From positions 124,001 to 188,000 of the forward strand of contig CATQHQ010000001.1 in NCBI GenBank assembly GCA_958296005.1: DNA of 64,000 bases, in the 5' to 3' direction. The number at the start of each line of letters is the position of its first letter. Within the stretch, counting starts at the first letter, position 1. A program made the translations under genes and the position numbers. The stretch comes from Longimicrobiales bacterium (lineage in GTDB: Bacteria > Gemmatimonadota > Gemmatimonadetes > Longimicrobiales > Gaopeijiaceae). Under the pieces are notes generated by a model. The model was not told where the DNA came from. It saw only the letters and a program-made list of their open reading frames with translations, and searched no databases. Positions 1 through 64,000 of the stretch are shown here, piece by piece.

Positions 1-906
1 GTCGGCGTACCAGGCCGAGCCGCCGTAGCGTCCCGTGGAGTGCCCGGGCCACCAGGCGACGCGTAGCGAGCGGCGCATCAGGTCGCGCTTCTCATGGAAG
101 ATTCTGGCGAGCTCCAGAAGGGTCGCGTCGCCCACCGCGTTGTCGCCGATCCCCACGTCCCACGAGTCGTAGTGTCCGTGAGCCAGGACGAACTCCTCCT
201 CTTTCCCGGGGATGCGGGCGACGGGCACGAGGCACTGCGACCACCCCTCCCGCATCTCGGTGCGCAGGTTGACCTTGTCCAGGCCGTCCTCGATGGCGGC
301 CACCAGCTTGTTGCCGTCGAGCCGGTTGATCGCCGCCACCGGCGTCTTGGGCTTCTGATCCCGTTGCGAGTCGCCCGGGGAGCCCCAGACTGTGGCGCAT
401 GTGCCCCAGTGGACCCGGGTGCCCGGGTTGATGTAGACCTGACCCGCGGCTCCGGCGACCTCGTACTTGGCGACCGACGTGGGCATAGGGTAGCCCTCGG
501 TGACCACGATCTTCCCCTCGACGTCCGGCGGCGGTTCGCTCGCACGGTCCTGAAAGATGTCGTCCGCCGTCTCCTCGATCGGCTCTGGCGGAACGAAGAC
601 CGGCGCGCCGGAAAGTCCTCTTTTCGTCGTGGATGCCGAGAACGAGGGCGCCTTGGCCTCCAACTCCAGGCCGGCGGCCCTCACGGACGCGCTGACCGGA
701 ACCGACAGGTAGAGGTCGGGTTGGTGGACCTCGACGTGGATGTCCAGCTCGCGCAACTGGGTGACGATGAAGTTGGCTGCGTCGCGTTCGTCGGGGGTGC
801 CGGACTCCCGGGAAAGGACCGAGAACCGTTGGACAAGGTTCCAGCCGAGATCGACGGAGGTGTCGGCCAGGAAGGACTCTAGAGGACTCAGCTCGGGTTC
901 GGGCAT
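1..906 (-). CDS. M28-family metallopeptidase with PA domain, C-terminus off the window
   Basis: The minus-strand frame is open from an ATG at 906 to the left edge, about 302 codons. An N-terminal region (DERDAANFIVTQLRELDI) is followed by a protease-associated domain (EGKIVVTEGYP ... PGTRVHWGT). Then comes the start of the M28 zinc peptidase domain: GHYDSWDVG supplies the first metal-binding His and Asp, and GDNAVGDATLLELAR resembles the second metal motif, although the usual D-N-x-S-G reads D-N-A-V-G. The family hydrolyses peptides or N-terminal dipeptides and is usually exported, but no signal peptide is visible from this start. The remaining metal ligands lie beyond the window. Confidence 0.85.
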   Translation of the reverse strand, partial: MPEPELSPLESFLADTSVDLGWNLVQRFSVLSRESGTPDERDAANFIVTQLRELDIHVEVHQPDLYLSVPVSASVRAAGLELEAKAPSFSASTTKRGLSGAPVFVPPEPIEETADDIFQDRASEPPPDVEGKIVVTEGYPMPTSVAKYEVAGAAGQVYINPGTRVHWGTCATVWGSPGDSQRDQKPKTPVAAINRLDGNKLVAAIEDGLDKVNLRTEMREGWSQCLVPVARIPGKEEEFVLAHGHYDSWDVGIGDNAVGDATLLELARIFHEKRDLMRRSLRVAWWPGHSTGRYGGSAWYAD

Positions 907-931
907 GGTCGTGTCCGGCAAGAGGAAAGCA

Positions 932-1414
932 TCAACGGGGTTCGGCAAGACGCGAGAAGTGGTATTGGACGACCTTCCAGGCGCCGTCGGAGGCGACCCG
1001 GGTCTCGGAGTAGCGCCATGTGCCGGTGATCGGCGGCTGGCCACCGGGCAACGAGAGGGTTCCGTCCACGTAGGCCACCGACGACGCCGCGTCCCCGTGC
1101 ACCTGAACGTCCAGATCGCGGACCGATACTTCGGCTCGCATCCCCGCGTCCCACGCCATCTGCAGGGCGGCTGCGTTGAAGCCCCGCGCCAGGGGCGCTC
1201 CTTCGAGGAAGAACCCTCTCGCTTGGTCGTGATAGTGGCCAGCGAGGCTCTCGAAGTCGCCGTTCGTCCAGGCTTCCAGCGTCGCTTCGACCGCAGCGCG
1301 CACCTGAGGTTCGGCGCCGGGGGACTGGGAGGGCGGCCGGGACGCTCCGGCCGAAAGGGCCGCAGCCGCTGCGAGAAGAGGAACTCCCGCCAAGGCAACT
1401 CTCAAGCTCTTCAC
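932..1414 (-). CDS. Secreted NTF2/SnoaL-like (DUF4440-type) protein
   Basis: A 160-residue protein with an N-terminal signal peptide (MKSLRVALAGVPLLAAAAALSAGA). The mature part matches the NTF2-like fold of SnoaL/DUF4440 proteins: an N-terminal helix (VRAAVEATLEAWTNGDFESLAGHYHD) and a C-terminal strand pattern (GTWRYSETRVASDGAWKVVQYHFS). Such domains serve as ketosteroid-isomerase-like enzymes or binding modules, and the substrate cannot be predicted here. It lies 25 bp upstream of the M28 peptidase in the same direction, so the two may be cotranscribed. Confidence 0.75.
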   Translation of the reverse strand: MKSLRVALAGVPLLAAAAALSAGASRPPSQSPGAEPQVRAAVEATLEAWTNGDFESLAGHYHDQARGFFLEGAPLARGFNAAALQMAWDAGMRAEVSVRDLDVQVHGDAASSVAYVDGTLSLPGGQPPITGTWRYSETRVASDGAWKVVQYHFSRLAEPR

Positions 1415-1541
1415 GCCGCACCTCTCTTCCTCGTGTCATCGCTTCCGCCCTATACTCTTATTGTAATCGGCCCCGCAAGCCATCCCCCCGGAGCGGTTCC
1501 CTCCGACCCGGATCCCAACCGCCTGCAACGAGGTCGAGCCC

Positions 1542-3761
1542 ATGGTCGAGACCGTCTCCGGCTTCCTCCGATCGCAGTGGGGCCCGCCTCTGGCGACCGT
1601 GGTGGTTGCGGCGGCGCTGGTGGCCGGCGTCGCCTTCCGGGTCGACTTGAGTCCGCACGTGGAGGCCGAGTTCTTCTTCGCGCCCGGCGACCCCCAGCTG
1701 CGGGAGTCGCGGGAGCTGGCGGAGCGATACCCGGCGGGCGGGGAACTGGTGATCGTGCGCGCCGAGGCGCCGGAGGTCGGAGCCGCCGCCTACGAGGACC
1801 GGGTGGCCGCCCTGGGCAGCGCCCTGGCAGAGCTTCCGGGCGTGAGCGAAGTGTACTCGGTGGCCAACCAGGACCCGTCCAGTCCGCTGTGGAGCCGCGT
1901 GCTTACGCCGTCGGCCAACGGTGATCAGGCCGGCGACCGGGAGCTGGAGTCGCCCGCAGGCGCCACGAACCTGGTGCTGCGCGTGGACGAGTCGGATGCG
2001 GCGGCGCTGACGCGGCGGATCGAGGCGACGTTGGCGGACCACGAACGCGGGGACTTTCGTCTTCTGGCGTCGGGGGTTCCGGTGATCGTGGAGCTGATCC
2101 GGCGAGGGCTTGCTCGGGACTTGGCCGTCTTCAGCACGGCGGCGCTTCTGGTGTTCGGCCTCGTTGCGGCTCTCGTGTACCGTAACTGGCGGATCGTCGC
2201 CGGGACGATGCTGTCCTGCGTTTGCGCCTGCGCGGCGACGCTGCTGGCCACGGCGGTCGCAGGCGTCGGGATCGGGCTGCTGACCGCGAATATCGTGACG
2301 GTCGTCTTCGTGCTGACGCTCTCCCACACGGTCTTCTTGACCGCGGCGTGGCGGCGGGCGACGGCCGCCCTCGCTCCCGGCAGCGGACTCGCGTCGCCGG
2401 CCGCGCGGGCGGCGGCTCGGCGGGCGGCGGCTCGGACGATCCGGCCCTCGCTGTGGTGCATGGCCACGACGGTAGCGGGGTTCGCGAGCCTGTGGTTTGC
2501 CTCGGCAAGGCCGTTGCGAGAGCTGGGAACGGCCGGGGCGATGGGCACGGTGATCGCGCTGGCGTGCGCCTTTACGGTCCTGCCGGCTTGGCTGCGGAGC
2601 GCCACCGGGCGACGGGACGTCCCAGGGGGGCGGGGTGGTTTGGCATTGAGGGCGATCGCTCGCTTCGCTCTACCCCTCTCGCTTCGGCAACCCCTCCTGT
2701 GCCTGTCCGTCTTTGGAGCGGTCGCCGCGATCGTCGGCACGGGCGTGTTTCGACTGAACACGGACCCGGGGCTCTTCAGCTACTTCGACCCCGGGGGATC
2801 GATCCGTCCCGGGCTGGAAGCGATCGACCGGGAGGGCGGCAGCAGTCCGCTTCTGCTCGCAGTGGGCGCTCCCGGCGGGGAACGGCTCGACGACGACGAA
2901 GGCTACCGGCGGATGTGGCGGCTTCAGGACTCCTTGGAAGCGGACTCGGCGACGGGGATCGTGTTGTCGCCCGCTCCGATTCTGGGCCATGCCCGAACCC
3001 TTCCGCTGGCGAACTTCCTGCCGGTCTCCATGCTGATCGGGTTCTTGGAGCGTCCCGAGTTCGGTGGAATCGCGCGGGGGTTCGTGAGCGAGGATCGCAC
3101 AGAGGTGCTCTACTCCGTGCGCATGATCGAGGGCGGTCGGGACGAGCCCAGGGAAGCCGTGGTCGCCCGGTTGGCGGCCCGGGCGGAAGAGACGGGCTTG
3201 GCCGTGAACGCGACCGGAGGGCTGTACGAGCTTCAGGGCCGGTTGGGCAAGCTCGTCGCCGGGAGCCTCAAGGTGGGGTTGGCGGGCCTGCTCGGCCTCT
3301 TCCTCCTGATGGGCTATCTGGTCTCCCGCTCCGTGCGAGCCGCCGCGGCGATGCTCGCTTGTCTGGCGGCCGTGCCGGCGATCGTTCTCGGGGCCTTCGG
3401 GCACCTGGGCGTCGCCGTAGACATCGTCACGTCGCCGGCGGCCAACGTGGCGCTGGCCATGGGAGTGGACTCCATGATCCACCTCGTGACGCGGGTGCGC
3501 CGCCTGGGCCGTGGCCCGGCGCGGCCGGGCGGACCCTGGCGCACCGCCCGCGACGACTTGGCCAAGCCTGTAGCGACGGCGTGCGCCGTGATCTGCGCCG
3601 GCTTCGGTATCTTCGCCCTGTCCGACTTCCCGCCCACCCGGCGCTTCGGCGCGGCCGTGATCCTCGGGACCGTCGTGGCCACCACAGTAGCGCTGGGTGC
3701 CCTCCCAGCGCTCATGGCCCGGACCCGGACGCCTGCGCAGAAGTCGTCCGAGGGGCCATAG
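1542..3761 (+). CDS. MMPL/RND-superfamily exporter
   Basis: A 739-residue membrane protein with the two-fold layout of MMPL transporters: a TM helix at about 20-35, a periplasmic domain, and five or six TM helices at 195-400 (VFSTAALLVFGLVAALVY, NIVTVVFVLTLSHTVFL). A second periplasmic domain and a second TM block follow at 570-730, with the repeated motif ANVALAMGVDSMIHL. HpnN and related proteins of this group move lipids or hydrophobic molecules across the inner membrane. The ATG at 1542 follows a GAGG-containing RBS. No adaptor or outer-membrane partner is adjacent, and its end is 1 bp from the convergent ABC permease end. Confidence 0.85.
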   Translation: MVETVSGFLRSQWGPPLATVVVAAALVAGVAFRVDLSPHVEAEFFFAPGDPQLRESRELAERYPAGGELVIVRAEAPEVGAAAYEDRVAALGSALAELPGVSEVYSVANQDPSSPLWSRVLTPSANGDQAGDRELESPAGATNLVLRVDESDAAALTRRIEATLADHERGDFRLLASGVPVIVELIRRGLARDLAVFSTAALLVFGLVAALVYRNWRIVAGTMLSCVCACAATLLATAVAGVGIGLLTANIVTVVFVLTLSHTVFLTAAWRRATAALAPGSGLASPAARAAARRAAARTIRPSLWCMATTVAGFASLWFASARPLRELGTAGAMGTVIALACAFTVLPAWLRSATGRRDVPGGRGGLALRAIARFALPLSLRQPLLCLSVFGAVAAIVGTGVFRLNTDPGLFSYFDPGGSIRPGLEAIDREGGSSPLLLAVGAPGGERLDDDEGYRRMWRLQDSLEADSATGIVLSPAPILGHARTLPLANFLPVSMLIGFLERPEFGGIARGFVSEDRTEVLYSVRMIEGGRDEPREAVVARLAARAEETGLAVNATGGLYELQGRLGKLVAGSLKVGLAGLLGLFLLMGYLVSRSVRAAAAMLACLAAVPAIVLGAFGHLGVAVDIVTSPAANVALAMGVDSMIHLVTRVRRLGRGPARPGGPWRTARDDLAKPVATACAVICAGFGIFALSDFPPTRRFGAAVILGTVVATTVALGALPALMARTRTPAQKSSEGP

Positions 3762-3762
3762 C

Positions 3763-4470
3763 CTACCAGTCGATGGCGGCGGGCTTGGGTCGGTAGCGCT
3801 CGAAGCCCTGGCGGGCCAAGAAGGAGGCGACGGCAAGCATCACTACAGGGACCGACAGCGCCGCGACGGCGCCCAGGACCCAAGCCGAGCCGGAGTTAGC
3901 TAGGAACTCGACGGCCGTTGGCAACCAAGCGCGGACCCATTGTTCAAAGAAGTCGTCGACTACTAACAGGACAATCAGGAACGCGGCAGGCGCGAAGGCA
4001 AGCTTGTTGACATCGAAGCGGATCAGGGCACTGCACCCCAAGCACATGGCGGCAGACGCCAGGGGCCAAACCGTCAGGAACGCGGCCAGAAGCCAGCCGA
4101 CGCCGCCGTTGGCGCCGACCGCCGGAAGTACCATCCAGTTTATCGCCCCGGCGGCCAGTGCGGCGAGCGGGAAGGCGCCCAGTGCGATCGACACGAAGGC
4201 AGCGAAAACGAGAGTGCCGCTTGGAACAGGCAACGTGGTCGTGAACTCCATCTGTCCGGTCACTTTGTCCTTGATGATGTTCATCGGAACCCCCATAGCG
4301 ACGCTCGCCGCGGCGACGAACAGCAACCAGATCGTCGTCCCCGTGCTGGCACGGCCGACGACTTGCAGAACCAGCGTGCCCACCACGGCAATGCACAGTG
4401 CCACGAGAAGGTTTTTCTTGTTGCGTCGGAACTCGACGCCGAGCAGGCTACGGATGTGACGTGTGTTCAT
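3763..4470 (-). CDS. ABC-2 type transporter permease (peptide cluster)
   Basis: A 235-residue protein with about six TM helices (LLVALCIAVVGTLVLQVV, IWLLFVAAASVAMGV, LVFAAFVSIALGAFPLAALAAG and others) and the ABC-2 permease layout used by BcrB/NatB-type exporters. It overlaps the ATPase gene by 23 bp and is the last gene of the operon that begins with the C39 peptidase. Two-component BcrAB-like pumps in bacteriocin operons commonly give self-immunity by expelling peptide from the membrane. That role, or export of a mature peptide, is inferred from context. Confidence 0.8.
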   Translation of the reverse strand: MNTRHIRSLLGVEFRRNKKNLLVALCIAVVGTLVLQVVGRASTGTTIWLLFVAAASVAMGVPMNIIKDKVTGQMEFTTTLPVPSGTLVFAAFVSIALGAFPLAALAAGAINWMVLPAVGANGGVGWLLAAFLTVWPLASAAMCLGCSALIRFDVNKLAFAPAAFLIVLLVVDDFFEQWVRAWLPTAVEFLANSGSAWVLGAVAALSVPVVMLAVASFLARQGFERYRPKPAAIDW

Positions 4471-5173
4471 CGGACGATAGGGCGGAGTAGAGGAGGCGGG
4501 AGAGAGGGGCTTCCGGATCGCGACTGCGAAGGGCGGTGACGGTCGTGTCGCCCACGAGCTTGCCTTTGCGCAGCATGACGATCCTGTCTGCGATCTGTTC
4601 CACGTCTTCGAGAATGTGGCTCGAGAACAGAACCAAGCGGTCGCGTCCCGTGGACGCCGCGTCGTTGATCACGGCAAGCAGCTCGCCGCGCATCAGGGGA
4701 TCGATGCCGGAGGTAGGTTCGTCGAGGATGAGGATGGGCGGGCGGTGCGCTTCGGCGGCCACCAGGGACAGCTTCACGGCCATGCCCTTGGAGAGCGTGC
4801 CGACCTTGGAGCTGGAGGGCAAGTCCAAACGGCGGAGGAGCGTCCTCGCATAGCCGTCGTCCCATGTCGGGAAGAAGTTGGACAGAAAGTCCAGGTGCTC
4901 CGCCACGGACATCCAGCCGAAGCCCAAGAGGCGCTCCGGAAGAAAGCCGATCTCTGTACGAATCCCCGGCAGGCAAGAGCGCACTTCCCGTCCGCCGATC
5001 TCCACGGTGCCCTCGTAATGTCTCGACCTGCCGGCGATCGCCTTCAGCGTGGTGCTCTTGCCCGCGCCGTTGGCCCCCACGATAGCAACCCGCTCGCTGG
5101 ACTTGAATTCGAGGTCGAGGGGTTCAAGGAGAAAGTCCGGATACCGAACGCTGAACTCACGCAGTCGTACCAT
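4448..5173 (-). CDS. ABC transporter ATP-binding protein (BcrA/CcmA type)
   Basis: A 241-residue single ABC domain. Walker A is GANGAGKST near residue 35, the signature is LSKGMAVK (a common variant of LSGGQ in BcrA-type ATPases), Walker B is ILILDEPTSGIDP, and a switch His follows (LFSSHILEDVEQ). It has no membrane segment and pairs with the overlapping permease. In this operon it most plausibly powers producer immunity to, or export of, the Cys-rich peptides encoded upstream. The ATG at 5173 is 18 bp after the Yip1-like gene. Confidence 0.88.
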   Translation of the reverse strand: MVRLREFSVRYPDFLLEPLDLEFKSSERVAIVGANGAGKSTTLKAIAGRSRHYEGTVEIGGREVRSCLPGIRTEIGFLPERLLGFGWMSVAEHLDFLSNFFPTWDDGYARTLLRRLDLPSSSKVGTLSKGMAVKLSLVAAEAHRPPILILDEPTSGIDPLMRGELLAVINDAASTGRDRLVLFSSHILEDVEQIADRIVMLRKGKLVGDTTVTALRSRDPEAPLSRLLYSALSSDEHTSHP

Positions 5174-5191
5174 GGAGCGTAGCTAGTCCAG

Positions 5192-5842
5192 TTAGAGGAG
5201 GGAGGCTCTGGCACCCGCGAGCCCTATGAGCCCGATCCAGAAGAGCGCGGCCAGTCCACCTGCTGCCAGCCGCTCGATCTCAACGACGCGTCGGAAAGCC
5301 AGGTACAGGAATACGTACCAAGCAATATGCATCAATGTCACGCCGCTGGCCATGGACTGCAAGACCGGGTGGGACGCCGGCACGAACGCCGCGAGTCCCA
5401 TCGCTGCGCCGAGGTCCTCGGGGGAGGTGGGCGTCCCGCTGGTGGCTCGCACGAACACGGCGGCGAGGACCCCTTGGGTCGCCAGAATGGCTTCGCCGTA
5501 CAGCAGAACCGAGAAGAGAGGACGCAGCCGGCGCTCGGAGTTGACCAGCATCAGCACCGCCCAACCCACAACGGCCAGCACCCCCGCCTTGGCAAGGATC
5601 ACGAGGGGTGCCAGCACGGCCATGGCCCAGAAGATCCCGGCCACGGCCTCGACCGCATCGGCGGGCAGGGTGCTCGCCATGAGGGGCCACAGGGAATAGG
5701 CCGACGCAAGGGAGAACAGCCACGCTACGACGATCGGCGCCAGAATGGGCCTGTGGGTGCGGATGTCGTCCATGCCGGGGACGAGGTGGCTGAAGAACCT
5801 CTTGACGGCGGAGACGAACTTGGAGGGCTCGTTGTGGGTCAC
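5192..5842 (-). CDS. Yip1-like multi-pass membrane protein (peptide cluster)
   Basis: A 216-residue protein with five hydrophobic segments after a short cytoplasmic N-terminus (AVKRFFSHLVPGMDDIRTHRPILAPIVVAWLFSLA). This is the pattern of the Yip1/YIPF domain family, often seen beside ABC-2 transporters. The GTG start at 5842 overlaps the stop of the thioredoxin-like gene (GTGA), implying translational coupling. The biochemical role is unknown; an accessory immunity or maturation membrane factor is an inference from its place between the oxidoreductase and the ABC genes. Confidence 0.65.
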   Translation of the reverse strand: MTHNEPSKFVSAVKRFFSHLVPGMDDIRTHRPILAPIVVAWLFSLASAYSLWPLMASTLPADAVEAVAGIFWAMAVLAPLVILAKAGVLAVVGWAVLMLVNSERRLRPLFSVLLYGEAILATQGVLAAVFVRATSGTPTSPEDLGAAMGLAAFVPASHPVLQSMASGVTLMHIAWYVFLYLAFRRVVEIERLAAGGLAALFWIGLIGLAGARASLL

Positions 5843-6402
5843 GGCGCGTCGTCTCCAGCACCGGCGGGACGCATGCCGATCGCCTGAATGGATTCCGTCA
5901 GGCGCTGGCGCGTGCTTCGGCCGACGTGAACCAACCGCACGGTATCGGTCGCGTCGATCCAGAACGTGACCGGCACGGCGCTCACGCTCAGCGCTTCGGC
6001 AACGCTACCGTCCGCGTCCTTCAGCACGTTGCCGCGGAGAGACGGCGGCACCCATGACGCGTCGTTCGTGTCCGAGGAAGGCGAGGCGACGATGCGGAGC
6101 TCGCGCGGTCCGATCTCGGCCGCCAGCGATTCCCAGAGACGAAGCTCAGCTTTGCAGTGGATGCAGGTGTCGTTGACGTACATGAGGGCAACCGGGCGTG
6201 CCAAGTCCTCTCCGGAACTCCACGGCTCGCCTACTTGGCGTTGCGCGGCGACGGACGGAAACGACCATGGAGGCTCGGGCGGCGCTTCTCCGGCTCCCGC
6301 TCGGTCCAGCAACAGAAGCGGGGTGGCGGCACCTGTGACGGCAACCGCGGCCGCGAGCGCGGCCAGGACCTTCTTCTTGGCGAGTGATCTCGTTGGTTTC
6401 AT
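5839..6402 (-). CDS. Membrane-anchored thioredoxin-like oxidoreductase (peptide cluster)
   Basis: A 187-residue protein with an N-terminal signal anchor (KKKVLAALAAAVAVTGAATPLLLL) and an extracytoplasmic thioredoxin fold. The redox motif is CIHC (MYVNDTCIHCKAEL, about residue 80) and the cis-Pro loop is SVSAVPVTFWI. It sits directly after five genes for secreted peptides that each carry two Cys pairs, so a job in forming or shuffling their disulfides outside the membrane is the natural inference. A general TlpA-like reductase cannot be excluded. It overlaps the next gene by 4 bp. Confidence 0.8.
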   Translation of the reverse strand: MKPTRSLAKKKVLAALAAAVAVTGAATPLLLLDRAGAGEAPPEPPWSFPSVAAQRQVGEPWSSGEDLARPVALMYVNDTCIHCKAELRLWESLAAEIGPRELRIVASPSSDTNDASWVPPSLRGNVLKDADGSVAEALSVSAVPVTFWIDATDTVRLVHVGRSTRQRLTESIQAIGMRPAGAGDDAP

Positions 6403-6509
6403 GTTCGCTTTGGTTTGGGGAAGTGGCCCGGGAGCGTCAAGCGACGCCCCCGGGCCGAGCGGGCAGCAGGGCGATGCCGATTCCTGCTTCTCGCAGCTGG
6501 GGAAGCCGC

Positions 6510-6809
6510 CTAGGCGCTCGCGCAGGCTCCAATGCAGAATGCGGTTATGCCGGGATTCGCGATCGCCAGTGCGATCAGACCGGCGACGCTAGCACCACCG
6601 GAGAGCAAGGCCGCCCCGATGCACCCGATGCAGACGAGTCTGGCCGACCAGTGCCCAGCTCCGGCGACGTCGGCTTCCGCCGCTAGAACTGCGACGGATT
6701 GGGCGGTTGTCGTCGTTTCCACGACCTGCCGAGTACCGCTGGTTGTGGAGTGAGCGAGGACCAGGGTGGCAAGCAGTGCCAGGGACAGGCGAGTTGTTGT
6801 CGATTTCAT
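6510..6809 (-). CDS. Exported Cys-rich peptide precursor E
   Basis: A 99-residue precursor and the most divergent of five paralogues. The Sec-type signal is RLSLALLATLVLAHS. A pro-region ends in ADVAGAG, followed by a 47-residue hydrophobic core (53-99) that starts HW and carries C60-x2-C63 and C92-x3-C96. The middle of the core is nearly all Gly, Ala, Ile and Leu, enough for two short membrane helices. The core framework and the G-x-G before the core match the other four peptides although the signal sequence is unrelated, so the core defines the family. It resembles no peptide family I know. Confidence 0.72.
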   Translation of the reverse strand: MKSTTTRLSLALLATLVLAHSTTSGTRQVVETTTTAQSVAVLAAEADVAGAGHWSARLVCIGCIGAALLSGGASVAGLIALAIANPGITAFCIGACASA

Positions 6810-6843
6810 GGATGTTGTCCTTGTGTTTGATGGAAGGCAGAGG

Positions 6844-7137
6844 TCAATCGAACGCTTCGAAGCAGACAGCGACGCACGCGGCGACTGCAATCGTTGACCC
6901 CGGCATGTTGGCAGCTGCCACGATGGCACCCCAGCCTGACATGATCAGCGCGACGGCACCGGCGCCGCAGGCGGCGCAGGCGAATATGGCACCCCAGGGC
7001 GGGCCGTTGCCTTGGACGTCGGCCAGTGCGGCGGATGTGGGCCCGGTGCCGGGTGTTGGCGACAGCGATACGGAGCTCAGCGTGGAAAGGCTGAGTGACA
7101 GAGAAAGGGCGAGGACGAGTGTGCGAGACTTAGTCAT
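6844..7137 (-). CDS. Exported Cys-rich peptide precursor D
   Basis: A 97-residue precursor with the family start MTKSRTLVLALSLSLSLS. The pro-region is shorter than in A-C and ends in ADVQGNG. The 52-residue core (46-97) begins PPW and carries C54-x2-C57 and C88-x3-C92, with a strongly hydrophobic Gly/Ala-rich centre and an acidic tail (FEAFD). The ATG at 7137 follows a GGAG-type RBS that is conserved between paralogues (AGGAGATCAAC). Its function is inferred only from the cluster: a secreted, proteolytically matured, disulfide-bonded peptide. Confidence 0.75.
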   Translation of the reverse strand: MTKSRTLVLALSLSLSLSTLSSVSLSPTPGTGPTSAALADVQGNGPPWGAIFACAACGAGAVALIMSGWGAIVAAANMPGSTIAVAACVAVCFEAFD

Positions 7138-7184
7138 GTTGATCTCCTGACGAAGAGGGTTGATGTGGGATGGTGGCAAGTGGG

Positions 7185-7493
7185 CTAGAGGCAGGCCCTA
7201 TAGCATGCGCTGAGTACGTAGGCGCCCACTGCCTTTACGATGACGAGGGGGCCGTCTAGTAGGGCGGATGCCACGCTGAAGCAGGCCAAACACGCCGGTA
7301 TCATCCAATCCGGGCCGCTACCGGTGACGTCGACGGCGTCGGCGACAGGAGCCTGGGCAACTTCGAGTGCGGCTGGTGACGCGGCGGACCCTGTGGACAC
7401 GGGCACCGAGATGGCAGCAGGCGATCCAGCGTGGATGCCAAGGAGGCCGACGGAGAGTGAAAGGGCGAGGACGAGCGTGCGAGACTTAGTCAT
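7185..7493 (-). CDS. Exported Cys-rich peptide precursor C
   Basis: A 102-residue precursor. Residues 1-60 (signal peptide TLVLALSLSVGLLGIHAG plus pro-region ending DVTGSG) are almost identical to precursors A and B. The 42-residue core (61-102) differs and carries C68-x2-C71 and C97-x3-C101 around a hydrophobic stretch (SVASALLDGPLVIVKAVGAYVL). The ATG at 7493 has the conserved GGGAGATCAAC leader. Conserved leader plus variable core is the usual signature of toxin or RiPP precursor families that share one processing enzyme, here presumably the upstream C39 peptidase. Confidence 0.78.
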   Translation of the reverse strand: MTKSRTLVLALSLSVGLLGIHAGSPAAISVPVSTGSAASPAALEVAQAPVADAVDVTGSGPDWMIPACLACFSVASALLDGPLVIVKAVGAYVLSACYRACL

Positions 7494-7540
7494 GTTGATC
7501 TCCCGACGAAGAGGGTTGATGTGCGATGGCGGCAGGTATG

Positions 7541-7840
7541 CTAGAAGCACGCCCTTGCGCATCCGGCAAGTGCGGGGCCGCTCAATACGAAGGCGGGACT
7601 GAGGGCTAGGGAGACTCCCACCCCGAAGCAGGTCCAACAGGCCCACGGCTTCCACCACGGGCCGCTGCCGGTAACGTCGAAGGCGTTGGCGACAGGAGCC
7701 TGGGCAACTTCGAGTGCGGCTGATGGCGCGGCGGACCCTGTGGACACGGGTGCCGAGATGGCAACCGGCGATCCAGCGTGGATGCCAAGGAGGCCGACGG
7801 AGAGTGAAAGGGCGAGGACGAGTGTGCGAGACTTGTTCAT
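7541..7840 (-). CDS. Exported Cys-rich peptide precursor B
   Basis: A 99-residue precursor with the same 60-residue signal and pro-region as A and C (MNKSRTLVLALSLSVGLLGI start, DVTGSG end). The 39-residue core (61-99) is Trp-rich at its start (PWWKPWACWTC), with C68-x2-C71 and C94-x3-C98, and ends in an aromatic residue. The RBS GGGAG lies six bases before the ATG. It is one of three units that arose by recent tandem duplication (see the repeat feature). Confidence 0.78.
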   Translation of the reverse strand: MNKSRTLVLALSLSVGLLGIHAGSPVAISAPVSTGSAAPSAALEVAQAPVANAFDVTGSGPWWKPWACWTCFGVGVSLALSPAFVLSGPALAGCARACF

Positions 7841-7888
7841 GTTGATCTCCCGACGAAGGGGGTTGGTGTGCGATGGTGGCCAGGTGCG

Positions 7889-8185
7889 CTAGTAGCAGGC
7901 CTTTGCGCATCGGCGGATTACAGCGCCGCCCAGGGAGGCGAAGGGAGTGGCGGTTAGGCCGCCTCCCACCCCGAAGCAAGCCGAACACAGCCACTTCTTC
8001 CACGGGCCGCTGCCGGTAACGTCGAAGGCGTCGGCGATAGGAGCCTGGGCAACTTCGAATGCGGCTGGTGACGCGGCGGACCCTGTGGACACGGGTGCCG
8101 AGATGGCAGCAGGCGATCCAGCGTGGATGCCGAGGAGGCCGACGGAGAGTGAAAGGGCGAGGACGAGTGTGCGAGACTTAGTCAT
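7889..8185 (-). CDS. Exported Cys-rich peptide precursor A
   Basis: A 98-residue precursor and the first peptide gene after the peptidase. Signal peptide and pro-region span 1-60, ending DVTGSG. The core is 61-98, with cationic ends (PWKKWLC and RRCAKACY), C67-x2-C70 and C93-x3-C97, separated by a Gly-rich hydrophobic segment. A strong RBS (GGGAGGAAACACC) precedes the ATG at 8185, and the ATG overlaps the stop of the C39 gene as ATGA, so peptidase and first peptide are translationally coupled. Confidence 0.8.
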   Translation of the reverse strand: MTKSRTLVLALSLSVGLLGIHAGSPAAISAPVSTGSAASPAAFEVAQAPIADAFDVTGSGPWKKWLCSACFGVGGGLTATPFASLGGAVIRRCAKACY

Positions 8186-8847
8186 GGTGTTTCCTCCCGA
8201 GAAGGGGGTGAGTTGGGAACCGCGGCGTACGTCGCCGCGGAGGTTCCGGTCCGCTGGCCGAGGACGATCGCCTCGCCGGACCAGATCGACCGGAATGCCG
8301 CTTCGCCGATCGAGTAGCGGCCCACTTGGGGGTCCAGAATGGTGAAGCGGTCCCCGGCCCGTGCCGTCACGGCGACGAAGTGGCTCTCGTGCACCCACGC
8401 GATGAACGGCGTGGGGACGTGCTGCCGCTCCTCCCAGGCGACCCGCACCAGGGAGAGGTCCAGGCCGAAGACGGCAGCAGCCCGGATCAGGCCGCTGGCC
8501 CGGGTACCCTGCGGGCCAGTGCCCGCCAGCACCTCCAGTGAATCCGTGGCAGGCGCGTCGATGCCAAGGGCTTCGAACACGTTCGCCAGAGCAGCGGGTC
8601 CGCAGTCGTTCAGCCCCGACTGCAGGATCACCCCTTCGCGTCCCTGGTAGCTACCTCCGAGCACCATCACCTGCGCCCGCGCTGCCGCACGACTCAAGCG
8701 CGTCGGGTCGGTTGCCAGCAGTCCCGCGGCCACCACCGTCAGGGGCGCCGCGAGGAGAACCGATACAGCCGTGGCCCGACGGCGGCGTCCCCTAGGGGGG
8801 AGAGGGTGCCGCGCAGGACATGGAGGGTGCCGAAGAGGAGGGGTCAT
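8182..8847 (-). CDS. Stand-alone membrane-anchored C39-like cysteine peptidase
   Basis: A 221-residue protein. An Arg-rich cytoplasmic N-terminus and one TM or signal segment (25-45) precede a papain-like C39 domain: Gln76 (ILQSG), Cys82 (NDCGPAALANVF), His156 (ESHFVAV) and Asp172 (ILDPQ). C39 peptidases cut bacteriocin leaders after GG/GA-type motifs but are usually the cytoplasmic N-terminal domain of ABC exporters. Here there is no fused transporter, and the predicted topology puts the domain outside the membrane, matching substrates with Sec signals. The likely cut is at the conserved G-x-G before each core (inference). First gene of the operon. Confidence 0.85.
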   Translation of the reverse strand: MTPPLRHPPCPARHPLPPRGRRRRATAVSVLLAAPLTVVAAGLLATDPTRLSRAAARAQVMVLGGSYQGREGVILQSGLNDCGPAALANVFEALGIDAPATDSLEVLAGTGPQGTRASGLIRAAAVFGLDLSLVRVAWEERQHVPTPFIAWVHESHFVAVTARAGDRFTILDPQVGRYSIGEAAFRSIWSGEAIVLGQRTGTSAATYAAVPNSPPSREETP

Positions 8848-8925
8848 CCGGGGGGAAGTCGGGGTTGGGAGTGGGCCTTCAATCCGCGTGCCCCGAGCTT
8901 ACAACCCCCGAATGGGCGCTTCCAT

Positions 8926-8946
8926 GTCCCGTTGGGACTATTTTTT
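8926..8946 (+). terminator. Possible terminator-like hairpin upstream of the C39 gene
   Basis: On the plus strand a 5-bp stem (GTCCC / GGGAC, loop GTT) is followed by TA and six T residues. The orientation would stop rightward transcription, antisense to the peptide operon, and no plus-strand gene is evident to its left. It may be chance. The rest of 8848-9050 holds only repeated GTGCCGG-type words and presumably the operon promoter, which I cannot place. Confidence 0.3.
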
Positions 8947-9050
8947 CTTCGTGCCGGAACCCAGCTTTTCTGCGTGCCGGAAACCAGCCGATTTGCCGGC
9001 GGAAACTCTGGTCGGAGGGACCAGAATCTGGTGCCGGGCGGCTCTAGGCT

Positions 9051-9680
9051 TTACCTCGCCTCGATTTCCTCCAGCGCCGCCAGGACGTCCTCGTTGGACG
9101 GGCGCACGCGGTAGTCGACCTCGACGAACCCCCACCGAACGACTCCCTCTTTGTCGATCACGTAGGTCGCCGGATGGGGTATCGGACGGTTGGGGGGCGC
9201 ATCGGCGTTGAAGAGGCCGTAGCGGTCGATCACCCGGTGGTCCGGGTCGGAGAGCATGGTGAAGTCAGGGGCTGGACCCTCGTCGTCCACGATCCTGTCG
9301 ATCATCATCTGCTGCTTCTCCCGGTCGTCCACCGAAACGGTCACGATCTCCGTCTCCGCCTTGAGGGCGGGGGGCAGCAGCTCTCTCAGCTCGCCGAGCT
9401 GACGGGCGCACCACGGTCACCAGTGCCCTCGGTAGAAGACGAGGACGACGTTCTTCCTGCCGCGGTAGTCCGCCAGGGCGATCGTCTCGCCGCCGTAGGA
9501 CTCCAGAGCGAACAGCGGGGCCTCCGTGCCCACCGCCACCCGCTCCAGGTCCGTGGCGGGCAGGTCGTGGCCGTCTACGGGGCCGACGTTCGGGGCTTGG
9601 GCGAAGGCGCCCGGCGCGAAAGCCGTCGTCGCGGCGACCAACGCGCCGAGCGCCGTCGGGGGTCGAATCCAGGAGATCAT
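9051..9680 (-). CDS. Peroxiredoxin selenoprotein (AhpC/TSA family) with in-frame UGA
   Basis: If the TGA at 9417-9419 is read as selenocysteine, one 209-residue protein results. It has a signal peptide (ALGALVAATTAFAPGAFAQ) and a thioredoxin-fold AhpC/TSA domain, with Sec88 in YRGHW-U-PWCARQL. That is exactly where relatives have the peroxidatic Cys (RGxWCPxC), leaving a UxxC redox pair. Downstream, VSVDDREKQQMMID and PHPATYVIDKEGVVRWGF are standard Prx segments. The ATG at 9680 has a GAGGAG RBS. The gene would reduce peroxides or act as a thiol oxidoreductase in the periplasm. A nonsense mutation is the alternative, but the intact second half and the hairpin favour Sec. Confidence 0.82.
9386..9402 (-). 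promoter_or_regulatory. Bacterial SECIS-like hairpin
   Basis: Fourteen bases after the UGA the transcript can form a perfect 7-bp stem (TCAGCTC / GAGCTGA) closed by a GGC loop. The loop is 22-24 nt from the UGA, within the range for bacterial SECIS elements, which need a short stem with G in the apical loop for SelB binding. It lies within the coding region, as is normal in bacteria. Confidence 0.7.
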
Positions 9681-9810
9681 GGGCAGCTCCTCGCCGGCAT
9701 CTGGACTGGCGGGTTCGTGGAAGGCCGTCCGGGGGACACCTCGCAAGATAGCACCGGGTCCACAAGCGGGTCGGCGGTTCGTCGTCCTGGGCGACGCCCT
9801 CCCGACAGGG

Positions 9811-11082
9811 CTAGGCCGCAGCCAGCGCTTGGTCCAGGTCCTCCACGATGTCGTCGATGTGCTCGATCCCAACGGAGAGCCGCACCAAGTCCTCCGAAAC
9901 GCCGGTGGCCGACAGCTCCTCCGCCGACAGCTGGCGGTGGGTCGTGGTGGCCGGATGGGTCGCCAGAGACTTGGCGTCGCCGATGTTCACCAGGCGGGTG
10001 ACCAGCTTCAGCGCGTCGATGAACCGCGCGCCGGCGTCGCGTCCGCCCTTGATCCCGAAGCTGAGGATCCCCGCCGCGCGCCCGCCCGCATACTTCTGAA
10101 GGAGCGGCTGCTCCGGGCTGTCGGTCAGTCCCGCGTAGCGCACCCACTCGACCTGCGGGTGCCGCCGAAGGTGCTCCGCCACCGCCAGGGCGTTGTCGCA
10201 GATGCGGTCCATCCGCAACGGGAGCGTCTCCAGCCCCTGGAGGGCGAGGAAGGCGGTGTGGGGCGAGATCGCGGCACCGATGTTGCGGAGCGGCACCACT
10301 CTGGCTCGCACGATGTAGGCCAGCTCGCCCACGGCCTCGGTGTAGACCATGCCGTGGTAGGAGGGGTCGGGCTGGGTAAGGCTGGGGAAGCGCTCGGCGT
10401 TTGCGGCCCAGTCGAAGCGGCCCGAATCGACGAGGGCGCCGCCGATGATCGTACCGTGGCCGCCGATGTACTTCGTGACCGAATGGACGACCACATCGGC
10501 GCCGTGCTCGAAGGGCCGGGACAGGTAGGGCGTGGGGACCGTGTTGTCGACGATCACCGGCACCCCGCGGGCATGGGCCACCTCGGCGATCCGCTCCACA
10601 TCGGCCACGTTCCCCGCGGGGTTTCCGATCGACTCGCAGTAGACCGCCTTGGTCCGCTCGTCGATCTGCGCCGCGATGGCGTCGAAGTCGTTCGGCCCCA
10701 CGAACCGGGTCTCGACCCCCAGCTGCGGGAAGGTGTGGGCGAAGAGGTTGTAGGTGCCGCCGTAGAGGGTGGACGTGCTCACGATGTTGTCGCCCGCCCC
10801 GGCGATGGTGAGGACCGCGTAGGTCGAAGCCGCCTGCCCCGACGAGAGCGCCAGCGCGCCCACGCCTCCTTCCATCGCCGCCAGCCGTTGCTCCAGCACG
10901 GCCTGGGTCGGGTTCATGATGCGGGTGTAGATGTTGCCCTCGACCTTGAGGTCGAAGAGGTCGGCCCCGTGCTGGGTATCGTCGAAGGCGTACGCCGTCG
11001 TCTGGTAGATCGGCACCGCGACCGCCTTTGTGGTCGGGTCCGGTTCGTAGCCGGCGTGGACCGCCAGCGTCTCAATTCTCAT
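9811..11082 (-). CDS. metY: O-acetylhomoserine sulfhydrylase / Cys-Met PLP enzyme
   Basis: A 423-residue PLP enzyme of the Cys/Met metabolism family. N-terminal TLAVHAGYEPD and PIYQTTAYAF, the mid-chain SSGQAAST phosphate-binding region and the PLP Lys in SVTKYIGGHGT are typical. Length and the LFDLKVEGNIYTRIMNPT segment fit O-acetylhomoserine (thiol)-lyase, which makes homocysteine from O-acetylhomoserine and sulfide; cystathionine gamma-synthase is the alternative. The start at 11082 has an AGGAG RBS; longer in-frame starts lack one. The 121 bp to brxL hold no recognisable gene. Confidence 0.9.
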   Translation of the reverse strand: MRIETLAVHAGYEPDPTTKAVAVPIYQTTAYAFDDTQHGADLFDLKVEGNIYTRIMNPTQAVLEQRLAAMEGGVGALALSSGQAASTYAVLTIAGAGDNIVSTSTLYGGTYNLFAHTFPQLGVETRFVGPNDFDAIAAQIDERTKAVYCESIGNPAGNVADVERIAEVAHARGVPVIVDNTVPTPYLSRPFEHGADVVVHSVTKYIGGHGTIIGGALVDSGRFDWAANAERFPSLTQPDPSYHGMVYTEAVGELAYIVRARVVPLRNIGAAISPHTAFLALQGLETLPLRMDRICDNALAVAEHLRRHPQVEWVRYAGLTDSPEQPLLQKYAGGRAAGILSFGIKGGRDAGARFIDALKLVTRLVNIGDAKSLATHPATTTHRQLSAEELSATGVSEDLVRLSVGIEHIDDIVEDLDQALAAA

Positions 11083-11203
11083 CGGTGTTCTCCTAGGGAG
11101 TGGTTCAGCGCTGGCTGGCCGGTCGTCAGCCGGGTTGCGCCGAGCAGTCCGAAGGATACGCAAGGGCGGCCCCAGGGCTTACCGGCTTGCCCTTGGTGCC
11201 CGC

Positions 11204-13279
11204 CTACTCCAGCGCCTTGAACACCGCGTCTGGACCGTCTCCGTAGAACTCGATGTTCAGCCGAGTCCAGACGTCGTCGGGGAGGTTGGCCAGCTCGCGG
11301 CGCGCCCCGACGGGCATCAGCAGCACCGACGCCTGCTTGTCGGCGGCCAGCTCGGCGGTCGCCACGGGGTCGGGGACGCGCTCCAAGGAGCCGCCCAGGT
11401 TGAGGGCACCGGCCACGACGGCACCGCCTCGGGTGCGGCGGTCCAGCAACGAGCCGGTCATGGCGGCCAGTACAGCCAAGCCTAGGCCGGCACCCGATCG
11501 GTCGGCGTCGAAGGGGCGCAGCTGGATGGCGTACTCGTGGCCGCGAGGGTCCCGAGCGCCGACCAGCTCCTTGGCGTGGGCGTACAGGTTCTGCTCGCCG
11601 ATGCGCATGCTCTGCCGGAACGCAGGAGGCACCGGTTGGTTCAGGATCTTCGCGCCGCTCCCTGGTCCCGTCACGACCTCGATCCGGTAGAGCCCCGGCC
11701 CCGATCCCTCCGTGCCGGAGCCGATCGCCCACACTTGGCCCGCGGGCAGGGGGTCGGCGCTGATCGCCTCGCTGCTCCGAAGCTCGGGCGTCGCGACGAA
11801 CTGCTCGGCGCCCTCCACGCCCAAGGTGAAGGAGAAGTGCGTGTCCCGGAACTCGGCCTTCAGGCAGCGTTTCTGCTGTTCCTTGACCCGGCGCCGCGAC
11901 TCCAGAGCCAGGCGGACGATCCACTCCAGGTCGTCGTCGTCCACCGTCATGGTCGGGTCGGGGAAGAGAAGCTTGGCCAGCCCCGAGACCGTCTTCTGCG
12001 CGGCCTCGATATCCCGGCCCGAAAGCGCGCCGCCCCAGAAGACCCGGTTCTGAAGGAGCGGCACCCGCGTCGTCTCCCGGAGCCGCGTCCAGCACGCGCT
12101 CAAGAAGTCGTTGACGAGGCCGAAGTGGTCCGTCAGGTGCTTGCGGGGGTCGAGCTTGGGAAAGTCCCATCCCGGCGCATAGGCGTGAATGCGGTCGTGG
12201 AACGCCGTGTCGTCGCGCATCTGGGTCGGCAAGGGGCTCAACAGGTGGCCGATCCGCTGCTGCTGCTCCACCGAGACGTCGAAGTTGCCCACCATCACCA
12301 GCGATCCTTCGGCGCGGATGCTCTCCTTGCCCCGGCTGAACTCTCCCGACGCCATGTAGCCCTTCATGATGTTCACGCCGTCCTTCTGGTCGAAGGAGAT
12401 GCCGGCGACCTCGTCGAAGCACACCACGTCGTACTGGCAAACCAGCCCCCGCTGCCCGTTCGCCATGTTCACGAACATCTTGGCCACCGTGGCCTTTCCC
12501 CCCGAGAGCAGGTGGGAGTAGGGCGACAGCTGCTGGTACATGTGACTCTTGCCGGTGCCCCGGGGGCCAAGTTCGACCAAGTTGTAGTTGCGTTCGACGA
12601 ATGGGACCATCCGCAGCAGGGCCACCCGCTTGCCTTGGTCGTCCATCGCCGACGGCTCAAGGCCGGCCGAGCGCAGAAGGAGGTCAAGCCACTCGTCGGT
12701 GGTGAAAGCGTGACGGCCCTGGGCCAGGACGGCCAGCACGTTGGGGTCCGACATCTGCACGGGGCGAAGCGATGCGATGCCGAAGGGCTGCCCCTTGGTC
12801 TCCAGCGCCACCACGGCATCGTACTCCAGCGCGACCTCGGCGTAGAAGCCGTCGGACAAGAGCCGCCCGTGTCGCTTGACCAGCTCGTCGCCGATGCGCG
12901 CGTCCTTCAGCAAGAGGCTGGGCAGCTCCGCCACGTAGCAGTCGTTCCGGGCGTCCAGCCGGGCGCGCACCACGTCGATGAGCCGAACCGAGCCCTCTTC
13001 TCTCGCTCGCGAGCGGAAGACCTCTCGGTCGCCGGGGCGGACGGTGCGGCCGTCCAGCTGCTTCTCGACGATCGCCAGCCCTTCCGCGATCTCGTTGTCG
13101 TCCACGCTGGCGCAGTAGCGGCCCAGCAGGAACTCCACCACGTAGGTGGGCACCGGGTACTGGCGCGCGTAGCGCCGCACCAGGTCCTTGCGCACTAGGT
13201 AGCCGGGGAAGGCAGCGGCGGCCTTGCGGTCGAGAGCGTCCATGCGAGTGTCGCCGCCGGTGCGGACGGAGTCGGTCAA
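11204..13279 (-). CDS. brxL: BREX protein BrxL (AAA+ ATPase with Lon-like domain)
   Basis: A 691-residue protein. An N-terminal DNA-binding-type region precedes an AAA+ core with Walker A GPRGTGKSH (about residue 240) and Walker B VVCFDEVAGISF. The C-terminal Lon-protease-like domain contains DRSGAGLGLAVLAA and a downstream Lys (ELAADKQAS). BrxL is the last gene of type 1 BREX operons; characterised homologues form DNA-binding AAA+ rings needed for phage restriction. Its start overlaps the pglZ stop by 4 bp, making it the distal gene of this locus. Confidence 0.93.
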   Translation of the reverse strand: MTDSVRTGGDTRMDALDRKAAAAFPGYLVRKDLVRRYARQYPVPTYVVEFLLGRYCASVDDNEIAEGLAIVEKQLDGRTVRPGDREVFRSRAREEGSVRLIDVVRARLDARNDCYVAELPSLLLKDARIGDELVKRHGRLLSDGFYAEVALEYDAVVALETKGQPFGIASLRPVQMSDPNVLAVLAQGRHAFTTDEWLDLLLRSAGLEPSAMDDQGKRVALLRMVPFVERNYNLVELGPRGTGKSHMYQQLSPYSHLLSGGKATVAKMFVNMANGQRGLVCQYDVVCFDEVAGISFDQKDGVNIMKGYMASGEFSRGKESIRAEGSLVMVGNFDVSVEQQQRIGHLLSPLPTQMRDDTAFHDRIHAYAPGWDFPKLDPRKHLTDHFGLVNDFLSACWTRLRETTRVPLLQNRVFWGGALSGRDIEAAQKTVSGLAKLLFPDPTMTVDDDDLEWIVRLALESRRRVKEQQKRCLKAEFRDTHFSFTLGVEGAEQFVATPELRSSEAISADPLPAGQVWAIGSGTEGSGPGLYRIEVVTGPGSGAKILNQPVPPAFRQSMRIGEQNLYAHAKELVGARDPRGHEYAIQLRPFDADRSGAGLGLAVLAAMTGSLLDRRTRGGAVVAGALNLGGSLERVPDPVATAELAADKQASVLLMPVGARRELANLPDDVWTRLNIEFYGDGPDAVFKALE

Positions 13280-15618
13280 GAGGCGGCTCCTGGGCGGGTG
13301 GATTGATTGGCGAGCACGCGACCGTCGTTGTCGAGGACCACGAACGCCAGCGCAGCGCCCTCGTGTTCGTCGTCGGCCAGGACCAGACTAACGGAGCCGT
13401 CTTCCTCGACGGGCTTGGCGGTTGCGGCCACGGAGGGGCCCGACGGGCCGCCCAGGCGAAGGTCCGCGGTGACCGGGCCGCCCGTTGCCTCGACCTCGGC
13501 AAAGCAACGCAACCTGCGCCACGTGATCGACTGGATGGCGGCGGTCGGTCCGGCTTGGCCGGCACCGGCGGCGCGTTCGACCCGGATGTCGGGGATCAGA
13601 CACTCCTGGAGGCTGACGCCGCCGTGGGCGTAGGCGTCCCGCTTGCTGAAGCAGGCGATCCCCGGCGGCGTCGCAAACCACTGGCCGACGTTCCAGTGCC
13701 AAGGGAAGCGAAGCGCGTCCCCGGCCTGAGAGTCGCCTGAGACGACGGCGCACCGAGCCCACTTGGAGGCAGTCAGGTGCTTGGGAAGGGCGACGATGGG
13801 CAGGCCGCCGGGCAACCACAGCCAGCCGTGGTCGGTGACGACGCGGACCGAGCGCCAGTCCAGCTCCAAGAGACCCGCTATCCGCCGGGCCAAACGGTCC
13901 AGTTCGTCTTCAACCGCCCGGGCGAAGGCGCTGGCGTCGCGGACATGGTCGTGCCCCAGCTTGTCGATCTTGCCGGTCTCCATCCAGCCTTGGGCGTCGG
14001 CTCGGCCGGGCATCTGCGGGCCTTCCCCTCCGAAGACCTGCCAGCCCCGTGCGGCGATCGCGTCGCGCAGGCGGGCGGCGTCGGCCGAGCGGGGTTCTGC
14101 GTCCGCCGACAGTGTGGGCCGGAAGTCGGGTCCCAGCGCGCCTCCCGAGACTTGGTCGGCCACTGGCGTGACGGCAGGCTTGGCAGTGGCGGTCACGGTA
14201 GGCAGCGCGGCCCAGCGTTGCCGGACCTGGGCCGTGCAACCTTTCGCCTCCAGCCGGTCTGCCAAGCGACGGCCCGTCTCGTAGCGCAGGCCGTCCACGA
14301 ACACGACGCATTCGTCTTCCGCGGGCGGATCACCCACCCGGTCGGGGAGCGGTGGGCGTTCCCACGACGATTGGAAGGCTCGGGCAGTGGCTTCCATCCA
14401 CGGTTCCAGCAAGTGGCGGACGACTTGGGCAACCATCTCCTCGTCCTGGTGCGTCGCGCACGCCAGCGCTTCGCGGGCCGCGGCGTCGGCTTGCCATCCG
14501 CCGTTGGCGTAGGTCTCGGCGGCTGCCGAGGGGGAGTTCCCTCCGATGGGGACGCGGGTAGCGTCGGCCAAGCGGGCCAGGGGCTCCAGGACTTGGGCGA
14601 CCGGAGACTGGTCCAGCGAGGCCCACAGCCACTCCCGCCGGGGACCGTGCTCGCGCTCCAGTGTTGCCACCGCGTCCTGAGCTTCCGCGGGCGGGAGCGC
14701 GGGTATCTTCGCCAGTGCCTGCCGCGCCGTCTTCTCGGCTTCGTCGTTCAGGTCGGGCCAGCGATCGGGTTCGAGAGCGATCTCGCCCGACGGCCGGCTC
14801 CGTCGAAGGAGCTCGACGACGCCTGGATGAATGTTCGGGGCCTCTGCGAACCGATTCCACACGGCGGTCCAACCGCCCGTTCCTCTCGCCAGCTTGACCC
14901 CGGCGATCACATCCGCGTCGGTCTCGGGGTCAAGATCCAGTTCGTTGCGGCAGCGGCTGTGAAACGCTTTCTGCCTGCCGGCGTCCCAGCGGCTGCGCGT
15001 CGCGTCGGCATCGGCCATCCACTTCAGAACGTCGCGTTCGATGTCCTCCGCCAGCAGCCGGTCGAAGTCGTCGGCGTCCCATCGACGTCCTTGGGACTGG
15101 GCGATTGAGAGTTCAGCGACTTCCTCCAATGCGCCTGCCAACGCTTGGCGGGTCCGCGAGTCGCTCGCAATCTCCAGGCCCGGCCCCTTGTCGGATTTCA
15201 GGAACGCCGCCGGAGTCCACGGGCGTCCGTGGGGGTTTTGCCAGAGGGTCCCCCGGTACATGAGTTCGACCAGCGGCTTCACTTGGTCCGGGCAGTCGGG
15301 GCCTGCCCGAAGGTCGTCGCGCTTGACACCTGGCAGGTAAAGGACGGGGACGAGCCCGTTGGTGCGATGGCCTCCAGGGACGGGAAGGGTGCCGTCCACG
15401 ACGCACCGAAGCCAAATGGCGGGACCGGTGCCGGCACCCGGGTCGTAGTCTCCCAGCACCATCAGCTCCGGGGCCACGGCGCGGAGGATGGACAAGAGGC
15501 CGCGCCATTCCTCCTTGGGGTCGGGCCACAGGATGGCGGCTGGAGTGGCGTGACCGTCCGGCACAGCGCTTCGGCCGCGGAGGCTCTCGACCAAGCAGTC
15601 GAGGACGGTGCGCGTCAT
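13276..15618 (-). CDS. pglZ: BREX protein PglZ (alkaline-phosphatase superfamily)
   Basis: A 780-residue protein. The central-to-C-terminal PglZ domain of the alkaline-phosphatase fold shows the metal-site motif FVDGLRYETGRRLADRL (about residue 440) and VVTDHGWLWLPGG (about 590). PglZ is the hallmark protein of every BREX type; its catalytic target is not settled. It overlaps the AlbA-like gene (4 bp, ATGA) and brxL (4 bp), so all three are translationally coupled. Confidence 0.93.
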   Translation of the reverse strand: MTRTVLDCLVESLRGRSAVPDGHATPAAILWPDPKEEWRGLLSILRAVAPELMVLGDYDPGAGTGPAIWLRCVVDGTLPVPGGHRTNGLVPVLYLPGVKRDDLRAGPDCPDQVKPLVELMYRGTLWQNPHGRPWTPAAFLKSDKGPGLEIASDSRTRQALAGALEEVAELSIAQSQGRRWDADDFDRLLAEDIERDVLKWMADADATRSRWDAGRQKAFHSRCRNELDLDPETDADVIAGVKLARGTGGWTAVWNRFAEAPNIHPGVVELLRRSRPSGEIALEPDRWPDLNDEAEKTARQALAKIPALPPAEAQDAVATLEREHGPRREWLWASLDQSPVAQVLEPLARLADATRVPIGGNSPSAAAETYANGGWQADAAAREALACATHQDEEMVAQVVRHLLEPWMEATARAFQSSWERPPLPDRVGDPPAEDECVVFVDGLRYETGRRLADRLEAKGCTAQVRQRWAALPTVTATAKPAVTPVADQVSGGALGPDFRPTLSADAEPRSADAARLRDAIAARGWQVFGGEGPQMPGRADAQGWMETGKIDKLGHDHVRDASAFARAVEDELDRLARRIAGLLELDWRSVRVVTDHGWLWLPGGLPIVALPKHLTASKWARCAVVSGDSQAGDALRFPWHWNVGQWFATPPGIACFSKRDAYAHGGVSLQECLIPDIRVERAAGAGQAGPTAAIQSITWRRLRCFAEVEATGGPVTADLRLGGPSGPSVAATAKPVEEDGSVSLVLADDEHEGAALAFVVLDNDGRVLANQSTRPGAAS

Positions 15619-16883
15619 GGCGTCTCCGCGTCGCCACTCGCCGCGAAGATCGTCAGGCGGAGCTCCTCGCCGAAGAGTTCGTAGACGGGCTGCTTGCCGG
15701 AGAGGCGGCGGCTTCGGGAGAGGATGGCGGGGACCCCTTCGCCGCGGCGGTCCATCAGAGTGAGGCGGGGGGTCTCAATTTCGTCGGGAATGGGACAGCG
15801 GTCGAGGAGGTTCGTGACCGCCAGGTTCCGGGTGTTTTGCTTGTAGGGGAGGTCGTCGATCGTCATGGCGTTGACCAGCGCGCCGGGCGAGTACAGCTCG
15901 ATGCGGTCGGTGAACATCTTGAGGCGGACCTTGGAGCCTCGGATCGCGTAGTCCCGGTGGGCGACGGCGTTGACCACCGCCTCGAAGACGGCGGTTAGGT
16001 CGTACTGGGGGAAGTCCCGGCGGCCCAGGGTCTTCGACGCCTCCACGCGCTGGTTGCGGGCCACGAACCGGCAGGCGTAGGCGATCTGCTCGTCCAAGGG
16101 GCCATCGTTGTCCTTCGCGTCGAGCTGGTAGCGCCGAGAACCGAGTGCGTCGGCGACGTCGGTGCCCCGGTACGCCACGGACTGGATGTACGCCTGGGGC
16201 AGCCACTTCTGGGGCGTCCGCGTGCCCATGAGCACGCCCGCTACGGTGGGCCGGAGCTGGCCGGCTTCGTCTTCGCGGATCATGTCGAGCTTGCGCAGCA
16301 TCGTTATGCGATCCTCGTCGGCGACGAAGCCGCGGAAGCGGTCCACCAAGCGCGCGTCAAAGTCGTCCAGCGATGCGTCGGCAACAACCTGCCGGTCAAA
16401 CCGCCCTTGGTGCGGCGGTGTCCGCTGCTCCAGCAGGCGGGCGAGGTACCCTGTCGTCATCTTGCGCTTTGCGCTGCCAGCGCGCAGCAGGTATCCGCCT
16501 GGGCTCCGATGCACGAAGAGGCCCTTGGGAACCTCGACCTTGAGTACCAGCCCTCCTGGCCGCCGATCGTCGTCCGGCAACTCGACCTTCTCGATGATCG
16601 GCTGCACCGGCGGCTCGATGGAGTCGTGGGCAATTTCGGACACGTATGCCTCCACTACGTCGAGCAACCCTAGCGGTATGCCTGTGACCTCCCGCGTCTT
16701 GTCGGAAACGCCCAACACCAGGACGCCGCCGTCGGCGTTGGCGAAGGCCGCCAGCTCGTCGGCGATCTGGTCGCGGCCGGGACCCCTGACCCGCTTGCCG
16801 GCGAACACGACCTCCTTGAGCTCCAGGTAGCTGTCCTCGCCGAGGCGAACCTTGCGGAGCAGCTCGTCGGGGGAGTCAAGCAT
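15615..16883 (-). CDS. Schlafen/AlbA_2-domain ATP-binding protein within BREX operon
   Basis: A 422-residue protein. The AlbA_2 (AAA_4) domain lies at about 10-130 (SYLELKEVVFAGKRV ... DELAAFANADGGVLVLGV ... GGYLLRAGSAKRKM). The C-terminal half resembles the HATPase_c_4 region found in these proteins (AVVNAVAHRDYAIRG, DRIELYSPGALV). Families with this layout are annotated as DNA-binding regulators or nucleic-acid-acting defence proteins. The gene is embedded between pglX1 (8 bp overlap) and pglZ (4 bp overlap), so it is expressed with BREX. It is not a core BREX component; a regulatory or accessory antiviral role is inferred. Confidence 0.82.
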   Translation of the reverse strand: MLDSPDELLRKVRLGEDSYLELKEVVFAGKRVRGPGRDQIADELAAFANADGGVLVLGVSDKTREVTGIPLGLLDVVEAYVSEIAHDSIEPPVQPIIEKVELPDDDRRPGGLVLKVEVPKGLFVHRSPGGYLLRAGSAKRKMTTGYLARLLEQRTPPHQGRFDRQVVADASLDDFDARLVDRFRGFVADEDRITMLRKLDMIREDEAGQLRPTVAGVLMGTRTPQKWLPQAYIQSVAYRGTDVADALGSRRYQLDAKDNDGPLDEQIAYACRFVARNQRVEASKTLGRRDFPQYDLTAVFEAVVNAVAHRDYAIRGSKVRLKMFTDRIELYSPGALVNAMTIDDLPYKQNTRNLAVTNLLDRCPIPDEIETPRLTLMDRRGEGVPAILSRSRRLSGKQPVYELFGEELRLTIFAASGDAETP

Positions 16884-19800
16884 CGGGTGCCTTCTGGGCT
16901 TGGGCCGTGGCCACTGCCGTACGAGCCGCTTCCTTGGCGGCGCGGGTGTAGTGCAGGTCGTTCCAGCGGTTGCCGTCGAAGTCGGGGCCGCCGTGGAAGT
17001 CGGTCCGTTCCTGTTCGGTGCCGCCGCCCGGACAGCTCCAGAACCAAGGGAAGTGGTCGCGAGGGCGGATGTGCTGGTCGGTCTTCTTGTGGTACTCGGG
17101 TTCCTTGCCTTTGTCCTTGCCCCACTTGATGTTGGGCTTCGACCGAAGGATTCCCGCGCTCCTCCGTCCCCCGGATTGAAGCTTGGCGCGCATGAACGGT
17201 CGAATGTTTAGACGCACGCCGTCATCGATGTCCGGCTCCCATCCGATGGGCTGACGGTGGAGCGGGCGCCACCGGACGAAGATGTCGAAGGGCGGCTCCC
17301 CTCCCGCTATGCGCTCGAGCTGGCGCTGCAGGTCGAGGGCGGCGGCCAGTCGGGCGTCGGCACCGGCCTTGCCTTCCTGTTGCTCGGCCCATTGTTGTTC
17401 GATCCAGTTGCCCAGGTATCGGTACACAAGGGACTCCAGAGTACGCCGACCCTCACCGCCGGGTCCGGCCAAGCGATGGTAGTTGACCAGTGCGTGGAAG
17501 CCATCTCGCCTGCCGTCCCAGACGTGCCACACGAGGGGACGGTTGTGGAAGAGTTTACAGTGCTGCTTGAAGAAGCCGTCGCGGAGCCAGTCGTCGAGCG
17601 AAGCGGGGACGCGGCCCTTCCCTCGCGTGGCCTCTAGCAACGCCCGCTCGGTGACCGCCGACCATTGCGCCGCCCCGTAGGCCGCCCGGAGCAAGTGCCG
17701 CAGGCGGTCCTGGGCGGAACGCTCGCCTCCGATGGCCGGAATGCAGACGATGCCGTCGCTGTCGGCGAACCGGTCAAGTTCTCGGGCACGGGTGACCCAG
17801 GCGCGGGACTCGTCGGCTAGTTCCATGTCCTCGTCATGCTCGGCTGGCCAGCGATAGCCGAGAAGCCGGGCGACAGCGACCTGGAGGACAGTGTCGTCCG
17901 TGCGAAGCGGGCCTTCGGCGAGTGTCTTGGCGTCTTCGTCCCAGACGACGCTGCCGCATGGATGGCCGTGAAAGAGCCACTGGGTGGGGTCGTCGGAATA
18001 GGGTTCAGGAAGGCCGTTAGGGTACTGTTGCTTGGCGACCTCGCGCCAGTGGTCTAGGTCGAAGGGGACTTTGACGAGGGTGGCGTTGGTAACCTTGAGC
18101 GCTTTGTCCATCTCGCCAACGTCGCGGGTATACGCTGGGGAGGAACAATAGGCCCAGACGGCGGGAAGGTCCTTATCGAGCGGCCCGATCCCGCTTACGT
18201 TGTTGTCGAACTTCTCGCCTGTATACAGCGTAACCGGCAATGCCCTAATCTGCGATACACCTATGCCCCTATTGCGCCAAATCCCCCCCCCCTGTATACG
18301 TACGCCTTCGCTTCGTTGAAGACCTTCTTTTCCGCTCTCGCCGTCTTCCTCGTGCATGACATGTTCACGTCCTCCGTAGTGAATGGTTTCCCGAACCGTG
18401 CTTTGTTGAGGGGTCCAAACGCAAGCCCACCCGGATTCTCCGATCTCCCAGAACTTCCTCCCGAAGCAGGGTTGGTCTCCCGTGGCGATGCCTTGATGTC
18501 CGTGGGCCACCGCCGCCAGAAGGGCTTGGTCACCGATCGGGCGCATCAGGATTCTGGCATCAGGGTTCTTGAGATGGTCTGTTTGCCTAGATAGGGACAC
18601 GGGAGCACCCCCGGCCAGCAACGCCGCTTTCTCGGCGGCCCGGATGGGCTTCTGATCGCGCGTAGCGGAAACGTCGAGTCCGGCCATGCGCCAATCGCTG
18701 GACGAGTGTTGGGCGGACAGGATGTTCAGAATGGCGAACCCGCCCGCTGCCTGCGTGTCCTCAAATGCATGCTCGCCCAATTGAGCGTACAGGTTCCACG
18801 TCCGTAGCTTCAGCAACCTTTCCCGCAGCTTCTCATAGCTCTTCAAGAACAACCAGTTTTGCGGAGTGACCAATGCTTGCGTGCCGGACTTGCCCAGCCA
18901 CCGCAGGATGCGGGAGGTGAAGATCGTCGCGAGATCACCCTTTGCTGCCGAATGACTTTCTTTGCCAAACTGCCAAAGAACCGCAGACTGCTTGCCACGG
19001 GCGAGAAACGGTACATTCGTGACGACCAGCGTGTACGTGCCGTCCAGCAGTTCGGCAGCGCGCGCCATGCCTTCGGCGGCCACCGCGCGCTCGAAGCCTG
19101 CGGCGTGTTTCTTCTCCTGTTCAAGGATGGTCGGGAGCACCTCGCGAATCGCGGGGAAGTCCGCCTTGAAGAAGCCGGGCAGAATCTGGCTCGGATCGAT
19201 CAGCGACCCAAGCTCTGGCGCATCCTGAAAGACCTTGTGCAGAGCGGCTACATCCTCCTGCAACGGCTTCGTGGCCAGGGTCGGCTCGGAACCGAATAGG
19301 TCTCGCTTAGGCTCCATGCCGATGGCCGCCTCGCCCTTGTCGGCGAGCTCCATCCACTTGCTCTCGGTGGCGTTGGGTGCTAGGCCACAACAGGCAACAT
19401 TGAGGCGTGGCAGGCCGACAGGCTGACCCACCAAGCGCCAAGCCGTGAACGCCAAGTTGAACGCGGCGGTCTGTGCGCAACGGGGATCAATCTCGAGACC
19501 GTGCAAGTTCTCGTCCAGGACGCGGCAGACGGCCTCCTCGACGAAGAGATCCTCCTCGTCCATGCGGAGGTGCGCTAGAAGTTCCAAGCCCTCGACTAGA
19601 AAATGCCCGCTTCCACAACAAGGATCGAGGACTCGAAGCTCCGCGGCGTTCCGCGGCCACTTCTCAAACCAACCTGCGGCTGGGCGCCATCCGCCATCCT
19701 CGTCGCGCACGAATCGCAGATGCGAGAAGTCGTAGCCGCGGCCCGCCGTGATCCGTACGGCTCGCCGGAGATCCTCCTCGGTCTCGTACTCGCGACAGCC

Positions 19801-20583
19801 CGCGCTCCCGCCCAGCACCTTCGCGGCCCGCCACGCGCCGATCGTGTTGTGGAACAGGAACAGGACCATGTACCGCTCGGTGAAGAGCTGGGTGACAGCG
19901 GGAAGCTCGTCGGCGCCGATCTTGACGCCGCTCTTGTTGACTTGGTCCTTGCGCTCCGCCTGCCAGAACTGGTAGGTCCAGCCGAGGGAGTCGCCGGCAA
20001 GAAAGACTGCGCTGGGGAGCGACTCCAGAAGCTCTTCGAGCCTTAGCCGCGCCTCGAGCGGCAGCGGAACCTCAAGAACTGGGTCGTCCTGCCGGAAGAC
20101 CCCGGGAAGCATCTTCTCTGCGAACCTCCCGGCCAGCGCCCACGGGTCCTCGCCCCGTTCCCGCGCTAGGTCCTCGCACTCGTCCAGCGACACTGGCACC
20201 TCCGCCTCCGGCTCCACCAGCAGCCCGTTCTCGGCCAGGAATCGGGCGAAGAGCATCCGGTGCCACTGCTCGTAGGCAATTTCGTGAACCAATCGGTCGA
20301 TCTTATAGGCGCCCGCGCTGGGGTCAAACCGGTCGTCTAGCTGACGCCCGCGCGCCCGCAACCGTCTCCATAGCTTCTGCTCCTCCGCCGTCATAGAATC
20401 GTGGGGCTCGCGCCGGCCCACGGCCAACGCCTCCAGGCTCTGCCGGCCAGCGGCCTCGGCCGTGCGGCGGGCCTTGAGGACCGTCTTGGCTAGGTGGTTG
20501 CGGAGGTCGGGGGGGAGCGGAGGGTGTCGGGTGGACATGGGGCGACGCGCGTCAGGGGCTCCTTGACGTGTTGCCACTGGCAC
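16876..20583 (-). CDS. pglX: BREX adenine-specific DNA methyltransferase PglX, copy 1
   Basis: A 1235-residue N6-adenine methyltransferase. SAM motif I is LDPCCGSGHF near residue 320; the catalytic motif IV is NVPF near 520 (TNVPFLARGKQ) instead of the usual NPPY. Residues 1-595 and 840-1220 are closely similar to PglX copy 2, while about 600-840 diverge and should form the target-recognition domain. BREX PglX methylates host DNA at a non-palindromic site as the self mark. A G10 tract codes for QGGGIW within the variable region; the present length keeps the frame open. The ATG at 20583 follows a region with no evident gene (20584-20765). Confidence 0.93.
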   Translation of the reverse strand: MPVATRQGAPDARRPMSTRHPPLPPDLRNHLAKTVLKARRTAEAAGRQSLEALAVGRREPHDSMTAEEQKLWRRLRARGRQLDDRFDPSAGAYKIDRLVHEIAYEQWHRMLFARFLAENGLLVEPEAEVPVSLDECEDLARERGEDPWALAGRFAEKMLPGVFRQDDPVLEVPLPLEARLRLEELLESLPSAVFLAGDSLGWTYQFWQAERKDQVNKSGVKIGADELPAVTQLFTERYMVLFLFHNTIGAWRAAKVLGGSAGCREYETEEDLRRAVRITAGRGYDFSHLRFVRDEDGGWRPAAGWFEKWPRNAAELRVLDPCCGSGHFLVEGLELLAHLRMDEEDLFVEEAVCRVLDENLHGLEIDPRCAQTAAFNLAFTAWRLVGQPVGLPRLNVACCGLAPNATESKWMELADKGEAAIGMEPKRDLFGSEPTLATKPLQEDVAALHKVFQDAPELGSLIDPSQILPGFFKADFPAIREVLPTILEQEKKHAAGFERAVAAEGMARAAELLDGTYTLVVTNVPFLARGKQSAVLWQFGKESHSAAKGDLATIFTSRILRWLGKSGTQALVTPQNWLFLKSYEKLRERLLKLRTWNLYAQLGEHAFEDTQAAGGFAILNILSAQHSSSDWRMAGLDVSATRDQKPIRAAEKAALLAGGAPVSLSRQTDHLKNPDARILMRPIGDQALLAAVAHGHQGIATGDQPCFGRKFWEIGESGWACVWTPQQSTVRETIHYGGREHVMHEEDGESGKEGLQRSEGVRIQGGGIWRNRGIGVSQIRALPVTLYTGEKFDNNVSGIGPLDKDLPAVWAYCSSPAYTRDVGEMDKALKVTNATLVKVPFDLDHWREVAKQQYPNGLPEPYSDDPTQWLFHGHPCGSVVWDEDAKTLAEGPLRTDDTVLQVAVARLLGYRWPAEHDEDMELADESRAWVTRARELDRFADSDGIVCIPAIGGERSAQDRLRHLLRAAYGAAQWSAVTERALLEATRGKGRVPASLDDWLRDGFFKQHCKLFHNRPLVWHVWDGRRDGFHALVNYHRLAGPGGEGRRTLESLVYRYLGNWIEQQWAEQQEGKAGADARLAAALDLQRQLERIAGGEPPFDIFVRWRPLHRQPIGWEPDIDDGVRLNIRPFMRAKLQSGGRRSAGILRSKPNIKWGKDKGKEPEYHKKTDQHIRPRDHFPWFWSCPGGGTEQERTDFHGGPDFDGNRWNDLHYTRAAKEAARTAVATAQAQKAPDA
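18283..18292 (-). repeat. G10 homopolymer tract inside pglX1 (candidate phase-variation site)
   Basis: Ten consecutive C on the plus strand, G10 in the mRNA sense, around codons 764-767 of pglX1. Loss or gain of one base would truncate the protein soon afterwards. In the Streptomyces coelicolor Pgl system, phase variation is attributed to length changes of a G tract in pglX, so the same switch is plausible here. pglX2 has no comparable tract at this point. Confidence 0.75.
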
Positions 20584-20765
20584 CTAAGACAGTGGTTCCT
20601 TCTTCCATGGGACCTGCCATCTCGCTACTTGAAGTCGCGTAGCTCATGGTACTTTCTCTGGCAAACGGTTGCACCGATCCATGTCCGGTCTACGGGCAAG
20701 ATACCACGCAACGGGGAGTGGGGCAACGACCCACGAGCGGAGCGGTCTGGTCGAGCACCTTTGGC

Positions 20766-21431
20766 TCAACCCGGAACCATCATGTGCATCACGCACTGCT
20801 CGTTCGCGTCAATCGATTCGGCGAATCGACTCGTGCTCCGTGGAAGTCTGCTGGAGTACGACTTACGCCCCGTGTCGTAGAAGTTCCGCAGTACGAAGTC
20901 CATGAAACAGTATGGAGTTAGGGGTGCCGACACCGGAATCCTGCACTGTTCGTACCGTCCGAGAGTCAGATGCGACTTAGGATGGACCACCGACTGGTGA
21001 CGCTCCTCGGCGGCGCTGTAGTCGAACCGAATCAGTGCCGGTGCCGTGGTCCTTTCTTGAATATCGACAAACGGATCATCGTACGGATACCAGTCCGGCT
21101 CGTTCTGAAACTCCACTAATTTGGGGGCTGCGAAGAACGCCAGTCGATGACTGGCAAGTTCAGATCCCCTGAACCGATACATGATCTGTATCACGGCGTA
21201 GTCGCGCATGAGTACGGTGTATGCACGACGTTGCAAGAAGTGTAGATAGGTCTCCCGATAGTCTAGCTTTTTCAGTGCTATCGAGATGTGCTCTGCACCT
21301 GGAAAGGACACGGTTTTGAATCGTCCGTATGAGCAACACACGGCTGGCTTCTGAGCTCGCGCAAGGCCGGATTTGACTAGATAACGCAGTATCCCGTCTA
21401 TCCGCTTGGCCGTTCCCTCAGCGGTCGCCAC
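20766..21431 (-). CDS. DUF2290-like protein paired with helicase
   Basis: A 221-residue soluble protein without signal or TM helices. It begins with a short helical region (RIDGILRYLVKSGLA) and continues with a mixed alpha/beta body rich in Tyr and Phe (SIALKKLDYRETYLHF, YAVIQIMYRFRGSE, FFAAPKLVEFQ). I recognise it tentatively as DUF2290, which I recall seeing next to helicases of the type upstream; this is unverified. The GTG start overlaps the helicase stop by 14 bp, so the two are coupled and probably act together. GC is visibly lower than in the flanking BREX genes, consistent with separate acquisition. Confidence 0.65.
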   Translation of the reverse strand: MATAEGTAKRIDGILRYLVKSGLARAQKPAVCCSYGRFKTVSFPGAEHISIALKKLDYRETYLHFLQRRAYTVLMRDYAVIQIMYRFRGSELASHRLAFFAAPKLVEFQNEPDWYPYDDPFVDIQERTTAPALIRFDYSAAEERHQSVVHPKSHLTLGRYEQCRIPVSAPLTPYCFMDFVLRNFYDTGRKSYSSRLPRSTSRFAESIDANEQCVMHMMVPG

Positions 21432-23586
21432 GACCGTACCGTCCGTCTCTCACTGTCGACAACATCTTCTGCAACTTCGGTTTAAGGTCCGTAAAGTCCT
21501 CTGGATCTACTCGACCCGCCTGCATATCCTCGAAAAAGCTCGAAAAGTTGTTCTTGTGTCCCTCCACAAGCCTGTCCGCGTCCGAAACTTCCCGGTGCAC
21601 GATGCGCATGTTATTGCGCTGTTGCTCCGTTGGATAGACGAAGTGCATCTTGTAGTCAGCACCTCTCAACTCGGAATGTTCGTCCGCTAGCCGCTGCATG
21701 TCCTCCCCCACACCGCAAACCCGAACCCACCCCTTGCTCCGCGTAATCGCTACAAACAACCGATTGCGCACTTGAGCGAGACTGCGATCAGCGGCATAGC
21801 AGTCATGGGCGTTAATCAGGTACACCATTCCGAATTCGTTTCCCTTTGCCCGGTATATGCCGGTGAAGGTCACCGAGTCGGGCTGGTAAAACACGTCGGC
21901 CCCGGTGTCGACTCCTGCCAAGTGACTCTGGATTCCTTTGTCGAGCAAAAGGGCTCGAACAGGGCCGACGGCCTCTGCTGTGGAGAGGGGATCAGGATTG
22001 ATCACGACAATATCCTCTGGCAAGAGCTCGTCGTCCCGTATGTTCAATTCGATTTGCTCTGCCACCCATTCGGCTTGCTCGTCTTCGCTGTTGAACGTGC
22101 CGAACTGGACAAGGTCGTCGAGTTCAGAATGATCCTCGAGAAACCGCGGACTCGTGTCTTCTCGTCGCTCAAGAACTACCGGTTCACCGTCGCGAATGCC
22201 ACCGCTCACCGCCCGGTAACCCACATCGTGCCACATCTCGGGATCGTCGAACATCTGCACGATGCCAGTCTGCGTAGCGGAATCACCCTTCCTGTAAATG
22301 CCGAAGCCCAGGGCATGGGCCGTGGTGAGCACGGGTCGTGAGTTGCGATAACACCTGTTCAGCACGATGTCACCTGCCGCCGAGCCGTCCGGTAACTGCA
22401 CTTTCTTGTCGAATATCTCAGCCGGAGCCGGCAACGAGCGTTTGCCCAGATTCTGTAGCTCGTCGTATGCGTACACGAGCCTCTTGTCCTTCGCCAAGAG
22501 CTCGTAGCAGATGCGAAGAAAGCTGGGAGGAAGGTCCTGCGCCTCGTCGACAAGAATCACATCGTAGAGGTCATCCACGAGTCCAGCTTTCTGCAATGCA
22601 AGTCTGCAAGCGCCGTCGAACGGGTTCGCCAGCCCCAGCCTGCGCCTCGCACCGCCGTAGTCGAGATATGTCGCCCCACTCGCCCTGCAGAACTGATGGT
22701 AGATGCCATCTCTCTCCTTGTCCCCGCGGGCGCCCCATGCGTGAATGACGCGCAGATTATCCCAGTCGGGCGCCTCGCTCGTCTGCGACACGAAGGAATC
22801 TGTGATCAGACGGCGGAAGAAACCCTTCAGAGACCGCGTCTGGAACGTGACTGCGATCCGCCACTCGGGGTGCCGGGCGTGAAGGTACGCCGCCTTCAGG
22901 GCAAGGACGATCGTCTTGCCGGAACCCGCAAGGCCTCGGATTCTCTGGACCCCCGCTGCTGTCTCAAGCATAGCCTTGGCCTGCCGCGCGTCCAGCGTTG
23001 CCACCGAGTCCTCCAAGCGCTTCAGCTTGGCACCGCGCGAGTCGAGCTGCTCAAACGACCTGTCGCTGCCCGTCCGTCGTATCGTCGAGACGTTCTCAAG
23101 AGCCGAGAGCGCAGTATCGAATTCGAACTTGCCTCCCTCTTCGACGGTCCATTGGAAATCGGTCAAGACCTGGACGAGGTTGTCGGCGTTCGCGACGGGA
23201 TAGTCCGCACCGAGCTCTGAAGGTGGTTCCAGTGTGCCCGGTGCGAACGTTGCGGTGTGCACGGGAACCAGAAGGTTGCGCTGCCTGCCCGACCGCCTGA
23301 CCAAGTCGGGACGCGAGCGCAGCTTGGACTCGATGGCGGCGGCAAAGTCATCCTGCCGCTCGCGATACCCGGAGGGGTCTTTCCCTTCCACGAGGTCGAA
23401 GGCGACGAATCCCGCGTCCTCCGACGCCCAAAGGGCATCGATCAAGCGGCGCCCTTGGTAGGTGCCGATCACCGGAAATCCGATGAAGAGCTTTCCAGAC
23501 AGGTTCTGACAGCCGCGTACGATCTCCGCCAACGCTTGGCTAGCCGCCGGCTTGTCGTTGGTCCCGGATATGATCGAAACTGCCAC
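21418..23586 (-). CDS. SF1 (UvrD/Rep-like) helicase with N-terminal nuclease-like domain
   Basis: About 722 residues from a GTG at 23586, preferred because GGAG lies 7 bp upstream; an ATG at 23658 is also in frame. Motif I is RGLAGSGKTIVLALKAA, motif II ILVDEAQDLPPSF, motif III region VYAYDELQNLG, motif IV RCYRNSRPV, and motif VI LFVAITRSKGWVRV, all of superfamily 1. The N-terminal domain (SGKLFIGFPVIGTYQGRRLIDALW ... VAFDLVEG) resembles nuclease-related (NERD-like) folds with an altered catalytic line. Coupled to the DUF2290-like gene. Probably an antiviral or repair helicase nested in the island. Confidence 0.8.
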   Translation of the reverse strand: MAVSIISGTNDKPAASQALAEIVRGCQNLSGKLFIGFPVIGTYQGRRLIDALWASEDAGFVAFDLVEGKDPSGYRERQDDFAAAIESKLRSRPDLVRRSGRQRNLLVPVHTATFAPGTLEPPSELGADYPVANADNLVQVLTDFQWTVEEGGKFEFDTALSALENVSTIRRTGSDRSFEQLDSRGAKLKRLEDSVATLDARQAKAMLETAAGVQRIRGLAGSGKTIVLALKAAYLHARHPEWRIAVTFQTRSLKGFFRRLITDSFVSQTSEAPDWDNLRVIHAWGARGDKERDGIYHQFCRASGATYLDYGGARRRLGLANPFDGACRLALQKAGLVDDLYDVILVDEAQDLPPSFLRICYELLAKDKRLVYAYDELQNLGKRSLPAPAEIFDKKVQLPDGSAAGDIVLNRCYRNSRPVLTTAHALGFGIYRKGDSATQTGIVQMFDDPEMWHDVGYRAVSGGIRDGEPVVLERREDTSPRFLEDHSELDDLVQFGTFNSEDEQAEWVAEQIELNIRDDELLPEDIVVINPDPLSTAEAVGPVRALLLDKGIQSHLAGVDTGADVFYQPDSVTFTGIYRAKGNEFGMVYLINAHDCYAADRSLAQVRNRLFVAITRSKGWVRVCGVGEDMQRLADEHSELRGADYKMHFVYPTEQQRNNMRIVHREVSDADRLVEGHKNNFSSFFEDMQAGRVDPEDFTDLKPKLQKMLSTVRDGRYGRGDR

Positions 23587-23691
23587 GGGGCGTCTCCACG
23601 AGCTGGGCGATAGGCGACGAACGGGCGGGAAGTATACCATGGTTCGCCGCGGTATCAAGACGTCTGGCGGGGATCAGGCCAGTTTCTGAGC

Positions 23692-24436
23692 TCAGCCCGC
23701 CCATCCACGAGTAAGTTGCCGCATCTCCATCTGAGTAAGCTTCAGTACTTCCGTCGTGCGTCCCAGCGACACGTAGTGTCCGGCTGGCCCCCGGGTCGCG
23801 TGCCACTCGGGGCGGAACGCCTTCTCGGGCATCAGAAACTCGCTGACGAAGGCGTCCGCTTCCCGCTCCGCGTCTTGGGAACCCGCAGCGGCGTCGCGCA
23901 GGTACTCGGACGGATGAAGCAGGAGGTGCCCCAGCTCGTGGGCCGCCGTGAATATCCAACGCTCCCCCGAGATGCGATCCCACGTGTTCACGACCAACGC
24001 CGGGCCGACGCCGCAGCAACCGACGCTCAGGCCGAAGAAGGAGTCTCCCGGCTTGTCCAGACGCAGGAGCTTGACGCCGTTGTCCTTGAGCAGTTCGCAG
24101 ATGTTCCGAAATCGGCTCCCTCGGACCGAGACCAACGGCCCGCCGAGCGCGGTTTGCCGCTTCGGTCGGCTTCTTTGCTCAAGCCGGGTCCCAGTGCGCC
24201 CCGAATCAGAACGGGAGCCGCTTGTCGAGACAGGCTTCCAGTTCGTCGTAGGCAGCTAGCCACTCGGACACCTCCGCCAGGATCTGCCCACGCGAATGGA
24301 CCCTGGTCCGGGCCCGGAATCGGACGTTATCCAGCGGCCGGACGACCGCGACCAAGTCGGAGACACGGACCCCCAGCGCCTTCGCCAGAGTCTGCAGGGT
24401 CCCTGCGCGGGGCAGGGTGCCCCCCCTCGATCTTGA
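23692..24436 (-). pseudogene. Degraded XRE-ImmA gene (second copy)
   Basis: Closely similar to the intact XRE-ImmA gene at 28713-29852 but broken in three ways. The helix-turn-helix N-terminus and promoter are deleted, with the remaining sequence joined to the end of pglX2. One extra base (AAAT against AAT near 24110) shifts the frame. About 100 codons between HATRG and GHYVSLGR are missing. The zinc-peptidase motif AAHELGHLLLHPSEYL survives. It lies between the helicase and pglX2 and marks a duplicated XRE-pglX module. Confidence 0.85.
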
Positions 24437-24443
24437 ACGCTGT

Positions 24444-27400
24444 CTACCGAGCTGCCGCGCGAGCGGCTTCTTTGGCGGCGCGGGTGTAGTGCAGGTCGTT
24501 CCAACGGTTGCCGTCAAAGTCGGGGCCGCCGTGGAAGTCCGTGCGCTGCCGTTCGGTGCCACCGCCCGGGCAGCCCCAGAACCAGGGGAAGTCGTCGCGA
24601 GGGCGGATGTGCTCGGCAGTGTCTTTGTGGTACTCGGGTTCCTTGCCTCGGTCCTTGCCCCACTTGATGTTGGGCTTCCACCGAAGAATGCCCGCGCCCT
24701 TCCGTCCCCCGAACCGAAGCTCGGCGCGCATGAACGGTCGAATATTCAGACGCACGCCGTCGTCAATGTCGGGCTCCCATCCGACGGGCTGACGGTGAAT
24801 GGGCCGCCACCGCACGAAGATGTCGAGGGGCGGCTCCCCGGCCGCGATGCGTTCGAGTTGCTGCTGAAGGTTTAGGGCGGCGGCCAGTCGGGCGTCGGCA
24901 CCGGCCTTGCCTTCCTGCTGCTCGGCCCGTTGCTTTTCGATCCAGTTGCCCAGGTATCGGTACGCGAGGGACTCCAGAGTACGCCGACCCTCACCATCAG
25001 GTCCAGCCAAGCGGTGGTAGTTGACCAGCGCGTGGAAGCCGTCCCGCCTGCCGTCCCACACGTGCCACACGAAGGGACGGTTGCGGAAGAGTCGGCAGTG
25101 TTGCTCAAAGAAGCCGTTGCGGAGCCAGTTGTCGATAGAAGCGGGGACTCGGCCCTTCCCTCGTGTGGCATCCAGCAACACCCGCTCGGTGGCCGCCGAC
25201 CATTGCGCCGCTCCGTAGGCCGCCCGGAGCAAGTACCGTAGGCGGTCCTGGGCGGAACGCTCGCCTCCAATGGCCGGAATGCAGACGATGCCGTCGCTGT
25301 CGGCGAACTGGTCGAGTTCGCGGGCACGAGCAATCCAGGCGCGGGATTCGTCGGCCAGTTCCATCCCCTCGTCGTGCTCGGCTGGCCAGCGATAGCCGAG
25401 AAGTCGGGCTACGGCGACGTGGAGAACAGTGTCGTCCGTGCGAAGCGGGCCGTCGGCGAGTTTCTTGGCGTTTTCGTCCCAGACGACGCTGCCGCACGGA
25501 TGGCCGTGAAAGAGCCACTGAGTTGGATCGTCGGAGTAGGGTTCGGGGAGGCCGGTAGGGTATTGCTTCTCTGCAACTCTCTGCCAGCAGTTCAGGTCGA
25601 AGGGCACCTTGACAAGGGTGGCGGCAGTAACGTTGAGCTTCTGGTCAATCTGCCGGATCGCCTTTGCATACTCTGGCGAGGAGACGTATACCCAAAGTAC
25701 CCTGGCTAGGCCAGCAGATGACTGTCTTGGGCAGATTGGTCCAACGTTGTCGTCGAAGACTTCGCCCGCATACAAGAAAGGTTGCCGACTGATCTTGTTG
25801 ACCGCGACTCCAGTCCGTCCGAAAACGCGGTGGCCGTTAATGCCGGAGCCAATTTGTTCGCGAATAGACGAGCTATCCAACGGAACCTTGCAGAATTCGG
25901 ACCGACCGGTCCAATGGTCGAAGGAAGCTGGCGAATTCGCCCATTTTACATGTGGTGGACTGCGCAGAAGTGGTACTTCCCAACAACAAAAGATAAAGCG
26001 AGGCTTGTCCCCGGTCACGCTCCCCTTGCCGTAGTCGGCTAACGTCATCAGCAAAGGCAGGTTGCTGGCCGGGGCCAGTAGAATCCTCTTGTCAATGTTC
26101 TGGAGTTGGTCCTCTTGCTTGGCTGAATGGACAGGGGCACTGCTCGCCAGAAGCGTTGCTTTCTCGGCAGCCTGAATCGGCTTCGAGCCAAGTGTGGCTG
26201 AGACGTCTAACCCGGACATCTGCCATTTCTTGCTTGGCTTCTCAGCAGACAGGATGATTAGAGACACATTGACTACATGGCCGCTTACTGTCTCAAACGC
26301 CGCTGGTCCCAGTCGAGCCGCCAGATTATAAGTCCTTGTCTTCAACAATCGTTCCCGAAACTTCTGATAGTTCGTCAAGAACAACCAATTCTGCGGAGCG
26401 ACCAATGCTTGCGTGCCGGACTCGTCCAGCCACCGCAGGATGCTGGAGGCAAAGATGGTCGCGAGATCACCCTTCGCGGCCGAATGACTGTCTTTGCCGA
26501 ACTGCCTAAGAACAGCAGACTGCTTGGCACGAGCGAGGAATGGCACGTTCGTTATCACGAGCGTGTACTTGCTGTCCAACAACTCGACCGCCCGGGCCAT
26601 CCCATCCGCCACCACGGTCCGCTCATAAACGTCGTCGGAACTGCTCTTCTCCTTTCTTAGGACAGCAAGCAACGTCTGGCGAAGCGCTTTGAAGTCCGCC
26701 CGCAGAAGACTCCCGCCTACCAACGCACGAGGATTGATCAGGGAACCGAGTTCTGGCGCTTTCTGGAAGAGGCTGTGGAGAGCCGCCATCCCGTCTTGGA
26801 CAGGGCCGGTCGCCAAGGACGGCTCATCTCCAAAGAGGTGTCGCTCGCGATCCATGCCCGTGGCGGCCTCGGCCCGTGCAGCGACCGCGGCCCATGCGGA
26901 CTTTGAGGAATTCGGCGCCAGTCCACAGCACGCGATGTTGAGCGGAGGCAGTTCGAACGGACGCCCGACCAACCGATACGCCGCGAACGCCAAGTTGAAC
27001 GCCGCGATCTGGGAGCAGCGCGGGTCGATCTCCAAGCCGTGTAGGTTGTCGCGCAGCACCGCGCGCACGGCGTCCCGAACCGCGAGCCCCTCTTCCTCCA
27101 TGCGCAGGCGCACCAGCAATTCGAGCCCTTCGACCAGGAAGTGGCCGCTCCCGCAGCACGGGTCCAGCACCCGCAGTTCGGCGGCCGTCCGGGGCCACCC
27201 CTCGAACCAGCCCGCGGCCGGCCGCCACGCCTCGTCCTCGTCGCGCGCGAACCGAAGGTACGAGAAGTCGTAGCCGTCCCCAGCCTCGACGCGCACGGCC
27301 CGCCGAAGGTCGTCCTCGGTCCGGTCGTCCGTTCCGCCGTCGGCTTCGGACAGCAACTTCCCCGCCCGCCACGCGCCGATCGTATTGTGGAACAGGAACA

Positions 27401-28076
27401 GGACCATGTAACGCTCGGTGAAGAGCTGGGTGACGGCGGGAAGCTCGTCGGCCCCGATCTTGACTCCGCTCCGGTTCACTTGGTCCTTCCGCTCCGCTTG
27501 CCAGAACTGGTAGGTCCAGCCGAGGGAGTCGGCGGCAAGAAAGACTGCGCTGGGAAGCGACTCCAGAAGCCCTTCGAGCCTCAGCCGCGCCTCGGGCGGC
27601 AGCGCGACCTCGAGGACGGGGGCGTCCTGCCGGAAGACCCCGGGAAGCATCCTCTCCGCGAACCCCCCGGCCAGCGCCCACAGGTCCTCGCCCCGTTCCC
27701 GGGCCAAGTCCTCGCATTCGTCCAGCGAGACCGGCACCCCGCCTTCGGGCTCGATCAGCAGCCCGTTCTCGGCCAGGAACCGGGCGAAGAGCATCTGGTG
27801 CCACTGCTCGTAGGCGACCTCGTGAGCCAACCGGTCGATCTCCTGGGTGCCCACGCTCCGGTCAAACGGGTCGCCGAGCTGACGGCCGCGCGCCCGCAAC
27901 CGGTTCCGTAGCGCCTTCTCCGCCAACGTCATAGAGTCGTGGGGCTTGTGCCGGCCCACGGCCAACGCCTCCAGACTCTGCCGGCCGGCGGCCTCACCCG
28001 TGTGGCGGGCTTCGAGGACCGCCTTGGCTAGGCGGTTGCGAAGGTCGAGGGAGAGCGGAGGGTGTCGGGTGGACAT
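24444..28076 (-). CDS. pglX: BREX adenine-specific DNA methyltransferase PglX, copy 2
   Basis: A 1210-residue paralogue of PglX1 in the same orientation. SAM motif I is LDPCCGSGHF near residue 305 and motif IV is again NVPF near 508 (ITNVPFLARAKQ). The region at about 585-825 is unlike PglX1 (for example KPRFIFCCWEVPLL), so the two enzymes probably recognise different DNA sites, while the flanks are nearly the same. The C-terminus is shorter, ending AAKEAARAAAR at the junction with the degraded XRE-ImmA gene. Two PglX proteins in one locus are known for type 5 BREX, but here the other genes are type 1. Confidence 0.92.
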   Translation of the reverse strand: MSTRHPPLSLDLRNRLAKAVLEARHTGEAAGRQSLEALAVGRHKPHDSMTLAEKALRNRLRARGRQLGDPFDRSVGTQEIDRLAHEVAYEQWHQMLFARFLAENGLLIEPEGGVPVSLDECEDLARERGEDLWALAGGFAERMLPGVFRQDAPVLEVALPPEARLRLEGLLESLPSAVFLAADSLGWTYQFWQAERKDQVNRSGVKIGADELPAVTQLFTERYMVLFLFHNTIGAWRAGKLLSEADGGTDDRTEDDLRRAVRVEAGDGYDFSYLRFARDEDEAWRPAAGWFEGWPRTAAELRVLDPCCGSGHFLVEGLELLVRLRMEEEGLAVRDAVRAVLRDNLHGLEIDPRCSQIAAFNLAFAAYRLVGRPFELPPLNIACCGLAPNSSKSAWAAVAARAEAATGMDRERHLFGDEPSLATGPVQDGMAALHSLFQKAPELGSLINPRALVGGSLLRADFKALRQTLLAVLRKEKSSSDDVYERTVVADGMARAVELLDSKYTLVITNVPFLARAKQSAVLRQFGKDSHSAAKGDLATIFASSILRWLDESGTQALVAPQNWLFLTNYQKFRERLLKTRTYNLAARLGPAAFETVSGHVVNVSLIILSAEKPSKKWQMSGLDVSATLGSKPIQAAEKATLLASSAPVHSAKQEDQLQNIDKRILLAPASNLPLLMTLADYGKGSVTGDKPRFIFCCWEVPLLRSPPHVKWANSPASFDHWTGRSEFCKVPLDSSSIREQIGSGINGHRVFGRTGVAVNKISRQPFLYAGEVFDDNVGPICPRQSSAGLARVLWVYVSSPEYAKAIRQIDQKLNVTAATLVKVPFDLNCWQRVAEKQYPTGLPEPYSDDPTQWLFHGHPCGSVVWDENAKKLADGPLRTDDTVLHVAVARLLGYRWPAEHDEGMELADESRAWIARARELDQFADSDGIVCIPAIGGERSAQDRLRYLLRAAYGAAQWSAATERVLLDATRGKGRVPASIDNWLRNGFFEQHCRLFRNRPFVWHVWDGRRDGFHALVNYHRLAGPDGEGRRTLESLAYRYLGNWIEKQRAEQQEGKAGADARLAAALNLQQQLERIAAGEPPLDIFVRWRPIHRQPVGWEPDIDDGVRLNIRPFMRAELRFGGRKGAGILRWKPNIKWGKDRGKEPEYHKDTAEHIRPRDDFPWFWGCPGGGTERQRTDFHGGPDFDGNRWNDLHYTRAAKEAARAAAR

Positions 28077-28163
28077 CGTGCTGATTCTTTAGATCGAGTA
28101 GTTGGATGCTCAGTTGGTACAGCATACTACACCGAATAACGACAGGCAAATACAACAAGGATC

Positions 28164-28673
28164 CTACGACCCACGTTCGCGAAGGTCACGTCGGAATTTC
28201 GAAATCACTTTGTCGTTGATATGCAGAGGGTTGGACTTCTGTATCTCGAGCGCGATGTTCATGGCAGACGCGGAATTGATTGCTCCCGCTGCCACTAGGT
28301 CGATCATGAGTCGAAGGCCGAACATCGTCGTAACTCCTTGCGCTTGGCACTGCTTCTGAAGAGCGCGATCATTCGTCACGCATATCCAGCCGTTTCCCTT
28401 GCATACAACCAGGCATAGTCTGTCTTGATCCGAAAGACCAGCTATCAACTCCGAAGCCTCCAGCAGCAGTTCCCTCTCCACATCGATGATCTCCATTCCC
28501 ATAGACTCACAGTCCGCATCGGTAAGTTCATCAACCTCCTCGAGTACGTCTCGTAATACAGCCAGCTGTCCAATGCTCTTGGATGCATGCTCAAGAATCG
28601 CTAAAGTCGACTTGTAATAGTCGATCAACACGTTTGCATCCAACAGTAGGGTTGTTGCTCTGATCATTTGCAT
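28164..28673 (-). CDS. PIN-domain protein, probable toxin partner of XRE-ImmA
   Basis: A 169-residue protein with PIN-fold signatures: TLLLDANVLIDYYK at the N-terminus (first catalytic Asp), a central acidic Glu/Asp segment (EEVDELTDADCESMG) and ICVTNDRALQKQC (third acidic position). PIN proteins are metal-dependent RNases; HTH-ImmA (COG2856) proteins are known to pair with PIN-like toxins. It lies 40 bp downstream of XRE-ImmA and 87 bp before pglX2. GC is lower than in the pglX genes. Confidence 0.75.
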   Translation of the reverse strand: MQMIRATTLLLDANVLIDYYKSTLAILEHASKSIGQLAVLRDVLEEVDELTDADCESMGMEIIDVERELLLEASELIAGLSDQDRLCLVVCKGNGWICVTNDRALQKQCQAQGVTTMFGLRLMIDLVAAGAINSASAMNIALEIQKSNPLHINDKVISKFRRDLRERGS

Positions 28674-28712
28674 GTCCTCTTAGTTGTTGTCGGCTCAGTG
28701 CCAACAAGTTAG

Positions 28713-29852
28713 CTAGCCCGCCCATTCACAAGTAAGTTGCCGCATCTCCATCTGAGTGATCTTCAGTACTTCCGCCGCGCGTCCCAGCGAAACGTAGTGC
28801 CCCTCCACGGCCTGTCGTACGAGCCGCGACAGCCGATCGTCGACGAAGTCGTGGCGAGATACTCTACTAGGTTCGCCGGACCGACGCCAGTCCCACGCGA
28901 ATTCGCTGCGCTCCATAGCCGCCGGTTCGTCCGCCTTGCGAAGCGTCTTGCCGAACCGCGCCTTGTGTTGACTCTGGAACGCTGGCCATACCGAAGCCTT
29001 CTCTTGGCCCGAAACCACCAGCCGGAACAGCACGGTCTTGTAGCTTACCCTGAACATCCGCTTGATCTTCAGAACGCGAACGATCAGCGGCTGGCCCCGG
29101 GTCGCGTGCCACTCGGGGCGAAACGCTTTCTCGGGCATCAGAAACTCGCTGGCGAAGGCGTCCGCTTCCCGCTCCGCATCTTGGGAACCCGGATCGGCGT
29201 CGCCTAGGTACTCGGACGGGTGAAGCAGAAGGTGCCCCAGCTCGTGGGCGGCCGTGAATATCCAACGCTCCACCGAGATGCGATCCCACGTGTTCACGAC
29301 CACCGCCGGGCCGACGCTACCGCAGCCGACGCTCAGGCCGAAGAAGGAGTCTCTCGGCTTGTTCAGAAGCAGCAGCTTTACGCCGTTGTCCTCGAGCAGT
29401 CCGCAGATGTCCCGAATCGGCTCCCTCGAACCGAGACCAACGGCCCGCCGAGCGCGGTTAGCTGCTTCCGTCGGCGTCTTTGCCCAAGCCGGATCCCAGT
29501 GGGCCCCAAATCGGAACGGGAGCCGCTCGTCGAGACAGGCCTCCAGTTCGTCGTAGGCGGCTAGCCAATCGGAGACCTCCGCCAGGATCTGGCCACGCGA
29601 ATGGACCCTGGTGTGGGCCCGGAATCGGACGTTCTCCAGCGGCCGGATGACCGCGACCAAGTCGGCGACGTGGACCTCTAGCGCCTTCGCCAGAGTCCGC
29701 AGGGTCCCTGCACGGGGCAGGGTGGTCCCCCGTTCGATCTTGCCCACGGTGCCTCGCGAGACTCCAGCCCTGGTGGCCAGCTCCTCTTGGGTCAGGTCCC
29801 GGTCCAGCCGCAGCCGGACCAGATTCGCGGCAATCCGCGCTTCGTCGGTCAA
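28713..29852 (-). CDS. XRE-family regulator fused to ImmA/IrrE metallopeptidase
   Basis: 379 residues from a TTG at 29852, chosen because AGGAGG lies five bases upstream; a GTG at 29888 would fall at the predicted transcription start. The N-terminal HTH (LTQEELATRAGVSRGTVGKIERG) is followed by an ImmA/IrrE zinc peptidase with AAHELGHLLLHPSEYL (HExxH) and EREADAFASEFLMP. Such proteins act as repressors or antitoxins that are cleaved or that cleave partners. With the PIN gene it likely forms a toxin-antitoxin pair inside the BREX locus. Confidence 0.85.
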   Translation of the reverse strand: MTDEARIAANLVRLRLDRDLTQEELATRAGVSRGTVGKIERGTTLPRAGTLRTLAKALEVHVADLVAVIRPLENVRFRAHTRVHSRGQILAEVSDWLAAYDELEACLDERLPFRFGAHWDPAWAKTPTEAANRARRAVGLGSREPIRDICGLLEDNGVKLLLLNKPRDSFFGLSVGCGSVGPAVVVNTWDRISVERWIFTAAHELGHLLLHPSEYLGDADPGSQDAEREADAFASEFLMPEKAFRPEWHATRGQPLIVRVLKIKRMFRVSYKTVLFRLVVSGQEKASVWPAFQSQHKARFGKTLRKADEPAAMERSEFAWDWRRSGEPSRVSRHDFVDDRLSRLVRQAVEGHYVSLGRAAEVLKITQMEMRQLTCEWAG

Positions 29853-29890
29853 ATGAACCTCCTGTTCGCTCGCGACGAGTACTGACACCG

Positions 29891-29919
29891 AAAGTATCCA
29901 AACGTGCAGTTTACGTCAA
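29891..29919 (-). promoter_or_regulatory. Promoter of XRE-ImmA with inverted repeat in the spacer
   Basis: On the minus strand TTGACG (-35) and TACTTT (-10) are separated by 17 bp. The spacer contains AAAC-TGCAC-GTTT, an imperfect inverted repeat in the place where an XRE autorepressor would bind. It implies that XRE-ImmA, PIN and perhaps pglX2 can be transcribed independently of the brxA promoter. Confidence 0.6.
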
Positions 29920-29941
29920 TATGGACGATATAGAATGCTGT

Positions 29942-30017
29942 CTAGCCGGCTACCGTGCGACGCCTTGGCTAGGCTGTTGCGGAGGTTGGGGAAGAGCGGA
30001 AGGTGTCGGGTGGACAT
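29942..30017 (-). pseudogene. Remnant of a third pglX gene (internal deletion)
   Basis: Minus-strand sequence from the ATG at 30017 reads MSTRHLPLFPNLRNSLAKA, clearly the pglX N-terminus. After about 19 codons it passes into about 20 bases resembling the last codons and TAG stop of pglX2. As at the pglX2/degraded XRE junction, the sequence ACAGC(A/G)TTC follows. So a pglX copy once stood before the XRE-ImmA gene and has lost about 3.5 kb of its interior. Confidence 0.75.
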
Positions 30018-30089
30018 GAGACAGTGCGCCAGATGACCGCCCTATGTTCGAGACGCCCGCGCCGGAACGTGCAGTAGATCACGCTCACC

Positions 30090-30488
30090 TTACCTCCCAT
30101 CCAGCGGCAACTGGCGGAACTTCGTCCCAGTGGGCGGAATCCTGAAGGCGAAGGGAGGTTGTTGCCTGTCAGCGTGCTCCTTTATCCGCGGCCAGTTTCG
30201 GATCAGTTGTTGGATTAACTGGCATCTCGTCTTATTGTTTCCGGCAAGAAGAAACATTCCGACAGCATGTTGCTTGACGGCACTCAACTCGTTCGGGCGC
30301 CAGCGAATACGCTTGTCTCTTGTTACAACAAACCAGCCTCTGTCACCTGCTTTGGCGAGCCATTCAGAATCCGGTGTGTCTTCGCGAAAATGATCCGTCA
30401 AGTGTACCACATCCTCTCCAAAGCAAGCCATGCCCCTGGCAAGGCCCTTACCGAGGTTGTTGTCAAAAAGAAATCTCATTATACTCAC
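30090..30488 (-). CDS. DUF5615-type PIN-like toxin
   Basis: A 132-residue protein of the PIN-like DUF5615/COG4634 group: MRFLFDNNLGKGLARGM with the first acidic residue, EDVVHLTDHF, DSEWLAKAGDRGWFVVTRDKRI (second acidic site) and VGMFLLAG. These are predicted RNase toxins paired with DUF433 antitoxins. The start overlaps the upstream antitoxin stop by 4 bp, the usual coupling for such pairs. The stretch 30018-30089 downstream holds no recognisable gene. Confidence 0.78.
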   Translation of the reverse strand: MSIMRFLFDNNLGKGLARGMACFGEDVVHLTDHFREDTPDSEWLAKAGDRGWFVVTRDKRIRWRPNELSAVKQHAVGMFLLAGNNKTRCQLIQQLIRNWPRIKEHADRQQPPFAFRIPPTGTKFRQLPLDGR

Positions 30489-31168
30489 GCCTCAAGGCCA
30501 CGTTCAAACTCGACGGCCGCTTCAACTTCAGCTCCTGTGATGCCCCACCACTCCTTGACGGCTTGATGGCTACAGTCCTCCGCGACAAAGAAATCATAGA
30601 CGTTAGCAGTCGAGATGCCACGACCTTTCAACGAAGGGCTTCCAAACGACACAACTGGATCGATGACCACAAACCCGTCAGGTCCACGCGGGTACCAACG
30701 GCGTGCATATTCGTCGGGAGGGTCAAAGAAGTCGATTTGCTTGGCAAGTTCCTGAATGACCGGCGCAATCGTCCACTGCCCGCCGCTCAACAAGTGCAAG
30801 ATAGCGTCGCCCTTGTCTTGAACTCGAAGGAACACGTCGGTGCTGTCAGCAAGGAATACGCGGCGGTGCGCCAGATGGATCGTACCCAAAATGCTTGCCG
30901 CCTCCCCTAGAGCCATCCTGATTCGCTGAAGTGATATGCCGTGATCCAGGAACTGCTTGACGAACAAGAGCTCGACCAGCTCGAGAAAAGAGACGTAGGA
31001 CGAGTTCGCGGTCTTCCTTTCGCGACGAACAACAGGAGGCTGGCGTCGAAGGGCGCTCGCGCTGCGATAGGTGTAGCCCTTGAGCCAGCGACGCACCCGC
31101 GCAGGGTGCAAGCCGACCAAGCGACCGGCCTCGGCGGCCGGGTAGGCTGGGGCCGTGCAGTACGTCAT
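30485..31168 (-). CDS. DUF433 antitoxin with MerR-like HTH
   Basis: 227 residues from an ATG at 31168, just 11 bp after brxC; longer in-frame starts run into brxC and are rejected. The N-terminus is a MerR/HTH_17-like DNA-binding region (AAEAGRLVGLHPARVRRWLKG) and the C-terminus is a DUF433 domain (VVIDPVVSFGSPSLKGRGI ... VKEWWGIT). DUF433 proteins are antitoxins of PIN-like DUF5615 toxins and generally autoregulate. The pair has no room for its own promoter upstream, so it appears to be driven by the BREX operon. Confidence 0.78.
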   Translation of the reverse strand: MTYCTAPAYPAAEAGRLVGLHPARVRRWLKGYTYRSASALRRQPPVVRRERKTANSSYVSFLELVELLFVKQFLDHGISLQRIRMALGEAASILGTIHLAHRRVFLADSTDVFLRVQDKGDAILHLLSGGQWTIAPVIQELAKQIDFFDPPDEYARRWYPRGPDGFVVIDPVVSFGSPSLKGRGISTANVYDFFVAEDCSHQAVKEWWGITGAEVEAAVEFERGLEA

Positions 31169-31179
31169 GGCAAGGTCTC

Positions 31180-34100
31180 TCACTTCACCACCACGGTTCC
31201 TTTCCTCACGGCCTCCATCAGCCGTCGTTCGTGTTCGTCGAGCCACGCCCGCACGGAGGCCTCGTCTTTCAGCGTGCCCCGCCGGACCTGCACGGCTACG
31301 GGCGCGCGACCGTCTGCCAGCCGCTTGGCGGCCTCCTCCAGCGCGGTCGCCTCCCGGGACTGCACGGCCTCGATCTCGGCCCGCCACGCGGCCAAGCTTC
31401 GCTCGTCCAGCTCCTTTCGCACGTCCGGGTTGGTCTCGACGGCGAGCGGTCGCGGTTCCACCAGCCCCGCCCTGGACAGGATCCCCGCTCGAGCTTCTTC
31501 GTCCAGCTGCCGCCAAGTGTCGTCGGCTCCCAGCCGCTCCACGGCCTCGTTCACCGCCTGATCCAGCGCGGCCCGCACCTGCACCAGCTCCTTCCTCAAC
31601 GCCTCCGCCAGCTTGGCCGCGCACGGTGCCACAGGGTCCATCTCGTCCAGTAGCGACCGACGCTCGGCCACCGCGTCCAGCTCCTTCCCTACCTCATCGG
31701 CCACCGGCAACCCGGCGGCGTGCCTCCGCAATGCTCCCGCCAGCTTCCACGTGGGAACTCGCTCTTGCGCCCACTCGCCCAGCACCCGCCAGCGCGCAAC
31801 CGCATCCGCCAGCTCCTCGCGCGCCTCGTGGATCGCCGCCAGCTGCTCGTTGCCGGCCAGCCGCCCCAAACGGTCCAGCAACCCGGTACCCGAAGGCGCA
31901 GGTAGCGGCGCATCGCCCCCAGCCTTCCCGGCCAGTGCCCGCAACCGTTCTAGAAACGGCTCCGCGTGCGACGCTTCGTTGCCCGGCTTTGCGTTCACGC
32001 CGGCTTTCTGGAACAGCCCCCGCAACGCAATGCGCTGCCTCGTGGTCAGGACCACAGCTTCCGGGCGAAATACGGCGGTCCGGATCGCCGCCTGGTTCAG
32101 CCGTCCAGCCTGCACGGCCACGCCGTTGCGGGTCGCTTGCAGGTGCCCACGGCGGTGAAGCGCCACCAAGGCCGCGTCCACGGCGTCCTGCGGCCAGCCG
32201 AACGGGGGCTCGCCCAGCTTCCTGCGGACGTCGGAGCCGCGCCTGCCGTTTCCGATGGTGGCCATCACCTCCTTGGCCACGGCGTGGTCGGGCAGCCTAC
32301 CGTCCCAGCCCACCACCTGGAAGGGCGTGTCCGACCCTTCGCGCGCGCGCTTCAGCGCAACGCCCCAGGCCCTGTGATCGGCGTCGGGGAACCGTGGGAA
32401 CATGCGGTCCAACGACTTCTTCGCCGCCTCCTCAATCTTGCCCGGCAAGTCGCCGGTAGCGAAGACCTCCGCCCCGCCACCTTGCAGCACGCGCCCGGCG
32501 ACCAATGTCTTCCGCGCGATCCCGTCCTGGGCCGTCTCTGCGGTGTCCAGACGATCCTTCATGCTGGCCGCGGCCTCCTTCCCTTCTGGGGAGGACTGCA
32601 AGCCCTTCTCGTCCAGCACCTGTCGCGCTGCTTCCGCGGTCAAGATGTGGCGGCGCAGGTCGTCGGCGTCGCGCCGGGGGAGGAAAACATGAAGCACCGG
32701 GTCGTTCATGCCGCGCCGCCGAGCGTCGTTCTCCACATCCTCCGCACTGCACGACCATTCGTCCCGCAGCCAGACGCGCACCGCCCCGCCCTGCGCCGGC
32801 TCCGGCAGCGTGTCCACGTGCAGCGCCAGCTTGCGCCTAGTCCTGGACTTGCCATGCAGTAGCCGAATCCGCGAGACGATCTCCTCCACGGCCACGGCCA
32901 ACAACTGCTGCCGGTAGAGGGAGCCCTGCACTTCGTCCCGGCCCAGGACCGCACGTCGCTCGCGGAACGCCCGTTCCCATTCGGCACCGGCGGTGGTTTG
33001 GATGCGGTACTCGTCCGCCACCTTCATGAGGACGCCCTCGGACGCCAGCTGCTCCAGAGCGTCCTGCACGCGCTTGCGGAAGACGCCCGAGTTCGCCGAC
33101 ACGTCGTCCACCAGCAGGTCGGCCAACGTCCGGGCGTCGGCTCGAACGCCCAAGTCCGTCGCACCCTGTCGGGGCAGCTTGCCGATCAGGAAGGCCAAGC
33201 CGCACAGGTCGCGGCGAAGCACGCCCGCATCCGTGTCGTCGTCCAGCTTCGCGATGCGCGTGTTGATCTCGGGGAGCAGGACGTCGGAGTTGACCAAGTC
33301 GGCCGCCAAGGCCCCGAACAAGTCGCTGGCCGGCACGACGGCCCCCAAGTCCCGTTTGGCAAGCCGTTCCAGCGAGTCGTGCAGGATGCGCAGCTGCGAT
33401 CGAAGCTGGCTGTGCGCACCCGCCACCGCCTGGAAGCAGTACTCCCAGAACCGCCGGCGCGTGCGGAGCAGCGGGTAGTCGGCTGCGTGGTACCGTCGGT
33501 CCTCACCTTGAACGGCCAGCTTGGTGCCCTGAAGCTGCCGCGACACCTCTCCGGCGTGGGTCTCGAACATCTGCTTCAGAGGATCGGCGGCGCTGGCCTT
33601 CTTCCGCAGGAGCACCTCCCGGGTCACCTCTTCCACTTCGGCGTCGGTGAGCTGGACAGACACACGAAAACGGTCGCTGAGCCACCTCAGCGACTTGGTG
33701 CCTCCAGAAAGCGCCGACTGGCCTGCTGCGACCAGCAACACCCGGCTTTCGAACTGCGTTTGGATCGCCTCGGCCACCTCGGTGACGGCGGAGGACCGGT
33801 CGCTTTCGTCGCCGATGTACTGCTGCACCTCGTCGAGCACGAGAATCGTGAGCGGAAGCCGGCTGTCGTTCCCCGTCAGGGCCTGCTTGGCGGCATCCAC
33901 GAACTCTCTGGTCTTGATGTCGCTGGTGGGGAGAGGATACTGCATGGCCAGCAGCTGCCGAGCGGCCTTGGCGTCGGAAGCGAACTCGGGGTACGCCTTC
34001 ATCAATGCATCGGCGATCAGCGGACTCACATACAGGCTGGAGAGCTCCCGGTGCCAGTCCTTGCCCGCGGCCTCCACGGCGCTCCGCACTTGGTCTAACA

Positions 34101-34650
34101 GCCCTTGCTCCCGCAACCAGAAGCAGAACTGGGCCTGGGCATAGTCCGTCGGCCATCCGCTCGCTTGAAGGATGACGGCCAGGATCGAGAGGCGTACGCG
34201 GCTTACGTCCTCGGCCAGGAGGGTTCCAGCGGCGTACACGGCCGGTGCACCGGTGCGGTTCGCGTGCACGTCCAGCTCGCGAAGGTGAGTTTCGATCGAC
34301 GCCGGCAACCCGCCCGGCACCAGCGCACGGGCCGTTGCTCCATCGTCGAAGCGAGTGTTGGTCCAGAGGTGGGCGAACATCTTGAGGAGATGGGACTTGC
34401 CGCTGCCGAAGAAGCCACTCACCCATACCGAGTCCTGTCTGGAGGTGCCCAAGTTCGCCAGGTAGTTCCCCAGCACCCGCTCGATGGCGTCGGCGAACTT
34501 GCCCCTGCACACGAACGACGTCAGTTCGGCGCGCAGCTCCTGCTGGGACTCGCTGCTGGCGTCGCCGACGATCCGCGCTTGGCCGTTGTTGGCCAACCGC
34601 TCCGTGCGCGGGTCGCGCTCCAACAGTTCGAAGATCTTCGGTGGAGTCAT
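31180..34650 (-). CDS. brxC: BREX protein BrxC (large P-loop ATPase)
   Basis: A 1156-residue protein. Walker A is GFFGSGKSHLLKMF near residue 85 and Walker B is LTILVLDEVQQYIGDE near 275, followed by long helical regions. BrxC/PglY is a core BREX ATPase thought to act in a complex with BrxB and PglZ on DNA. Spacing to brxB is 16 bp and to the DUF433 gene 11 bp. Length agrees with the family's usual 1100-1250 residues. Confidence 0.93.
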   Translation of the reverse strand: MTPPKIFELLERDPRTERLANNGQARIVGDASSESQQELRAELTSFVCRGKFADAIERVLGNYLANLGTSRQDSVWVSGFFGSGKSHLLKMFAHLWTNTRFDDGATARALVPGGLPASIETHLRELDVHANRTGAPAVYAAGTLLAEDVSRVRLSILAVILQASGWPTDYAQAQFCFWLREQGLLDQVRSAVEAAGKDWHRELSSLYVSPLIADALMKAYPEFASDAKAARQLLAMQYPLPTSDIKTREFVDAAKQALTGNDSRLPLTILVLDEVQQYIGDESDRSSAVTEVAEAIQTQFESRVLLVAAGQSALSGGTKSLRWLSDRFRVSVQLTDAEVEEVTREVLLRKKASAADPLKQMFETHAGEVSRQLQGTKLAVQGEDRRYHAADYPLLRTRRRFWEYCFQAVAGAHSQLRSQLRILHDSLERLAKRDLGAVVPASDLFGALAADLVNSDVLLPEINTRIAKLDDDTDAGVLRRDLCGLAFLIGKLPRQGATDLGVRADARTLADLLVDDVSANSGVFRKRVQDALEQLASEGVLMKVADEYRIQTTAGAEWERAFRERRAVLGRDEVQGSLYRQQLLAVAVEEIVSRIRLLHGKSRTRRKLALHVDTLPEPAQGGAVRVWLRDEWSCSAEDVENDARRRGMNDPVLHVFLPRRDADDLRRHILTAEAARQVLDEKGLQSSPEGKEAAASMKDRLDTAETAQDGIARKTLVAGRVLQGGGAEVFATGDLPGKIEEAAKKSLDRMFPRFPDADHRAWGVALKRAREGSDTPFQVVGWDGRLPDHAVAKEVMATIGNGRRGSDVRRKLGEPPFGWPQDAVDAALVALHRRGHLQATRNGVAVQAGRLNQAAIRTAVFRPEAVVLTTRQRIALRGLFQKAGVNAKPGNEASHAEPFLERLRALAGKAGGDAPLPAPSGTGLLDRLGRLAGNEQLAAIHEAREELADAVARWRVLGEWAQERVPTWKLAGALRRHAAGLPVADEVGKELDAVAERRSLLDEMDPVAPCAAKLAEALRKELVQVRAALDQAVNEAVERLGADDTWRQLDEEARAGILSRAGLVEPRPLAVETNPDVRKELDERSLAAWRAEIEAVQSREATALEEAAKRLADGRAPVAVQVRRGTLKDEASVRAWLDEHERRLMEAVRKGTVVVK

Positions 34651-34666
34651 GGCTTGCTACGGGGGC

Positions 34667-35221
34667 TCACGGCACCCATCCCTCGTCCAGAGTGATCGGC
34701 TGCGCCAAGTAGTTCCAGCCGTCGCGGGCGTCCAAGAGGCGGTAGTTGTTGTCGTCCTTGGTCCCGGGAAAAAAGACGGCCAGCCTTCCCTTGATCGACC
34801 GCTCTACGTCGTGGATCAGCTTCGACACGCGCAGGAAACCGTACAGGGAAGCCACCCCGACCAGCCCGACGACCGTGTTCTCGTCGGCTTCGTCCAATGT
34901 CGTGGCCAGCCGGTTTGCCGCGACGCGCCGGAACTCGTCCTCCAGCCTGGGGCCCAAGAACTCCGGGTCTTCGAAGTAGGCGTCTCGGTACTCCTCGCCC
35001 GCCATCCACTCGGCGAACCACTTGGTGCAGTCCACTAGCCGCCACTCGTGGCCCGCTTGGACGGTGGCCTGCTCGAACTCTCCCAGGCACCCCCGCAGCG
35101 TCCGTTCGCGCTCCTTTGGATACACGATCATCAGGACCCGCTGGGCGCCCGCCAAAGTGCGTTGCCACGGCGCGCTCACACGGCGCTGGTAGACCGCCGC
35201 CAACTTCTGGACCTTGCTCAC
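34667..35221 (-). CDS. brxB: BREX protein BrxB (DUF1788)
   Basis: 184 residues from a GTG at 35221 that overlaps the brxA stop (GTGA); a far longer open frame upstream is a shadow of brxA. Features such as RVLMIVYPKERERTLRGCLGEFEQ, WFAEWMAGEEYRDAYFEDPEFL and RLAVFFPGTKDDNNYRLLDARDGWNYLAQPI fit BrxB, which is essential in type 1 BREX and contacts PglZ. The protein is soluble. Confidence 0.88.
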   Translation of the reverse strand: MSKVQKLAAVYQRRVSAPWQRTLAGAQRVLMIVYPKERERTLRGCLGEFEQATVQAGHEWRLVDCTKWFAEWMAGEEYRDAYFEDPEFLGPRLEDEFRRVAANRLATTLDEADENTVVGLVGVASLYGFLRVSKLIHDVERSIKGRLAVFFPGTKDDNNYRLLDARDGWNYLAQPITLDEGWVP

Positions 35222-36090
35222 GACGGCGCGGTGCTCGTGGCGGCATCGTCCAGCTTCTCGGTGCAGATCTCCACTACGTCTCCTGCCGCTCGAACGCGAA
35301 TCAGGCCCTGCCGGCCAGCCTCCTCCGCCCATGCAAGCATAGCGTCGCCCCGGACATCCAGCACTGCGGCCCACCTCGACTTGAGGAGCGAGAGGCCCGC
35401 CGCTCCCTCGGTCCGGCCGAGCCACAGGGCGAACGCAGCGGTGCCGGGCGTCGGTCGAACCCGTCGCCTGACGTAGCGTCCCATGGTTCCGGCCAAGTGC
35501 CCGGCAAGGCGCCACGAGCTGGTCGCGTTCTTCATCACCTTGGCCAGCACGGCGTCGTTGAAGCGCTGCCCGGTGGCGTCGCGGACCGTGTTCGCGAACG
35601 CCAGCCGGTCGAGGGGCTTCCGTACGGCCAGACCCAGAACCGTCGGCGCGGTCAATCGCAGGAGAGGGTCGCGGGCCAGGGCGCACAGCATCGCCAGTAG
35701 CGGGCGACCGAGCGGGTCCTCGTCCCAGAGGCGTCGCAGGACGCGGAACACGGCCAAGCGGCGGTCCAGGCCGTAGAGCTCCGCCAGCCGCTGCCGGGCG
35801 ATCCCTCGGGCCGAGTGGGTGGGCTTGCCCAGCGCGTTCTCCTCGAGGACCGCACGGGCGTAGTCCTCGCTCGCCGCGTCCGGCGGCAGGGCGTCGAAGA
35901 GATCGGAGAGCTCGCCCAGCATGATGTTGCGGCTCGACTGAGTGCCCCGCGGGCCGAAGCGAAATCCAGCCCGCCGCAGTGCGCGGCTCTCCGCCGGGCC
36001 ATGGAAGTCGGCACCGCCGGCAAACCCGGAGTGCATCGTGAAGGCATCCTGCTCCGCGAGGGGGTCTCGAATCGGCACCAACCCGTCCAA
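35218..36090 (-). CDS. brxA: BREX protein BrxA-like (DUF1819)
   Basis: First gene of the BREX operon. An in-frame stop (TAG) lies shortly upstream, so the start must be the TTG at 36090, the GTG at 36078 or the ATG at 36036, giving 272-290 residues. The segment VMKNATSSWRLAGHLAGTM followed by an HTH-like region (AAFALWLGRTEGAAGLSLLKS) resembles BrxA, a small DNA-binding protein; type 1 BrxA is nearer 200 residues, so this one is long. Position before brxB supports the call. Confidence 0.75.
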   Translation of the reverse strand: MDGLVPIRDPLAEQDAFTMHSGFAGGADFHGPAESRALRRAGFRFGPRGTQSSRNIMLGELSDLFDALPPDAASEDYARAVLEENALGKPTHSARGIARQRLAELYGLDRRLAVFRVLRRLWDEDPLGRPLLAMLCALARDPLLRLTAPTVLGLAVRKPLDRLAFANTVRDATGQRFNDAVLAKVMKNATSSWRLAGHLAGTMGRYVRRRVRPTPGTAAFALWLGRTEGAAGLSLLKSRWAAVLDVRGDAMLAWAEEAGRQGLIRVRAAGDVVEICTEKLDDAATSTAPS

Positions 36091-36248
36091 TGTGGAAACG
36101 CCGGTCGGCCTTGGCTAGGTCCTGGCCGCCAAGGAAGCGACGGGGCCGCAGACCGGGCGGCCGTTTGACGAAACTACCGTGGCGCAGGTACCGTAAGCCA
36201 ATCACTACCGCATATCGTCGTCCACGAAGCAACGGAGGCCCACGACCC

Positions 36249-36773
36249 ATGACCGATCGGAAGAACCCCCCAGGCCCCGCCCGTCCGACGCTCTTGGCGG
36301 GAGCCGGGCTGGCGGTGCTGTCTCTGGCGTGCGGTGCGCCCGTCTCCAACGGCAGCGCCGACTCCGCCGACGTAGTGGTGGCCGCGGAAGAGGCAGCCGT
36401 CGAGGCCGAGGCCACCGCTCAGTCCAAAACGCGGATACGGATCGTCGGCGTCGGCAACGTCGCCACCAGCGTGCGGCCGCTTGTCTACGTAGACGGCGTG
36501 CGCGTGGACCGCGGGGAGGCCTCGCAGAACGACGTCTTGAGTGCGTTGGATCCCTCGACGATCGCCCGCATCGAGGTGCTTAAGGGACCGGCCGCGGAGG
36601 AGCTCTACGGAGAAGAGGCTTCGAACGGCGTGATCCAGATCTTCCTCAACGAAGAGGAGGACGCCGACAAGGTCCGGGAAGCGTTGGGCAACGTCCTGAG
36701 CGGGATCGGCGAAGGAATCGCTAGGACGGGCGAAGGGATCAAGAAGGCCGGCGAGCGCATCCGCAAGAAGTAG
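36249..36773 (+). CDS. Lipoprotein carrying a lone TonB-plug-like domain
   Basis: 174 residues from the ATG at 36249, with GGAGG about 10 bp upstream. A lipoprotein signal (LLAGAGLAVLSLACG, lipid Cys about 32) precedes a single plug-like segment: VYVDGVRVDRG, ARIEVLKGPAAEELYGEEASNGVIQIFL. In SusC/TonB receptors this segment closes a 22-strand barrel, but no barrel follows. The rest is a charged amphipathic tail (IGEGIARTGEGIKKAGERIRKK). Function unknown; a surface-lipoprotein adaptor is possible. Divergent from brxA, separated by 158 bp that hold both promoters. Confidence 0.7.
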   Translation: MTDRKNPPGPARPTLLAGAGLAVLSLACGAPVSNGSADSADVVVAAEEAAVEAEATAQSKTRIRIVGVGNVATSVRPLVYVDGVRVDRGEASQNDVLSALDPSTIARIEVLKGPAAEELYGEEASNGVIQIFLNEEEDADKVREALGNVLSGIGEGIARTGEGIKKAGERIRKK

Positions 36774-36804
36774 CGCTCGGGGCTGGGGCTGCGCGGGCCG
36801 AGGG

Positions 36805-37947
36805 CTATCGGCCGCCGCGCTCCAGCGCCGTTGCCAGCAGCTTCCTGCCGTCGTCGGACTCGCGTCGGAAGCCTAGGAGGCGCATCGCGCCGAGCGCCCC
36901 CCAGCGGGCCACGCGCCGGTCCACCACCACCGTGCCCGGCCGGTTGGGATCTCTGCTGACGCCGGGGAGCCAGTGGGCCAGCCGTCCGATCCTCGCCCGG
37001 CGCAGCGCGCTGGACAGCCACAGCCAGAACTCGGAGAACTCCCGCACCACGAAGAAGCCGTCTTCGCCCTGTTCCTGATACAGCGGCATGAGGATGCGGC
37101 CGGTCTCGGGAGCGGTCACGCGGCCACGCCGGTCATCGCCCAGGACTTCGCCGGCGCGCACGGGCTGGAAGTTGAGGAAGCCGGGTCGGCTCATGTAGCC
37201 TTCCTCGTCGTCCGCGGGGTGGCGGTACTTCACCTCCAGCACTCGGGGAAGCCGGCGGTACGCGTTCCGCAGCGCCTTCCAGCCGCGCCGGGCTTCGGGG
37301 GCGTCGGCGTCCGCCAGAAGACCGGCCGAGCGAACCGCCAACCACACCGCCCAGACCGCCCTCTTGATCGCCTCCTCCTCGTTGTGCTGGCCGCACTCGA
37401 AGACCGCCGTCGTGTAGCCGAAGTCGTCCAAGTAGCCGATCAGCGTTCCTTCGATCGCCTCGTCGAGTCCCAGGACCAGCGGCGCGGGGATCTCCATGGC
37501 GAAGCGGCGGTTGCCGAGGTAGTCGGACGTCGTCGTGAACGCGCCTCCGCCCCCGGATGTGGTGTGGAGGTCCAGGACGTACACCGGCCCGCGCCGCCGC
37601 TCGGCGACTTCGGCCAGCACCGCCAGCAGCCGCTGCACCTCCCGATCCTCGTCCGGCTCCGTTCCGTTCGACGACGCCAGCTCCGTCAGCCGAGCCGCCG
37701 TCCACGCCCGGTTCAGGTCGTAGGCGACGAACCGCCGCCTCGCCGCCAGCGCCTTCAAGTTGCCCGCCACGGCCACGAAGTCCCCCGCCAACCGTTCCCG
37801 GCGCGCCTCGACCCCCCGCACGACCTCTTCTAGCGCCCGCACGCCCGCAGGCTCGTTCCCGTGCAGCCCGCCGACGCACAGCAGCAGCGGGCCGTCCGTC
37901 GGCCCGGCGACCCAGGCGACCTCGCCGACCTCCAGTCCCTCCGCCAT
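36805..37947 (-). CDS. Succinylglutamate desuccinylase/aspartoacylase-family (M14-like) protein
   Basis: A 380-residue zinc hydrolase. GGLHGNEPAGVRALEEV carries the His/Glu metal ligands, followed by AYDLNRAW, VYVLDLHTTSGGGGAF (third ligand His) and a C-terminal TTAVFECGQHNEEEAI (catalytic Glu). The family deacylates N-acyl amino acids or acts as a carboxypeptidase. It follows the GCS2-CBS gene by 9 bp, suggesting a shared gamma-glutamyl or N-acyl amino-acid pathway (inference). Confidence 0.85.
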   Translation of the reverse strand: MAEGLEVGEVAWVAGPTDGPLLLCVGGLHGNEPAGVRALEEVVRGVEARRERLAGDFVAVAGNLKALAARRRFVAYDLNRAWTAARLTELASSNGTEPDEDREVQRLLAVLAEVAERRRGPVYVLDLHTTSGGGGAFTTTSDYLGNRRFAMEIPAPLVLGLDEAIEGTLIGYLDDFGYTTAVFECGQHNEEEAIKRAVWAVWLAVRSAGLLADADAPEARRGWKALRNAYRRLPRVLEVKYRHPADDEEGYMSRPGFLNFQPVRAGEVLGDDRRGRVTAPETGRILMPLYQEQGEDGFFVVREFSEFWLWLSSALRRARIGRLAHWLPGVSRDPNRPGTVVVDRRVARWGALGAMRLLGFRRESDDGRKLLATALERGGR

Positions 37948-37956
37948 CCGGGCCGA

Positions 37957-39870
37957 CTACTCCTCCTGGAGTCGGTCTTCCAACAGCTGGTAGGCCATCG
38001 GCATGAAGTCGGTCTCGCTGACCAGCCCCACCAGCTGCCCGCCCCGAACCACCGGCAACGCGGACACCCTGTGCTCCCGCATCTTGCGGATCGCCTCCAG
38101 GGTGGGCGTCTCGGGCGCAACCGTGACCGGGTCCCGTTCCATGACAGCGCTTACGGGCGTGCTCTCGGCTTCGGCCTGCGTGCGCCCTTCGGCCATCAGC
38201 CGCAGCACCGACCGATAGGACACGATCCCCACCAACCGGTGGTCCTTGTCCTCGATGAGGACGTGGCGGACTTGGCGCAGGTCCATCAGGTACGCCACGA
38301 GCTCCACCAGCTCGTCCTGGTTCACCGTGGTCAGCGATGTGGTCATGTACTGCTCGACTCGGAGGTAGTTGTACTTCCATCCTCCGGCTTCGCTCAGCTC
38401 CGCCGGTCCCCACTCGGACACCGGTATCCCCCTGGCTTGATGGCGAACCGTCGCCGCGGTCAGCGCCGCCAGCTGCTCCCCCCTTGTGCCCGCGCCCTTC
38501 AGCTTGCTCAGGGAGCGCAGGGCCCAGCTGGCGCCCGTTGTTCCCGCCTCCACCCGACGGCGAACTACGTCCAGGTACTTGTCCGCCTCCTTGGGATCGA
38601 CGGGGTACGCCGCCAGCCCCTCTTCCGCCGCGGGCAGCAGCTTCTCCAGGATGATCCGATCCGCCGGTGCGCTCTCGCCGTCCAGCCACGCCATCCCCGC
38701 GTGCAGGCCCGCGCGGGACGCTGTCAGGAAGTTGGCCTTGGCGTCGTCGAACTCCATCCGCTCCGCGAAGTCGGGGGTCGACTTGGCGATTCCCAGCACC
38801 GCGCCGATCCACAGCACCGCGTTGGCCATCTCGTCGACCGTGGTGGGGCCGGCGGGAAGAGCCCGGCACTCGATCCGCAGGTGGGGCTTTCCGCCGCCGA
38901 CGCCGTAGCAGGGCCGGTTCCAGCGGTAGACCGTGCTGTTGTACAGCTGAAGCGCCTGAAGCTCCGGCACGTCGCCCCGGTCCAGCACCGCCAACGGGTC
39001 TTCGTCCACCTTGCGCGCCAGGAGGACTCGGAAGGTGGCGATGTCGTCCTGGTACAGCTCGGTCACCGAGGACTTGAGCCAGCTGCCGCCGAAGCGGACT
39101 CGGGGGCTCATCTCGCGCATGTGCAGATCGGCGCCGCGGGTGTCCAGGGACTGCTGGAAGAGGGCGATCCGCGTCTCCGCCCACAGCCGCCGGCCGAAGA
39201 GCAGCGGCGAGTTGACCGACGCCGCCAGCACCGGCCCCGTCACCGCCTGGGCCACGTTGTAGAAGTGCGCGAACTCGTCCGCCGTCACCTGCAGGTGCAC
39301 TTGGCAGCTGGTGTTGCAGGACTCGAGCATCACCGAGTCGTGCTCGATCATGAGCTCGTCGGTTCCTCGAATGCGGAGCCGGAAGGCGCCGCCGCCCGCC
39401 GCCAGCATCGTCTCGTTGAGCGCGTAGTAGCGCGCTCGGGGGGTGATGTTCTCCAGCGAGAGGTCCGACTTGCCCAGTGTGGGCAGGATCCCCGTCAGCA
39501 CCACTTCCGCGTTGTGCCGTCGCGCCGCCTGCCGCACCCGATCCACGTAGGCGTCCATCTCGGCGTGCATGTCCGTGAAGCACGAACCTTCCAGCACGCG
39601 GGGCGACAGGTTGGCCTCCAGGTTGAAGCGCGCCAGCTCCGTGGTGAAGGGCTCGTCGTCCAGGTCCTCCAGGACTTCCACGGCGACGGGCGCCGGTCGC
39701 CACGCCTGGTTGACCAGAAACATCTCCTGCTCGGCCCCGAAGCGTCGGATGCCGGACTCGATCAGCCCTTCGGCCAGGATGCGCTCCAGCGCCTGAAGGT
39801 CCCGCAGGAGCGCGCGAGTGAAGATGCGTATCGCTTCCGGCGACCGCTCCGGCACCAAGTCGACGCCCAT
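37957..39870 (-). CDS. Glutamate-cysteine ligase (GCS2)-like protein with C-terminal CBS pair
   Basis: 637 residues from the ATG at 39870. Residues 40-450 match the GCS2/carboxylate-amine ligase fold (RRFGAEQEMFLV, ARFNLEANLSPRV, DSVMLESCNTSCQVHLQV, NSPLLFGRRLWAETRI). About 500-637 hold two CBS motifs (VNQDELVELVAYLMDLRQVRHVLI and APETPTLEAIRKMREHRVSALPVV). GCS2 enzymes join Glu to an amine with ATP; a CBS pair usually senses adenine nucleotides. The fusion suggests energy-dependent control. The substrate may be other than Cys. Confidence 0.8.
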   Translation of the reverse strand: MGVDLVPERSPEAIRIFTRALLRDLQALERILAEGLIESGIRRFGAEQEMFLVNQAWRPAPVAVEVLEDLDDEPFTTELARFNLEANLSPRVLEGSCFTDMHAEMDAYVDRVRQAARRHNAEVVLTGILPTLGKSDLSLENITPRARYYALNETMLAAGGGAFRLRIRGTDELMIEHDSVMLESCNTSCQVHLQVTADEFAHFYNVAQAVTGPVLAASVNSPLLFGRRLWAETRIALFQQSLDTRGADLHMREMSPRVRFGGSWLKSSVTELYQDDIATFRVLLARKVDEDPLAVLDRGDVPELQALQLYNSTVYRWNRPCYGVGGGKPHLRIECRALPAGPTTVDEMANAVLWIGAVLGIAKSTPDFAERMEFDDAKANFLTASRAGLHAGMAWLDGESAPADRIILEKLLPAAEEGLAAYPVDPKEADKYLDVVRRRVEAGTTGASWALRSLSKLKGAGTRGEQLAALTAATVRHQARGIPVSEWGPAELSEAGGWKYNYLRVEQYMTTSLTTVNQDELVELVAYLMDLRQVRHVLIEDKDHRLVGIVSYRSVLRLMAEGRTQAEAESTPVSAVMERDPVTVAPETPTLEAIRKMREHRVSALPVVRGGQLVGLVSETDFMPMAYQLLEDRLQEE

Positions 39871-39929
39871 GATCCTTGCTCCGTTCGGGTTTTGAGGAAC
39901 GCGGCCCGCGCTAGCAAGCGCCGGCAAGG

Positions 39930-40598
39930 TTAGACAAAGCTAGCGATCGACTTCAGAGGCTTCTTGCCGATCTCCGGCACTTGGGCGCCTCTCGCAGGGT
40001 AGCCCACCACCAGAAGCAGAAAAGGCCGCTCGTTTGCCGGGCGGTCAAGTATCTGGTTGAGGAAGCTCATCGGCGACGGCGTGTGGGTCAGGCTCGCGAG
40101 GCCTGCGTGGTGAAGCGCGGTGACGAGGATGCCGGTGGCGATGCCGACGCTCTCCTGCACGTAGTAGTTCTTGACCTTGGCGCCGTCCGGGCGCAGCTCG
40201 AACCGCTCTGCGAAGATCGCGATCAGGCACGGCGCGGTCTCCAGGAACGGCTTGTGCTCGTCGGTGCCCAGGGCCGCCAGCGCGTCCAGCCACTCCTTCG
40301 GCGCACCGCCGTTGTAGAACGCACGCTCCTCCTCCTCGGCGGCGACCCGGATGCGAGACTTGGTCTCCGCGTCGGTGACGACCACGAAGTGCCACGGCTG
40401 GTGGTTCGCGCCGCTGGGGGCCGTCCCCGCCGCGCGGATGCACTCTTCCAGCACCCGGCGCGGAACCGGTCGGCTACTGTACTCCCGCACCGTGCGGCGC
40501 CGAGCGAGATCGGCTCGGAAGCGGGCTGCCCGCCGCTCCATTTCGACGACCGAGTACTCGGCGTAGGACGACAGGGGGACGAACCGGGGCGTAGGCAC
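39930..40598 (-). CDS. Nitroreductase-family FMN oxidoreductase
   Basis: 222 residues from a GTG at 40598; AGGAGG sits right against this GTG, so the exact start is uncertain. [24 protein letters not shown] (FMN site) and the C-terminal [15 protein letters not shown] are typical. The N-terminal [22 protein letters not shown] extension resembles the BluB/iodotyrosine-deiodinase-like subgroup. It probably reduces quinones, nitro- or halo-aromatics; the substrate is unknown. Five bp separate its start from the end of the upstream hypothetical gene. Confidence 0.85.
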
Positions 40599-40603
40599 CC
40601 TCC

Positions 40604-41236
40604 TTATCGCCCGCCGCGCCGAAGGCGCCGGTAGCCCTCCACTACGTCGCCCCCGTCGAGCTCCTGGGCCGCCCGGTCGGGGGACACGCTTAGGTAGCGC
40701 GAGAGGAAGCGCACGTTCACCAGCGCCACGACCTCGGCGTCGGAGAGCGGCACGGTGCTCCACTGCGATGCTTCCACCGCTCCGAAGCGTTCGTAGGCCG
40801 GGGCCAGGGACGGCGGCGCCTCGGCCAACGGCACGTGGAAGTTCCCCGCATGAACCGAGTAGCCGGCCGCGATCTCCATCCAGCTCCCGCCCTGCCGCCG
40901 CTGCGCCACGACCACGTCCGGCGCCACTCTTGCCTGAACGGCCAGGAAGAAGACCACCGAGATCTCGCCGGCGGAGAGTCCCCACCGGGACAGCACCACG
41001 ACCTCCCCGGAGCCGAAGTCGAAGTGCTCGGCGGCGGCCCGCAAGTACGCCTCCCTGGCGTCCGCCTGCTGGGCGCCCAGCTTGTCTGGCACGGTCGGCA
41101 ACGCTCCCGTCGCCAGGACAGCGGCCACGGCAAGCGGTACGGCTCGGGCCCGCGCGACGGCCGACGCCGGCCCGGCGGCCGGTCGCGGGCGGGCGGTCCA
41201 GCTCCACGGGGTCTCGATCCTCTGCAACAGTCCCAC
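40604..41236 (-). CDS. Hypothetical exported protein
   Basis: 210 residues from a GTG at 41236 with AGGAGG five bases upstream. A hydrophobic signal or anchor ([20 protein letters not shown]) precedes a soluble domain ([38 protein letters not shown]) ending in a C-terminal Arg cluster. No family is recognised. Position five bp upstream of the nitroreductase suggests cotranscription. Confidence 0.65.
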
Positions 41237-41310
41237 GGCGTCCTCCTCTCGCTTCCAGAATGTTGTCGCGCGACAGCCGGGCCGCCATCCCCGGCGTTGG
41301 TTCGTCGCGG

Positions 41311-41724
41311 CTACCGGGGTCGGTCCGCCTTCCGGTAGACGAACCGCAGCCCGGACCAGTCCTGGTCCACGGCGCACACCTTGTTGTCCACGAGCCCCGC
41401 GCCCAGGCCGGCGCGCCGGACGTCGGAGGCCAGAAGCTCCCCGGCGAGAGGGCTGCTGCGCTTCGGCCAGGCCAGCCACAGCCCTCCGTCCCACTTGAGC
41501 TGGGGGCGGAAGCGCTCCAGGGCCAGCCCCAGCGCGTCGAAGTCGGCAACGAAGGCGACGATCACGTCGTAGCCCCGCACTTGGTCGAACGCGTCATCGA
41601 TCACGACCGAAGGCTCGAGCGCCAGCGACGCCTCAAAGCCCGACGGCGCGCCGTCCCACCCGACCCGGTGCCCGCTCCGAATCCCCAGCTTTCTTGCCAA
41701 CGGCGTGCCCGAGTACCCGGCCAT
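41311..41724 (-). CDS. DUF3052-family protein
   Basis: A 137-residue soluble protein. [22 protein letters not shown] at the N-terminus and [16 protein letters not shown] in the middle are typical of DUF3052, a small family of unknown function with a Rossmann-like pattern ([17 protein letters not shown]). The ATG at 41724 has a GGAGG RBS. It is divergent from terC, separated by 88 bp. Confidence 0.8.
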
Positions 41725-41812
41725 TCGTTCCTCCGCCCTGTTTCGGTCGCAACGATCGGCTACGTTCCCAAAACGCCAGCCGCCTGCTCCCCAGCAAGGA
41801 CCCCGCCGCCAA

Positions 41813-42636
<824 letters not shown>

Positions 42637-42750
42637 AAGGGACGAGAATGATCAACGGGGATCGGCCTCCGGTCAAGTGGGACCGGTGGAGCTGACGGGC
42701 AGGGGGCCGGTCGGACCCGAGGCGGCAATCCGCGGTCGGCTCGGGCGACA

Positions 42751-43154
<404 letters not shown>

Positions 43155-43283
43155 ACTGTCAACGATGTCGCCGAACAGGCCGTCTGGCCAGCCCCGGGAC
43201 CGAGGAGGAGCTCCAAGCACTGGGGAAGCGGCGATCAGACGCCCCCCGAGCCGGCCTGTGTTCCAGATTCGGGAAAAAAGTGC

Positions 43284-43312
43284 TTGCATCGGGTAAACAT
43301 ATGTTTCATACT
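43284..43312 (+). promoter_or_regulatory. Promoter with 12-bp palindrome upstream of the histidine phosphatase
   Basis: TTGCAT (-35) and CATACT (-10) are 17 bp apart. The perfect palindrome AAACATATGTTT fills the end of the spacer, where a repressor would block polymerase. It lies 65 bp before the phosphatase ATG. The region is strikingly AT-rich against the surroundings. Confidence 0.5.
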
Positions 43313-43376
43313 GTCGGCTGGTCGCCTTTTTTTCGCTTTGCTGAACCCGTCCCGCAGCCGAGACAAGACTTCTTCC

Positions 43377-44069
43377 ATGACACTGTCTTCCGTCCGAGCG
43401 CTTGCGCTCGCCTCTCGAGTGATCGGTCCGTCCGCTCTCCGTTCCGCCGGCCTTCTCGCGGTGGCCGTGCTTCTCGCGGTCGCGCCCGCGGCCGCCGCAA
43501 CGCCGGTCTCGTCGCAGCCGCAGGACTCGTCGTCGCAACCGCAGGACTCGACGGTAGTCGTGTACCTGGTCCGCCACGCCGAGAAGGCCGACGACGGCAC
43601 GGACGACCCGCCGCTGGCCGTGGCCGGGCAGATCAGGGTGCAGATCCTGCGGGCGCTCCTCGCCGACGCCGACCTGACCCACGTCCACACCACCGACTGG
43701 AAGCGTACCCGGCAGACGGGGCTGCCGATCGCCGAGGCCGTGGGAGTCGAGCCGGTGCTCTACGACGCCCGGGATCTCGACGGAGTGGCCGCCGAGATCG
43801 CGGCGACGCCCGGGCGACACTTGGTGGTCGGCCACAGCAACACCACGCCTCAGCTGGCGGCGGCCCTGGGGGGCGACCCGTCGGGTCCGATCCAGGAGCT
43901 GGAGTACGACCGGCTCTACGTCGTGACGATCGTGCCGGCCCGTCCTCCCCTCACGACCCTGTTGCGCTTCGGCGAGCCCTTTGTGGCGGGCGAGGACTTC
44001 AGCCTTCGGGCCACCAGAGAGCTGGTCCGTCCGACGACGGCGACCGCGTTCGTCCGACCGGGGAACTGA
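43377..44069 (+). CDS. Exported histidine-phosphatase (phosphoglycerate-mutase-like) protein
   Basis: A 230-residue protein with a signal peptide (SAGLLAVAVLLAVAPAAAA) and a short Gln/Ser/Asp-rich linker repeat (SSQPQDS twice). The catalytic domain shows VYLVRHAEKAD (phosphorylated His), TDWKRTRQTG and HLVVGHSNTTPQL (second His). The compact size resembles SixA-like phosphatases, but the signal peptide places it outside the cytoplasm. The substrate is unknown. Confidence 0.85.
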   Translation: MTLSSVRALALASRVIGPSALRSAGLLAVAVLLAVAPAAAATPVSSQPQDSSSQPQDSTVVVYLVRHAEKADDGTDDPPLAVAGQIRVQILRALLADADLTHVHTTDWKRTRQTGLPIAEAVGVEPVLYDARDLDGVAAEIAATPGRHLVVGHSNTTPQLAAALGGDPSGPIQELEYDRLYVVTIVPARPPLTTLLRFGEPFVAGEDFSLRATRELVRPTTATAFVRPGN

Positions 44070-44092
44070 CGGGAGAGCCCCCGCCGACCCGG

Positions 44093-45001
44093 CTACAGCG
44101 TCACCACCAGCGCGACGGTCATCACGCGGTCGAGCTTCCGTCGGGCCGCGAAGACGGTTCCGGCGGGCTCTCCCGCCTGCGAGACCAGCGGCACGCCAAC
44201 CAGGGACGGACGGTTGTCGTAGAGCAGGCGAACGGTGGTCTTGAGCCCGAAGTTGTCGTTCACGGCGACGCTCAGCGCGTTGGTCCAGTCGCCTCGCATG
44301 TCGGACAGCTCCATCGCGTTGCCGTCAAGCACCAGCGTGCTGGTCCACTCGGTGTTTTCGGCGACCTGCAACCAGTGGTCAGCCGAGAGCTGCATGCCGA
44401 CGAAGCTGTTCTGGGTTTCCGGGTTGGAGACCACGTCCTCCTGAAAGGTGTAGGTGGCCGCGTAGCCGGTGCGAAGCCGCCAGGCGTCCCTCTGAATCCA
44501 GCGAGTCGAGAGGCCCGCGGCGGTCACGTAGCGGGAGGCCACGCCGGAGAAGGTGTTTCGGGTCCAGTCGGATTTGACGAAGACCGTGGCGCGTCGCGAG
44601 AGCGTGAAGTCCAGCCGCAGTCGCATGTAGTAGTTTTCCGCCGACACCTCGCTCGTGGAGCGTTCTTCAATCGTGTAGGCGTCGGCGGTGCCGCGGGCCG
44701 TCCGGTCGAAGCGCGTCGTGCGGGTGCGGATCCCGCCGGCCTCGATCTTCAGCTCCGCAGGCTCCCAGGTGCGGCTCAGCGTGGTCGCCAGCCCCAAGGT
44801 TGAGGACGCGGCGTTGCCGCTAGTCTGGACGAAGCTGAACTCGCCGGAGACATGCCAGACCGTGTCCTCTTGTTGAGCGGCGGCCGGGGATGCCGGGACC
44901 AGGTGCGCGGTCAGCAGGAACACGACGGCTGCGGCGACAGGGGATCGGGCGGACCGCCGGCCGTGCGTTGAGCCGTCCGCAGCCGCGCTTGGTCGAGTCA
45001 G
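44093..45001 (-). CDS. DUF481-family outer-membrane protein
   Basis: An exported beta-barrel protein: signal peptide (AAAVVFLLTAHLVPASPAAA), then WHVSGEFSFVQTSGNAASSTLGLATTL, typical of DUF481 (YdiY-like), followed by alternating amphipathic strands to a C-terminal ALVVTL. The start is uncertain: no ATG lies near the signal sequence. A CTG at 45001 (used here) is four bases after the upstream stop, and a GTG at 44923 is the alternative. Confidence 0.72.
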   Translation of the reverse strand: MTRPSAAADGSTHGRRSARSPVAAAVVFLLTAHLVPASPAAAQQEDTVWHVSGEFSFVQTSGNAASSTLGLATTLSRTWEPAELKIEAGGIRTRTTRFDRTARGTADAYTIEERSTSEVSAENYYMRLRLDFTLSRRATVFVKSDWTRNTFSGVASRYVTAAGLSTRWIQRDAWRLRTGYAATYTFQEDVVSNPETQNSFVGMQLSADHWLQVAENTEWTSTLVLDGNAMELSDMRGDWTNALSVAVNDNFGLKTTVRLLYDNRPSLVGVPLVSQAGEPAGTVFAARRKLDRVMTVALVVTL

Positions 45002-45005
45002 GGGT

Positions 45006-46427
45006 TCAAAAGCCTCGGAAGAGGTCGTCGACGGGACTGGCCGCGAACCCTGCCCGCTCCAGAAAGGACGCCGCCGCCGAGGCGCGAGCACCGCTGAGGC
45101 AGTGGACGACGAGGTGCTTTTCCCGGGGGAGCTCGCCGGTGCGTCCGGCCAAGCGAGTGTGGGCGATGTTGGTCGCACCCTCCATGCGACTGGCAGCGTG
45201 CTCGGCGGCGGTTCTGACGTCCAGGACATGGAAGCGGGGGTCGCTCATGCGGCGACGGACTTCGGGGAAGCGCAACGCCTCCGTCGCGACCAGCGGTCCT
45301 CCGGCGGCGGCGTAGTCGTTCAGCGCATCCGACGGAGTCCAGCCCGCGATTTTGTCGAGGCCGATGCGGATCAGTTGGCGCACCGCCTCGTCCACATCCG
45401 CCTCCTGGCAGAGCAGCACGATCTCGTTCTCCGGGGCGACGAAGCAGCCGGCCACCGTGGGGAACGACTTGTCCAGGGGCGCGTAGATCGAGCCGGGGAC
45501 GTGGACGGCGTAGTAGGCCGCACGGTCGGGTCGGGTGTCGAGAACAAGGAGGCCGTCGGGCGAAACAGATGTTCCGGGACCGTGGAGCTGCGCAAGCTCC
45601 GCGCCGGTCAGGCGCCGTGGCCGAGGAACGCCGCCCAGAACCGGGGGACCCTGCCGGTTCTGCACCTTCATGCGGCCGAAGTAGCCGGGGGGCTCGGGCT
45701 GGCCGTCCAGGATGTACTCCACGAAGGCGTCCTCCCCTTTGCGGACCGCCGCCAACGCCGGGCTGTGGCGGGTCTCGTAGCCGACGGTGGTGTCGGGGAC
45801 GGCCCCCAGCGCCTTTCCGCAAGCGCTTCCGGCGCCGTGGCCGGGCCAGATGCGCAGGTACTCGGGGAGCTCGAAGACGCCCTTGGCCGAGGCGTAGAGC
45901 CGCCGGGCCGACGGTTCCATGGCCCCTGCCTGGCCGACTGCGGACTCCAGCAGGTCGGGCCGTCCCAAGTCGCCCACGAAGACGAAGTCGCCGGAGACAA
46001 TCCCCATCGGCTCGGTCGCGCCGGCCCCGAGGTCGGTGACCAGGAAGCTCATGTGCTCCGGCGTGTGGCCCGGCGTGTGGACCGCCTGCACCGCCACGCC
46101 GCCCACGGCGAAGCGGTCGCCGTCCATCAGCTCCGTGACGTTGTCGTGGCCCTCCGCCCATTCGTACTCCCAGCCCTCGCCCCCTTCGCCGGAGAGGTAG
46201 GCCCGGCAGCCGAGGCGCTCGGCGAACTCCCGGCACCCGGAGAGGAAGTCGGCGTGGATGTGGGTCTCCGCCGCAGCGACGATCCGCAGTCCCGCCCGGC
46301 GCGCGATCTCCACGTAGCGGTCCACGTCGCGCTGCGGGTCCACCACCAGCGCCTCGCCGGTGCGCTCGCAGCCCACGACGTAGGCGTACTGGGAGAGCAT
46401 CTCGTCGGCGACCTGCCTGAAGAACAT
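45006..46427 (-). CDS. MBL-fold persulfide dioxygenase-like protein with two rhodanese domains
   Basis: A 473-residue protein. The metallo-beta-lactamase domain (1-250) has ETHIHADFLSG (THxHxD), HTPGHTPEHMSF, GDFVFVGDLGRPDL and WPGHGAGSACG, close to ETHE1/CstB persulfide dioxygenases. The first rhodanese domain (about 270-370) has LLCQEADVDEA at the active loop; the C-terminal one has VVHCLSGARASAA with the catalytic Cys. Predicted to oxidise glutathione or protein persulfide to sulfite in the cytoplasm. This could feed the sulfite-oxidoreductase candidate at 54902-59399. Confidence 0.87.
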   Translation of the reverse strand: MFFRQVADEMLSQYAYVVGCERTGEALVVDPQRDVDRYVEIARRAGLRIVAAAETHIHADFLSGCREFAERLGCRAYLSGEGGEGWEYEWAEGHDNVTELMDGDRFAVGGVAVQAVHTPGHTPEHMSFLVTDLGAGATEPMGIVSGDFVFVGDLGRPDLLESAVGQAGAMEPSARRLYASAKGVFELPEYLRIWPGHGAGSACGKALGAVPDTTVGYETRHSPALAAVRKGEDAFVEYILDGQPEPPGYFGRMKVQNRQGPPVLGGVPRPRRLTGAELAQLHGPGTSVSPDGLLVLDTRPDRAAYYAVHVPGSIYAPLDKSFPTVAGCFVAPENEIVLLCQEADVDEAVRQLIRIGLDKIAGWTPSDALNDYAAAGGPLVATEALRFPEVRRRMSDPRFHVLDVRTAAEHAASRMEGATNIAHTRLAGRTGELPREKHLVVHCLSGARASAAASFLERAGFAASPVDDLFRGF

Positions 46428-46472
46428 GGGCGGCTCTCCCGGTGCGGGCGGGGCGTTGGGGGGAAGGCGGCG

Positions 46473-46536
46473 GGCGGCTCCCTTGGGAGGCACCGGCGGT
46501 TTCCCCTTGGGAAGGCAGGGGCGGTTCCCCTGGGAG
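46473..46536. repeat. Three tandem copies of a palindromic motif upstream of the MBL-rhodanese gene
   Basis: Imperfect repeats at 46473-46490, 46495-46515 and 46520-46536, each GGCGG(C/T)T followed by a palindrome of the form TCCC(C)TTGGGA. They lie 45-110 bp upstream of the MBL-rhodanese ATG and just before the tRNA-Lys promoter. They could be operator sites for the sulfur gene or the tRNA, or a simple repeat. Confidence 0.5.
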
Positions 46537-46546
46537 CCGGATAGTG

Positions 46547-46552
46547 TATAAT
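46547..46552 (+). promoter_or_regulatory. Consensus -10 box (TATAAT) of tRNA-Lys
   Basis: A perfect TATAAT stands 26 bp before the tRNA-Lys gene in an otherwise GC-rich region. The -35 position (about 46524-46529, GTTCCC) is weak and falls in the third palindromic repeat. Confidence 0.6.
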
Positions 46553-46578
46553 GTGAGTTCCGTTTTCGGAACGGTGCG

Positions 46579-46651
46579 GCCCTGCTAGCTCAACTGGTAG
46601 AGCATCCGACTCTTAATCGGCAGGTTCGGGGTTCGAGTCCCTGGCGGGGCA
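46579..46651 (+). tRNA. tRNA-Lys (anticodon CTT)
   Basis: GCCCTGCTAGCTCAACTGGT starts the gene. The anticodon arm CCGACTCTTAATCGG gives CTT, the T arm is GGGGTTCGAGTCCC, and the 7-bp acceptor stem has one G-U pair. No encoded CCA. Confidence 0.95.
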
Positions 46652-46675
46652 CTGACAGAAGCGGCGACCGCTGGA

Positions 46676-47713
46676 TCAGGGGCCGTCGGGGGCGGGGGGC
46701 AGGTAGGTGCGGAGGGCAACGGCGGGCGTCTCGGGCGCGGTCACGCGAAAGGCACCCATCGCCGCCGGGAGCAGGGCGAAGCGAACCGCGTCCAGGCGGC
46801 GGGGCGGGCCAGCGGCGGGCGCGATCGTCGCCGAGCCCGATACGACGCCCCACGCCTCGAAGGTTTCGCCGTTCAGGTTGCCTTCGAAGGCCGCCCCGGC
46901 GGCCAGGGTCACGCGCTCCACCACGAACTTGTCGCAGACGGCAAGCGCCTCGCGCCGGACGCCGTTGCGGTCTTCCACGACGGCCGGGCTCTGCACGCCC
47001 GGCGGCTGCGACGCCGGCGACCCGGAGGCAGGCGCGTCGTCGTGTCCAAAGCCGGCTGCCGCCAGCGCCTGCTCCACATGAAGCTCTCTGCCGCCGTCCT
47101 CGGGGCCGGGCCGCCCCCAGTCGTACAAGCGGTAGGTGACGTCGGAACTCTGCTGGATCTCCGCCAGCACGACCCCCGGCAAGATCGCGTGGACGGTGCC
47201 GGCGGGGACCAGCACCGCGTCGCCGGGACGGACGGCCACTCGGTTCAGGAGCTCCTCGATCCGACCTTCCGAAGCCGCGTGGCGGAGCGTTGCCGCGTCG
47301 ATGTCGGGTGTCACGCCCAGGATCACTTCGGCGCCGGGCTCCGCGTGGAGGACGTACCACATCTCGGTCTTGCCGGTCTCGCCGGGGCGGGTGTGGGCGT
47401 CGCTGGGATGGACCTGGACGGAGAGCGCCTGGTTGGCGTCCAGCAGCTTGAAGAGGAGGGGGAAGGCGCTTCTCTCCAGTGCCCCTGTTGCGCGACGGCC
47501 GGCCAGCCGCGTTCCGTAGCGCGCCGCCAGCTCCGGCAGGCTGGTCCCTGCCAGGGGTCCGTCGTCCACGAGGGTGGGCGCCGAGCGGTGGGCGGATATC
47601 TCCCAGCTCTCTGCGGTGACGCCCTCGGGGAGGGGCCTGCCGAAGAGGCGCTCCAAGTTGCGGCCGCCCCAGACGTAGTCCTTCAGCTGGGGGGCGAAGG
47701 TCAGCGGGTTCAG
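46676..47713 (-). CDS. manA: Mannose-6-phosphate isomerase, class I, probable CTG start
   Basis: 345 residues. PLTFAPQLKDYVWGGRNLERLFG is the usual N-terminus; the zinc ligands lie in LSVQVHPSDAH and TEMWYVL (Q, H, E) and further on in VPAGTVHAIL. It interconverts fructose-6-P and mannose-6-P. No ATG, GTG or TTG is in place at the natural N-terminus; the CTG at 47713 begins exactly there and overlaps the stop of the DPP4-like gene as CTGA, so a CTG start with translational coupling is the best reading. Confidence 0.85.
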   Translation of the reverse strand: MNPLTFAPQLKDYVWGGRNLERLFGRPLPEGVTAESWEISAHRSAPTLVDDGPLAGTSLPELAARYGTRLAGRRATGALERSAFPLLFKLLDANQALSVQVHPSDAHTRPGETGKTEMWYVLHAEPGAEVILGVTPDIDAATLRHAASEGRIEELLNRVAVRPGDAVLVPAGTVHAILPGVVLAEIQQSSDVTYRLYDWGRPGPEDGGRELHVEQALAAAGFGHDDAPASGSPASQPPGVQSPAVVEDRNGVRREALAVCDKFVVERVTLAAGAAFEGNLNGETFEAWGVVSGSATIAPAAGPPRRLDAVRFALLPAAMGAFRVTAPETPAVALRTYLPPAPDGP

Positions 47714-50076
47714 GAGACCGGTCGCGTGATCTCGTACTCCACGGGCGGCTCGGCCCCCATCAGGTGGCGGACGAAGTAGTCCCACCGACGACGGACGAAG
47801 TAGGGCTCGTTGAGGCCGTGCGCACGGTCGGGCGCCCACACCAAGTCGTAGTCCTGGTTGGCCTTGGTGAGCTCGTCGATCAGCTGGACGGTCATGGCGG
47901 GATGCACGTTGTCGTCCATGTCGCCGTGCATGAGGAGGAGCTTGCCCTTGAGGTTGGCGACGTGGGTCTTGTTGGCTTCGTCGGTGAAGTTGGTCGTGCC
48001 CGACGCCGAGTCGGCCACCAGCAGCCCCTGGTACTTCTCGGCCCAGTAGATGTTGTAGCTGGCGTTGTCGTGGTTCCCGGCGCCCGACACCGCGACCTTG
48101 TAGAAGTCCGGGTACTTGAACATGGCGTCGGTGGAGGCGAATCCGCCGCCGGAGTGGCCGTAGATCCCCACCCGCTCCAGGTCCATGAAGGGGTAGCGGG
48201 CGGCCAGCTGCTTGATGGCGGTCACGTGGTCGGGAAGGCCGTTGTCGTTGAAGTCGCCGTAGTAGACGTCGTGAAACGCCTTGGAGCGATGCGGCGTCCC
48301 CATGTGGTCCAGCTGGATCACGACGAAGCCCAGCTTGGCCAAGGAGAAGTCCTCGCCGCCGGACTTGAACGTCCACGAGCCGACGCTGCCCACCTGCGGG
48401 CCGGGGTAGATGTGGTCGATCACCGGGTACAGGCGGGACCCGTCCAGATTGTCGGGGAAGTAGATCAGGCCGTAGATGTCGGTGAACCCGTCGCGGGCCT
48501 TCACCGTGAACACCTCCGGGGGACGCCAGCCCACCGCCTCCAGCTTCGACACGTCGGCTTCCTCGAGGGTGCGGACCACGGCACCGTCGCCCATGCGCCT
48601 AAGCTGGCTGACGGGCGGATCGCCGATCGTCGACCAGCTGTCCACGAAGAAGCGGCCCGACGGCGACACGGCGATCTGGTGGTTGCCGACTTCGCCTGCG
48701 ACGGTCCGCAGGCCGCTGCCGTCGTAGCCGACGCTGTACAGGCGCCCGTAGTACGGCACCCCTTCCTCGCGCCCGTAGGCCGTGAAGTAGATGCGCCGGG
48801 CGGCCTCGTCCACGTGCCAGATCGCGCCCACCGCCCACGGCCCGGAGGTGACTTGGTTCTTGACCGTACCGTCCTTGGAAAAGCGCCAGATGTGGGCCCA
48901 GCCGTCGCGCTCGGACCACCAGAAGGCGTCGTCGGTGGACTCGGAGACGAACCAGGAGACGGGGTTGCGCTGCGAGAACTCCACGAAGGTCTTGGCGCTG
49001 TCTCCGGCGACGAGGCGAAACTCGCCGGTCGCCGCGTCCACTTCGGCCAAGTGGTTGCTCTTGGACGCCCGCGTCTCCCAGTTGACGTAGACGAAACGCG
49101 AGTCCGCCGACCATAGGGAATCGACTTGCGAGCCGTTCAGGTAGAGCCGGTTGGGACGCGGTGCCAGCTCGACCCGGACGTTGCCGGGGGCGCGTTCGGC
49201 CGCAGACAGGGTCTCGGTGAGGTCCAAGATGTGAAACGCCGGCAAGGGGACGATCGAGTCGCCGGGCAGGGCGTAGGGCTGTGAGTAGTGCACCGTGCGC
49301 TGGGGCGTGTACGACACGTAGTGGTGGTGCTCGACGCCTCGCTGGTCCATCCGTTGGACGAGGATCTTGCGCGAGTCGGGAGACCAGTGGGCCACGGGCC
49401 GCCGGGTGCGCTCGTTCCTCACGTCGTTGGGACGAGGGTAGGCGAGTCCGTAGCCGTTGAACTCCTCCCCGTCGGTGGTGAGGCGGATCGTGTCCCCGCC
49501 GTCCGCCGGCCTGACGTAGAGGTCGTGGTCCAAGACGAAGGCTTCCCAGCGTTCGTCGGGCGATTTGACGAACGGTTCGGGGTCCGGAAGCGTGTCGCCG
49601 GCTTCGCAGAGGTACGCCTGGATGTCGCAGGTGAAGCGCCTGGCGCCGGTCTCGAAGGCGATCCGCTCCTCGTCGTCGTCCACGAAGTCGAACTCCTCGA
49701 ACGGCAACTTCTCGGGGACGTAGCTGGTGTCCGCCGCCAACGAAAGGGCCGCCGCCAGCCGGTAGTGGTCGAAGAGGGGCCGCCTCTCGTCGGCTACCGG
49801 GTCCACGAAGGTGAACTCGTGCCCGGCGCCGGTGTTGTTGCGGTACCAGAACCGGTCCGTGTCGTTGATCCAGTTGGGAACGACGGGGCCGCCGGCGAGG
49901 AGCGGGGAGGTGTGCCACCCAAGGAGGAGCTCGGCCCGGTGGTAGTCGATCTCCTGGGCTTGGGCTGGAGGCGTCGCCGCCGTCGAGACGGCCGCGGCGG
50001 CGAGAACGGCGATCGCGCGGGCGATCGTCGCCATCGCGGGCGGGCGAAGGTGCGGGGCGGATCCTGGCGTATTCAT
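47710..50076 (-). CDS. DPP4-like S9 prolyl oligopeptidase, exported
   Basis: 788 residues (746-774 if a later start such as the ATG at 50034 is used). A signal peptide (IAVLAAAAVSTAATPPAQA) and an N-terminal beta-propeller (about 60-510) precede the alpha/beta-hydrolase domain: nucleophile GHSGGGFAS (Ser about 640), acid in HGDMDDNVHP and His in DRAHGLN. It cleaves X-Pro or similar dipeptides from peptides in the periplasm. Coupled to manA by 4 bp overlap. Confidence 0.9.
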   Translation of the reverse strand: MNTPGSAPHLRPPAMATIARAIAVLAAAAVSTAATPPAQAQEIDYHRAELLLGWHTSPLLAGGPVVPNWINDTDRFWYRNNTGAGHEFTFVDPVADERRPLFDHYRLAAALSLAADTSYVPEKLPFEEFDFVDDDEERIAFETGARRFTCDIQAYLCEAGDTLPDPEPFVKSPDERWEAFVLDHDLYVRPADGGDTIRLTTDGEEFNGYGLAYPRPNDVRNERTRRPVAHWSPDSRKILVQRMDQRGVEHHHYVSYTPQRTVHYSQPYALPGDSIVPLPAFHILDLTETLSAAERAPGNVRVELAPRPNRLYLNGSQVDSLWSADSRFVYVNWETRASKSNHLAEVDAATGEFRLVAGDSAKTFVEFSQRNPVSWFVSESTDDAFWWSERDGWAHIWRFSKDGTVKNQVTSGPWAVGAIWHVDEAARRIYFTAYGREEGVPYYGRLYSVGYDGSGLRTVAGEVGNHQIAVSPSGRFFVDSWSTIGDPPVSQLRRMGDGAVVRTLEEADVSKLEAVGWRPPEVFTVKARDGFTDIYGLIYFPDNLDGSRLYPVIDHIYPGPQVGSVGSWTFKSGGEDFSLAKLGFVVIQLDHMGTPHRSKAFHDVYYGDFNDNGLPDHVTAIKQLAARYPFMDLERVGIYGHSGGGFASTDAMFKYPDFYKVAVSGAGNHDNASYNIYWAEKYQGLLVADSASGTTNFTDEANKTHVANLKGKLLLMHGDMDDNVHPAMTVQLIDELTKANQDYDLVWAPDRAHGLNEPYFVRRRWDYFVRHLMGAEPPVEYEITRPVS

Positions 50077-50218
50077 GGGCCTAACGATGCGGTGGCTTCT
50101 CGGTTTCCGTCAAGCGTGGGACCGCGGCGGGAGGGCGGGCTGGCCGGGGCGAGCCGATGCGTGGCAGGGGTTACCTTTCGGGGCGACGGAGGGTTGCAAA
50201 CCGAGCGGAGAGACCAGC

Positions 50219-50932
50219 ATGAGGGCGAAGTTGCGGATCAGAGCCACGACGGCCGCGGTCGTCGCCTTGGCTGGCTGCTTGGCAGTGGGCCCGGGGGCGG
50301 CGCAGGGCCAACCGGTCGGGTTCGGGCTGGGAGCAAGGGTGGGGACGATCGGAATCGGCCCGGAGGTGTCGGCTCGGTTCGGTCCGCTAGGGGTTCGCGG
50401 CGGCTACGGGCTGCTGCCGCTGGAGCTCAACGCAACCCGCTTCGTCGAGATCGACGGCGTGGCCACGGCAGAGCTGAGGCTGCCCCGGGACTGGTACACG
50501 CTCGGCGTGGACTTGCATCTGGGCAACTTCATGCGTCTGGGAGGCGGCCTCTTGTACAAGCCCGGCGACATCGTGGCCGAAGTGATCATCGACTCGGACG
50601 CCACCGTCGAGCTGGGGGGCGAACGCTACGGAGGCAGCCAAGTCTCCGGTCTCGTCGGAACGCATGTTTCCCGCTCGGCGGCGCCGTTCGTCGTGGTCGG
50701 CTTCGGGGCCAACGCCCCCGGCGGGTTCGGGGTCTCCTTCGACCTGGGTGTGGCGTATCTGGGCGACGCGGAGGTGGGCCTGGAGGCGACCGGGCGCGCC
50801 GACGTCATAGGGACCGCGGAGTTCCGGGCGAACTTGGCTGCCGAGGAAGGCCGGATCGCCGACGAGGCGGCGACCTACCTGAAGTACTGGCCTGTGCTCA
50901 ACGTCTCGCTACGCTACGGCTTCGGCGGCTAG
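50219..50932 (+). CDS. Outer-membrane beta-barrel-like protein
   Basis: A 237-residue protein with a signal peptide (TTAAVVALAGCLAVGPGAAQG) and strand repeats rich in Gly and aromatic residues, ending WPVLNVSLRYGFGG with the C-terminal aromatic pattern of outer-membrane barrels. No specific family is recognised. The RBS GGAGA is eight bases before the ATG. It ends 1 bp before the M20 peptidase gene. Confidence 0.7.
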   Translation: MRAKLRIRATTAAVVALAGCLAVGPGAAQGQPVGFGLGARVGTIGIGPEVSARFGPLGVRGGYGLLPLELNATRFVEIDGVATAELRLPRDWYTLGVDLHLGNFMRLGGGLLYKPGDIVAEVIIDSDATVELGGERYGGSQVSGLVGTHVSRSAAPFVVVGFGANAPGGFGVSFDLGVAYLGDAEVGLEATGRADVIGTAEFRANLAAEEGRIADEAATYLKYWPVLNVSLRYGFGG

Positions 50933-50933
50933 G

Positions 50934-52256
50934 ATGCGCCGGATCGACCACATGCGCCGTTCCGTCAGCCTGTTCGGGCTTGTCCCTGCGGTTGCCGTCC
51001 TGGCCCTGGAGGCGCCCGCGACCGCTCAGACCGCGTCTCCCGAGTACCTCCGCGAGATCGACGACTTGGCCGCCCGGCCGGAGATCGTCGCCGCCCTACG
51101 GCTGGCCCAGGAGCTGGACGGCTGGGCGCTGGACCGCTTGGTCGAGCTCACCGAGATCCCCGCGCCTCCGTTCATGGAAGAAGCGCGAGGCCGACGCTTC
51201 GCCGAGCTGCTGGCCGAGCACGGCGCCGACTCGGTGTGGATCGACGCCGAGGGGAACGCCGTCGGCTTGCGGCGCGGACGCCGGGGCGAGCGCACCGTCG
51301 GGTTCGGCGGTCATCTGGACACGGTGTTCCCCGAGGGCACCGACGTGAGCGTGACCCAGCGCGGCGACACCTTGTTTGCGCCGGGCGTGGCCGACGACGC
51401 GCGGGGCCTGGTCGTCGTGCTGTCGGTGCTCCGGGCGATGGAGGAGGCCGGAGTGGAGACCGACGACGACGTGATCTTCGTGGGCGTCGTGGGCGAGGAG
51501 GGGCTGGGAGACCTCCGGGGCATGAAGCACCTCTTCCGCGATCCGAGCACCGCGCCCGCCGCATGGATCGACGTGGACGGCAGCGGCTTGGGCGGGATCG
51601 TCAGCATGGGGCTGGGGTCGGTTCGCTACCGCGTGACGTTCGCTGGGCCCGGGGGTCACTCGTGGGGCGCCTTCGGCCTCGCCAACCCCGCTCACGCGCT
51701 GGCCCGAGCCGTCCGCCTCTTCCAGGACGCCGCCGACTCTCTGACGCGAGCCGGCCCTCGAACCAGCTACAACGTGGGACGGATCGGCGGCGGCACGTCG
51801 GTCAACGCGATCCCCTTCGAGAGCTGGATGGAGGTGGACATGCGCTCCGTCAGCCCCGAGAGCCTAGGCAGGATCGAAGAAGCGTTCCTGGCCGCCATGG
51901 ACCGGGGGCTGGAGGAAGAGAACGCGCTCCGGCGCGACGGGCCGGCGCTTACGGTGGCGAAGCTGAAGATCGGAGACCGGCCCTCGGGGGACGGCGACCC
52001 GAACGCGCCGCTCGTACAACGGGCACTGGCGGCCACGAGCTTCGTCGGCGCGGAAGGGCGTCTGCGGCGGTCGTCCACCGATTCGAACATCCCCATCGCC
52101 ATGGGCATACCGGCGGTGACGATCGGCGGCGGCGGCGTGGGCTTCGGCGCCCACTCGCTGCACGAGTACTGGATCGACCGCGACGGACACCTGGGGGTGC
52201 AGCGGGCGCTGCTGCTTCTGGCGGCGGAAGCGGGGCTGGCCGGGCCGGTGCCGTAG
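50934..52256 (+). CDS. M20-family metallopeptidase, exported
   Basis: A 440-residue protein with a signal peptide (GLVPAVAVLALEAPATAQ). Motifs: GFGGHLDTVFPEG (first metal His-x-Asp), GVADDARGLVVVL (bridging Asp), VVGEEGLGDLRG (catalytic Glu and ligand), SYNVGRIGGGTSVNAIPF (dimerisation domain) and a C-terminal His (GAHSLHEYW). This is the di-/tripeptidase T-like layout. Translation likely starts at 50934 or at the ATG at 50952. Confidence 0.9.
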   Translation: MRRIDHMRRSVSLFGLVPAVAVLALEAPATAQTASPEYLREIDDLAARPEIVAALRLAQELDGWALDRLVELTEIPAPPFMEEARGRRFAELLAEHGADSVWIDAEGNAVGLRRGRRGERTVGFGGHLDTVFPEGTDVSVTQRGDTLFAPGVADDARGLVVVLSVLRAMEEAGVETDDDVIFVGVVGEEGLGDLRGMKHLFRDPSTAPAAWIDVDGSGLGGIVSMGLGSVRYRVTFAGPGGHSWGAFGLANPAHALARAVRLFQDAADSLTRAGPRTSYNVGRIGGGTSVNAIPFESWMEVDMRSVSPESLGRIEEAFLAAMDRGLEEENALRRDGPALTVAKLKIGDRPSGDGDPNAPLVQRALAATSFVGAEGRLRRSSTDSNIPIAMGIPAVTIGGGGVGFGAHSLHEYWIDRDGHLGVQRALLLLAAEAGLAGPVP

Positions 52257-52280
52257 TAGGGCTGTGGGGAGGCTACAAGG

Positions 52281-53888
52281 CTACAGGTAGGTCTCCGGCG
52301 GCATCCCGAAGACGTTGGTCACGATCTTTTTGGACTGCGGCGGCACGCCTTCCAGGGATGAAGGGACGCCCAGCGTCCTGATCTCCTCGACGACCCGCTT
52401 CAGGGCCAGCGCCCCCGTCAGGTCGATCCGGCCCAGGCCGTCCAGATGGATAACCACGGCGGACACGCTGCCCGCTTCGGCCAAGCGTCCCATGACCGCC
52501 TCTTCCAGGCGGGGGGCGGAGGCGAACCAGAGGATGCCCATCGCCTCCAGGTGAAGGACGTCGCCTTCCATCCAGCTGGCAAAGCCGGCACGGCGCTCCC
52601 GCCACACGTGGATCGCCAGCGACATGAGGATGCCCAGCAGAAGGGCCTGCTCGATCCGGGGCGCCAAGAGAAGGCACATGACCAGCGTGAACCACACCAC
52701 GATCGCCTGCACGCGAGACAGCTTCCACACCGTCACCACGAGGACTGGGCGCACGAGCCCCACGACCGCCGCGATGACGACGCCGGCGAGCACCGCCTTT
52801 GGGAGCTGGGACAAGACGCCGGCGAACGGCAGGAAGAGGAACACGGCCACTCCGGTGATGATGCCGGACCAGCGGGAGACGGCACCGCACAGGTGGTTCA
52901 AGTTGCTGCGGGAGAACGAACCGTCCACGGGCATGCCGCTGAACAGGCTCGACACGACGTTGGCGGTCCCCTGGGCAAGGAACTCCCGGTCGGGAAGCCA
53001 GCGCACCCGGTCCCGGCTGGCGAAGCCCCGCGCGATGGCGGTGGACTCGGCGAAGCCCACCAAGGCGATGACGATCCCGGGGAACACCAGCTGGGGGAAC
53101 TGGCGCCAGGGCAACGCTAGAGAGGGAAGGGGCACGGCGCCGGGCACGTCTCCGACGACGGGACCCGCATAGCCGGTCCAGAGGGACACCGCAATGCCTG
53201 CCAGGACCGCGATGAGGGCGCCGGGCAGGTGAACGTAGATGCGCCGGGCGGCCAGGGTGGCGGCCACCGTGCCCGCGGCGAGGGCGATTGCCGCCCAGTT
53301 CCACGAGCCGGCGGCGCCGAGGACGGTTAGCGCGTTCGCGACGGGACCGCTCTCGGAGCGCGGCGAGACCAGTCCCACGGCGGAGGGGAGCTGAGAGAGG
53401 AGGATGAGGATCGCCGCCCCGGAGGTAAAGCCCCGCAGGACGGGTTGGGACATGAGGTAGGTGACCTTGCCGGCCTGGACGAAGCCGATGGCGATGCGCG
53501 TGGCGCCCACGACCAGCGCCAGGATCGCCGCCGACCCGGCGTACTCCGGGCTGCCGGGCGCGGCAATGGTCACGAGGGCGCCGTGGGTGAGGAGCGCCGT
53601 GAGGGCGACGGGGCCGGTCTGGATGTAGGGGCACGACGCGAAGAGTCCCGCCGCCACGAGAGGCAGGGCCGCAGAGTAGAGGCCGTGGAAGCCCGACAAC
53701 CCCGCCAATTCCGCGTAGGCCATGCTCTGGGGAATCACCAGCATGGCGACGCTGAGGCCCGCGACCAGGTCGCTCTTGGAGGCTCGGCGGCGGCGCCATG
53801 CGTCGCCCGCGAGCACCCGCCCCTCCGGGGGAGAGGCGACAACCAAGCGGCCGACGCGCTTCACCGCCCTCGGCAGCGGCCACCTCAT
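52281..53888 (-). CDS. SulP-family anion transporter with STAS domain
   Basis: A 535-residue protein. The SulP signature (VIPQSMAYAELAG), 10-12 TM helices, and FPGIVIALVGFAESTAIARGFASRDR are present, and a cytoplasmic STAS domain lies at about 420-535 (AVVIHLDGLGRIDLTGALALKRVV). SulP proteins carry sulfate, bicarbonate or other anions. The start overlaps the TorD-like gene (ATGA), tying it to the molybdoenzyme operon; sulfate exchange is an attractive but unproven role. Confidence 0.88.
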   Translation of the reverse strand: MRWPLPRAVKRVGRLVVASPPEGRVLAGDAWRRRRASKSDLVAGLSVAMLVIPQSMAYAELAGLSGFHGLYSAALPLVAAGLFASCPYIQTGPVALTALLTHGALVTIAAPGSPEYAGSAAILALVVGATRIAIGFVQAGKVTYLMSQPVLRGFTSGAAILILLSQLPSAVGLVSPRSESGPVANALTVLGAAGSWNWAAIALAAGTVAATLAARRIYVHLPGALIAVLAGIAVSLWTGYAGPVVGDVPGAVPLPSLALPWRQFPQLVFPGIVIALVGFAESTAIARGFASRDRVRWLPDREFLAQGTANVVSSLFSGMPVDGSFSRSNLNHLCGAVSRWSGIITGVAVFLFLPFAGVLSQLPKAVLAGVVIAAVVGLVRPVLVVTVWKLSRVQAIVVWFTLVMCLLLAPRIEQALLLGILMSLAIHVWRERRAGFASWMEGDVLHLEAMGILWFASAPRLEEAVMGRLAEAGSVSAVVIHLDGLGRIDLTGALALKRVVEEIRTLGVPSSLEGVPPQSKKIVTNVFGMPPETYL

Positions 53889-54901
53889 CGGCTGGCTTCG
53901 GAGGCCGCGGCCATGGCGGGTTGGGCTGGAAGCTCGGCAGACGCAGGTTGCCGGGCCGGCGCTGCGGCTTCCCGTGCCAGCTGCGACAGCAACCGCGCGG
54001 TCGCCTCTGCCCGGCCCGACCACCACTCCGCGATCCGGGCGGAGCCCCGACCAGCCAGCCGATCCCGCCACTCCTCTGCGCGGCGAGAGAGCCAGGCCAG
54101 CGTCCCGCCCGGATCCTGGGCCAGCAACCCGGCCAGCGCGTATCGGCGCTCCCCTGCGCGGCAGGCGAGCCCGGCGTCGTCGGCCAGCCGGGTCAGGTCG
54201 TCGCGCACGAGGACGATCCCGGAGCGGACCGGCGCGAGCAGCCCTGCCACGAACGCGTCGCCGCCGGCGCGGCGCGGGTCGGGGAGGCCGGGGGCGTCTC
54301 GGAGAGCGGCGGGCAGGGGCGCCGAGGGCTCGGCCTCGTCTCTCAGCTCGCCTTCGACAGCGTCGATCGCCCGGCCCAGAAGCGCCGCCCACGCCTCGTA
54401 GAAGAGAGCGCCGCAATCGTCGAACGAGGCCAAGTAGACGCGAAGCCAAGGGGCGACGTGTTCCCTGACCAGGGTAGCCTTCGCGTGCGTGAGAAGCGCC
54501 CGCTGGGCCGCCCCGGGGGCTGGGCCGCCGCCGGAGTCGGCGCTTCCGGCTTCCACGGAGCCGCCGGCATTGCTCCAGCGCTCCAGCGCCGCCAGCAGAT
54601 CGAGAAGCGCCGCCAGATGATCGGCATCTGTCGAAGCGTCGCGGGCGACGGCCTCAGCGGCAGGGCGGGGGTCGTCTGCTCCCAGCGCGCGGCGGAAGCC
54701 TGCGATCCGGTCCCGGACCACGCCGCCGATCATCCCTTCCGCTCCCAAATACACCGACGCGTACGGCCACCGCTGGGACGCCACCACCCGATGGTGCTCC
54801 GCCGACGTAGGCGGCTCGGGGAGGCCGAGAGCCCGGGCCACGCCCGCGTGCTTCGGCGACGGCGCGTCGATCATCGAGCCGAGGGCGCGCAGCAGCTCCA
54901 T
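53885..54901 (-). CDS. TorD/DmsD-like molybdoenzyme chaperone
   Basis: A 338-residue, Ala- and Leu-rich all-helical protein with TorD-family features: RWPYASVYLGAEGMIGGV, ADHLAALLDLLAALE and REHVAPWLRVYLASFDDCG. These chaperones bind the catalytic molybdoenzyme subunit during cofactor insertion. It begins directly after the molybdoenzyme stop. It is longer than usual (about 200-250), with a C-terminal extension of unclear role. Confidence 0.82.
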   Translation of the reverse strand: MELLRALGSMIDAPSPKHAGVARALGLPEPPTSAEHHRVVASQRWPYASVYLGAEGMIGGVVRDRIAGFRRALGADDPRPAAEAVARDASTDADHLAALLDLLAALERWSNAGGSVEAGSADSGGGPAPGAAQRALLTHAKATLVREHVAPWLRVYLASFDDCGALFYEAWAALLGRAIDAVEGELRDEAEPSAPLPAALRDAPGLPDPRRAGGDAFVAGLLAPVRSGIVLVRDDLTRLADDAGLACRAGERRYALAGLLAQDPGGTLAWLSRRAEEWRDRLAGRGSARIAEWWSGRAEATARLLSQLAREAAAPARQPASAELPAQPAMAAASEASR

Positions 54902-57900
54902 TCAGCGTTCGGGATCCGTCGTGCCTGCGCTCTTTGCCGCGTCCGTCGCCGGCAGCCGAAACGCCGCGCGCTCCGGCCTCACGGGTCGCATCAACCAGTA
55001 GGGCCGCCTCGTGCCGTCGGGGGAGTGGTCGCGGGCGGGCCGGGTCAGTTCCAGCCACTGGCGGAAGACGCGGCGGGACTTCGCCGTGTCCACCGCGATG
55101 TCGCCGTAGCGGTCGCCGGGCTTCGCGCGCTCGATCCGCACGGCCTGATGCCAGCAGTGGGCGCCCGACACGGGATCCGGCTGCACGGCGAAGGTCATGT
55201 TCTGGTGCACCCCCACGTCCGTCCACCAGATCCGAGCGGTGTCGGGGTCGCTGGAGGCGAACGGCCCCGTCCCCTTCCGGCGGCTCATCGCCCAGGCGTC
55301 GCCTTCGCGGCCCAGGTCGACCGTGGCCACCGCCTGGCGAGCGCCCTGACCACCCGAAGACCGACCGCCCGTCTCGTCGCCCGTCGTCTCGTCGCCCGCC
55401 GTCCTCCCGGTCCCGGGCTTCCACCGGCCCATGTGGTGGGAGCACGCCGCGACGCCCGGATGGATGCCCTCCGTCACCCACGCCTTCGCCACGAAGTGCC
55501 CGATTCGGGTCTCGACGCGCACCAAGTCGCCCGTTGCCACCCCGATCCGGGCCGCGTCGCCGGGGTGCAGCCACACGGGGTTCGTATGGGCGATCTCGTT
55601 GAGCCACTTGGCGTTGGCGCTGCGCGTGTGGACCTGCACCGGGAGGCGGAAGGTGGAGATCAGGCACATCTGGTCCCGGTCCATGTTCTGCGGATGGACA
55701 TGGCTCCGGGCGTACGACGGGACCGCCATCTCCGGCCATCCCCACTCCGCCAGCGTGGACGACCAAAACTCCAGCCGCCCCGAAGGCGTGGGGAAGCCCT
55801 GCCGAACCGTCCCGTTCACCTCTACGCCGACCCGACGCCTGCCGTCGCCGTCGCCGTCGAGGACGGGGAGGGGGACCACGTTGCTGGACGGGGGGGCCGG
55901 CTCCCGGGAGTAGGCCCGACCCGCCCGATCCACGACAAAATCGTTGCGCAGATCGGCTTCGGGCACCGGCGTCTCGTGGAGCGAGCCCACCTCCCGGTCG
56001 ATCTCGAACGCCCCGTAGCGCCGCATGTACTCCAGCGGCGAAATCCCCTCCCGCGCCGCCCGCTCCGGCAACCCCGGCACCGAGTTCTCGAAGATCCAGC
56101 CGTAGTACTCGTCCACGGTCATCTTCTCCCCCGGCCGCCTGCGGGACTCGAAGAACTCGCGTACGCCTCGCGAGCCGTCGGGGTCGATCCGCCAGGTGAG
56201 CTCGATCCAGAACTCGTTCTCCTCCCACACTTCGCCCGGGTTGGCGTCGCGAGTGGTCGCCAGCTCTTCGCCCAGCCGTTCCCTGGCCGTCCGCAGCACC
56301 GGCTGACGGAAGCCGATCCACCGCCCGTCGTACTGCTCGTAGGACGTCAGGTCGTGACGCTCCGCCGAGTGTCCCATGGGCAGCACGTAGTCGGCAAAGA
56401 ACGCGGTCTCGTTCCATGTGGGCGTGAGGGCGACGTGAAGGCCGATCCGTTCCGGGTCCGTCAGCATCTCGATCCACGAGAAGCCGTCGGGGTTGGTCCA
56501 GACGGGGTTGTACACCCGAGTGAAGTACACGTCCAAGCGCCCCTCCCGCTCCGCCGTCAGGTGCGGCAGCAGGAACGACATCTCCATCAGGCTCAAGGGG
56601 TAGTCGCCGGGCCAGGTCAGGTCGTTCCACCCCTTGGGGTGCCGCGACGGCATTCGGATTGGACGGGGGACGTACTTGTTCCACGAGTTGGGGTAGGTGC
56701 CGCCGGGGACGGCGACTGCGCCCATGAGCGCGTTCAGCAAGAAGAGGCAGCGGGCGACCTGCCACCCGCCCAGGTTCCCCGCCGCGGCGCTCCGCCAGTT
56801 GTGGGTGGACAGCCGGTTGCCCGCCCCGGCGACGGTCTCCGCCACCGCCCGAACCGTCGCCTCCGGGACGCCGCTCTCCGCGGCCGCGAACTCGAAGGTG
56901 AAGCCTTCGTAGAGCTCGCGAAGGATCCGCTGGAAGGTCTCGAAGTCGGCAGGCTCGCCGGGGTGGTTCGTCTCCAGGTACTCCCGCCAGTTCCACCAGC
57001 GCTCGACGAACGTCGCGTCGTAGCTGCCGGTGCGGATGAGGTGGGCGGCGACCGCCAGGAGGACGGCAGCCTCGGAGCCGGGGTAGGTGGAGAGCCAGTG
57101 GTCGGCGTGGGTGGCGGTGTTGGAGAGCCGCGTGTCGAAGACGATCAGCTTGGCGCCGTTCTTCTTCCCCTCCATGACCCGCTGGGCGTGGGGGTTGAAG
57201 TAGTGGCCGGCCTCCAGGTGGCTGCTTACCAGAACGATGACCCGGGCGTTGGCGTGGTCGGGGCTGGGCCGGTCCATCCCCATCCAGAAGTGGTACCCGG
57301 CGCGGGCGCCCGAGGAGCAGATGTTGGTATGGGAGTTGTGGCCGTCCACCCCCCACGCAGCCAGCATCCGCTCGGTGAACCCGTCCTCGCCCGGCCGCCC
57401 CACGTGGTACATCACCTCCTCGCGGCGGTCCTCGTCGAGCGCGGCGCGGATGCGCGACGCGATCTCGTCCAGGGCCTCGTCCCAGCCGACCCGCTCCCAC
57501 CTTCCTTCGCCCCGTTCGCCGGTGCGCTTAAGGGGATGAAGGATCCTGTCCGGGTCCACGAGCTGGGTGACGGTGGCTGGTCCCTTCGCGCAGTTCCGCC
57601 CCCGGGAGCCCGGGTGCTCCGGGTTGCCCTCGAGCTTGCGCACTTCGAGGGTCTCTCGGTCCACGTAGGCCAGGAGCCCGCAGGCCGACTCGCAGTTGAA
57701 GCAGGTCGTGGGCACGAGCATGAAGCGGCGCTCGACCCGTTCGGGCCACGCCTTCGAGTCCAGCTCCACCCAGTCGGCCCACCGCTCCCTGGGGGGGTAC
57801 GCCGCCAAGTGGACGCGGCTGGCGCCGGGGTAGAACGTCTCGCCTCGGGCTTCGGCTTCGGCCTTGGCGGCAGAGACGCGGGCTTCGAGCTCCTGCAGGG

Positions 57901-57904
57901 TCAT
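54902..57904 (-). CDS. Molybdopterin oxidoreductase catalytic subunit (DMSO-reductase family)
   Basis: A 1000-residue protein. The [4Fe-4S] binding motif is TCFNCESACG ... NCAKG (C-x2-C-x3-C-x27-C). The molybdopterin domains follow, with SHTNICSSGARAGY near 190-205 carrying a candidate Cys ligand to Mo, and a C-terminal dinucleotide-binding domain (NEIAHTNPVWLHPGDAARIGV). No Tat or Sec signal is present from the ATG at 57904, so it should stay in the cytoplasm, as in SoeABC sulfite dehydrogenase. A low-complexity insertion (TTGDETGGRSSGG) sits late in the chain. The substrate is unproven. Confidence 0.85.
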   Translation of the reverse strand: MTLQELEARVSAAKAEAEARGETFYPGASRVHLAAYPPRERWADWVELDSKAWPERVERRFMLVPTTCFNCESACGLLAYVDRETLEVRKLEGNPEHPGSRGRNCAKGPATVTQLVDPDRILHPLKRTGERGEGRWERVGWDEALDEIASRIRAALDEDRREEVMYHVGRPGEDGFTERMLAAWGVDGHNSHTNICSSGARAGYHFWMGMDRPSPDHANARVIVLVSSHLEAGHYFNPHAQRVMEGKKNGAKLIVFDTRLSNTATHADHWLSTYPGSEAAVLLAVAAHLIRTGSYDATFVERWWNWREYLETNHPGEPADFETFQRILRELYEGFTFEFAAAESGVPEATVRAVAETVAGAGNRLSTHNWRSAAAGNLGGWQVARCLFLLNALMGAVAVPGGTYPNSWNKYVPRPIRMPSRHPKGWNDLTWPGDYPLSLMEMSFLLPHLTAEREGRLDVYFTRVYNPVWTNPDGFSWIEMLTDPERIGLHVALTPTWNETAFFADYVLPMGHSAERHDLTSYEQYDGRWIGFRQPVLRTARERLGEELATTRDANPGEVWEENEFWIELTWRIDPDGSRGVREFFESRRRPGEKMTVDEYYGWIFENSVPGLPERAAREGISPLEYMRRYGAFEIDREVGSLHETPVPEADLRNDFVVDRAGRAYSREPAPPSSNVVPLPVLDGDGDGRRRVGVEVNGTVRQGFPTPSGRLEFWSSTLAEWGWPEMAVPSYARSHVHPQNMDRDQMCLISTFRLPVQVHTRSANAKWLNEIAHTNPVWLHPGDAARIGVATGDLVRVETRIGHFVAKAWVTEGIHPGVAACSHHMGRWKPGTGRTAGDETTGDETGGRSSGGQGARQAVATVDLGREGDAWAMSRRKGTGPFASSDPDTARIWWTDVGVHQNMTFAVQPDPVSGAHCWHQAVRIERAKPGDRYGDIAVDTAKSRRVFRQWLELTRPARDHSPDGTRRPYWLMRPVRPERAAFRLPATDAAKSAGTTDPER

Positions 57905-57911
57905 CGACGGG

Positions 57912-59399
57912 TCACGCCAAGGGGACCGACTGGCCGGCCTGGACATACGCGTGCTCGTAGGCCAGCAGGCCCGCCATCGCGACGAGGACTGCCGGCCAGT
58001 CAAGCCACGGAGGGAGCCAGAGCGCCGCGACGCCGGCCAGCCCGCCCACCACGCCCAGCCGGAACCATGTCCTGTATCGCCCGTGGACCATCTCCCGTTC
58101 CGCCAGCTTGGCGTGAGCAGTGGGCGCGGGCATGAGGACTTCGCCGGCGATCATGAGGAGGTGGGCTGCGCTGGCCGCGGCCAGGGGCAGCAGCGCCGCG
58201 GTCTTGGCCGCGACGAGGAAGGTCGCTCCCGCTCCGGCGACCAGCGCCTGCACGAGGAAGTGGACGGGGAGGAGCGGGTTCTGCCACATGTCCCGCGCCT
58301 TGGCTTGGCCGAAGAGGAAGGCGGTGTACACGGCAGTCAGGACGGCGAACGCGCCGCCGAGCGCGGCGAGCCACAGCGGGGGCGGCGCCGGGCCGGTCGC
58401 CAGGACGAAATGGGTCGCCAGCACCGCGCCGTAGACCCCGATGACGAACCCGCCCCGCACGAGCCAGCTTCGCCACTGGGGCCGCTTGAAGATCAGGAGG
58501 AAGCGCTTCGGGTGCTCCAGGTCCCAGATCAGGAGTCCGCCGGTAAGGGCCAGGAAGACCGCCGCCAGGATCGGGGCGGTCGCGCGCCAGTGGGGATCGG
58601 TGGCGTCGAGCGCGCCGACTCCGAGCAAGAAGAGGGGGACCAGATAGGCCCCTGCCGCGACCGACTTGGTCCACGTGTACAGGGAAACGCGAAAGTCCCA
58701 CGGGACCTTCCGGGGGATGTCGTAGCTCAGGACTGCGGCCGCAGAGGAGCTCCACGGGCCGCGCCGGCTACTCTCGCCCGATCCGGCCCCGTTTCCCTGC
58801 TCGCTCCACATGAAGAGTCCGCCGCCGGGGCGCTGCGCGGCGAGGGGGTCCAGCGTGGTCTGGTCCGCGCCCTTGTAGAAGAGCTTCGGCTTGGTCTGCT
58901 TCTCCGGACGGCGCACCGTCACCGGGTCCCGGTGTACGATCTTGGCGACTTCCGACGACGGGTCGTTCAGGTCGCCCACGAGCAGCGCCTCCGTGGGACA
59001 GACGACCACGCACGCGGGTTCCAGGCCGATCTCCAGCCGGTGGGCGCAGAAGTTGCACTTCTCGGCCGAGTGGTCCGCCGGGTTGATGAAGATCGCGTCG
59101 TACGGACACGCCGCGATGCACGCCTTGCACCCGATGCAGACGCTCTTGTCGAAGTCCACGATCCCGTCGGACCGCTTGAACATCGCCGCGGTGGGGCAGG
59201 CGTCCACACACGGCGGCTCGTCGCACTGGTTGCAGCGGGTCACCTGGAACGACCGGCGCGCCTCGGGGAAAACCCCCGCGTCCACGTACTTCACGTAGGT
59301 GCGGGTGACCGAGAGGGGGACTTCGTTCTCCGACTTGCAGGCGGTGGTGCAGGCGTGGCACCCGATGCAGCGGCTCTGGTCGACCACCTTGGCCCACAT
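57912..59399 (-). CDS. Fused 4Fe-4S ferredoxin (PsrB-like) and NrfD membrane subunit
   Basis: A 495-residue protein. Residues 1-170 hold four [4Fe-4S] clusters' worth of Cys motifs (CIGCHACTTAC, CNQCDEPPCVDAC, CIGCKACIAAC, CNFCAHRLE). After a flexible linker, residues 210-495 carry eight or so TM helices of the NrfD/PsrC type (SLYTWTKSVAAGAYLVPLFL). These subunits pass electrons between quinone and the molybdoenzyme and are normally two separate genes. ATG at 59399; 7 bp before the catalytic subunit. Confidence 0.88.
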   Translation of the reverse strand: MWAKVVDQSRCIGCHACTTACKSENEVPLSVTRTYVKYVDAGVFPEARRSFQVTRCNQCDEPPCVDACPTAAMFKRSDGIVDFDKSVCIGCKACIAACPYDAIFINPADHSAEKCNFCAHRLEIGLEPACVVVCPTEALLVGDLNDPSSEVAKIVHRDPVTVRRPEKQTKPKLFYKGADQTTLDPLAAQRPGGGLFMWSEQGNGAGSGESSRRGPWSSSAAAVLSYDIPRKVPWDFRVSLYTWTKSVAAGAYLVPLFLLGVGALDATDPHWRATAPILAAVFLALTGGLLIWDLEHPKRFLLIFKRPQWRSWLVRGGFVIGVYGAVLATHFVLATGPAPPPLWLAALGGAFAVLTAVYTAFLFGQAKARDMWQNPLLPVHFLVQALVAGAGATFLVAAKTAALLPLAAASAAHLLMIAGEVLMPAPTAHAKLAEREMVHGRYRTWFRLGVVGGLAGVAALWLPPWLDWPAVLVAMAGLLAYEHAYVQAGQSVPLA

Positions 59400-59613
59400 G
59401 GGACTCGCGACCTCCCCGGGGCCGCGGGAGGCGGAGCCGTCGTCGGGGGCGGCGCTTCGGGCGGGGACGCGGCCGGTGTCGGAAGGCACGTGAGGGAAGA
59501 ACCTCGCAGGCTGGCGGAGCTGCGGCGCTGGCGGCGTTGCGCCGCCGTTGAGAATAAGCCGGGCGGCTGGAAGGACCAAGCCGGAAGCGGGGGCGGCGCG
59601 TATCTTGGTCGTG

Positions 59614-60498
59614 ATGCCCAGATCGTCCCGTCCAGCCCCGGCCGAACCGCAGAGTCCCCGGGCGTGTCTGTTCCGGGGCGAACGTCTCGTCTTGGCGGAA
59701 GGGGCGTCGTCGCTACCCTCCGTCGTCCAAGCCGAGGAGTGGGTCGGCGGCAAGCCGGAGTGGTTCCCGGTGCAGCGAGGGAAAGATCGCGGGCTCTCGC
59801 CGGAGGACCGTCGGTCGAAGCGGCGGACGGTGGCGGGGGTCGTCGAATCCGGGTGGAGGCCTCCCAGCGGCGTCGCTGCGTTCGGACTGCGCGCGGTCCT
59901 GGGAGTGCTCGGCGAACCCGACCTCTCGCTGGCGCTGACTGCCGCGCACCTGGCCCGGTGGCGGCGCACATCCCGGTTCTGCGGCGTATGCGGCAGCCCG
60001 ACCGCGCCAACGCTTCGCCACCGGGCGATGGCGTGCTCCGCCTGCGACCACCTCCTCTTCCCCAAGGTCTCGCCGGCCGTGATCGTGCAGGTCGTGGAAG
60101 GGTCCCGGATACTGCTGGGTCGGTCCAAGCGCCACCCGCCGGGCTCGTACTCGGTGCTGGCCGGCTTCGTGGACCCCGGCGAGAGCCTGGAGGATACCGT
60201 CCGGCGGGAGGTTCGGGAGGAGTCGGGCATCCTCGTGACCAACGTCCGCTACTTCGGCAGCCAGCCGTGGCCGTTCCCCGACTCGCTGATGGTCGGGTTC
60301 ACGGCGGAGTCCGCGGGCGGCGTGCTCCAACCCGACGATGACGAGCTGGAGGACGTGGCCTGGTTTCGGGCGGAGGCGCTGCCCCCGGTCCCGCCGGCCT
60401 ACAGCATCGCCAGGACGCTGATCGACGACTTCGCGCGTCGCCACGGCGTGGACCCTGCGACGGTGCCGACGTGGAAGAGAACCACCCGACCGGGCTGA
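59614..60498 (+). CDS. nudC: NADH pyrophosphatase / NAD-RNA decapping hydrolase NudC
   Basis: A 294-residue protein. The zinc ribbon is CGVCGSP ... ACSACD (about 130-150). The Nudix box GFVDPGESLEDTVRREVREE lies at about 187-207, followed by SQPWPFPDSLMVGF, which is diagnostic of NudC. It cleaves NADH and NAD-capped RNA. The start is the ATG at 59614 (GTG at 59611 is adjacent). The 214 bp before it should hold divergent promoters for NudC and the NrfD operon. Confidence 0.92.
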   Translation: MPRSSRPAPAEPQSPRACLFRGERLVLAEGASSLPSVVQAEEWVGGKPEWFPVQRGKDRGLSPEDRRSKRRTVAGVVESGWRPPSGVAAFGLRAVLGVLGEPDLSLALTAAHLARWRRTSRFCGVCGSPTAPTLRHRAMACSACDHLLFPKVSPAVIVQVVEGSRILLGRSKRHPPGSYSVLAGFVDPGESLEDTVRREVREESGILVTNVRYFGSQPWPFPDSLMVGFTAESAGGVLQPDDDELEDVAWFRAEALPPVPPAYSIARTLIDDFARRHGVDPATVPTWKRTTRPG

Positions 60499-60646
60499 CG
60501 GGTCCGGGGCCGACCGCCAGGACCCCGCCGTCCTCGCGGCGCGTCGCCACGGCCAGCAGGTTGCTCTACGACCACTTCGGTCCAAGATTTGCTTCCCTCC
60601 ACACTCGTTGGAGCAGCCTTTCCGCAGAGCCCAAGGAGCACCACAG

Positions 60647-61033
60647 ATGACCCAGCCATCCCTCAGCAGACGCGCGCTGATCGCCTTTCTCCCCGCCGTC
60701 CTGGCCACCGCTTGCGCCAGCGGCCCCTCCGGCCCGCCCCCCTTCGATCCGGTGGGAACCTACGACTACGCCGCGAGCGTCGAGGGGATGACGATGGCCG
60801 GGACGATGACGATCGAGGGCGCCGAGGGCGCCTACACCGGCTCGCTTCGCAGCGACATGTTCCCGGCCGTCCCGATCAACTCCGTCATGGTCGCGGGGCA
60901 AGCAGTCACGATCGAAGCGTCGGGTCCCGACGGACCTCTGACGCTGGAGTTCGTCGTGGCCGACGGTGCTTTCGTGGGAACTTGGGCGATGGGCGGCATG
61001 AGCGGCTCGTTCACGGGATCCAGGACGAACTGA
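60647..61033 (+). CDS. Small lipoprotein of unknown function
   Basis: 128 residues from an ATG at 60647 with an AAGGAGC RBS. A twin-Arg-containing lipoprotein signal (SRRALIAFLPAVLATACAS) precedes a small all-beta domain with repeated strand pairs (TYDYAASVEGMTMAGTMTIEG, GAFVGTWAMGGMSGSFTG). It resembles small extracellular lipocalin-like or DUF-type domains, with no firm match. It ends 16 bp before the LysZ-like kinase. Confidence 0.7.
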   Translation: MTQPSLSRRALIAFLPAVLATACASGPSGPPPFDPVGTYDYAASVEGMTMAGTMTIEGAEGAYTGSLRSDMFPAVPINSVMVAGQAVTIEASGPDGPLTLEFVVADGAFVGTWAMGGMSGSFTGSRTN

Positions 61034-61049
61034 CCCGGCCGTCCCGGCG

Positions 61050-61847
61050 ATGAGGCTGCTCGTCAAGGTTGGGGGCGGCGAGTCCGTCAAGTCGGAAGCC
61101 GTCGCCGCCGATCTTGGGACGATGAAGGACGCTTCCTTCGTCGTGGTTCACGGCGCGAATGCGCTTCGGGACTCGCTGGCCCGTCGTCTCGGCGTGGAAA
61201 AGCGGGTGATCACCTCCGTGTCAGGCTACGACAGCGTGTTCTCCGACGACGACGCCATCGACCTGCTGCTCATGGCCTACGCGGGCGTCCGCAACAAGCG
61301 CCTCGTCGAGGCGCTCCAGGGGCACGGGGTCGACGCCGTCGGCCTGACGGGGTTGGACGGCGCCTTGGTCCGAGGCCGACGCAACCGGGGAATCCGCGTC
61401 CGCGAGGGCGGCAAGACGCTGATCCGGCGGGACCTCTCGGGCAAGCCCGTGGTGGTCAACCGCAAGCTCCTCGGCCTCCTCCTCGACAACGGCTACACGC
61501 CGGTGATGACGGTGCCGATCGTCGACGAGCACGGCGTGGCGGTCAACTCGGAGAACGACGACATCGTGGTCCTCTTGGACGCGACGCTGAAGCCGGACTG
61601 GGTGATCCAGCTCGTGGAGGCGCCCGGGTACTTGGCGGACCCGGACGATCCCGGGTCCGTCGTGCCGCGCATGACCTGGGCCGAGGTGGCGGAGCGCGAA
61701 GCGGAGGCGACGGGACGCATGAAGCGCAAGATGCTGGCGCTGAAGCGGCTTGGGACGCGACCGGGCGCTCGGGTCGTGATCGCCGACGGAAGGGTGGAGC
61801 ATCCGGTGCTGGACGCCCTGGCTGGTCGGGGGACGCTGATCGCTTGA
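61050..61847 (+). CDS. lysZ: [LysW]-aminoadipate / acetylglutamate kinase
   Basis: A 265-residue amino-acid kinase: MRLLVKVGGGESV, VVVHGANALRDSLARRLG, GLTGLDGALVRGRRNRGIRV, NSENDDIVVLLDATL. The short N-terminus and RGRRNRGIRVREGGK segment fit LysZ, which phosphorylates LysW-bound aminoadipate or glutamate, better than free-substrate ArgB. Its stop overlaps the aminotransferase start. No LysW carrier gene is in the window. Confidence 0.82.
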   Translation: MRLLVKVGGGESVKSEAVAADLGTMKDASFVVVHGANALRDSLARRLGVEKRVITSVSGYDSVFSDDDAIDLLLMAYAGVRNKRLVEALQGHGVDAVGLTGLDGALVRGRRNRGIRVREGGKTLIRRDLSGKPVVVNRKLLGLLLDNGYTPVMTVPIVDEHGVAVNSENDDIVVLLDATLKPDWVIQLVEAPGYLADPDDPGSVVPRMTWAEVAEREAEATGRMKRKMLALKRLGTRPGARVVIADGRVEHPVLDALAGRGTLIA

Positions 61848-63070
61848 GTCGCCGAGCGGCGCCGACCGAGGAGCGGTACGCCCTCCAGGTCTACCCAGCC
61901 CGGGGGATCACGCTCGTGCGCGGGGAAGGAGCGATCGTCGAAGACGACCAGGGGCGACGCTACATCGACTGCGTGGCGGGGATCGGCGTCGCCAACGTGG
62001 GCCACGCGAACCCAGCGGTGGCGGCGGCGGTGGCGGAGCAAGCGGGGAGACTCACGGTTTGCCCGGGGATCTTCGGCAACGACCAGCGGGCAGCCCTCAT
62101 GGAGAAGCTGGTCTCGATCGCGCCGCCGGGGCTTGAGCGGGCGTTCCTCTGCAACTCCGGCGCGGAGGCGGTGGAGGCGGCCCTCAAGTTCGCTCGCGCA
62201 GCGACGGGCCGCGCAATGGTCGTGTCGGCGATGCGGAGCTTCCACGGGCGGACGATGGGCGCCCTCAGCGCCACCTTCAAAGAGGCGTACCGGCGGCCCT
62301 TCGCCCCCCTCGTGCCCGGCTTCTCCTTCGTGCCCTTCAACAACGTCGCCAAGGTGCGCGACGCCGTGAGCGAAGACACGGCCGCCGTCTTGCTGGAGCC
62401 TGTGCAGGGGGAAGGCGGCGTGAGGCCCGCCGACGAAGGCTACTTGAAGGCGGTCCGCCGGATCTGCGACGAGACGGGCGCCCTGCTGGTGTTCGACGAG
62501 GTGCAGACCGGGTTCTGCCGCACCGGGCGGATGTTCGCCTGCGAGCGGCACGGCGTGGCCCCCGACATGCTGTGCCTGGCCAAGGCGATCGCTGGCGGCG
62601 TCCCTCTCGGCGCGGTTCTGGCCGGCGACCGGGTGCCGTCGATGCCCGGCCGGCACGGAACCACTTCGGCTGGCAGCCCCCTGGCGTGCGCCGCGGCTCT
62701 GGCTGCGATCCGGTTCATGGAGCAGGAAGGGTTGGCGGAGCGCGCCGAGACGCTGGGCGCGTGGCTCCGGGAGCGGCTCGCGGAGATGCCCGGCCCAGGT
62801 CGCGCCCGGGTCCGCGCAGTCCGTCAAGCCGGGCTGATGATCGGCGTCGAGCTGCGGGAGAGGTGTCGGCCCTACCTGACCCTGCTGGCGGAGCGGGGCG
62901 TGCTCGCCCTGTCGGCGGGGCCTACCGTGATCCGCCTGCTGCCGCCGCTGGTCGTCACCAAGGAGCAGCTGGCCCAGGTGGCCCGCGCCTTGGCCGAGGT
63001 GCTGACGGCGGGCGTTTCGGCGCGGCCGCGGCCGCCGCACGGCCCGCACGTCGAGTCAGCTCACCGGTGA
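61844..63070 (+). CDS. lysJ: Class III aminotransferase, LysJ/ArgD-like
   Basis: 408 residues, starting at a TTG that overlaps the kinase stop (TTGA). The PLP fold is clear: FLCNSGAEAVEAALKFAR, SFHGRTMGALSAT, LLEPVQGEGGV, LVFDEVQTGFCRTGRMFA and the PLP Lys in LCLAKAIAGGVPLG. Next to a LysZ-like kinase it should transaminate LysW-aminoadipate or glutamate semialdehyde in lysine or arginine synthesis. Its 3' end overlaps the convergent peptidase by 15 bp. Confidence 0.85.
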   Translation: MSRRAAPTEERYALQVYPARGITLVRGEGAIVEDDQGRRYIDCVAGIGVANVGHANPAVAAAVAEQAGRLTVCPGIFGNDQRAALMEKLVSIAPPGLERAFLCNSGAEAVEAALKFARAATGRAMVVSAMRSFHGRTMGALSATFKEAYRRPFAPLVPGFSFVPFNNVAKVRDAVSEDTAAVLLEPVQGEGGVRPADEGYLKAVRRICDETGALLVFDEVQTGFCRTGRMFACERHGVAPDMLCLAKAIAGGVPLGAVLAGDRVPSMPGRHGTTSAGSPLACAAALAAIRFMEQEGLAERAETLGAWLRERLAEMPGPGRARVRAVRQAGLMIGVELRERCRPYLTLLAERGVLALSAGPTVIRLLPPLVVTKEQLAQVARALAEVLTAGVSARPRPPHGPHVESAHR

Positions 63071-64000
63071 CAGCGCCCTCGCCAGCGCCTCCCGTCCCCC
63101 TACCACCGGCAGCACGACGCTCGTGCCCTGCAAGTCGACCTGCAGCGTCGTGCCCGGGTCGGGGTGCAGGGTGAAGTTCTTGTCGCTGGAGAAGATCATC
63201 AGGCCGATGCGGGCGCCCGCAGGCACGACCTGGTCGTCGGGCTGAAGGGCGAACTCAAGATCCACGAACTCGTCGGGAACCAGAGGCGCGCCCGTCCGGG
63301 GGGTGGCTATCTCGGCGGCCCCGGCGTTGCTGGGGTCGGCCCAGCCCTTGGTGATCACGTCGTCGTTGATCGACTCGCTGCCGGTCCATGGTAGCGACAC
63401 CAGCCACACCGACAGGTTGGCGGCGGGGGCGTCGGCGGCGACGCGCACGCGCACCTTCGCCACGCCGGAGAGGTGCACGTCTTCGCGCAGCTCGGGGGTC
63501 GCGTACAGCAGGCGGTGGCTGGACCACTCGGCCGCGGCCAGCTCGTCGCCGGCGAAGGAGAAGTTGTCGACGACGGCGCCTTGCGCGGCTTCGGTACCAG
63601 CCGCCAGCGACAGCATTCCGGTCCAGTTGCCGTCGCCCCCAGGGTGCAGGGGCACGCCTTCGGACTCGGGGTTGGGGTAGGCGGCGTAGGGCGTGGGCTG
63701 CTCTCGGTCGTCGCCCTCTCGGACGATCCAGGCGCGGGGGTCGTCCTCCACGCCGTTGTCGACGTCCAGCAGGTAGCGCGTGAACCAGCGGTTCATCAGC
63801 TCCAGAGGCGGCGGCCCGCCGTGCCCGCCCTGATGGTAGTACACCTGCACCGGCACGCCTCTCGCCTCCAGCGCCCGGACGATGCGGTAGCTGTGCTCGG
63901 GCATGACGTTCCAATCGTTGAAGGCGTGGCTCATCAACGTGGCCGCCTGCACGCCGTCGATCTGGTTGATGTAGTCCCGCCCCGCCCAGAAGTCGTTGTA
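63056..64000 (-). CDS. X-Pro dipeptidyl-peptidase / CocE-like S15 hydrolase, N-terminus off the window
   Basis: The open frame enters from the right edge and stops at 63056, about 314 residues. Visible parts are the end of the alpha/beta-hydrolase domain with catalytic Asp and His regions (AFNDWNVMPEHSYRIV, YYHQGGHGGPPPLELMNRWF) and the C-terminal jelly-roll of S15 enzymes (VRVRVAADAPAANLSVWLV, QVVPAGARIGLMIFSSD). It releases X-Pro dipeptides or hydrolyses acyl esters. The nucleophile lies beyond the window. Confidence 0.88.
   Translation of the reverse strand, partial: YNDFWAGRDYINQIDGVQAATLMSHAFNDWNVMPEHSYRIVRALEARGVPVQVYYHQGGHGGPPPLELMNRWFTRYLLDVDNGVEDDPRAWIVREGDDREQPTPYAAYPNPESEGVPLHPGGDGNWTGMLSLAAGTEAAQGAVVDNFSFAGDELAAAEWSSHRLLYATPELREDVHLSGVAKVRVRVAADAPAANLSVWLVSLPWTGSESINDDVITKGWADPSNAGAAEIATPRTGAPLVPDEFVDLEFALQPDDQVVPAGARIGLMIFSSDKNFTLHPDPGTTLQVDLQGTSVVLPVVGGREALARALSPVS

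What the first reader, a model, noticed from the sequence alone, without database searches (positions are those of the whole stretch)
3763..8847. Undescribed multi-peptide operon: C39 peptidase, five Cys-framework peptides, thioredoxin, Yip1-like protein, ABC-2 pump
Seen: one unbroken minus-strand operon with overlapping or close genes; five exported small proteins sharing C-x2-C ... C-x3-C cores; a C39-type peptidase; an extracytoplasmic CxxC oxidoreductase; a BcrAB-like ABC pair. Known: C39 enzymes mature bacteriocins, and BcrAB-type pumps give immunity. Inference: a secreted, proteolytically matured, disulfide-bonded antimicrobial or signalling peptide family with its own maturation and immunity genes. 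The logic recalls the Bacillus SDP toxin, but the parts differ.
Basis: partly seen in the sequence, partly recalled or inferred. Interest (0 to 1): 0.92.

Follow-up and report, generated by a model that had tools for sequence, protein, structure and literature searches.

The report
Sec-exported, disulfide-stapled two-peptide bacteriocin-like system
A gene cluster found so far only in Gemmatimonadota bacteria appears to export pairs of small, disulfide-stapled, membrane-seeking peptides, trim them outside the cell membrane and pump them off its own membrane; no known toxin family matches the peptides, and their killing activity is still untested.

Summary
Ten minus-strand genes (8847-3763) encode a membrane-anchored C39 peptidase, five Sec-leader peptides with CxxC…CxxxC cores, a thioredoxin-fold protein, a YknW/Yip1-type membrane protein and an ABC ATPase/permease pair. 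The same gene set, in the same order, occurs in all 18 Gemmatimonadota clusters that could be read to the end. Two further genomes carry a diverged version. In 395 genomes no strong peptide hit lay outside a cluster, and the specific C39 never occurred without peptides.

The five peptides are not equivalent. Each canonical cluster has one type-A and one type-B peptide (window pep4 and pep5) plus zero to four extras. Pep1-3 are recent tandem copies with near-identical leaders and rapidly changed cores.

Leaders combine a Sec-type signal with a [VIL]-x-G-x|[GQ] site like the double-glycine site of C39 enzymes. Models give helix hairpins. The cluster sits in a presence/absence slot.

Best reading: a two-peptide, disulfide-hairpin bacteriocin-like system (closest in kind to gallocin A), exported by Sec, trimmed by a periplasmic C39 (precedent FapD) and self-protected by YknW+ABC (precedent SDP/YknWXYZ). 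Killing activity, cleavage, disulfides and outer-membrane exit are untested.

The parts
8182..8847 (-). Stand-alone C39 peptidase with N-terminal membrane anchor; catalytic residues predicted Q76, C82, H156, D172 (start codon uncertain)
   Evidence: Pfam PF03412 3e-23; Q, C, H, D invariant in 11 orthologues; aligns with the PCAT1 C39 domain, E 6e-19; Arg-rich stretch then hydrophobic segment predicts N-in, catalytic domain outside (sequence)
7889..8185 (-). pep1: exported precursor, extra (non-A/B) type; predicted core 7892-8008
   Evidence: Sec-like leader, VTGS|GP, CxxC...CxxxC; leader near-identical to pep2/pep3, core diverged
7541..7840 (-). pep2: exported precursor, extra type; predicted core 7544-7663
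7185..7493 (-). pep3: exported precursor, extra type; predicted core 7188-7316
6844..7137 (-). pep4: conserved type-A peptide; predicted core 6847-7005 (53 aa)
   Evidence: type-A profile 69.5 bits vs type-B 6.0; one per cluster; AF2 helix hairpin pLDDT 79
6510..6809 (-). pep5: conserved type-B peptide; predicted core 6513-6656 (48 aa)
   Evidence: type-B profile 58.9 bits vs type-A 4.6; one per cluster; AF2 helices 3-18, 24-33, 35-47, pLDDT 76.5
5839..6402 (-). Thioredoxin-fold, membrane-anchored extracytoplasmic disulfide oxidoreductase (CIHC)
   Evidence: DsbE/ResA-like, E 3e-6; CxxC invariant in 14 orthologues
5192..5842 (-). YknW/Yip1-family-like integral membrane protein (GTG start)
   Evidence: NCBIfam YknW_fam E 1e-6 in window, 8/14 orthologues, best 6e-12, below curated cut-off
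4448..5173 (-). ABC transporter ATPase
   Evidence: Pfam ABC_tran 2e-25; closest NCBIfam model PmtA 3e-37
3763..4470 (-). ABC-2-type membrane permease
   Evidence: weak ABC2_membrane_3 match; conserved partner of the ATPase in 18 clusters

Best explanation
A two-peptide, disulfide-hairpin bacteriocin-like system with a split maturation line outside the cytoplasmic membrane. (1) Precursors leave by Sec; a signal peptidase probably removes the hydrophobic leader (inferred from sequence). (2) The membrane-anchored C39 peptidase removes the remaining acidic pro-segment after [VIL]-x-G-x (shown: conserved motif, intact catalytic residues, strict co-occurrence; inferred: the cut). (3) The thioredoxin-fold protein forms or proofreads two disulfides, most simply C1-C4 and C2-C3, locking a hydrophobic helix hairpin (shown: invariant Cys, AF2 hairpins; inferred: pairing). 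(4) The obligate A and B peptides act together on membranes of competing bacteria, and extra peptides such as window pep1-3 diversify the specificity (inferred). (5) YknW-like protein plus ABC pair removes mature peptide from the producer's own inner membrane (inferred from SDP/YknWXYZ and PSM/Pmt analogies). How peptides cross the outer membrane is unknown.
For: Full conserved cluster in 18/18 readable canonical loci over at least four families of one class of Gemmatimonadota. Exactly one A and one B peptide per canonical cluster (in G035 the type-A core lacks a clear start). Motif [VIL]xGx|[GQ] in 44 of 45 peptides scanned (one of them, L055_3, was caught at an off-register upstream match, with VVGGQ further down) and C1 at residue 8-9 of most predicted A/B cores. 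Cores mostly hydrophobic (mean hydropathy about 1.0-1.6), near-neutral, four Cys. Trx CxxC invariant. YknW-like similarity. Pep1-3 leaders 88-93% identical (aa) against cores 38-49%; core dN 0.42-0.60 over dS 0.25-0.28, dN>dS in 87-99% of bootstraps. Presence/absence in a fixed slot with near-empty sites. Literature: gallocin A is a two-peptide bacteriocin with disulfide-stapled helix hairpins, near-neutral, needing a Trx-domain protein (PMC10100652); a C39 domain cuts after Gly-Lys (PMC12457901), parallel to GR|G here; FapD is a periplasmic C39 (PMC5557850); YknWXYZ protects from SDP (PMC4887032).
Against: No activity data; nearly all clusters are in metagenome-assembled genomes. No outer-membrane exit gene in the cluster. 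No sequence or fold match to any known bacteriocin or solved structure. GxxxG is not enriched over shuffled cores. Several sites have R, Q, T, N or D at P1, not the G/A/S usual for C39. In the diverged variant (L118/L119) the Trx-like protein of L118 keeps only one active-site Cys.
Confidence: 0.6

Rival explanations
1. The mature peptides are signals (pheromones) between kin, sensed by an unknown receptor; the ABC pair exports or clears them.
For: C39-matured peptides include pheromones; extra peptides with variable cores could be pherotypes.
Against: No sensor kinase or receptor recurs as a gene family in the clusters; two obligate, very hydrophobic four-Cys hairpins and a self-protection-like pump fit a membrane-active product better.
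Confidence: 0.15
2. The peptides are structural or accessory parts of a cell-envelope machine or surface fibre; C39 matures subunits as FapD does for Pseudomonas amyloid secretion.
For: FapD is a periplasmic C39 needed for fibre secretion (PMC5557850); in the window's family the cluster lies at a fixed chromosomal place, suggesting vertical descent.
Against: Patchy presence within one genus with near-empty sites, variable number of paralogues and fast core change fit conflict rather than a structural part; no FapF-like pore, no amyloid repeats noticed.
Confidence: 0.12
3. The Cys pairs bind a metal or cofactor and the ABC/Trx genes are a cofactor-loading system, like cytochrome c maturation (CcmAB + CcmG).
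For: ABC pair plus DsbE-like protein recalls Ccm genes; CxxC and CxxxC could ligate a metal.
Against: No CxxCH heme motif in the aligned peptides; cores lack other usual ligands; C39 and the double-glycine-like site have no role there; no Ccm family match above cut-off.
Confidence: 0.05
4. The three extra window peptides are decaying duplicates without function; only the A/B pair matters.
For: They match neither the A nor the B core profile.
Against: All keep intact frames, leader, site and four Cys; core dN exceeds dS, not expected from drift; extras occur independently in other clusters.
Confidence: 0.08

Closest known systems
Gallocin A and other disulfide-hairpin class IIb bacteriocins (thermophilin 13, brochocin C, ABP-118)
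   Same: Two adjacent peptides, 40-60 residues, few charges, predicted antiparallel helix hairpins tied by cystine, C39-type leader removal, thioredoxin-domain helper (PMC10100652)
   Different: Gram-positive; leader removed and peptide exported by one C39-ABC transporter (BlpAB); two Cys per peptide instead of four; immunity by a small peptide (GIP); no sequence match here
Bacillus SDP toxin (sdpABC) with YknWXYZ pump
   Same: 40-odd-residue disulfide peptide, and protection by an ABC pump with a Yip1-family YknW subunit (PMC4887032); Sec export and later processing of SDP are from my own knowledge
   Different: SDP has one peptide and one disulfide; no C39 in sdpABC (own knowledge); YknYZ is MacB-type, whereas the canonical pump here is ABC-2-type (the L118/L119 variant adds FtsX/MacB-like permeases)
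FapD, periplasmic C39 peptidase of Pseudomonas functional amyloid
   Same: Stand-alone C39 acting outside the cytoplasmic membrane on Sec-exported proteins (PMC5557850)
   Different: Serves amyloid secretion, no canonical cut site in its substrates; here substrates carry a clear [VIL]xGx site
Sublancin/glycocins
   Same: Helix pairs with nested disulfides, thioredoxin-like helpers, C39 maturation including a Gly-Lys site (PMC12457901)
   Different: Glycosylated, exported by C39-ABC transporters; no glycosyltransferase here

Membership tests
Class IIb (two-peptide) bacteriocins | Two different peptides encoded side by side, always together | tested here: met
   One A and one B peptide in each canonical cluster
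Class IIb (two-peptide) bacteriocins | Double-glycine leader removed by a C39 domain fused to the exporting ABC transporter | tested here: not met
   Leaders are Sec-type plus [VIL]xGx site; the C39 is a separate membrane-anchored protein
Class IIb (two-peptide) bacteriocins | Sequence match to known bacteriocin families | tested here: not met
   No bacteriocin family in Pfam or NCBIfam scans of 21 peptides
Class IIb (two-peptide) bacteriocins | GxxxG helix-helix motifs | tested here: inconclusive
   Present in 9/13 A and 8/14 B cores but not above shuffled expectation
Class IIb (two-peptide) bacteriocins | Both peptides needed for killing | not testable with these tools
   Needs expression and assay
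Peptidase family C39 | Catalytic Q, C, H, D and fold | tested here: met
   Pfam 3e-23, PDB profile match 6e-19, residues invariant
YknW family (NF052650) | Score above curated cut-off (110 bits) | tested here: not met
   28.3 bits in window; 8/14 members E<0.01: distant relative only
BcrAB-type immunity ABC transporter | Closest similarity to BcrA/BcrB with immunity function | tested here: inconclusive
   ATPase nearest PmtA/DrrA-type models, all far below cut-off
SDP (sdpC) system | SdpABC-type genes | tested here: inconclusive
   No SDP family among the Pfam/NCBIfam hits of the window proteins; no SDP sequence was compared directly

The most novel reading that the evidence does not exclude
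A new class of diderm bacteriocins: Sec-exported, four-Cys, two-peptide helix hairpins matured by a periplasmic C39 and a dedicated disulfide oxidoreductase, with a YknW/ABC-2 self-protection pump, and with core diversification by tandem duplication. A stand-alone C39 with one VVGG-bearing Sec peptide in a Neomarinimicrobiota locus (L064) hints that the route may be wider than Gemmatimonadota.
Probability: 0.5. Interest if true: 0.85.

Novelty: new variant of a known kind. Interest (0 to 1): 0.7.

Why it matters
Maturation and export of double-glycine bacteriocins are normally fused in one C39-ABC transporter. Here the two steps look separated: Sec does the export and a membrane-anchored C39 does the trimming outside the membrane. 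That gives a clean test of whether C39 enzymes mature toxins in the periplasm, a question left open by FapD, whose substrate is unknown. The literature searches found no description of this cluster. It also gives Yip1-family proteins a second apparent link to hydrophobic-peptide self-protection. A family with about 60 natural peptides in hand is a resource for antimicrobial tests.

Tried and rejected
PDB fold search of both core models: no hit at E<=10. PDB sequence search with core profiles: nothing meaningful. GxxxG enrichment: absent. A match of pep1/pep2 to DUF6153 is below cut-off; not used. Weak peptide hits in G260 and G182 (E about 1e-4) have no cluster and no qualifying peptide ORF; treated as noise. 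Distant C39 hits in other phyla lack the Trx/YknW genes and most are other systems. Cytochrome-c-maturation reading rejected for want of CxxCH.
Full report
What is there. The minus strand from 8847 to 3763 carries ten tightly packed genes: a C39 peptidase, five small precursors, a thioredoxin-fold protein, a YknW/Yip1-like membrane protein, and an ABC ATPase and permease. C39/pep1 and Trx/YknW overlap by 4 nt and ATPase/permease by 23 nt, as expected for one transcription unit. Pfam and NCBIfam confirm the C39 (3e-23) and ATPase (2e-25), place the third-last gene near YknW (1e-6) and the Trx protein near DsbE/ResA, and recognise none of the peptides.

It is a conserved system. The window lies in a 3.06 Mb genome, and its named relatives are Gemmatimonadota. 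A C39 search of 146 genomes of the order gave 12 other loci with the same gene order (one, L036, is cut by its contig end after three peptides). Profiles of the peptides and of C39 were then run over 395 genomes of the phylum. Twenty genomes have strong peptide hits. Eighteen of them have the specific C39 (97 bits or more); the next best matches are nearly all C39 domains of 600-1200-residue ABC transporters. G191 and G206 carry a diverged C39. Re-reading the loci gave C39, peptides, Trx, YknW, ATPase and permease families in 18 of 18 canonical clusters not cut by a contig end, counting one known only from the genome-contig scan. In a scan of 84,980 species' genomes the full cluster was seen only in Gemmatimonadota; that scan used two strict peptide patterns, so absence elsewhere is not proven.

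The peptides. Sixty-one candidate precursors were extracted; a few of these are probably spurious frames (for example L040_2, L040_3, L117_2). Core profiles for types A and B score each canonical cluster as holding one strong A (27-74 bits) and one strong B (37-71 bits), adjacent, plus zero to four others. G035 is a partial exception: its type-A core is present but without a clear start codon. A and B are related to each other (hhalign E 1.3e-6). In the window pep4 is A, pep5 is B, and pep1-3 are neither. Pep1-3 have near-identical leaders; pep2-4 also share their upstream sequence. Leaders of pep1-3 are 88-93% identical in amino acids but cores only 38-49%. Core dN (0.42-0.60) exceeds dS (0.25-0.28); bootstraps give dN>dS in 87%, 99% and 98% for the three pairs. 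With about 40 codons this is suggestive of diversifying selection, not proof.

Leader and cut. Leaders have a positive n-region, a hydrophobic stretch and a mostly acidic pro-segment ending in [VIL]-x-G-x before G or Q. Hydrophobic at -4 and Gly at -2 are what C39 double-glycine sites have. P1 is G, A or S in 26 of 44 and R, Q, T, N and others in the rest. Other C39 enzymes do cut after Gly-Lys (PMC12457901). The first core Cys falls at residue 8-9 of nearly all predicted A/B cores, which supports the register. The true bond cut is not shown.

Enzymes. C39 orthologues keep Q, C, H and D without exception and align with the PCAT1 C39 domain, but have an N-terminal Arg-rich stretch and one hydrophobic segment, so the catalytic domain should lie outside. 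FapD is the known precedent for a periplasmic C39 (PMC5557850). The Trx protein keeps CxxC in 14 of 14. AF2 models of the A and B cores are helix hairpins (pLDDT 79 and 76.5, pTM 0.45). Pairing C1-C4 and C2-C3 would staple the two helices. These models are shallow and Cys-Cys distances could not be measured.

Pump. The YknW-like protein matches YknW_fam in 8 of 14 orthologues but below the curated cut-off. YknW is the Yip1-family subunit of YknWXYZ, which protects Bacillus from the SDP peptide (PMC4887032). The diverged clusters L118/L119 add FtsX/MacB-like permease genes downstream, a second echo of YknWXYZ. Self-protection is therefore the best guess for this half of the cluster.

Genomic behaviour. 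In the window's family the cluster lies beside a peroxiredoxin gene in nine loci, and in most of one genus between it and an M28 peptidase gene. In cluster-free relatives of that genus the two genes lie about 190-330 bp apart (L136, L138, L142, L144), or other cassettes occupy the slot. Patchy presence in a fixed slot suits an accessory conflict system, though it does not exclude others.

Verdict. Processing and disulfide stapling of a secreted two-peptide product: likely (about 0.85). Antimicrobial use with YknW/ABC self-protection: about 0.6. Signal, structural and metal-binding alternatives are less likely but not excluded. It works like gallocin A in product and like SDP in self-protection, but is a member of neither family by the tests made. 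Outer-membrane exit is the main gap.

Noticed in passing
window 9051-9809 (minus): Peroxiredoxin gene interrupted by an in-frame TGA at the active site (FYRGHW-U-PWC): probable selenoprotein. A TGA also lies within the match in all 12 relatives examined, and the genome has a tRNA-Sec match of 75 bits.
   Followed up: partly
window 11204-34650: Anti-phage defence island: BrxL, two PglX genes, a helicase, a DUF2290 protein, a pAgo-like protein and BrxC (BREX-type).
   Followed up: partly
L141 6850-11560 (same chromosomal slot in a cluster-free relative): The Prx-M28 slot holds a different cassette: ABC ATPase and permease, a beta-propeller-like protein and two small exported Cys-bearing proteins; the slot may be a hot spot for peptide cassettes.
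   Followed up: no
L064 8971-11138: Neomarinimicrobiota locus with a stand-alone membrane-anchored C39 and, 1.2 kb downstream, a 90-aa Sec-type peptide with a VVGG site and two Cys in the predicted core.
   Followed up: no
L118 7786-13055 and L119 8211-14732: Diverged cluster variant with FtsX/MacB-like permeases downstream; in L118 the Trx-like protein has CPAS instead of CxxC.
   Followed up: partly

What the first reader, a model, noticed from the sequence alone, without database searches (positions are those of the whole stretch)
18283..18292. G10 tract in pglX1: phase-variable BREX
Seen: a run of ten G (coding sense) inside the divergent target-recognition part of pglX1, the longest homopolymer I noticed in the window. 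Known: Pgl in Streptomyces coelicolor switches through a G tract in pglX. Inference: pglX1 toggles while pglX2 stays on, changing methylation and immunity among siblings.
Basis: partly seen in the sequence, partly recalled or inferred. Interest (0 to 1): 0.8.

Follow-up and report, generated by a model that had tools for sequence, protein, structure and literature searches.

The report
Slippage-prone G10 tract in BREX pglX1
A phage-defence gene in this uncultured bacterium carries a run of ten Gs at the spot that reads DNA, where gain or loss of one G would switch the gene off; the genome holds longer runs that look like such switches, but whether this short one really flips is unproven.

Summary
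The tract is real: C10 on the + strand, G10 in coding sense, at 18283-18292, the longest homopolymer in the window. It lies in frame in pglX1, the methyltransferase/specificity gene of a type 1 BREX cluster, and encodes Gly-Gly-Gly in the target-recognition domain. One G more or less truncates the 1235-residue frame at 771-773 residues. pglX2 has no run of 7 or more.

For a switch: the genome holds six G/C runs of 15-26 bases. Three lie in restriction-modification enzymes (one type IIG-like, two type ISP-like), one in a defence-associated ATPase gene, two upstream of surface-type genes. Two of these genes have orthologues in the opposite reading-frame state in a relative. That relative's pglX also has G10 at this exact place. 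A G8 tract in Streptomyces coelicolor pglX is a proven switch.

Against: this tract is much shorter than those. Both known copies are exactly G10 and in frame; no homologue is broken there. MutS and MutL are present.

Verdict: observation confirmed; phase variation plausible (about 0.5), not shown. New member of a known kind; the apparent genome-wide poly-G phasome is the more interesting finding.

The parts
18283..18292 (-). G10 tract (coding sense); C10 on the + strand; encodes the last base of Gln764 plus Gly765-767
16876..20583 (-). pglX1, BREX type 1 adenine methyltransferase and specificity protein; 1235 aa from GTG, probably 1220 aa from ATG at 20538
18034..18606 (-). approximate target-recognition domain of PglX1 (residues about 660-850), the part divergent from PglX2
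   Evidence: domain limits taken from E. coli BrxX
24444..28076 (-). pglX2, paralogue with a different recognition domain and no homopolymer of 7 or more
31180..34650 (-). brxC
   Evidence: NCBIfam BREX_BrxC, E 9.6e-199, over its cut-off
34667..36415 (-). frame holding brxB in its C-terminal part (residues 400-578); the true start is further in
   Evidence: PADLOC BrxB, E 1.4e-68
21418..23658 (-). UvrD-like helicase gene between the two pglX genes
20766..21431 (-). DUF2290 gene between the two pglX genes
15615..16883 (-). Schlafen/AlbA_2 plus HATPase_c_4 protein gene directly downstream of pglX1
13276..15618 (-). pglZ, type 1 form B
   Evidence: E 6.3e-236, over its cut-off
11204..13279 (-). 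brxL
   Evidence: E 2e-274

Best explanation
The G10 tract is a slippage-prone site in the base-recognition part of PglX1 and acts as a low-to-moderate-frequency ON/OFF switch. At G10 the full methyltransferase is encoded (shown from the sequence). Gain or loss of one G by strand slippage shifts the frame and ends the protein 4-7 codons after the tract, keeping the methyltransferase domain but removing the rest of the target-recognition domain and all of the C-terminal domain (computed). Such a product should neither methylate nor license BREX attack at the PglX1 motif, while PglX2, with a different recognition domain and no tract, keeps its own specificity (inferred). Slippage itself was not observed.
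For: G10 is an outlier in gene and genome. It is in frame, and 8, 9, 11 or 12 Gs all give 770-774 residues. The position corresponds by profile alignment to the DNA-reading region around R751 of E. coli BrxX. The same G10 sits at the same place in a different genus of the family. Six G/C tracts of 15-26 bases occur in the genome: three in restriction-modification enzymes, one in a defence-candidate ATPase gene, two upstream of surface-type genes. Two of these have orthologues in the opposite frame state in G022. pglX of S. coelicolor switches by a shorter tract, G8/G7. pglX is described as commonly phase variable or disrupted.
Against: Much shorter than the 15-26 base tracts in the same genome, with nothing between 11 and 14. 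Both known copies are exactly G10 and ON; no homologue is broken here. Two relatives keep Gly3 with interrupted codons. MutS and MutL are present. Retention of the codons between the two genomes is no more than local synonymous divergence predicts. No reads were available.
Confidence: 0.5

Rival explanations
1. The run is incidental: a Gly-Gly-Gly turn belonging to this recognition-domain allele happens to be written with three GGG codons after CAG in a 67% GC genome. It is not maintained as a switch, and slippage there is only a rare loss-of-function mutation.
For: L080 and L081 encode the same V-R-I-[QR]-G-G-G-I-W with CAA/CGA GGG GGC GGG. GGG is 17 of the 90 Gly codons shared with the orthologue. 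Several other runs of 9-10 lie in unrelated genes. Constant in-frame G10 in two genera. MutS and MutL present.
Against: Only 0.5% of synonymous shuffles of the gene reach G10, and the genome tail expects 0.04-0.15 runs of 10. It would be a coincidence that one of the few such runs falls in a defence methyltransferase, the class of gene that holds half of this genome's long tracts.
Confidence: 0.4
2. The tract length in the assembly is a sequencing or consensus error.
For: Homopolymers are error-prone in long-read assemblies, and this genome is in two contigs; general knowledge.
Against: The frame is intact at G10, and an independent assembly of another genus shows the same G10 with an intact frame.
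Confidence: 0.05
3. The tract works at the RNA level: polymerase or ribosome slippage gives a fixed mixture of full-length and truncated PglX1 without any change in DNA.
For: Long homopolymers can cause transcriptional slippage (own knowledge).
Against: Best documented for A/T runs; the shifted frames end within 4-7 codons and encode no conserved product.
Confidence: 0.03

Closest known systems
Pgl system of Streptomyces coelicolor (BREX type 2), phase-variable pglX
   Same: A homopolymeric G tract inside pglX, where one base lost or gained breaks the frame (PMC4365076).
   Different: Here a BREX type 1 cluster with two pglX genes, a G10 rather than G8, a host that has MutS and MutL, and no variation shown.
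BREX type 1 PglX/BrxX (E. coli BrxX 9ewz, Salmonella PglX 8c45)
   Same: Same domain order and methyltransferase signatures; type 1 brxB, brxC, pglZ and brxL around it.
   Different: Distant subfamily (BREX_1_MTaseX score below its strict cut-off); two pglX copies; helicase, DUF2290 and Schlafen/AlbA genes in the cluster.
Poly-G contingency loci (phasomes) of Campylobacter, Helicobacter and Neisseria
   Same: Poly-G/C runs in restriction-modification and surface genes, in coding sequence or upstream, with frame-dependent ON/OFF (PMC6321876 and related papers found; titles and abstracts only).

Membership tests
BREX type 1 PglX/BrxX | Sequence similarity to PglX with N6-adenine methyltransferase, recognition and C-terminal parts | tested here: met
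   PADLOC PglX E 0 over residues 22-1223; NCBIfam BREX_1_MTaseX best family at E 7e-86 but below its 500-bit cut-off; matches to solved BrxX/PglX
BREX type 1 PglX/BrxX | Located with brxB, brxC, pglZ and brxL | tested here: met
   brxC and pglZ type B over their NCBIfam cut-offs; brxB and brxL by PADLOC. brxA was not identified.
BREX type 1 PglX/BrxX | Site-specific adenine methylation and phage exclusion | not testable with these tools
   Needs a methylome and phage assays.
Tract-driven phase-variable gene | Homopolymer longer than expected by chance, in frame inside the gene | tested here: met
   (moderate outlier)
Tract-driven phase-variable gene | A change of one repeat unit breaks the product | tested here: met
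   8, 9, 11 or 12 Gs give 770-774 residues
Tract-driven phase-variable gene | Tract length varies among relatives or within a population | tested here: inconclusive
   Only two carriers of the uninterrupted run, both G10; no OFF allele found; no reads
Tract-driven phase-variable gene | Tract kept at the DNA level rather than as a coded peptide | tested here: inconclusive
   Identical codons in G022, but interrupted codons for the same Gly3 in L080 and L081
Tract-driven phase-variable gene | Reversible high-frequency switching of the phenotype | not testable with these tools
   Needs reads, clones or methylomes.

The most novel reading that the evidence does not exclude
A high-GC uncultured lineage runs a genome-wide poly-G phasome that randomises its DNA-defence repertoire. 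A type IIG-like enzyme, two type ISP-like enzymes, a defence ATPase and one of two BREX PglX specificities each switch independently, alongside surface genes, so sibling cells carry different combinations of methylation marks and phage immunity while PglX2 gives a constant BREX floor.
Probability: 0.4. Interest if true: 0.6.

Novelty: new member of a known kind. Interest (0 to 1): 0.4.

Why it matters
If the tract switches, it extends tract-driven phase variation of pglX from the Streptomyces type 2 system to a type 1 BREX with two specificities, one switchable and one constant, so defence cost and phage escape could be compared within one cluster. The wider finding, long poly-G tracts concentrated in restriction-modification genes of this lineage with opposite frame states between relatives, would make bet-hedging of phage defence testable from existing long-read data.

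Tried and rejected
- pglX genes broken at the tract: PADLOC holds N- and C-terminal PglX fragment models that abut at residues 753/779, but no broken homologue was found in 395 genomes of the phylum or on plasmids (an apparent two-gene hit in Pseudomonas veronii proved to be an intact gene).
- The other G10 run (L063) as a contracted copy of the G15/G18 tracts in homologous genes of G022: the alignment offsets place it elsewhere in the gene, so it is not counted as support.
- Missing mismatch repair as a reason for instability of short tracts: rejected, MutS and MutL are present.
- Naming the organism: no relatives in viral contigs; the one genome-contig scan gave a single partial Chloroflexota homologue at 47%. 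Not named.
- Literature on this lineage: no paper found on phase variation there.

Full report
Observation. No other homopolymer in the window exceeds 7. It lies in the minus-strand ORF 16876-20583 and reads CA-G GGG GGG GGG-ATT, encoding Gln-Gly-Gly-Gly-Ile at residues 764-768 of the GTG-numbered frame. PglX2 begins MSTRHPPL, which matches Met16 of that frame, so the true start is probably the ATG at 20538.

How unusual it is. The genome (3.06 Mb, two contigs) has 139 G/C runs of exactly 7, 20 of exactly 8 (11 of them in one giant repeat gene), 2 of 9, 3 of 10, none of 11-14, and then six of 15, 17, 21, 22, 24 and 26. The short-run tail predicts 0.04-0.15 runs of exactly 10 in the genome. Shuffling synonymous codons inside pglX1 yields a G run of 10 or more in 0.5% of trials. 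A first-order Markov model expects 0.6 such runs in the window but overpredicts runs of 7 or more about four-fold. The G10 is thus an outlier, at the short end of a bimodal distribution.

What the gene is. ORF 16876-20583 is a BREX type 1 PglX: NCBIfam BREX_1_MTaseX E 7e-86 (best family, below its strict cut-off), PADLOC PglX E 0, and solved BrxX/PglX chains 8c45, 8zek and 9ewz by sequence. The cluster holds brxB, brxC, pglX2, a UvrD-like helicase gene, a DUF2290 gene, pglX1, a Schlafen/AlbA-HATPase gene, pglZ type B and brxL. PglX1 and PglX2 are 71% identical overall but only 26-44% in residues 680-850, so they probably read different motifs (inference).

Where the tract falls in the protein. 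E. coli BrxX has its TRD at 651-837 and CTD at 838-1205; R751 reads the first base of the site, V766 intercalates, and Q784 and N823 read further bases (PMC11842806). A profile of the homologous region aligns with BrxX (E 2e-12) and by my reading of that alignment places Gln764 of PglX1 at R751, with the three glycines directly after it (a distant alignment). Across homologues the first of the three glycines is conserved and the next two vary. With 9 or 11 Gs the protein ends at 773 or 771 residues, losing the rest of the TRD and the whole CTD.

Comparison with relatives. The G022 orthologue (another genus, same family, 79% aa) has G10 at the identical place and an intact frame. L080 and L081 (63-64% aa) share the motif V-R-I-[QR]-G-G-G-I-W but write it CAA GGG GGC GGG and CGA GGG GGC GGG. 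The other homologues of the class and the seven plasmid homologues have neither the three glycines nor a run there. The Gly3 is therefore a protein-level feature of this recognition-domain allele, and the uninterrupted run is present in two of its four carriers. Local synonymous divergence between pglX1 and G022 is about 0.2 per codon, so retention of four identical codons is not in itself evidence of selection. No homologue is broken at this point in samples of 394 genomes of the class, 121 of the family and 395 of the phylum, which overlap; G025 has only fragments.

Genome context. The six longest tracts lie in a 1966-residue Eco57I/type IIG-like frame (G22); two type ISP-like frames of about 1550 residues with Mrr, helicase and N6-methyltransferase domains (C26, G24); a gene with GHKL-ATPase-like motifs whose orthologue matches PADLOC candidate PDC-M33A (G21); and upstream of a sulfotransferase gene (C17) and of a large, apparently secreted protein gene (C15). 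G022 also has many long tracts, two of them in orthologues of these genes. The type ISP gene is in frame in G000 (C26) and out of frame in G022 (C18). The ATPase gene is out of frame in G000 and in frame in G022, both with 21 Gs but different flanks. Caution: homopolymer lengths in long-read assemblies are error-prone, so a single frame state may be an assembly error; the presence and placement of the tracts is the safer evidence. Runs of 12 or more G occur in 62 of 98 relatives, but some listed places lie at contig ends and may be artefacts.

Mechanism. The most likely reading is a slippage site that can switch off the PglX1 specificity while PglX2 stays on. Shown: tract, frame, computed products, context. 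Inferred: slippage rate, loss of activity, effect on immunity. In S. coelicolor a G8 tract in pglX contracts to G7 and inactivates Pgl, with switching reported at 10^-2 to 10^-4 (PMC4365076). Phase variation or disruption of pglX is described as common (PMC11341690; PMC9122589). The counter-arguments are the constant in-frame G10, the interrupted codons for Gly3 in two relatives, the gap between 10 and 15-26 in this genome, and the presence of MutS and MutL, which Streptomyces lacks (own knowledge). I put a functioning switch at about 0.5 and an incidental run at about 0.4.

A second possible route. pglX1 and pglX2 seem to exchange sequence: in the C-terminal third pglX1 is closer to pglX2 (nt identity 0.89) than to its G022 orthologue (0.82), while in the recognition domain the reverse holds. 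Gene conversion around a preserved recognition domain could also change specificity in this cluster.

Novelty. Tract-driven phase variation of pglX is known, so this is a new, unproven member of a known kind. The apparent poly-G phasome of this lineage is the part that deserves follow-up.

Noticed in passing
L055:5603-5624; L059:5613-5638; L064:5276-5299 (genome G000): G/C tracts of 22, 26 and 24 bases in frame inside three large restriction-modification genes (one type IIG-like, two type ISP-like).
   Followed up: partly
L056:5475-5495 (G000) and L068:5311-5331 (G022): A 21-base tract in a gene with GHKL-ATPase-like motifs (orthologue matches PADLOC candidate PDC-M33A); out of frame in G000, in frame in G022.
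   Followed up: partly
L069:5245-5262 (G022) against L059:5613-5638 (G000): Orthologous type ISP-like gene: C18 and out of frame in G022, C26 and in frame in G000.
   Followed up: partly
L058:5475-5491 and L060:5656-5670: C17 upstream of a sulfotransferase gene and C15 just upstream of a large, apparently secreted protein gene; possible promoter or 5' end switches of surface traits.
   Followed up: no
L076:5102-5121, 6719-6744, 10011-10021 (G022): Three C tracts (20, 26, 11) with similar flanking sequence in neighbouring frames of unknown function; looks like a contingency array.
   Followed up: no
L065:17387-17396 (G022); window about 13250: A C10 run directly before the ATG of brxL in G022, absent from the window orthologue.
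   Followed up: partly
window 16876-20583 and 24444-28076: pglX1 and pglX2 look homogenised outside the recognition domain: the C-terminal third is closer to each other than to the G022 orthologue.
   Followed up: partly
PADLOC models PDLC02535 and PDLC02534 on P0001: Two PglX fragment models abut around residues 753/779 of PglX1, bracketing the tract, which suggests that split pglX genes at this point exist in public data; none was found here.
   Followed up: partly
G000:C2:191910-207879 (part in L061): A giant repetitive gene with a G8 run recurring at multiples of about 760 bases, and one G10.
   Followed up: no
L034 (G025): pglX homologue reduced to N-terminal and short internal fragments in an otherwise complete genome.
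   Followed up: no
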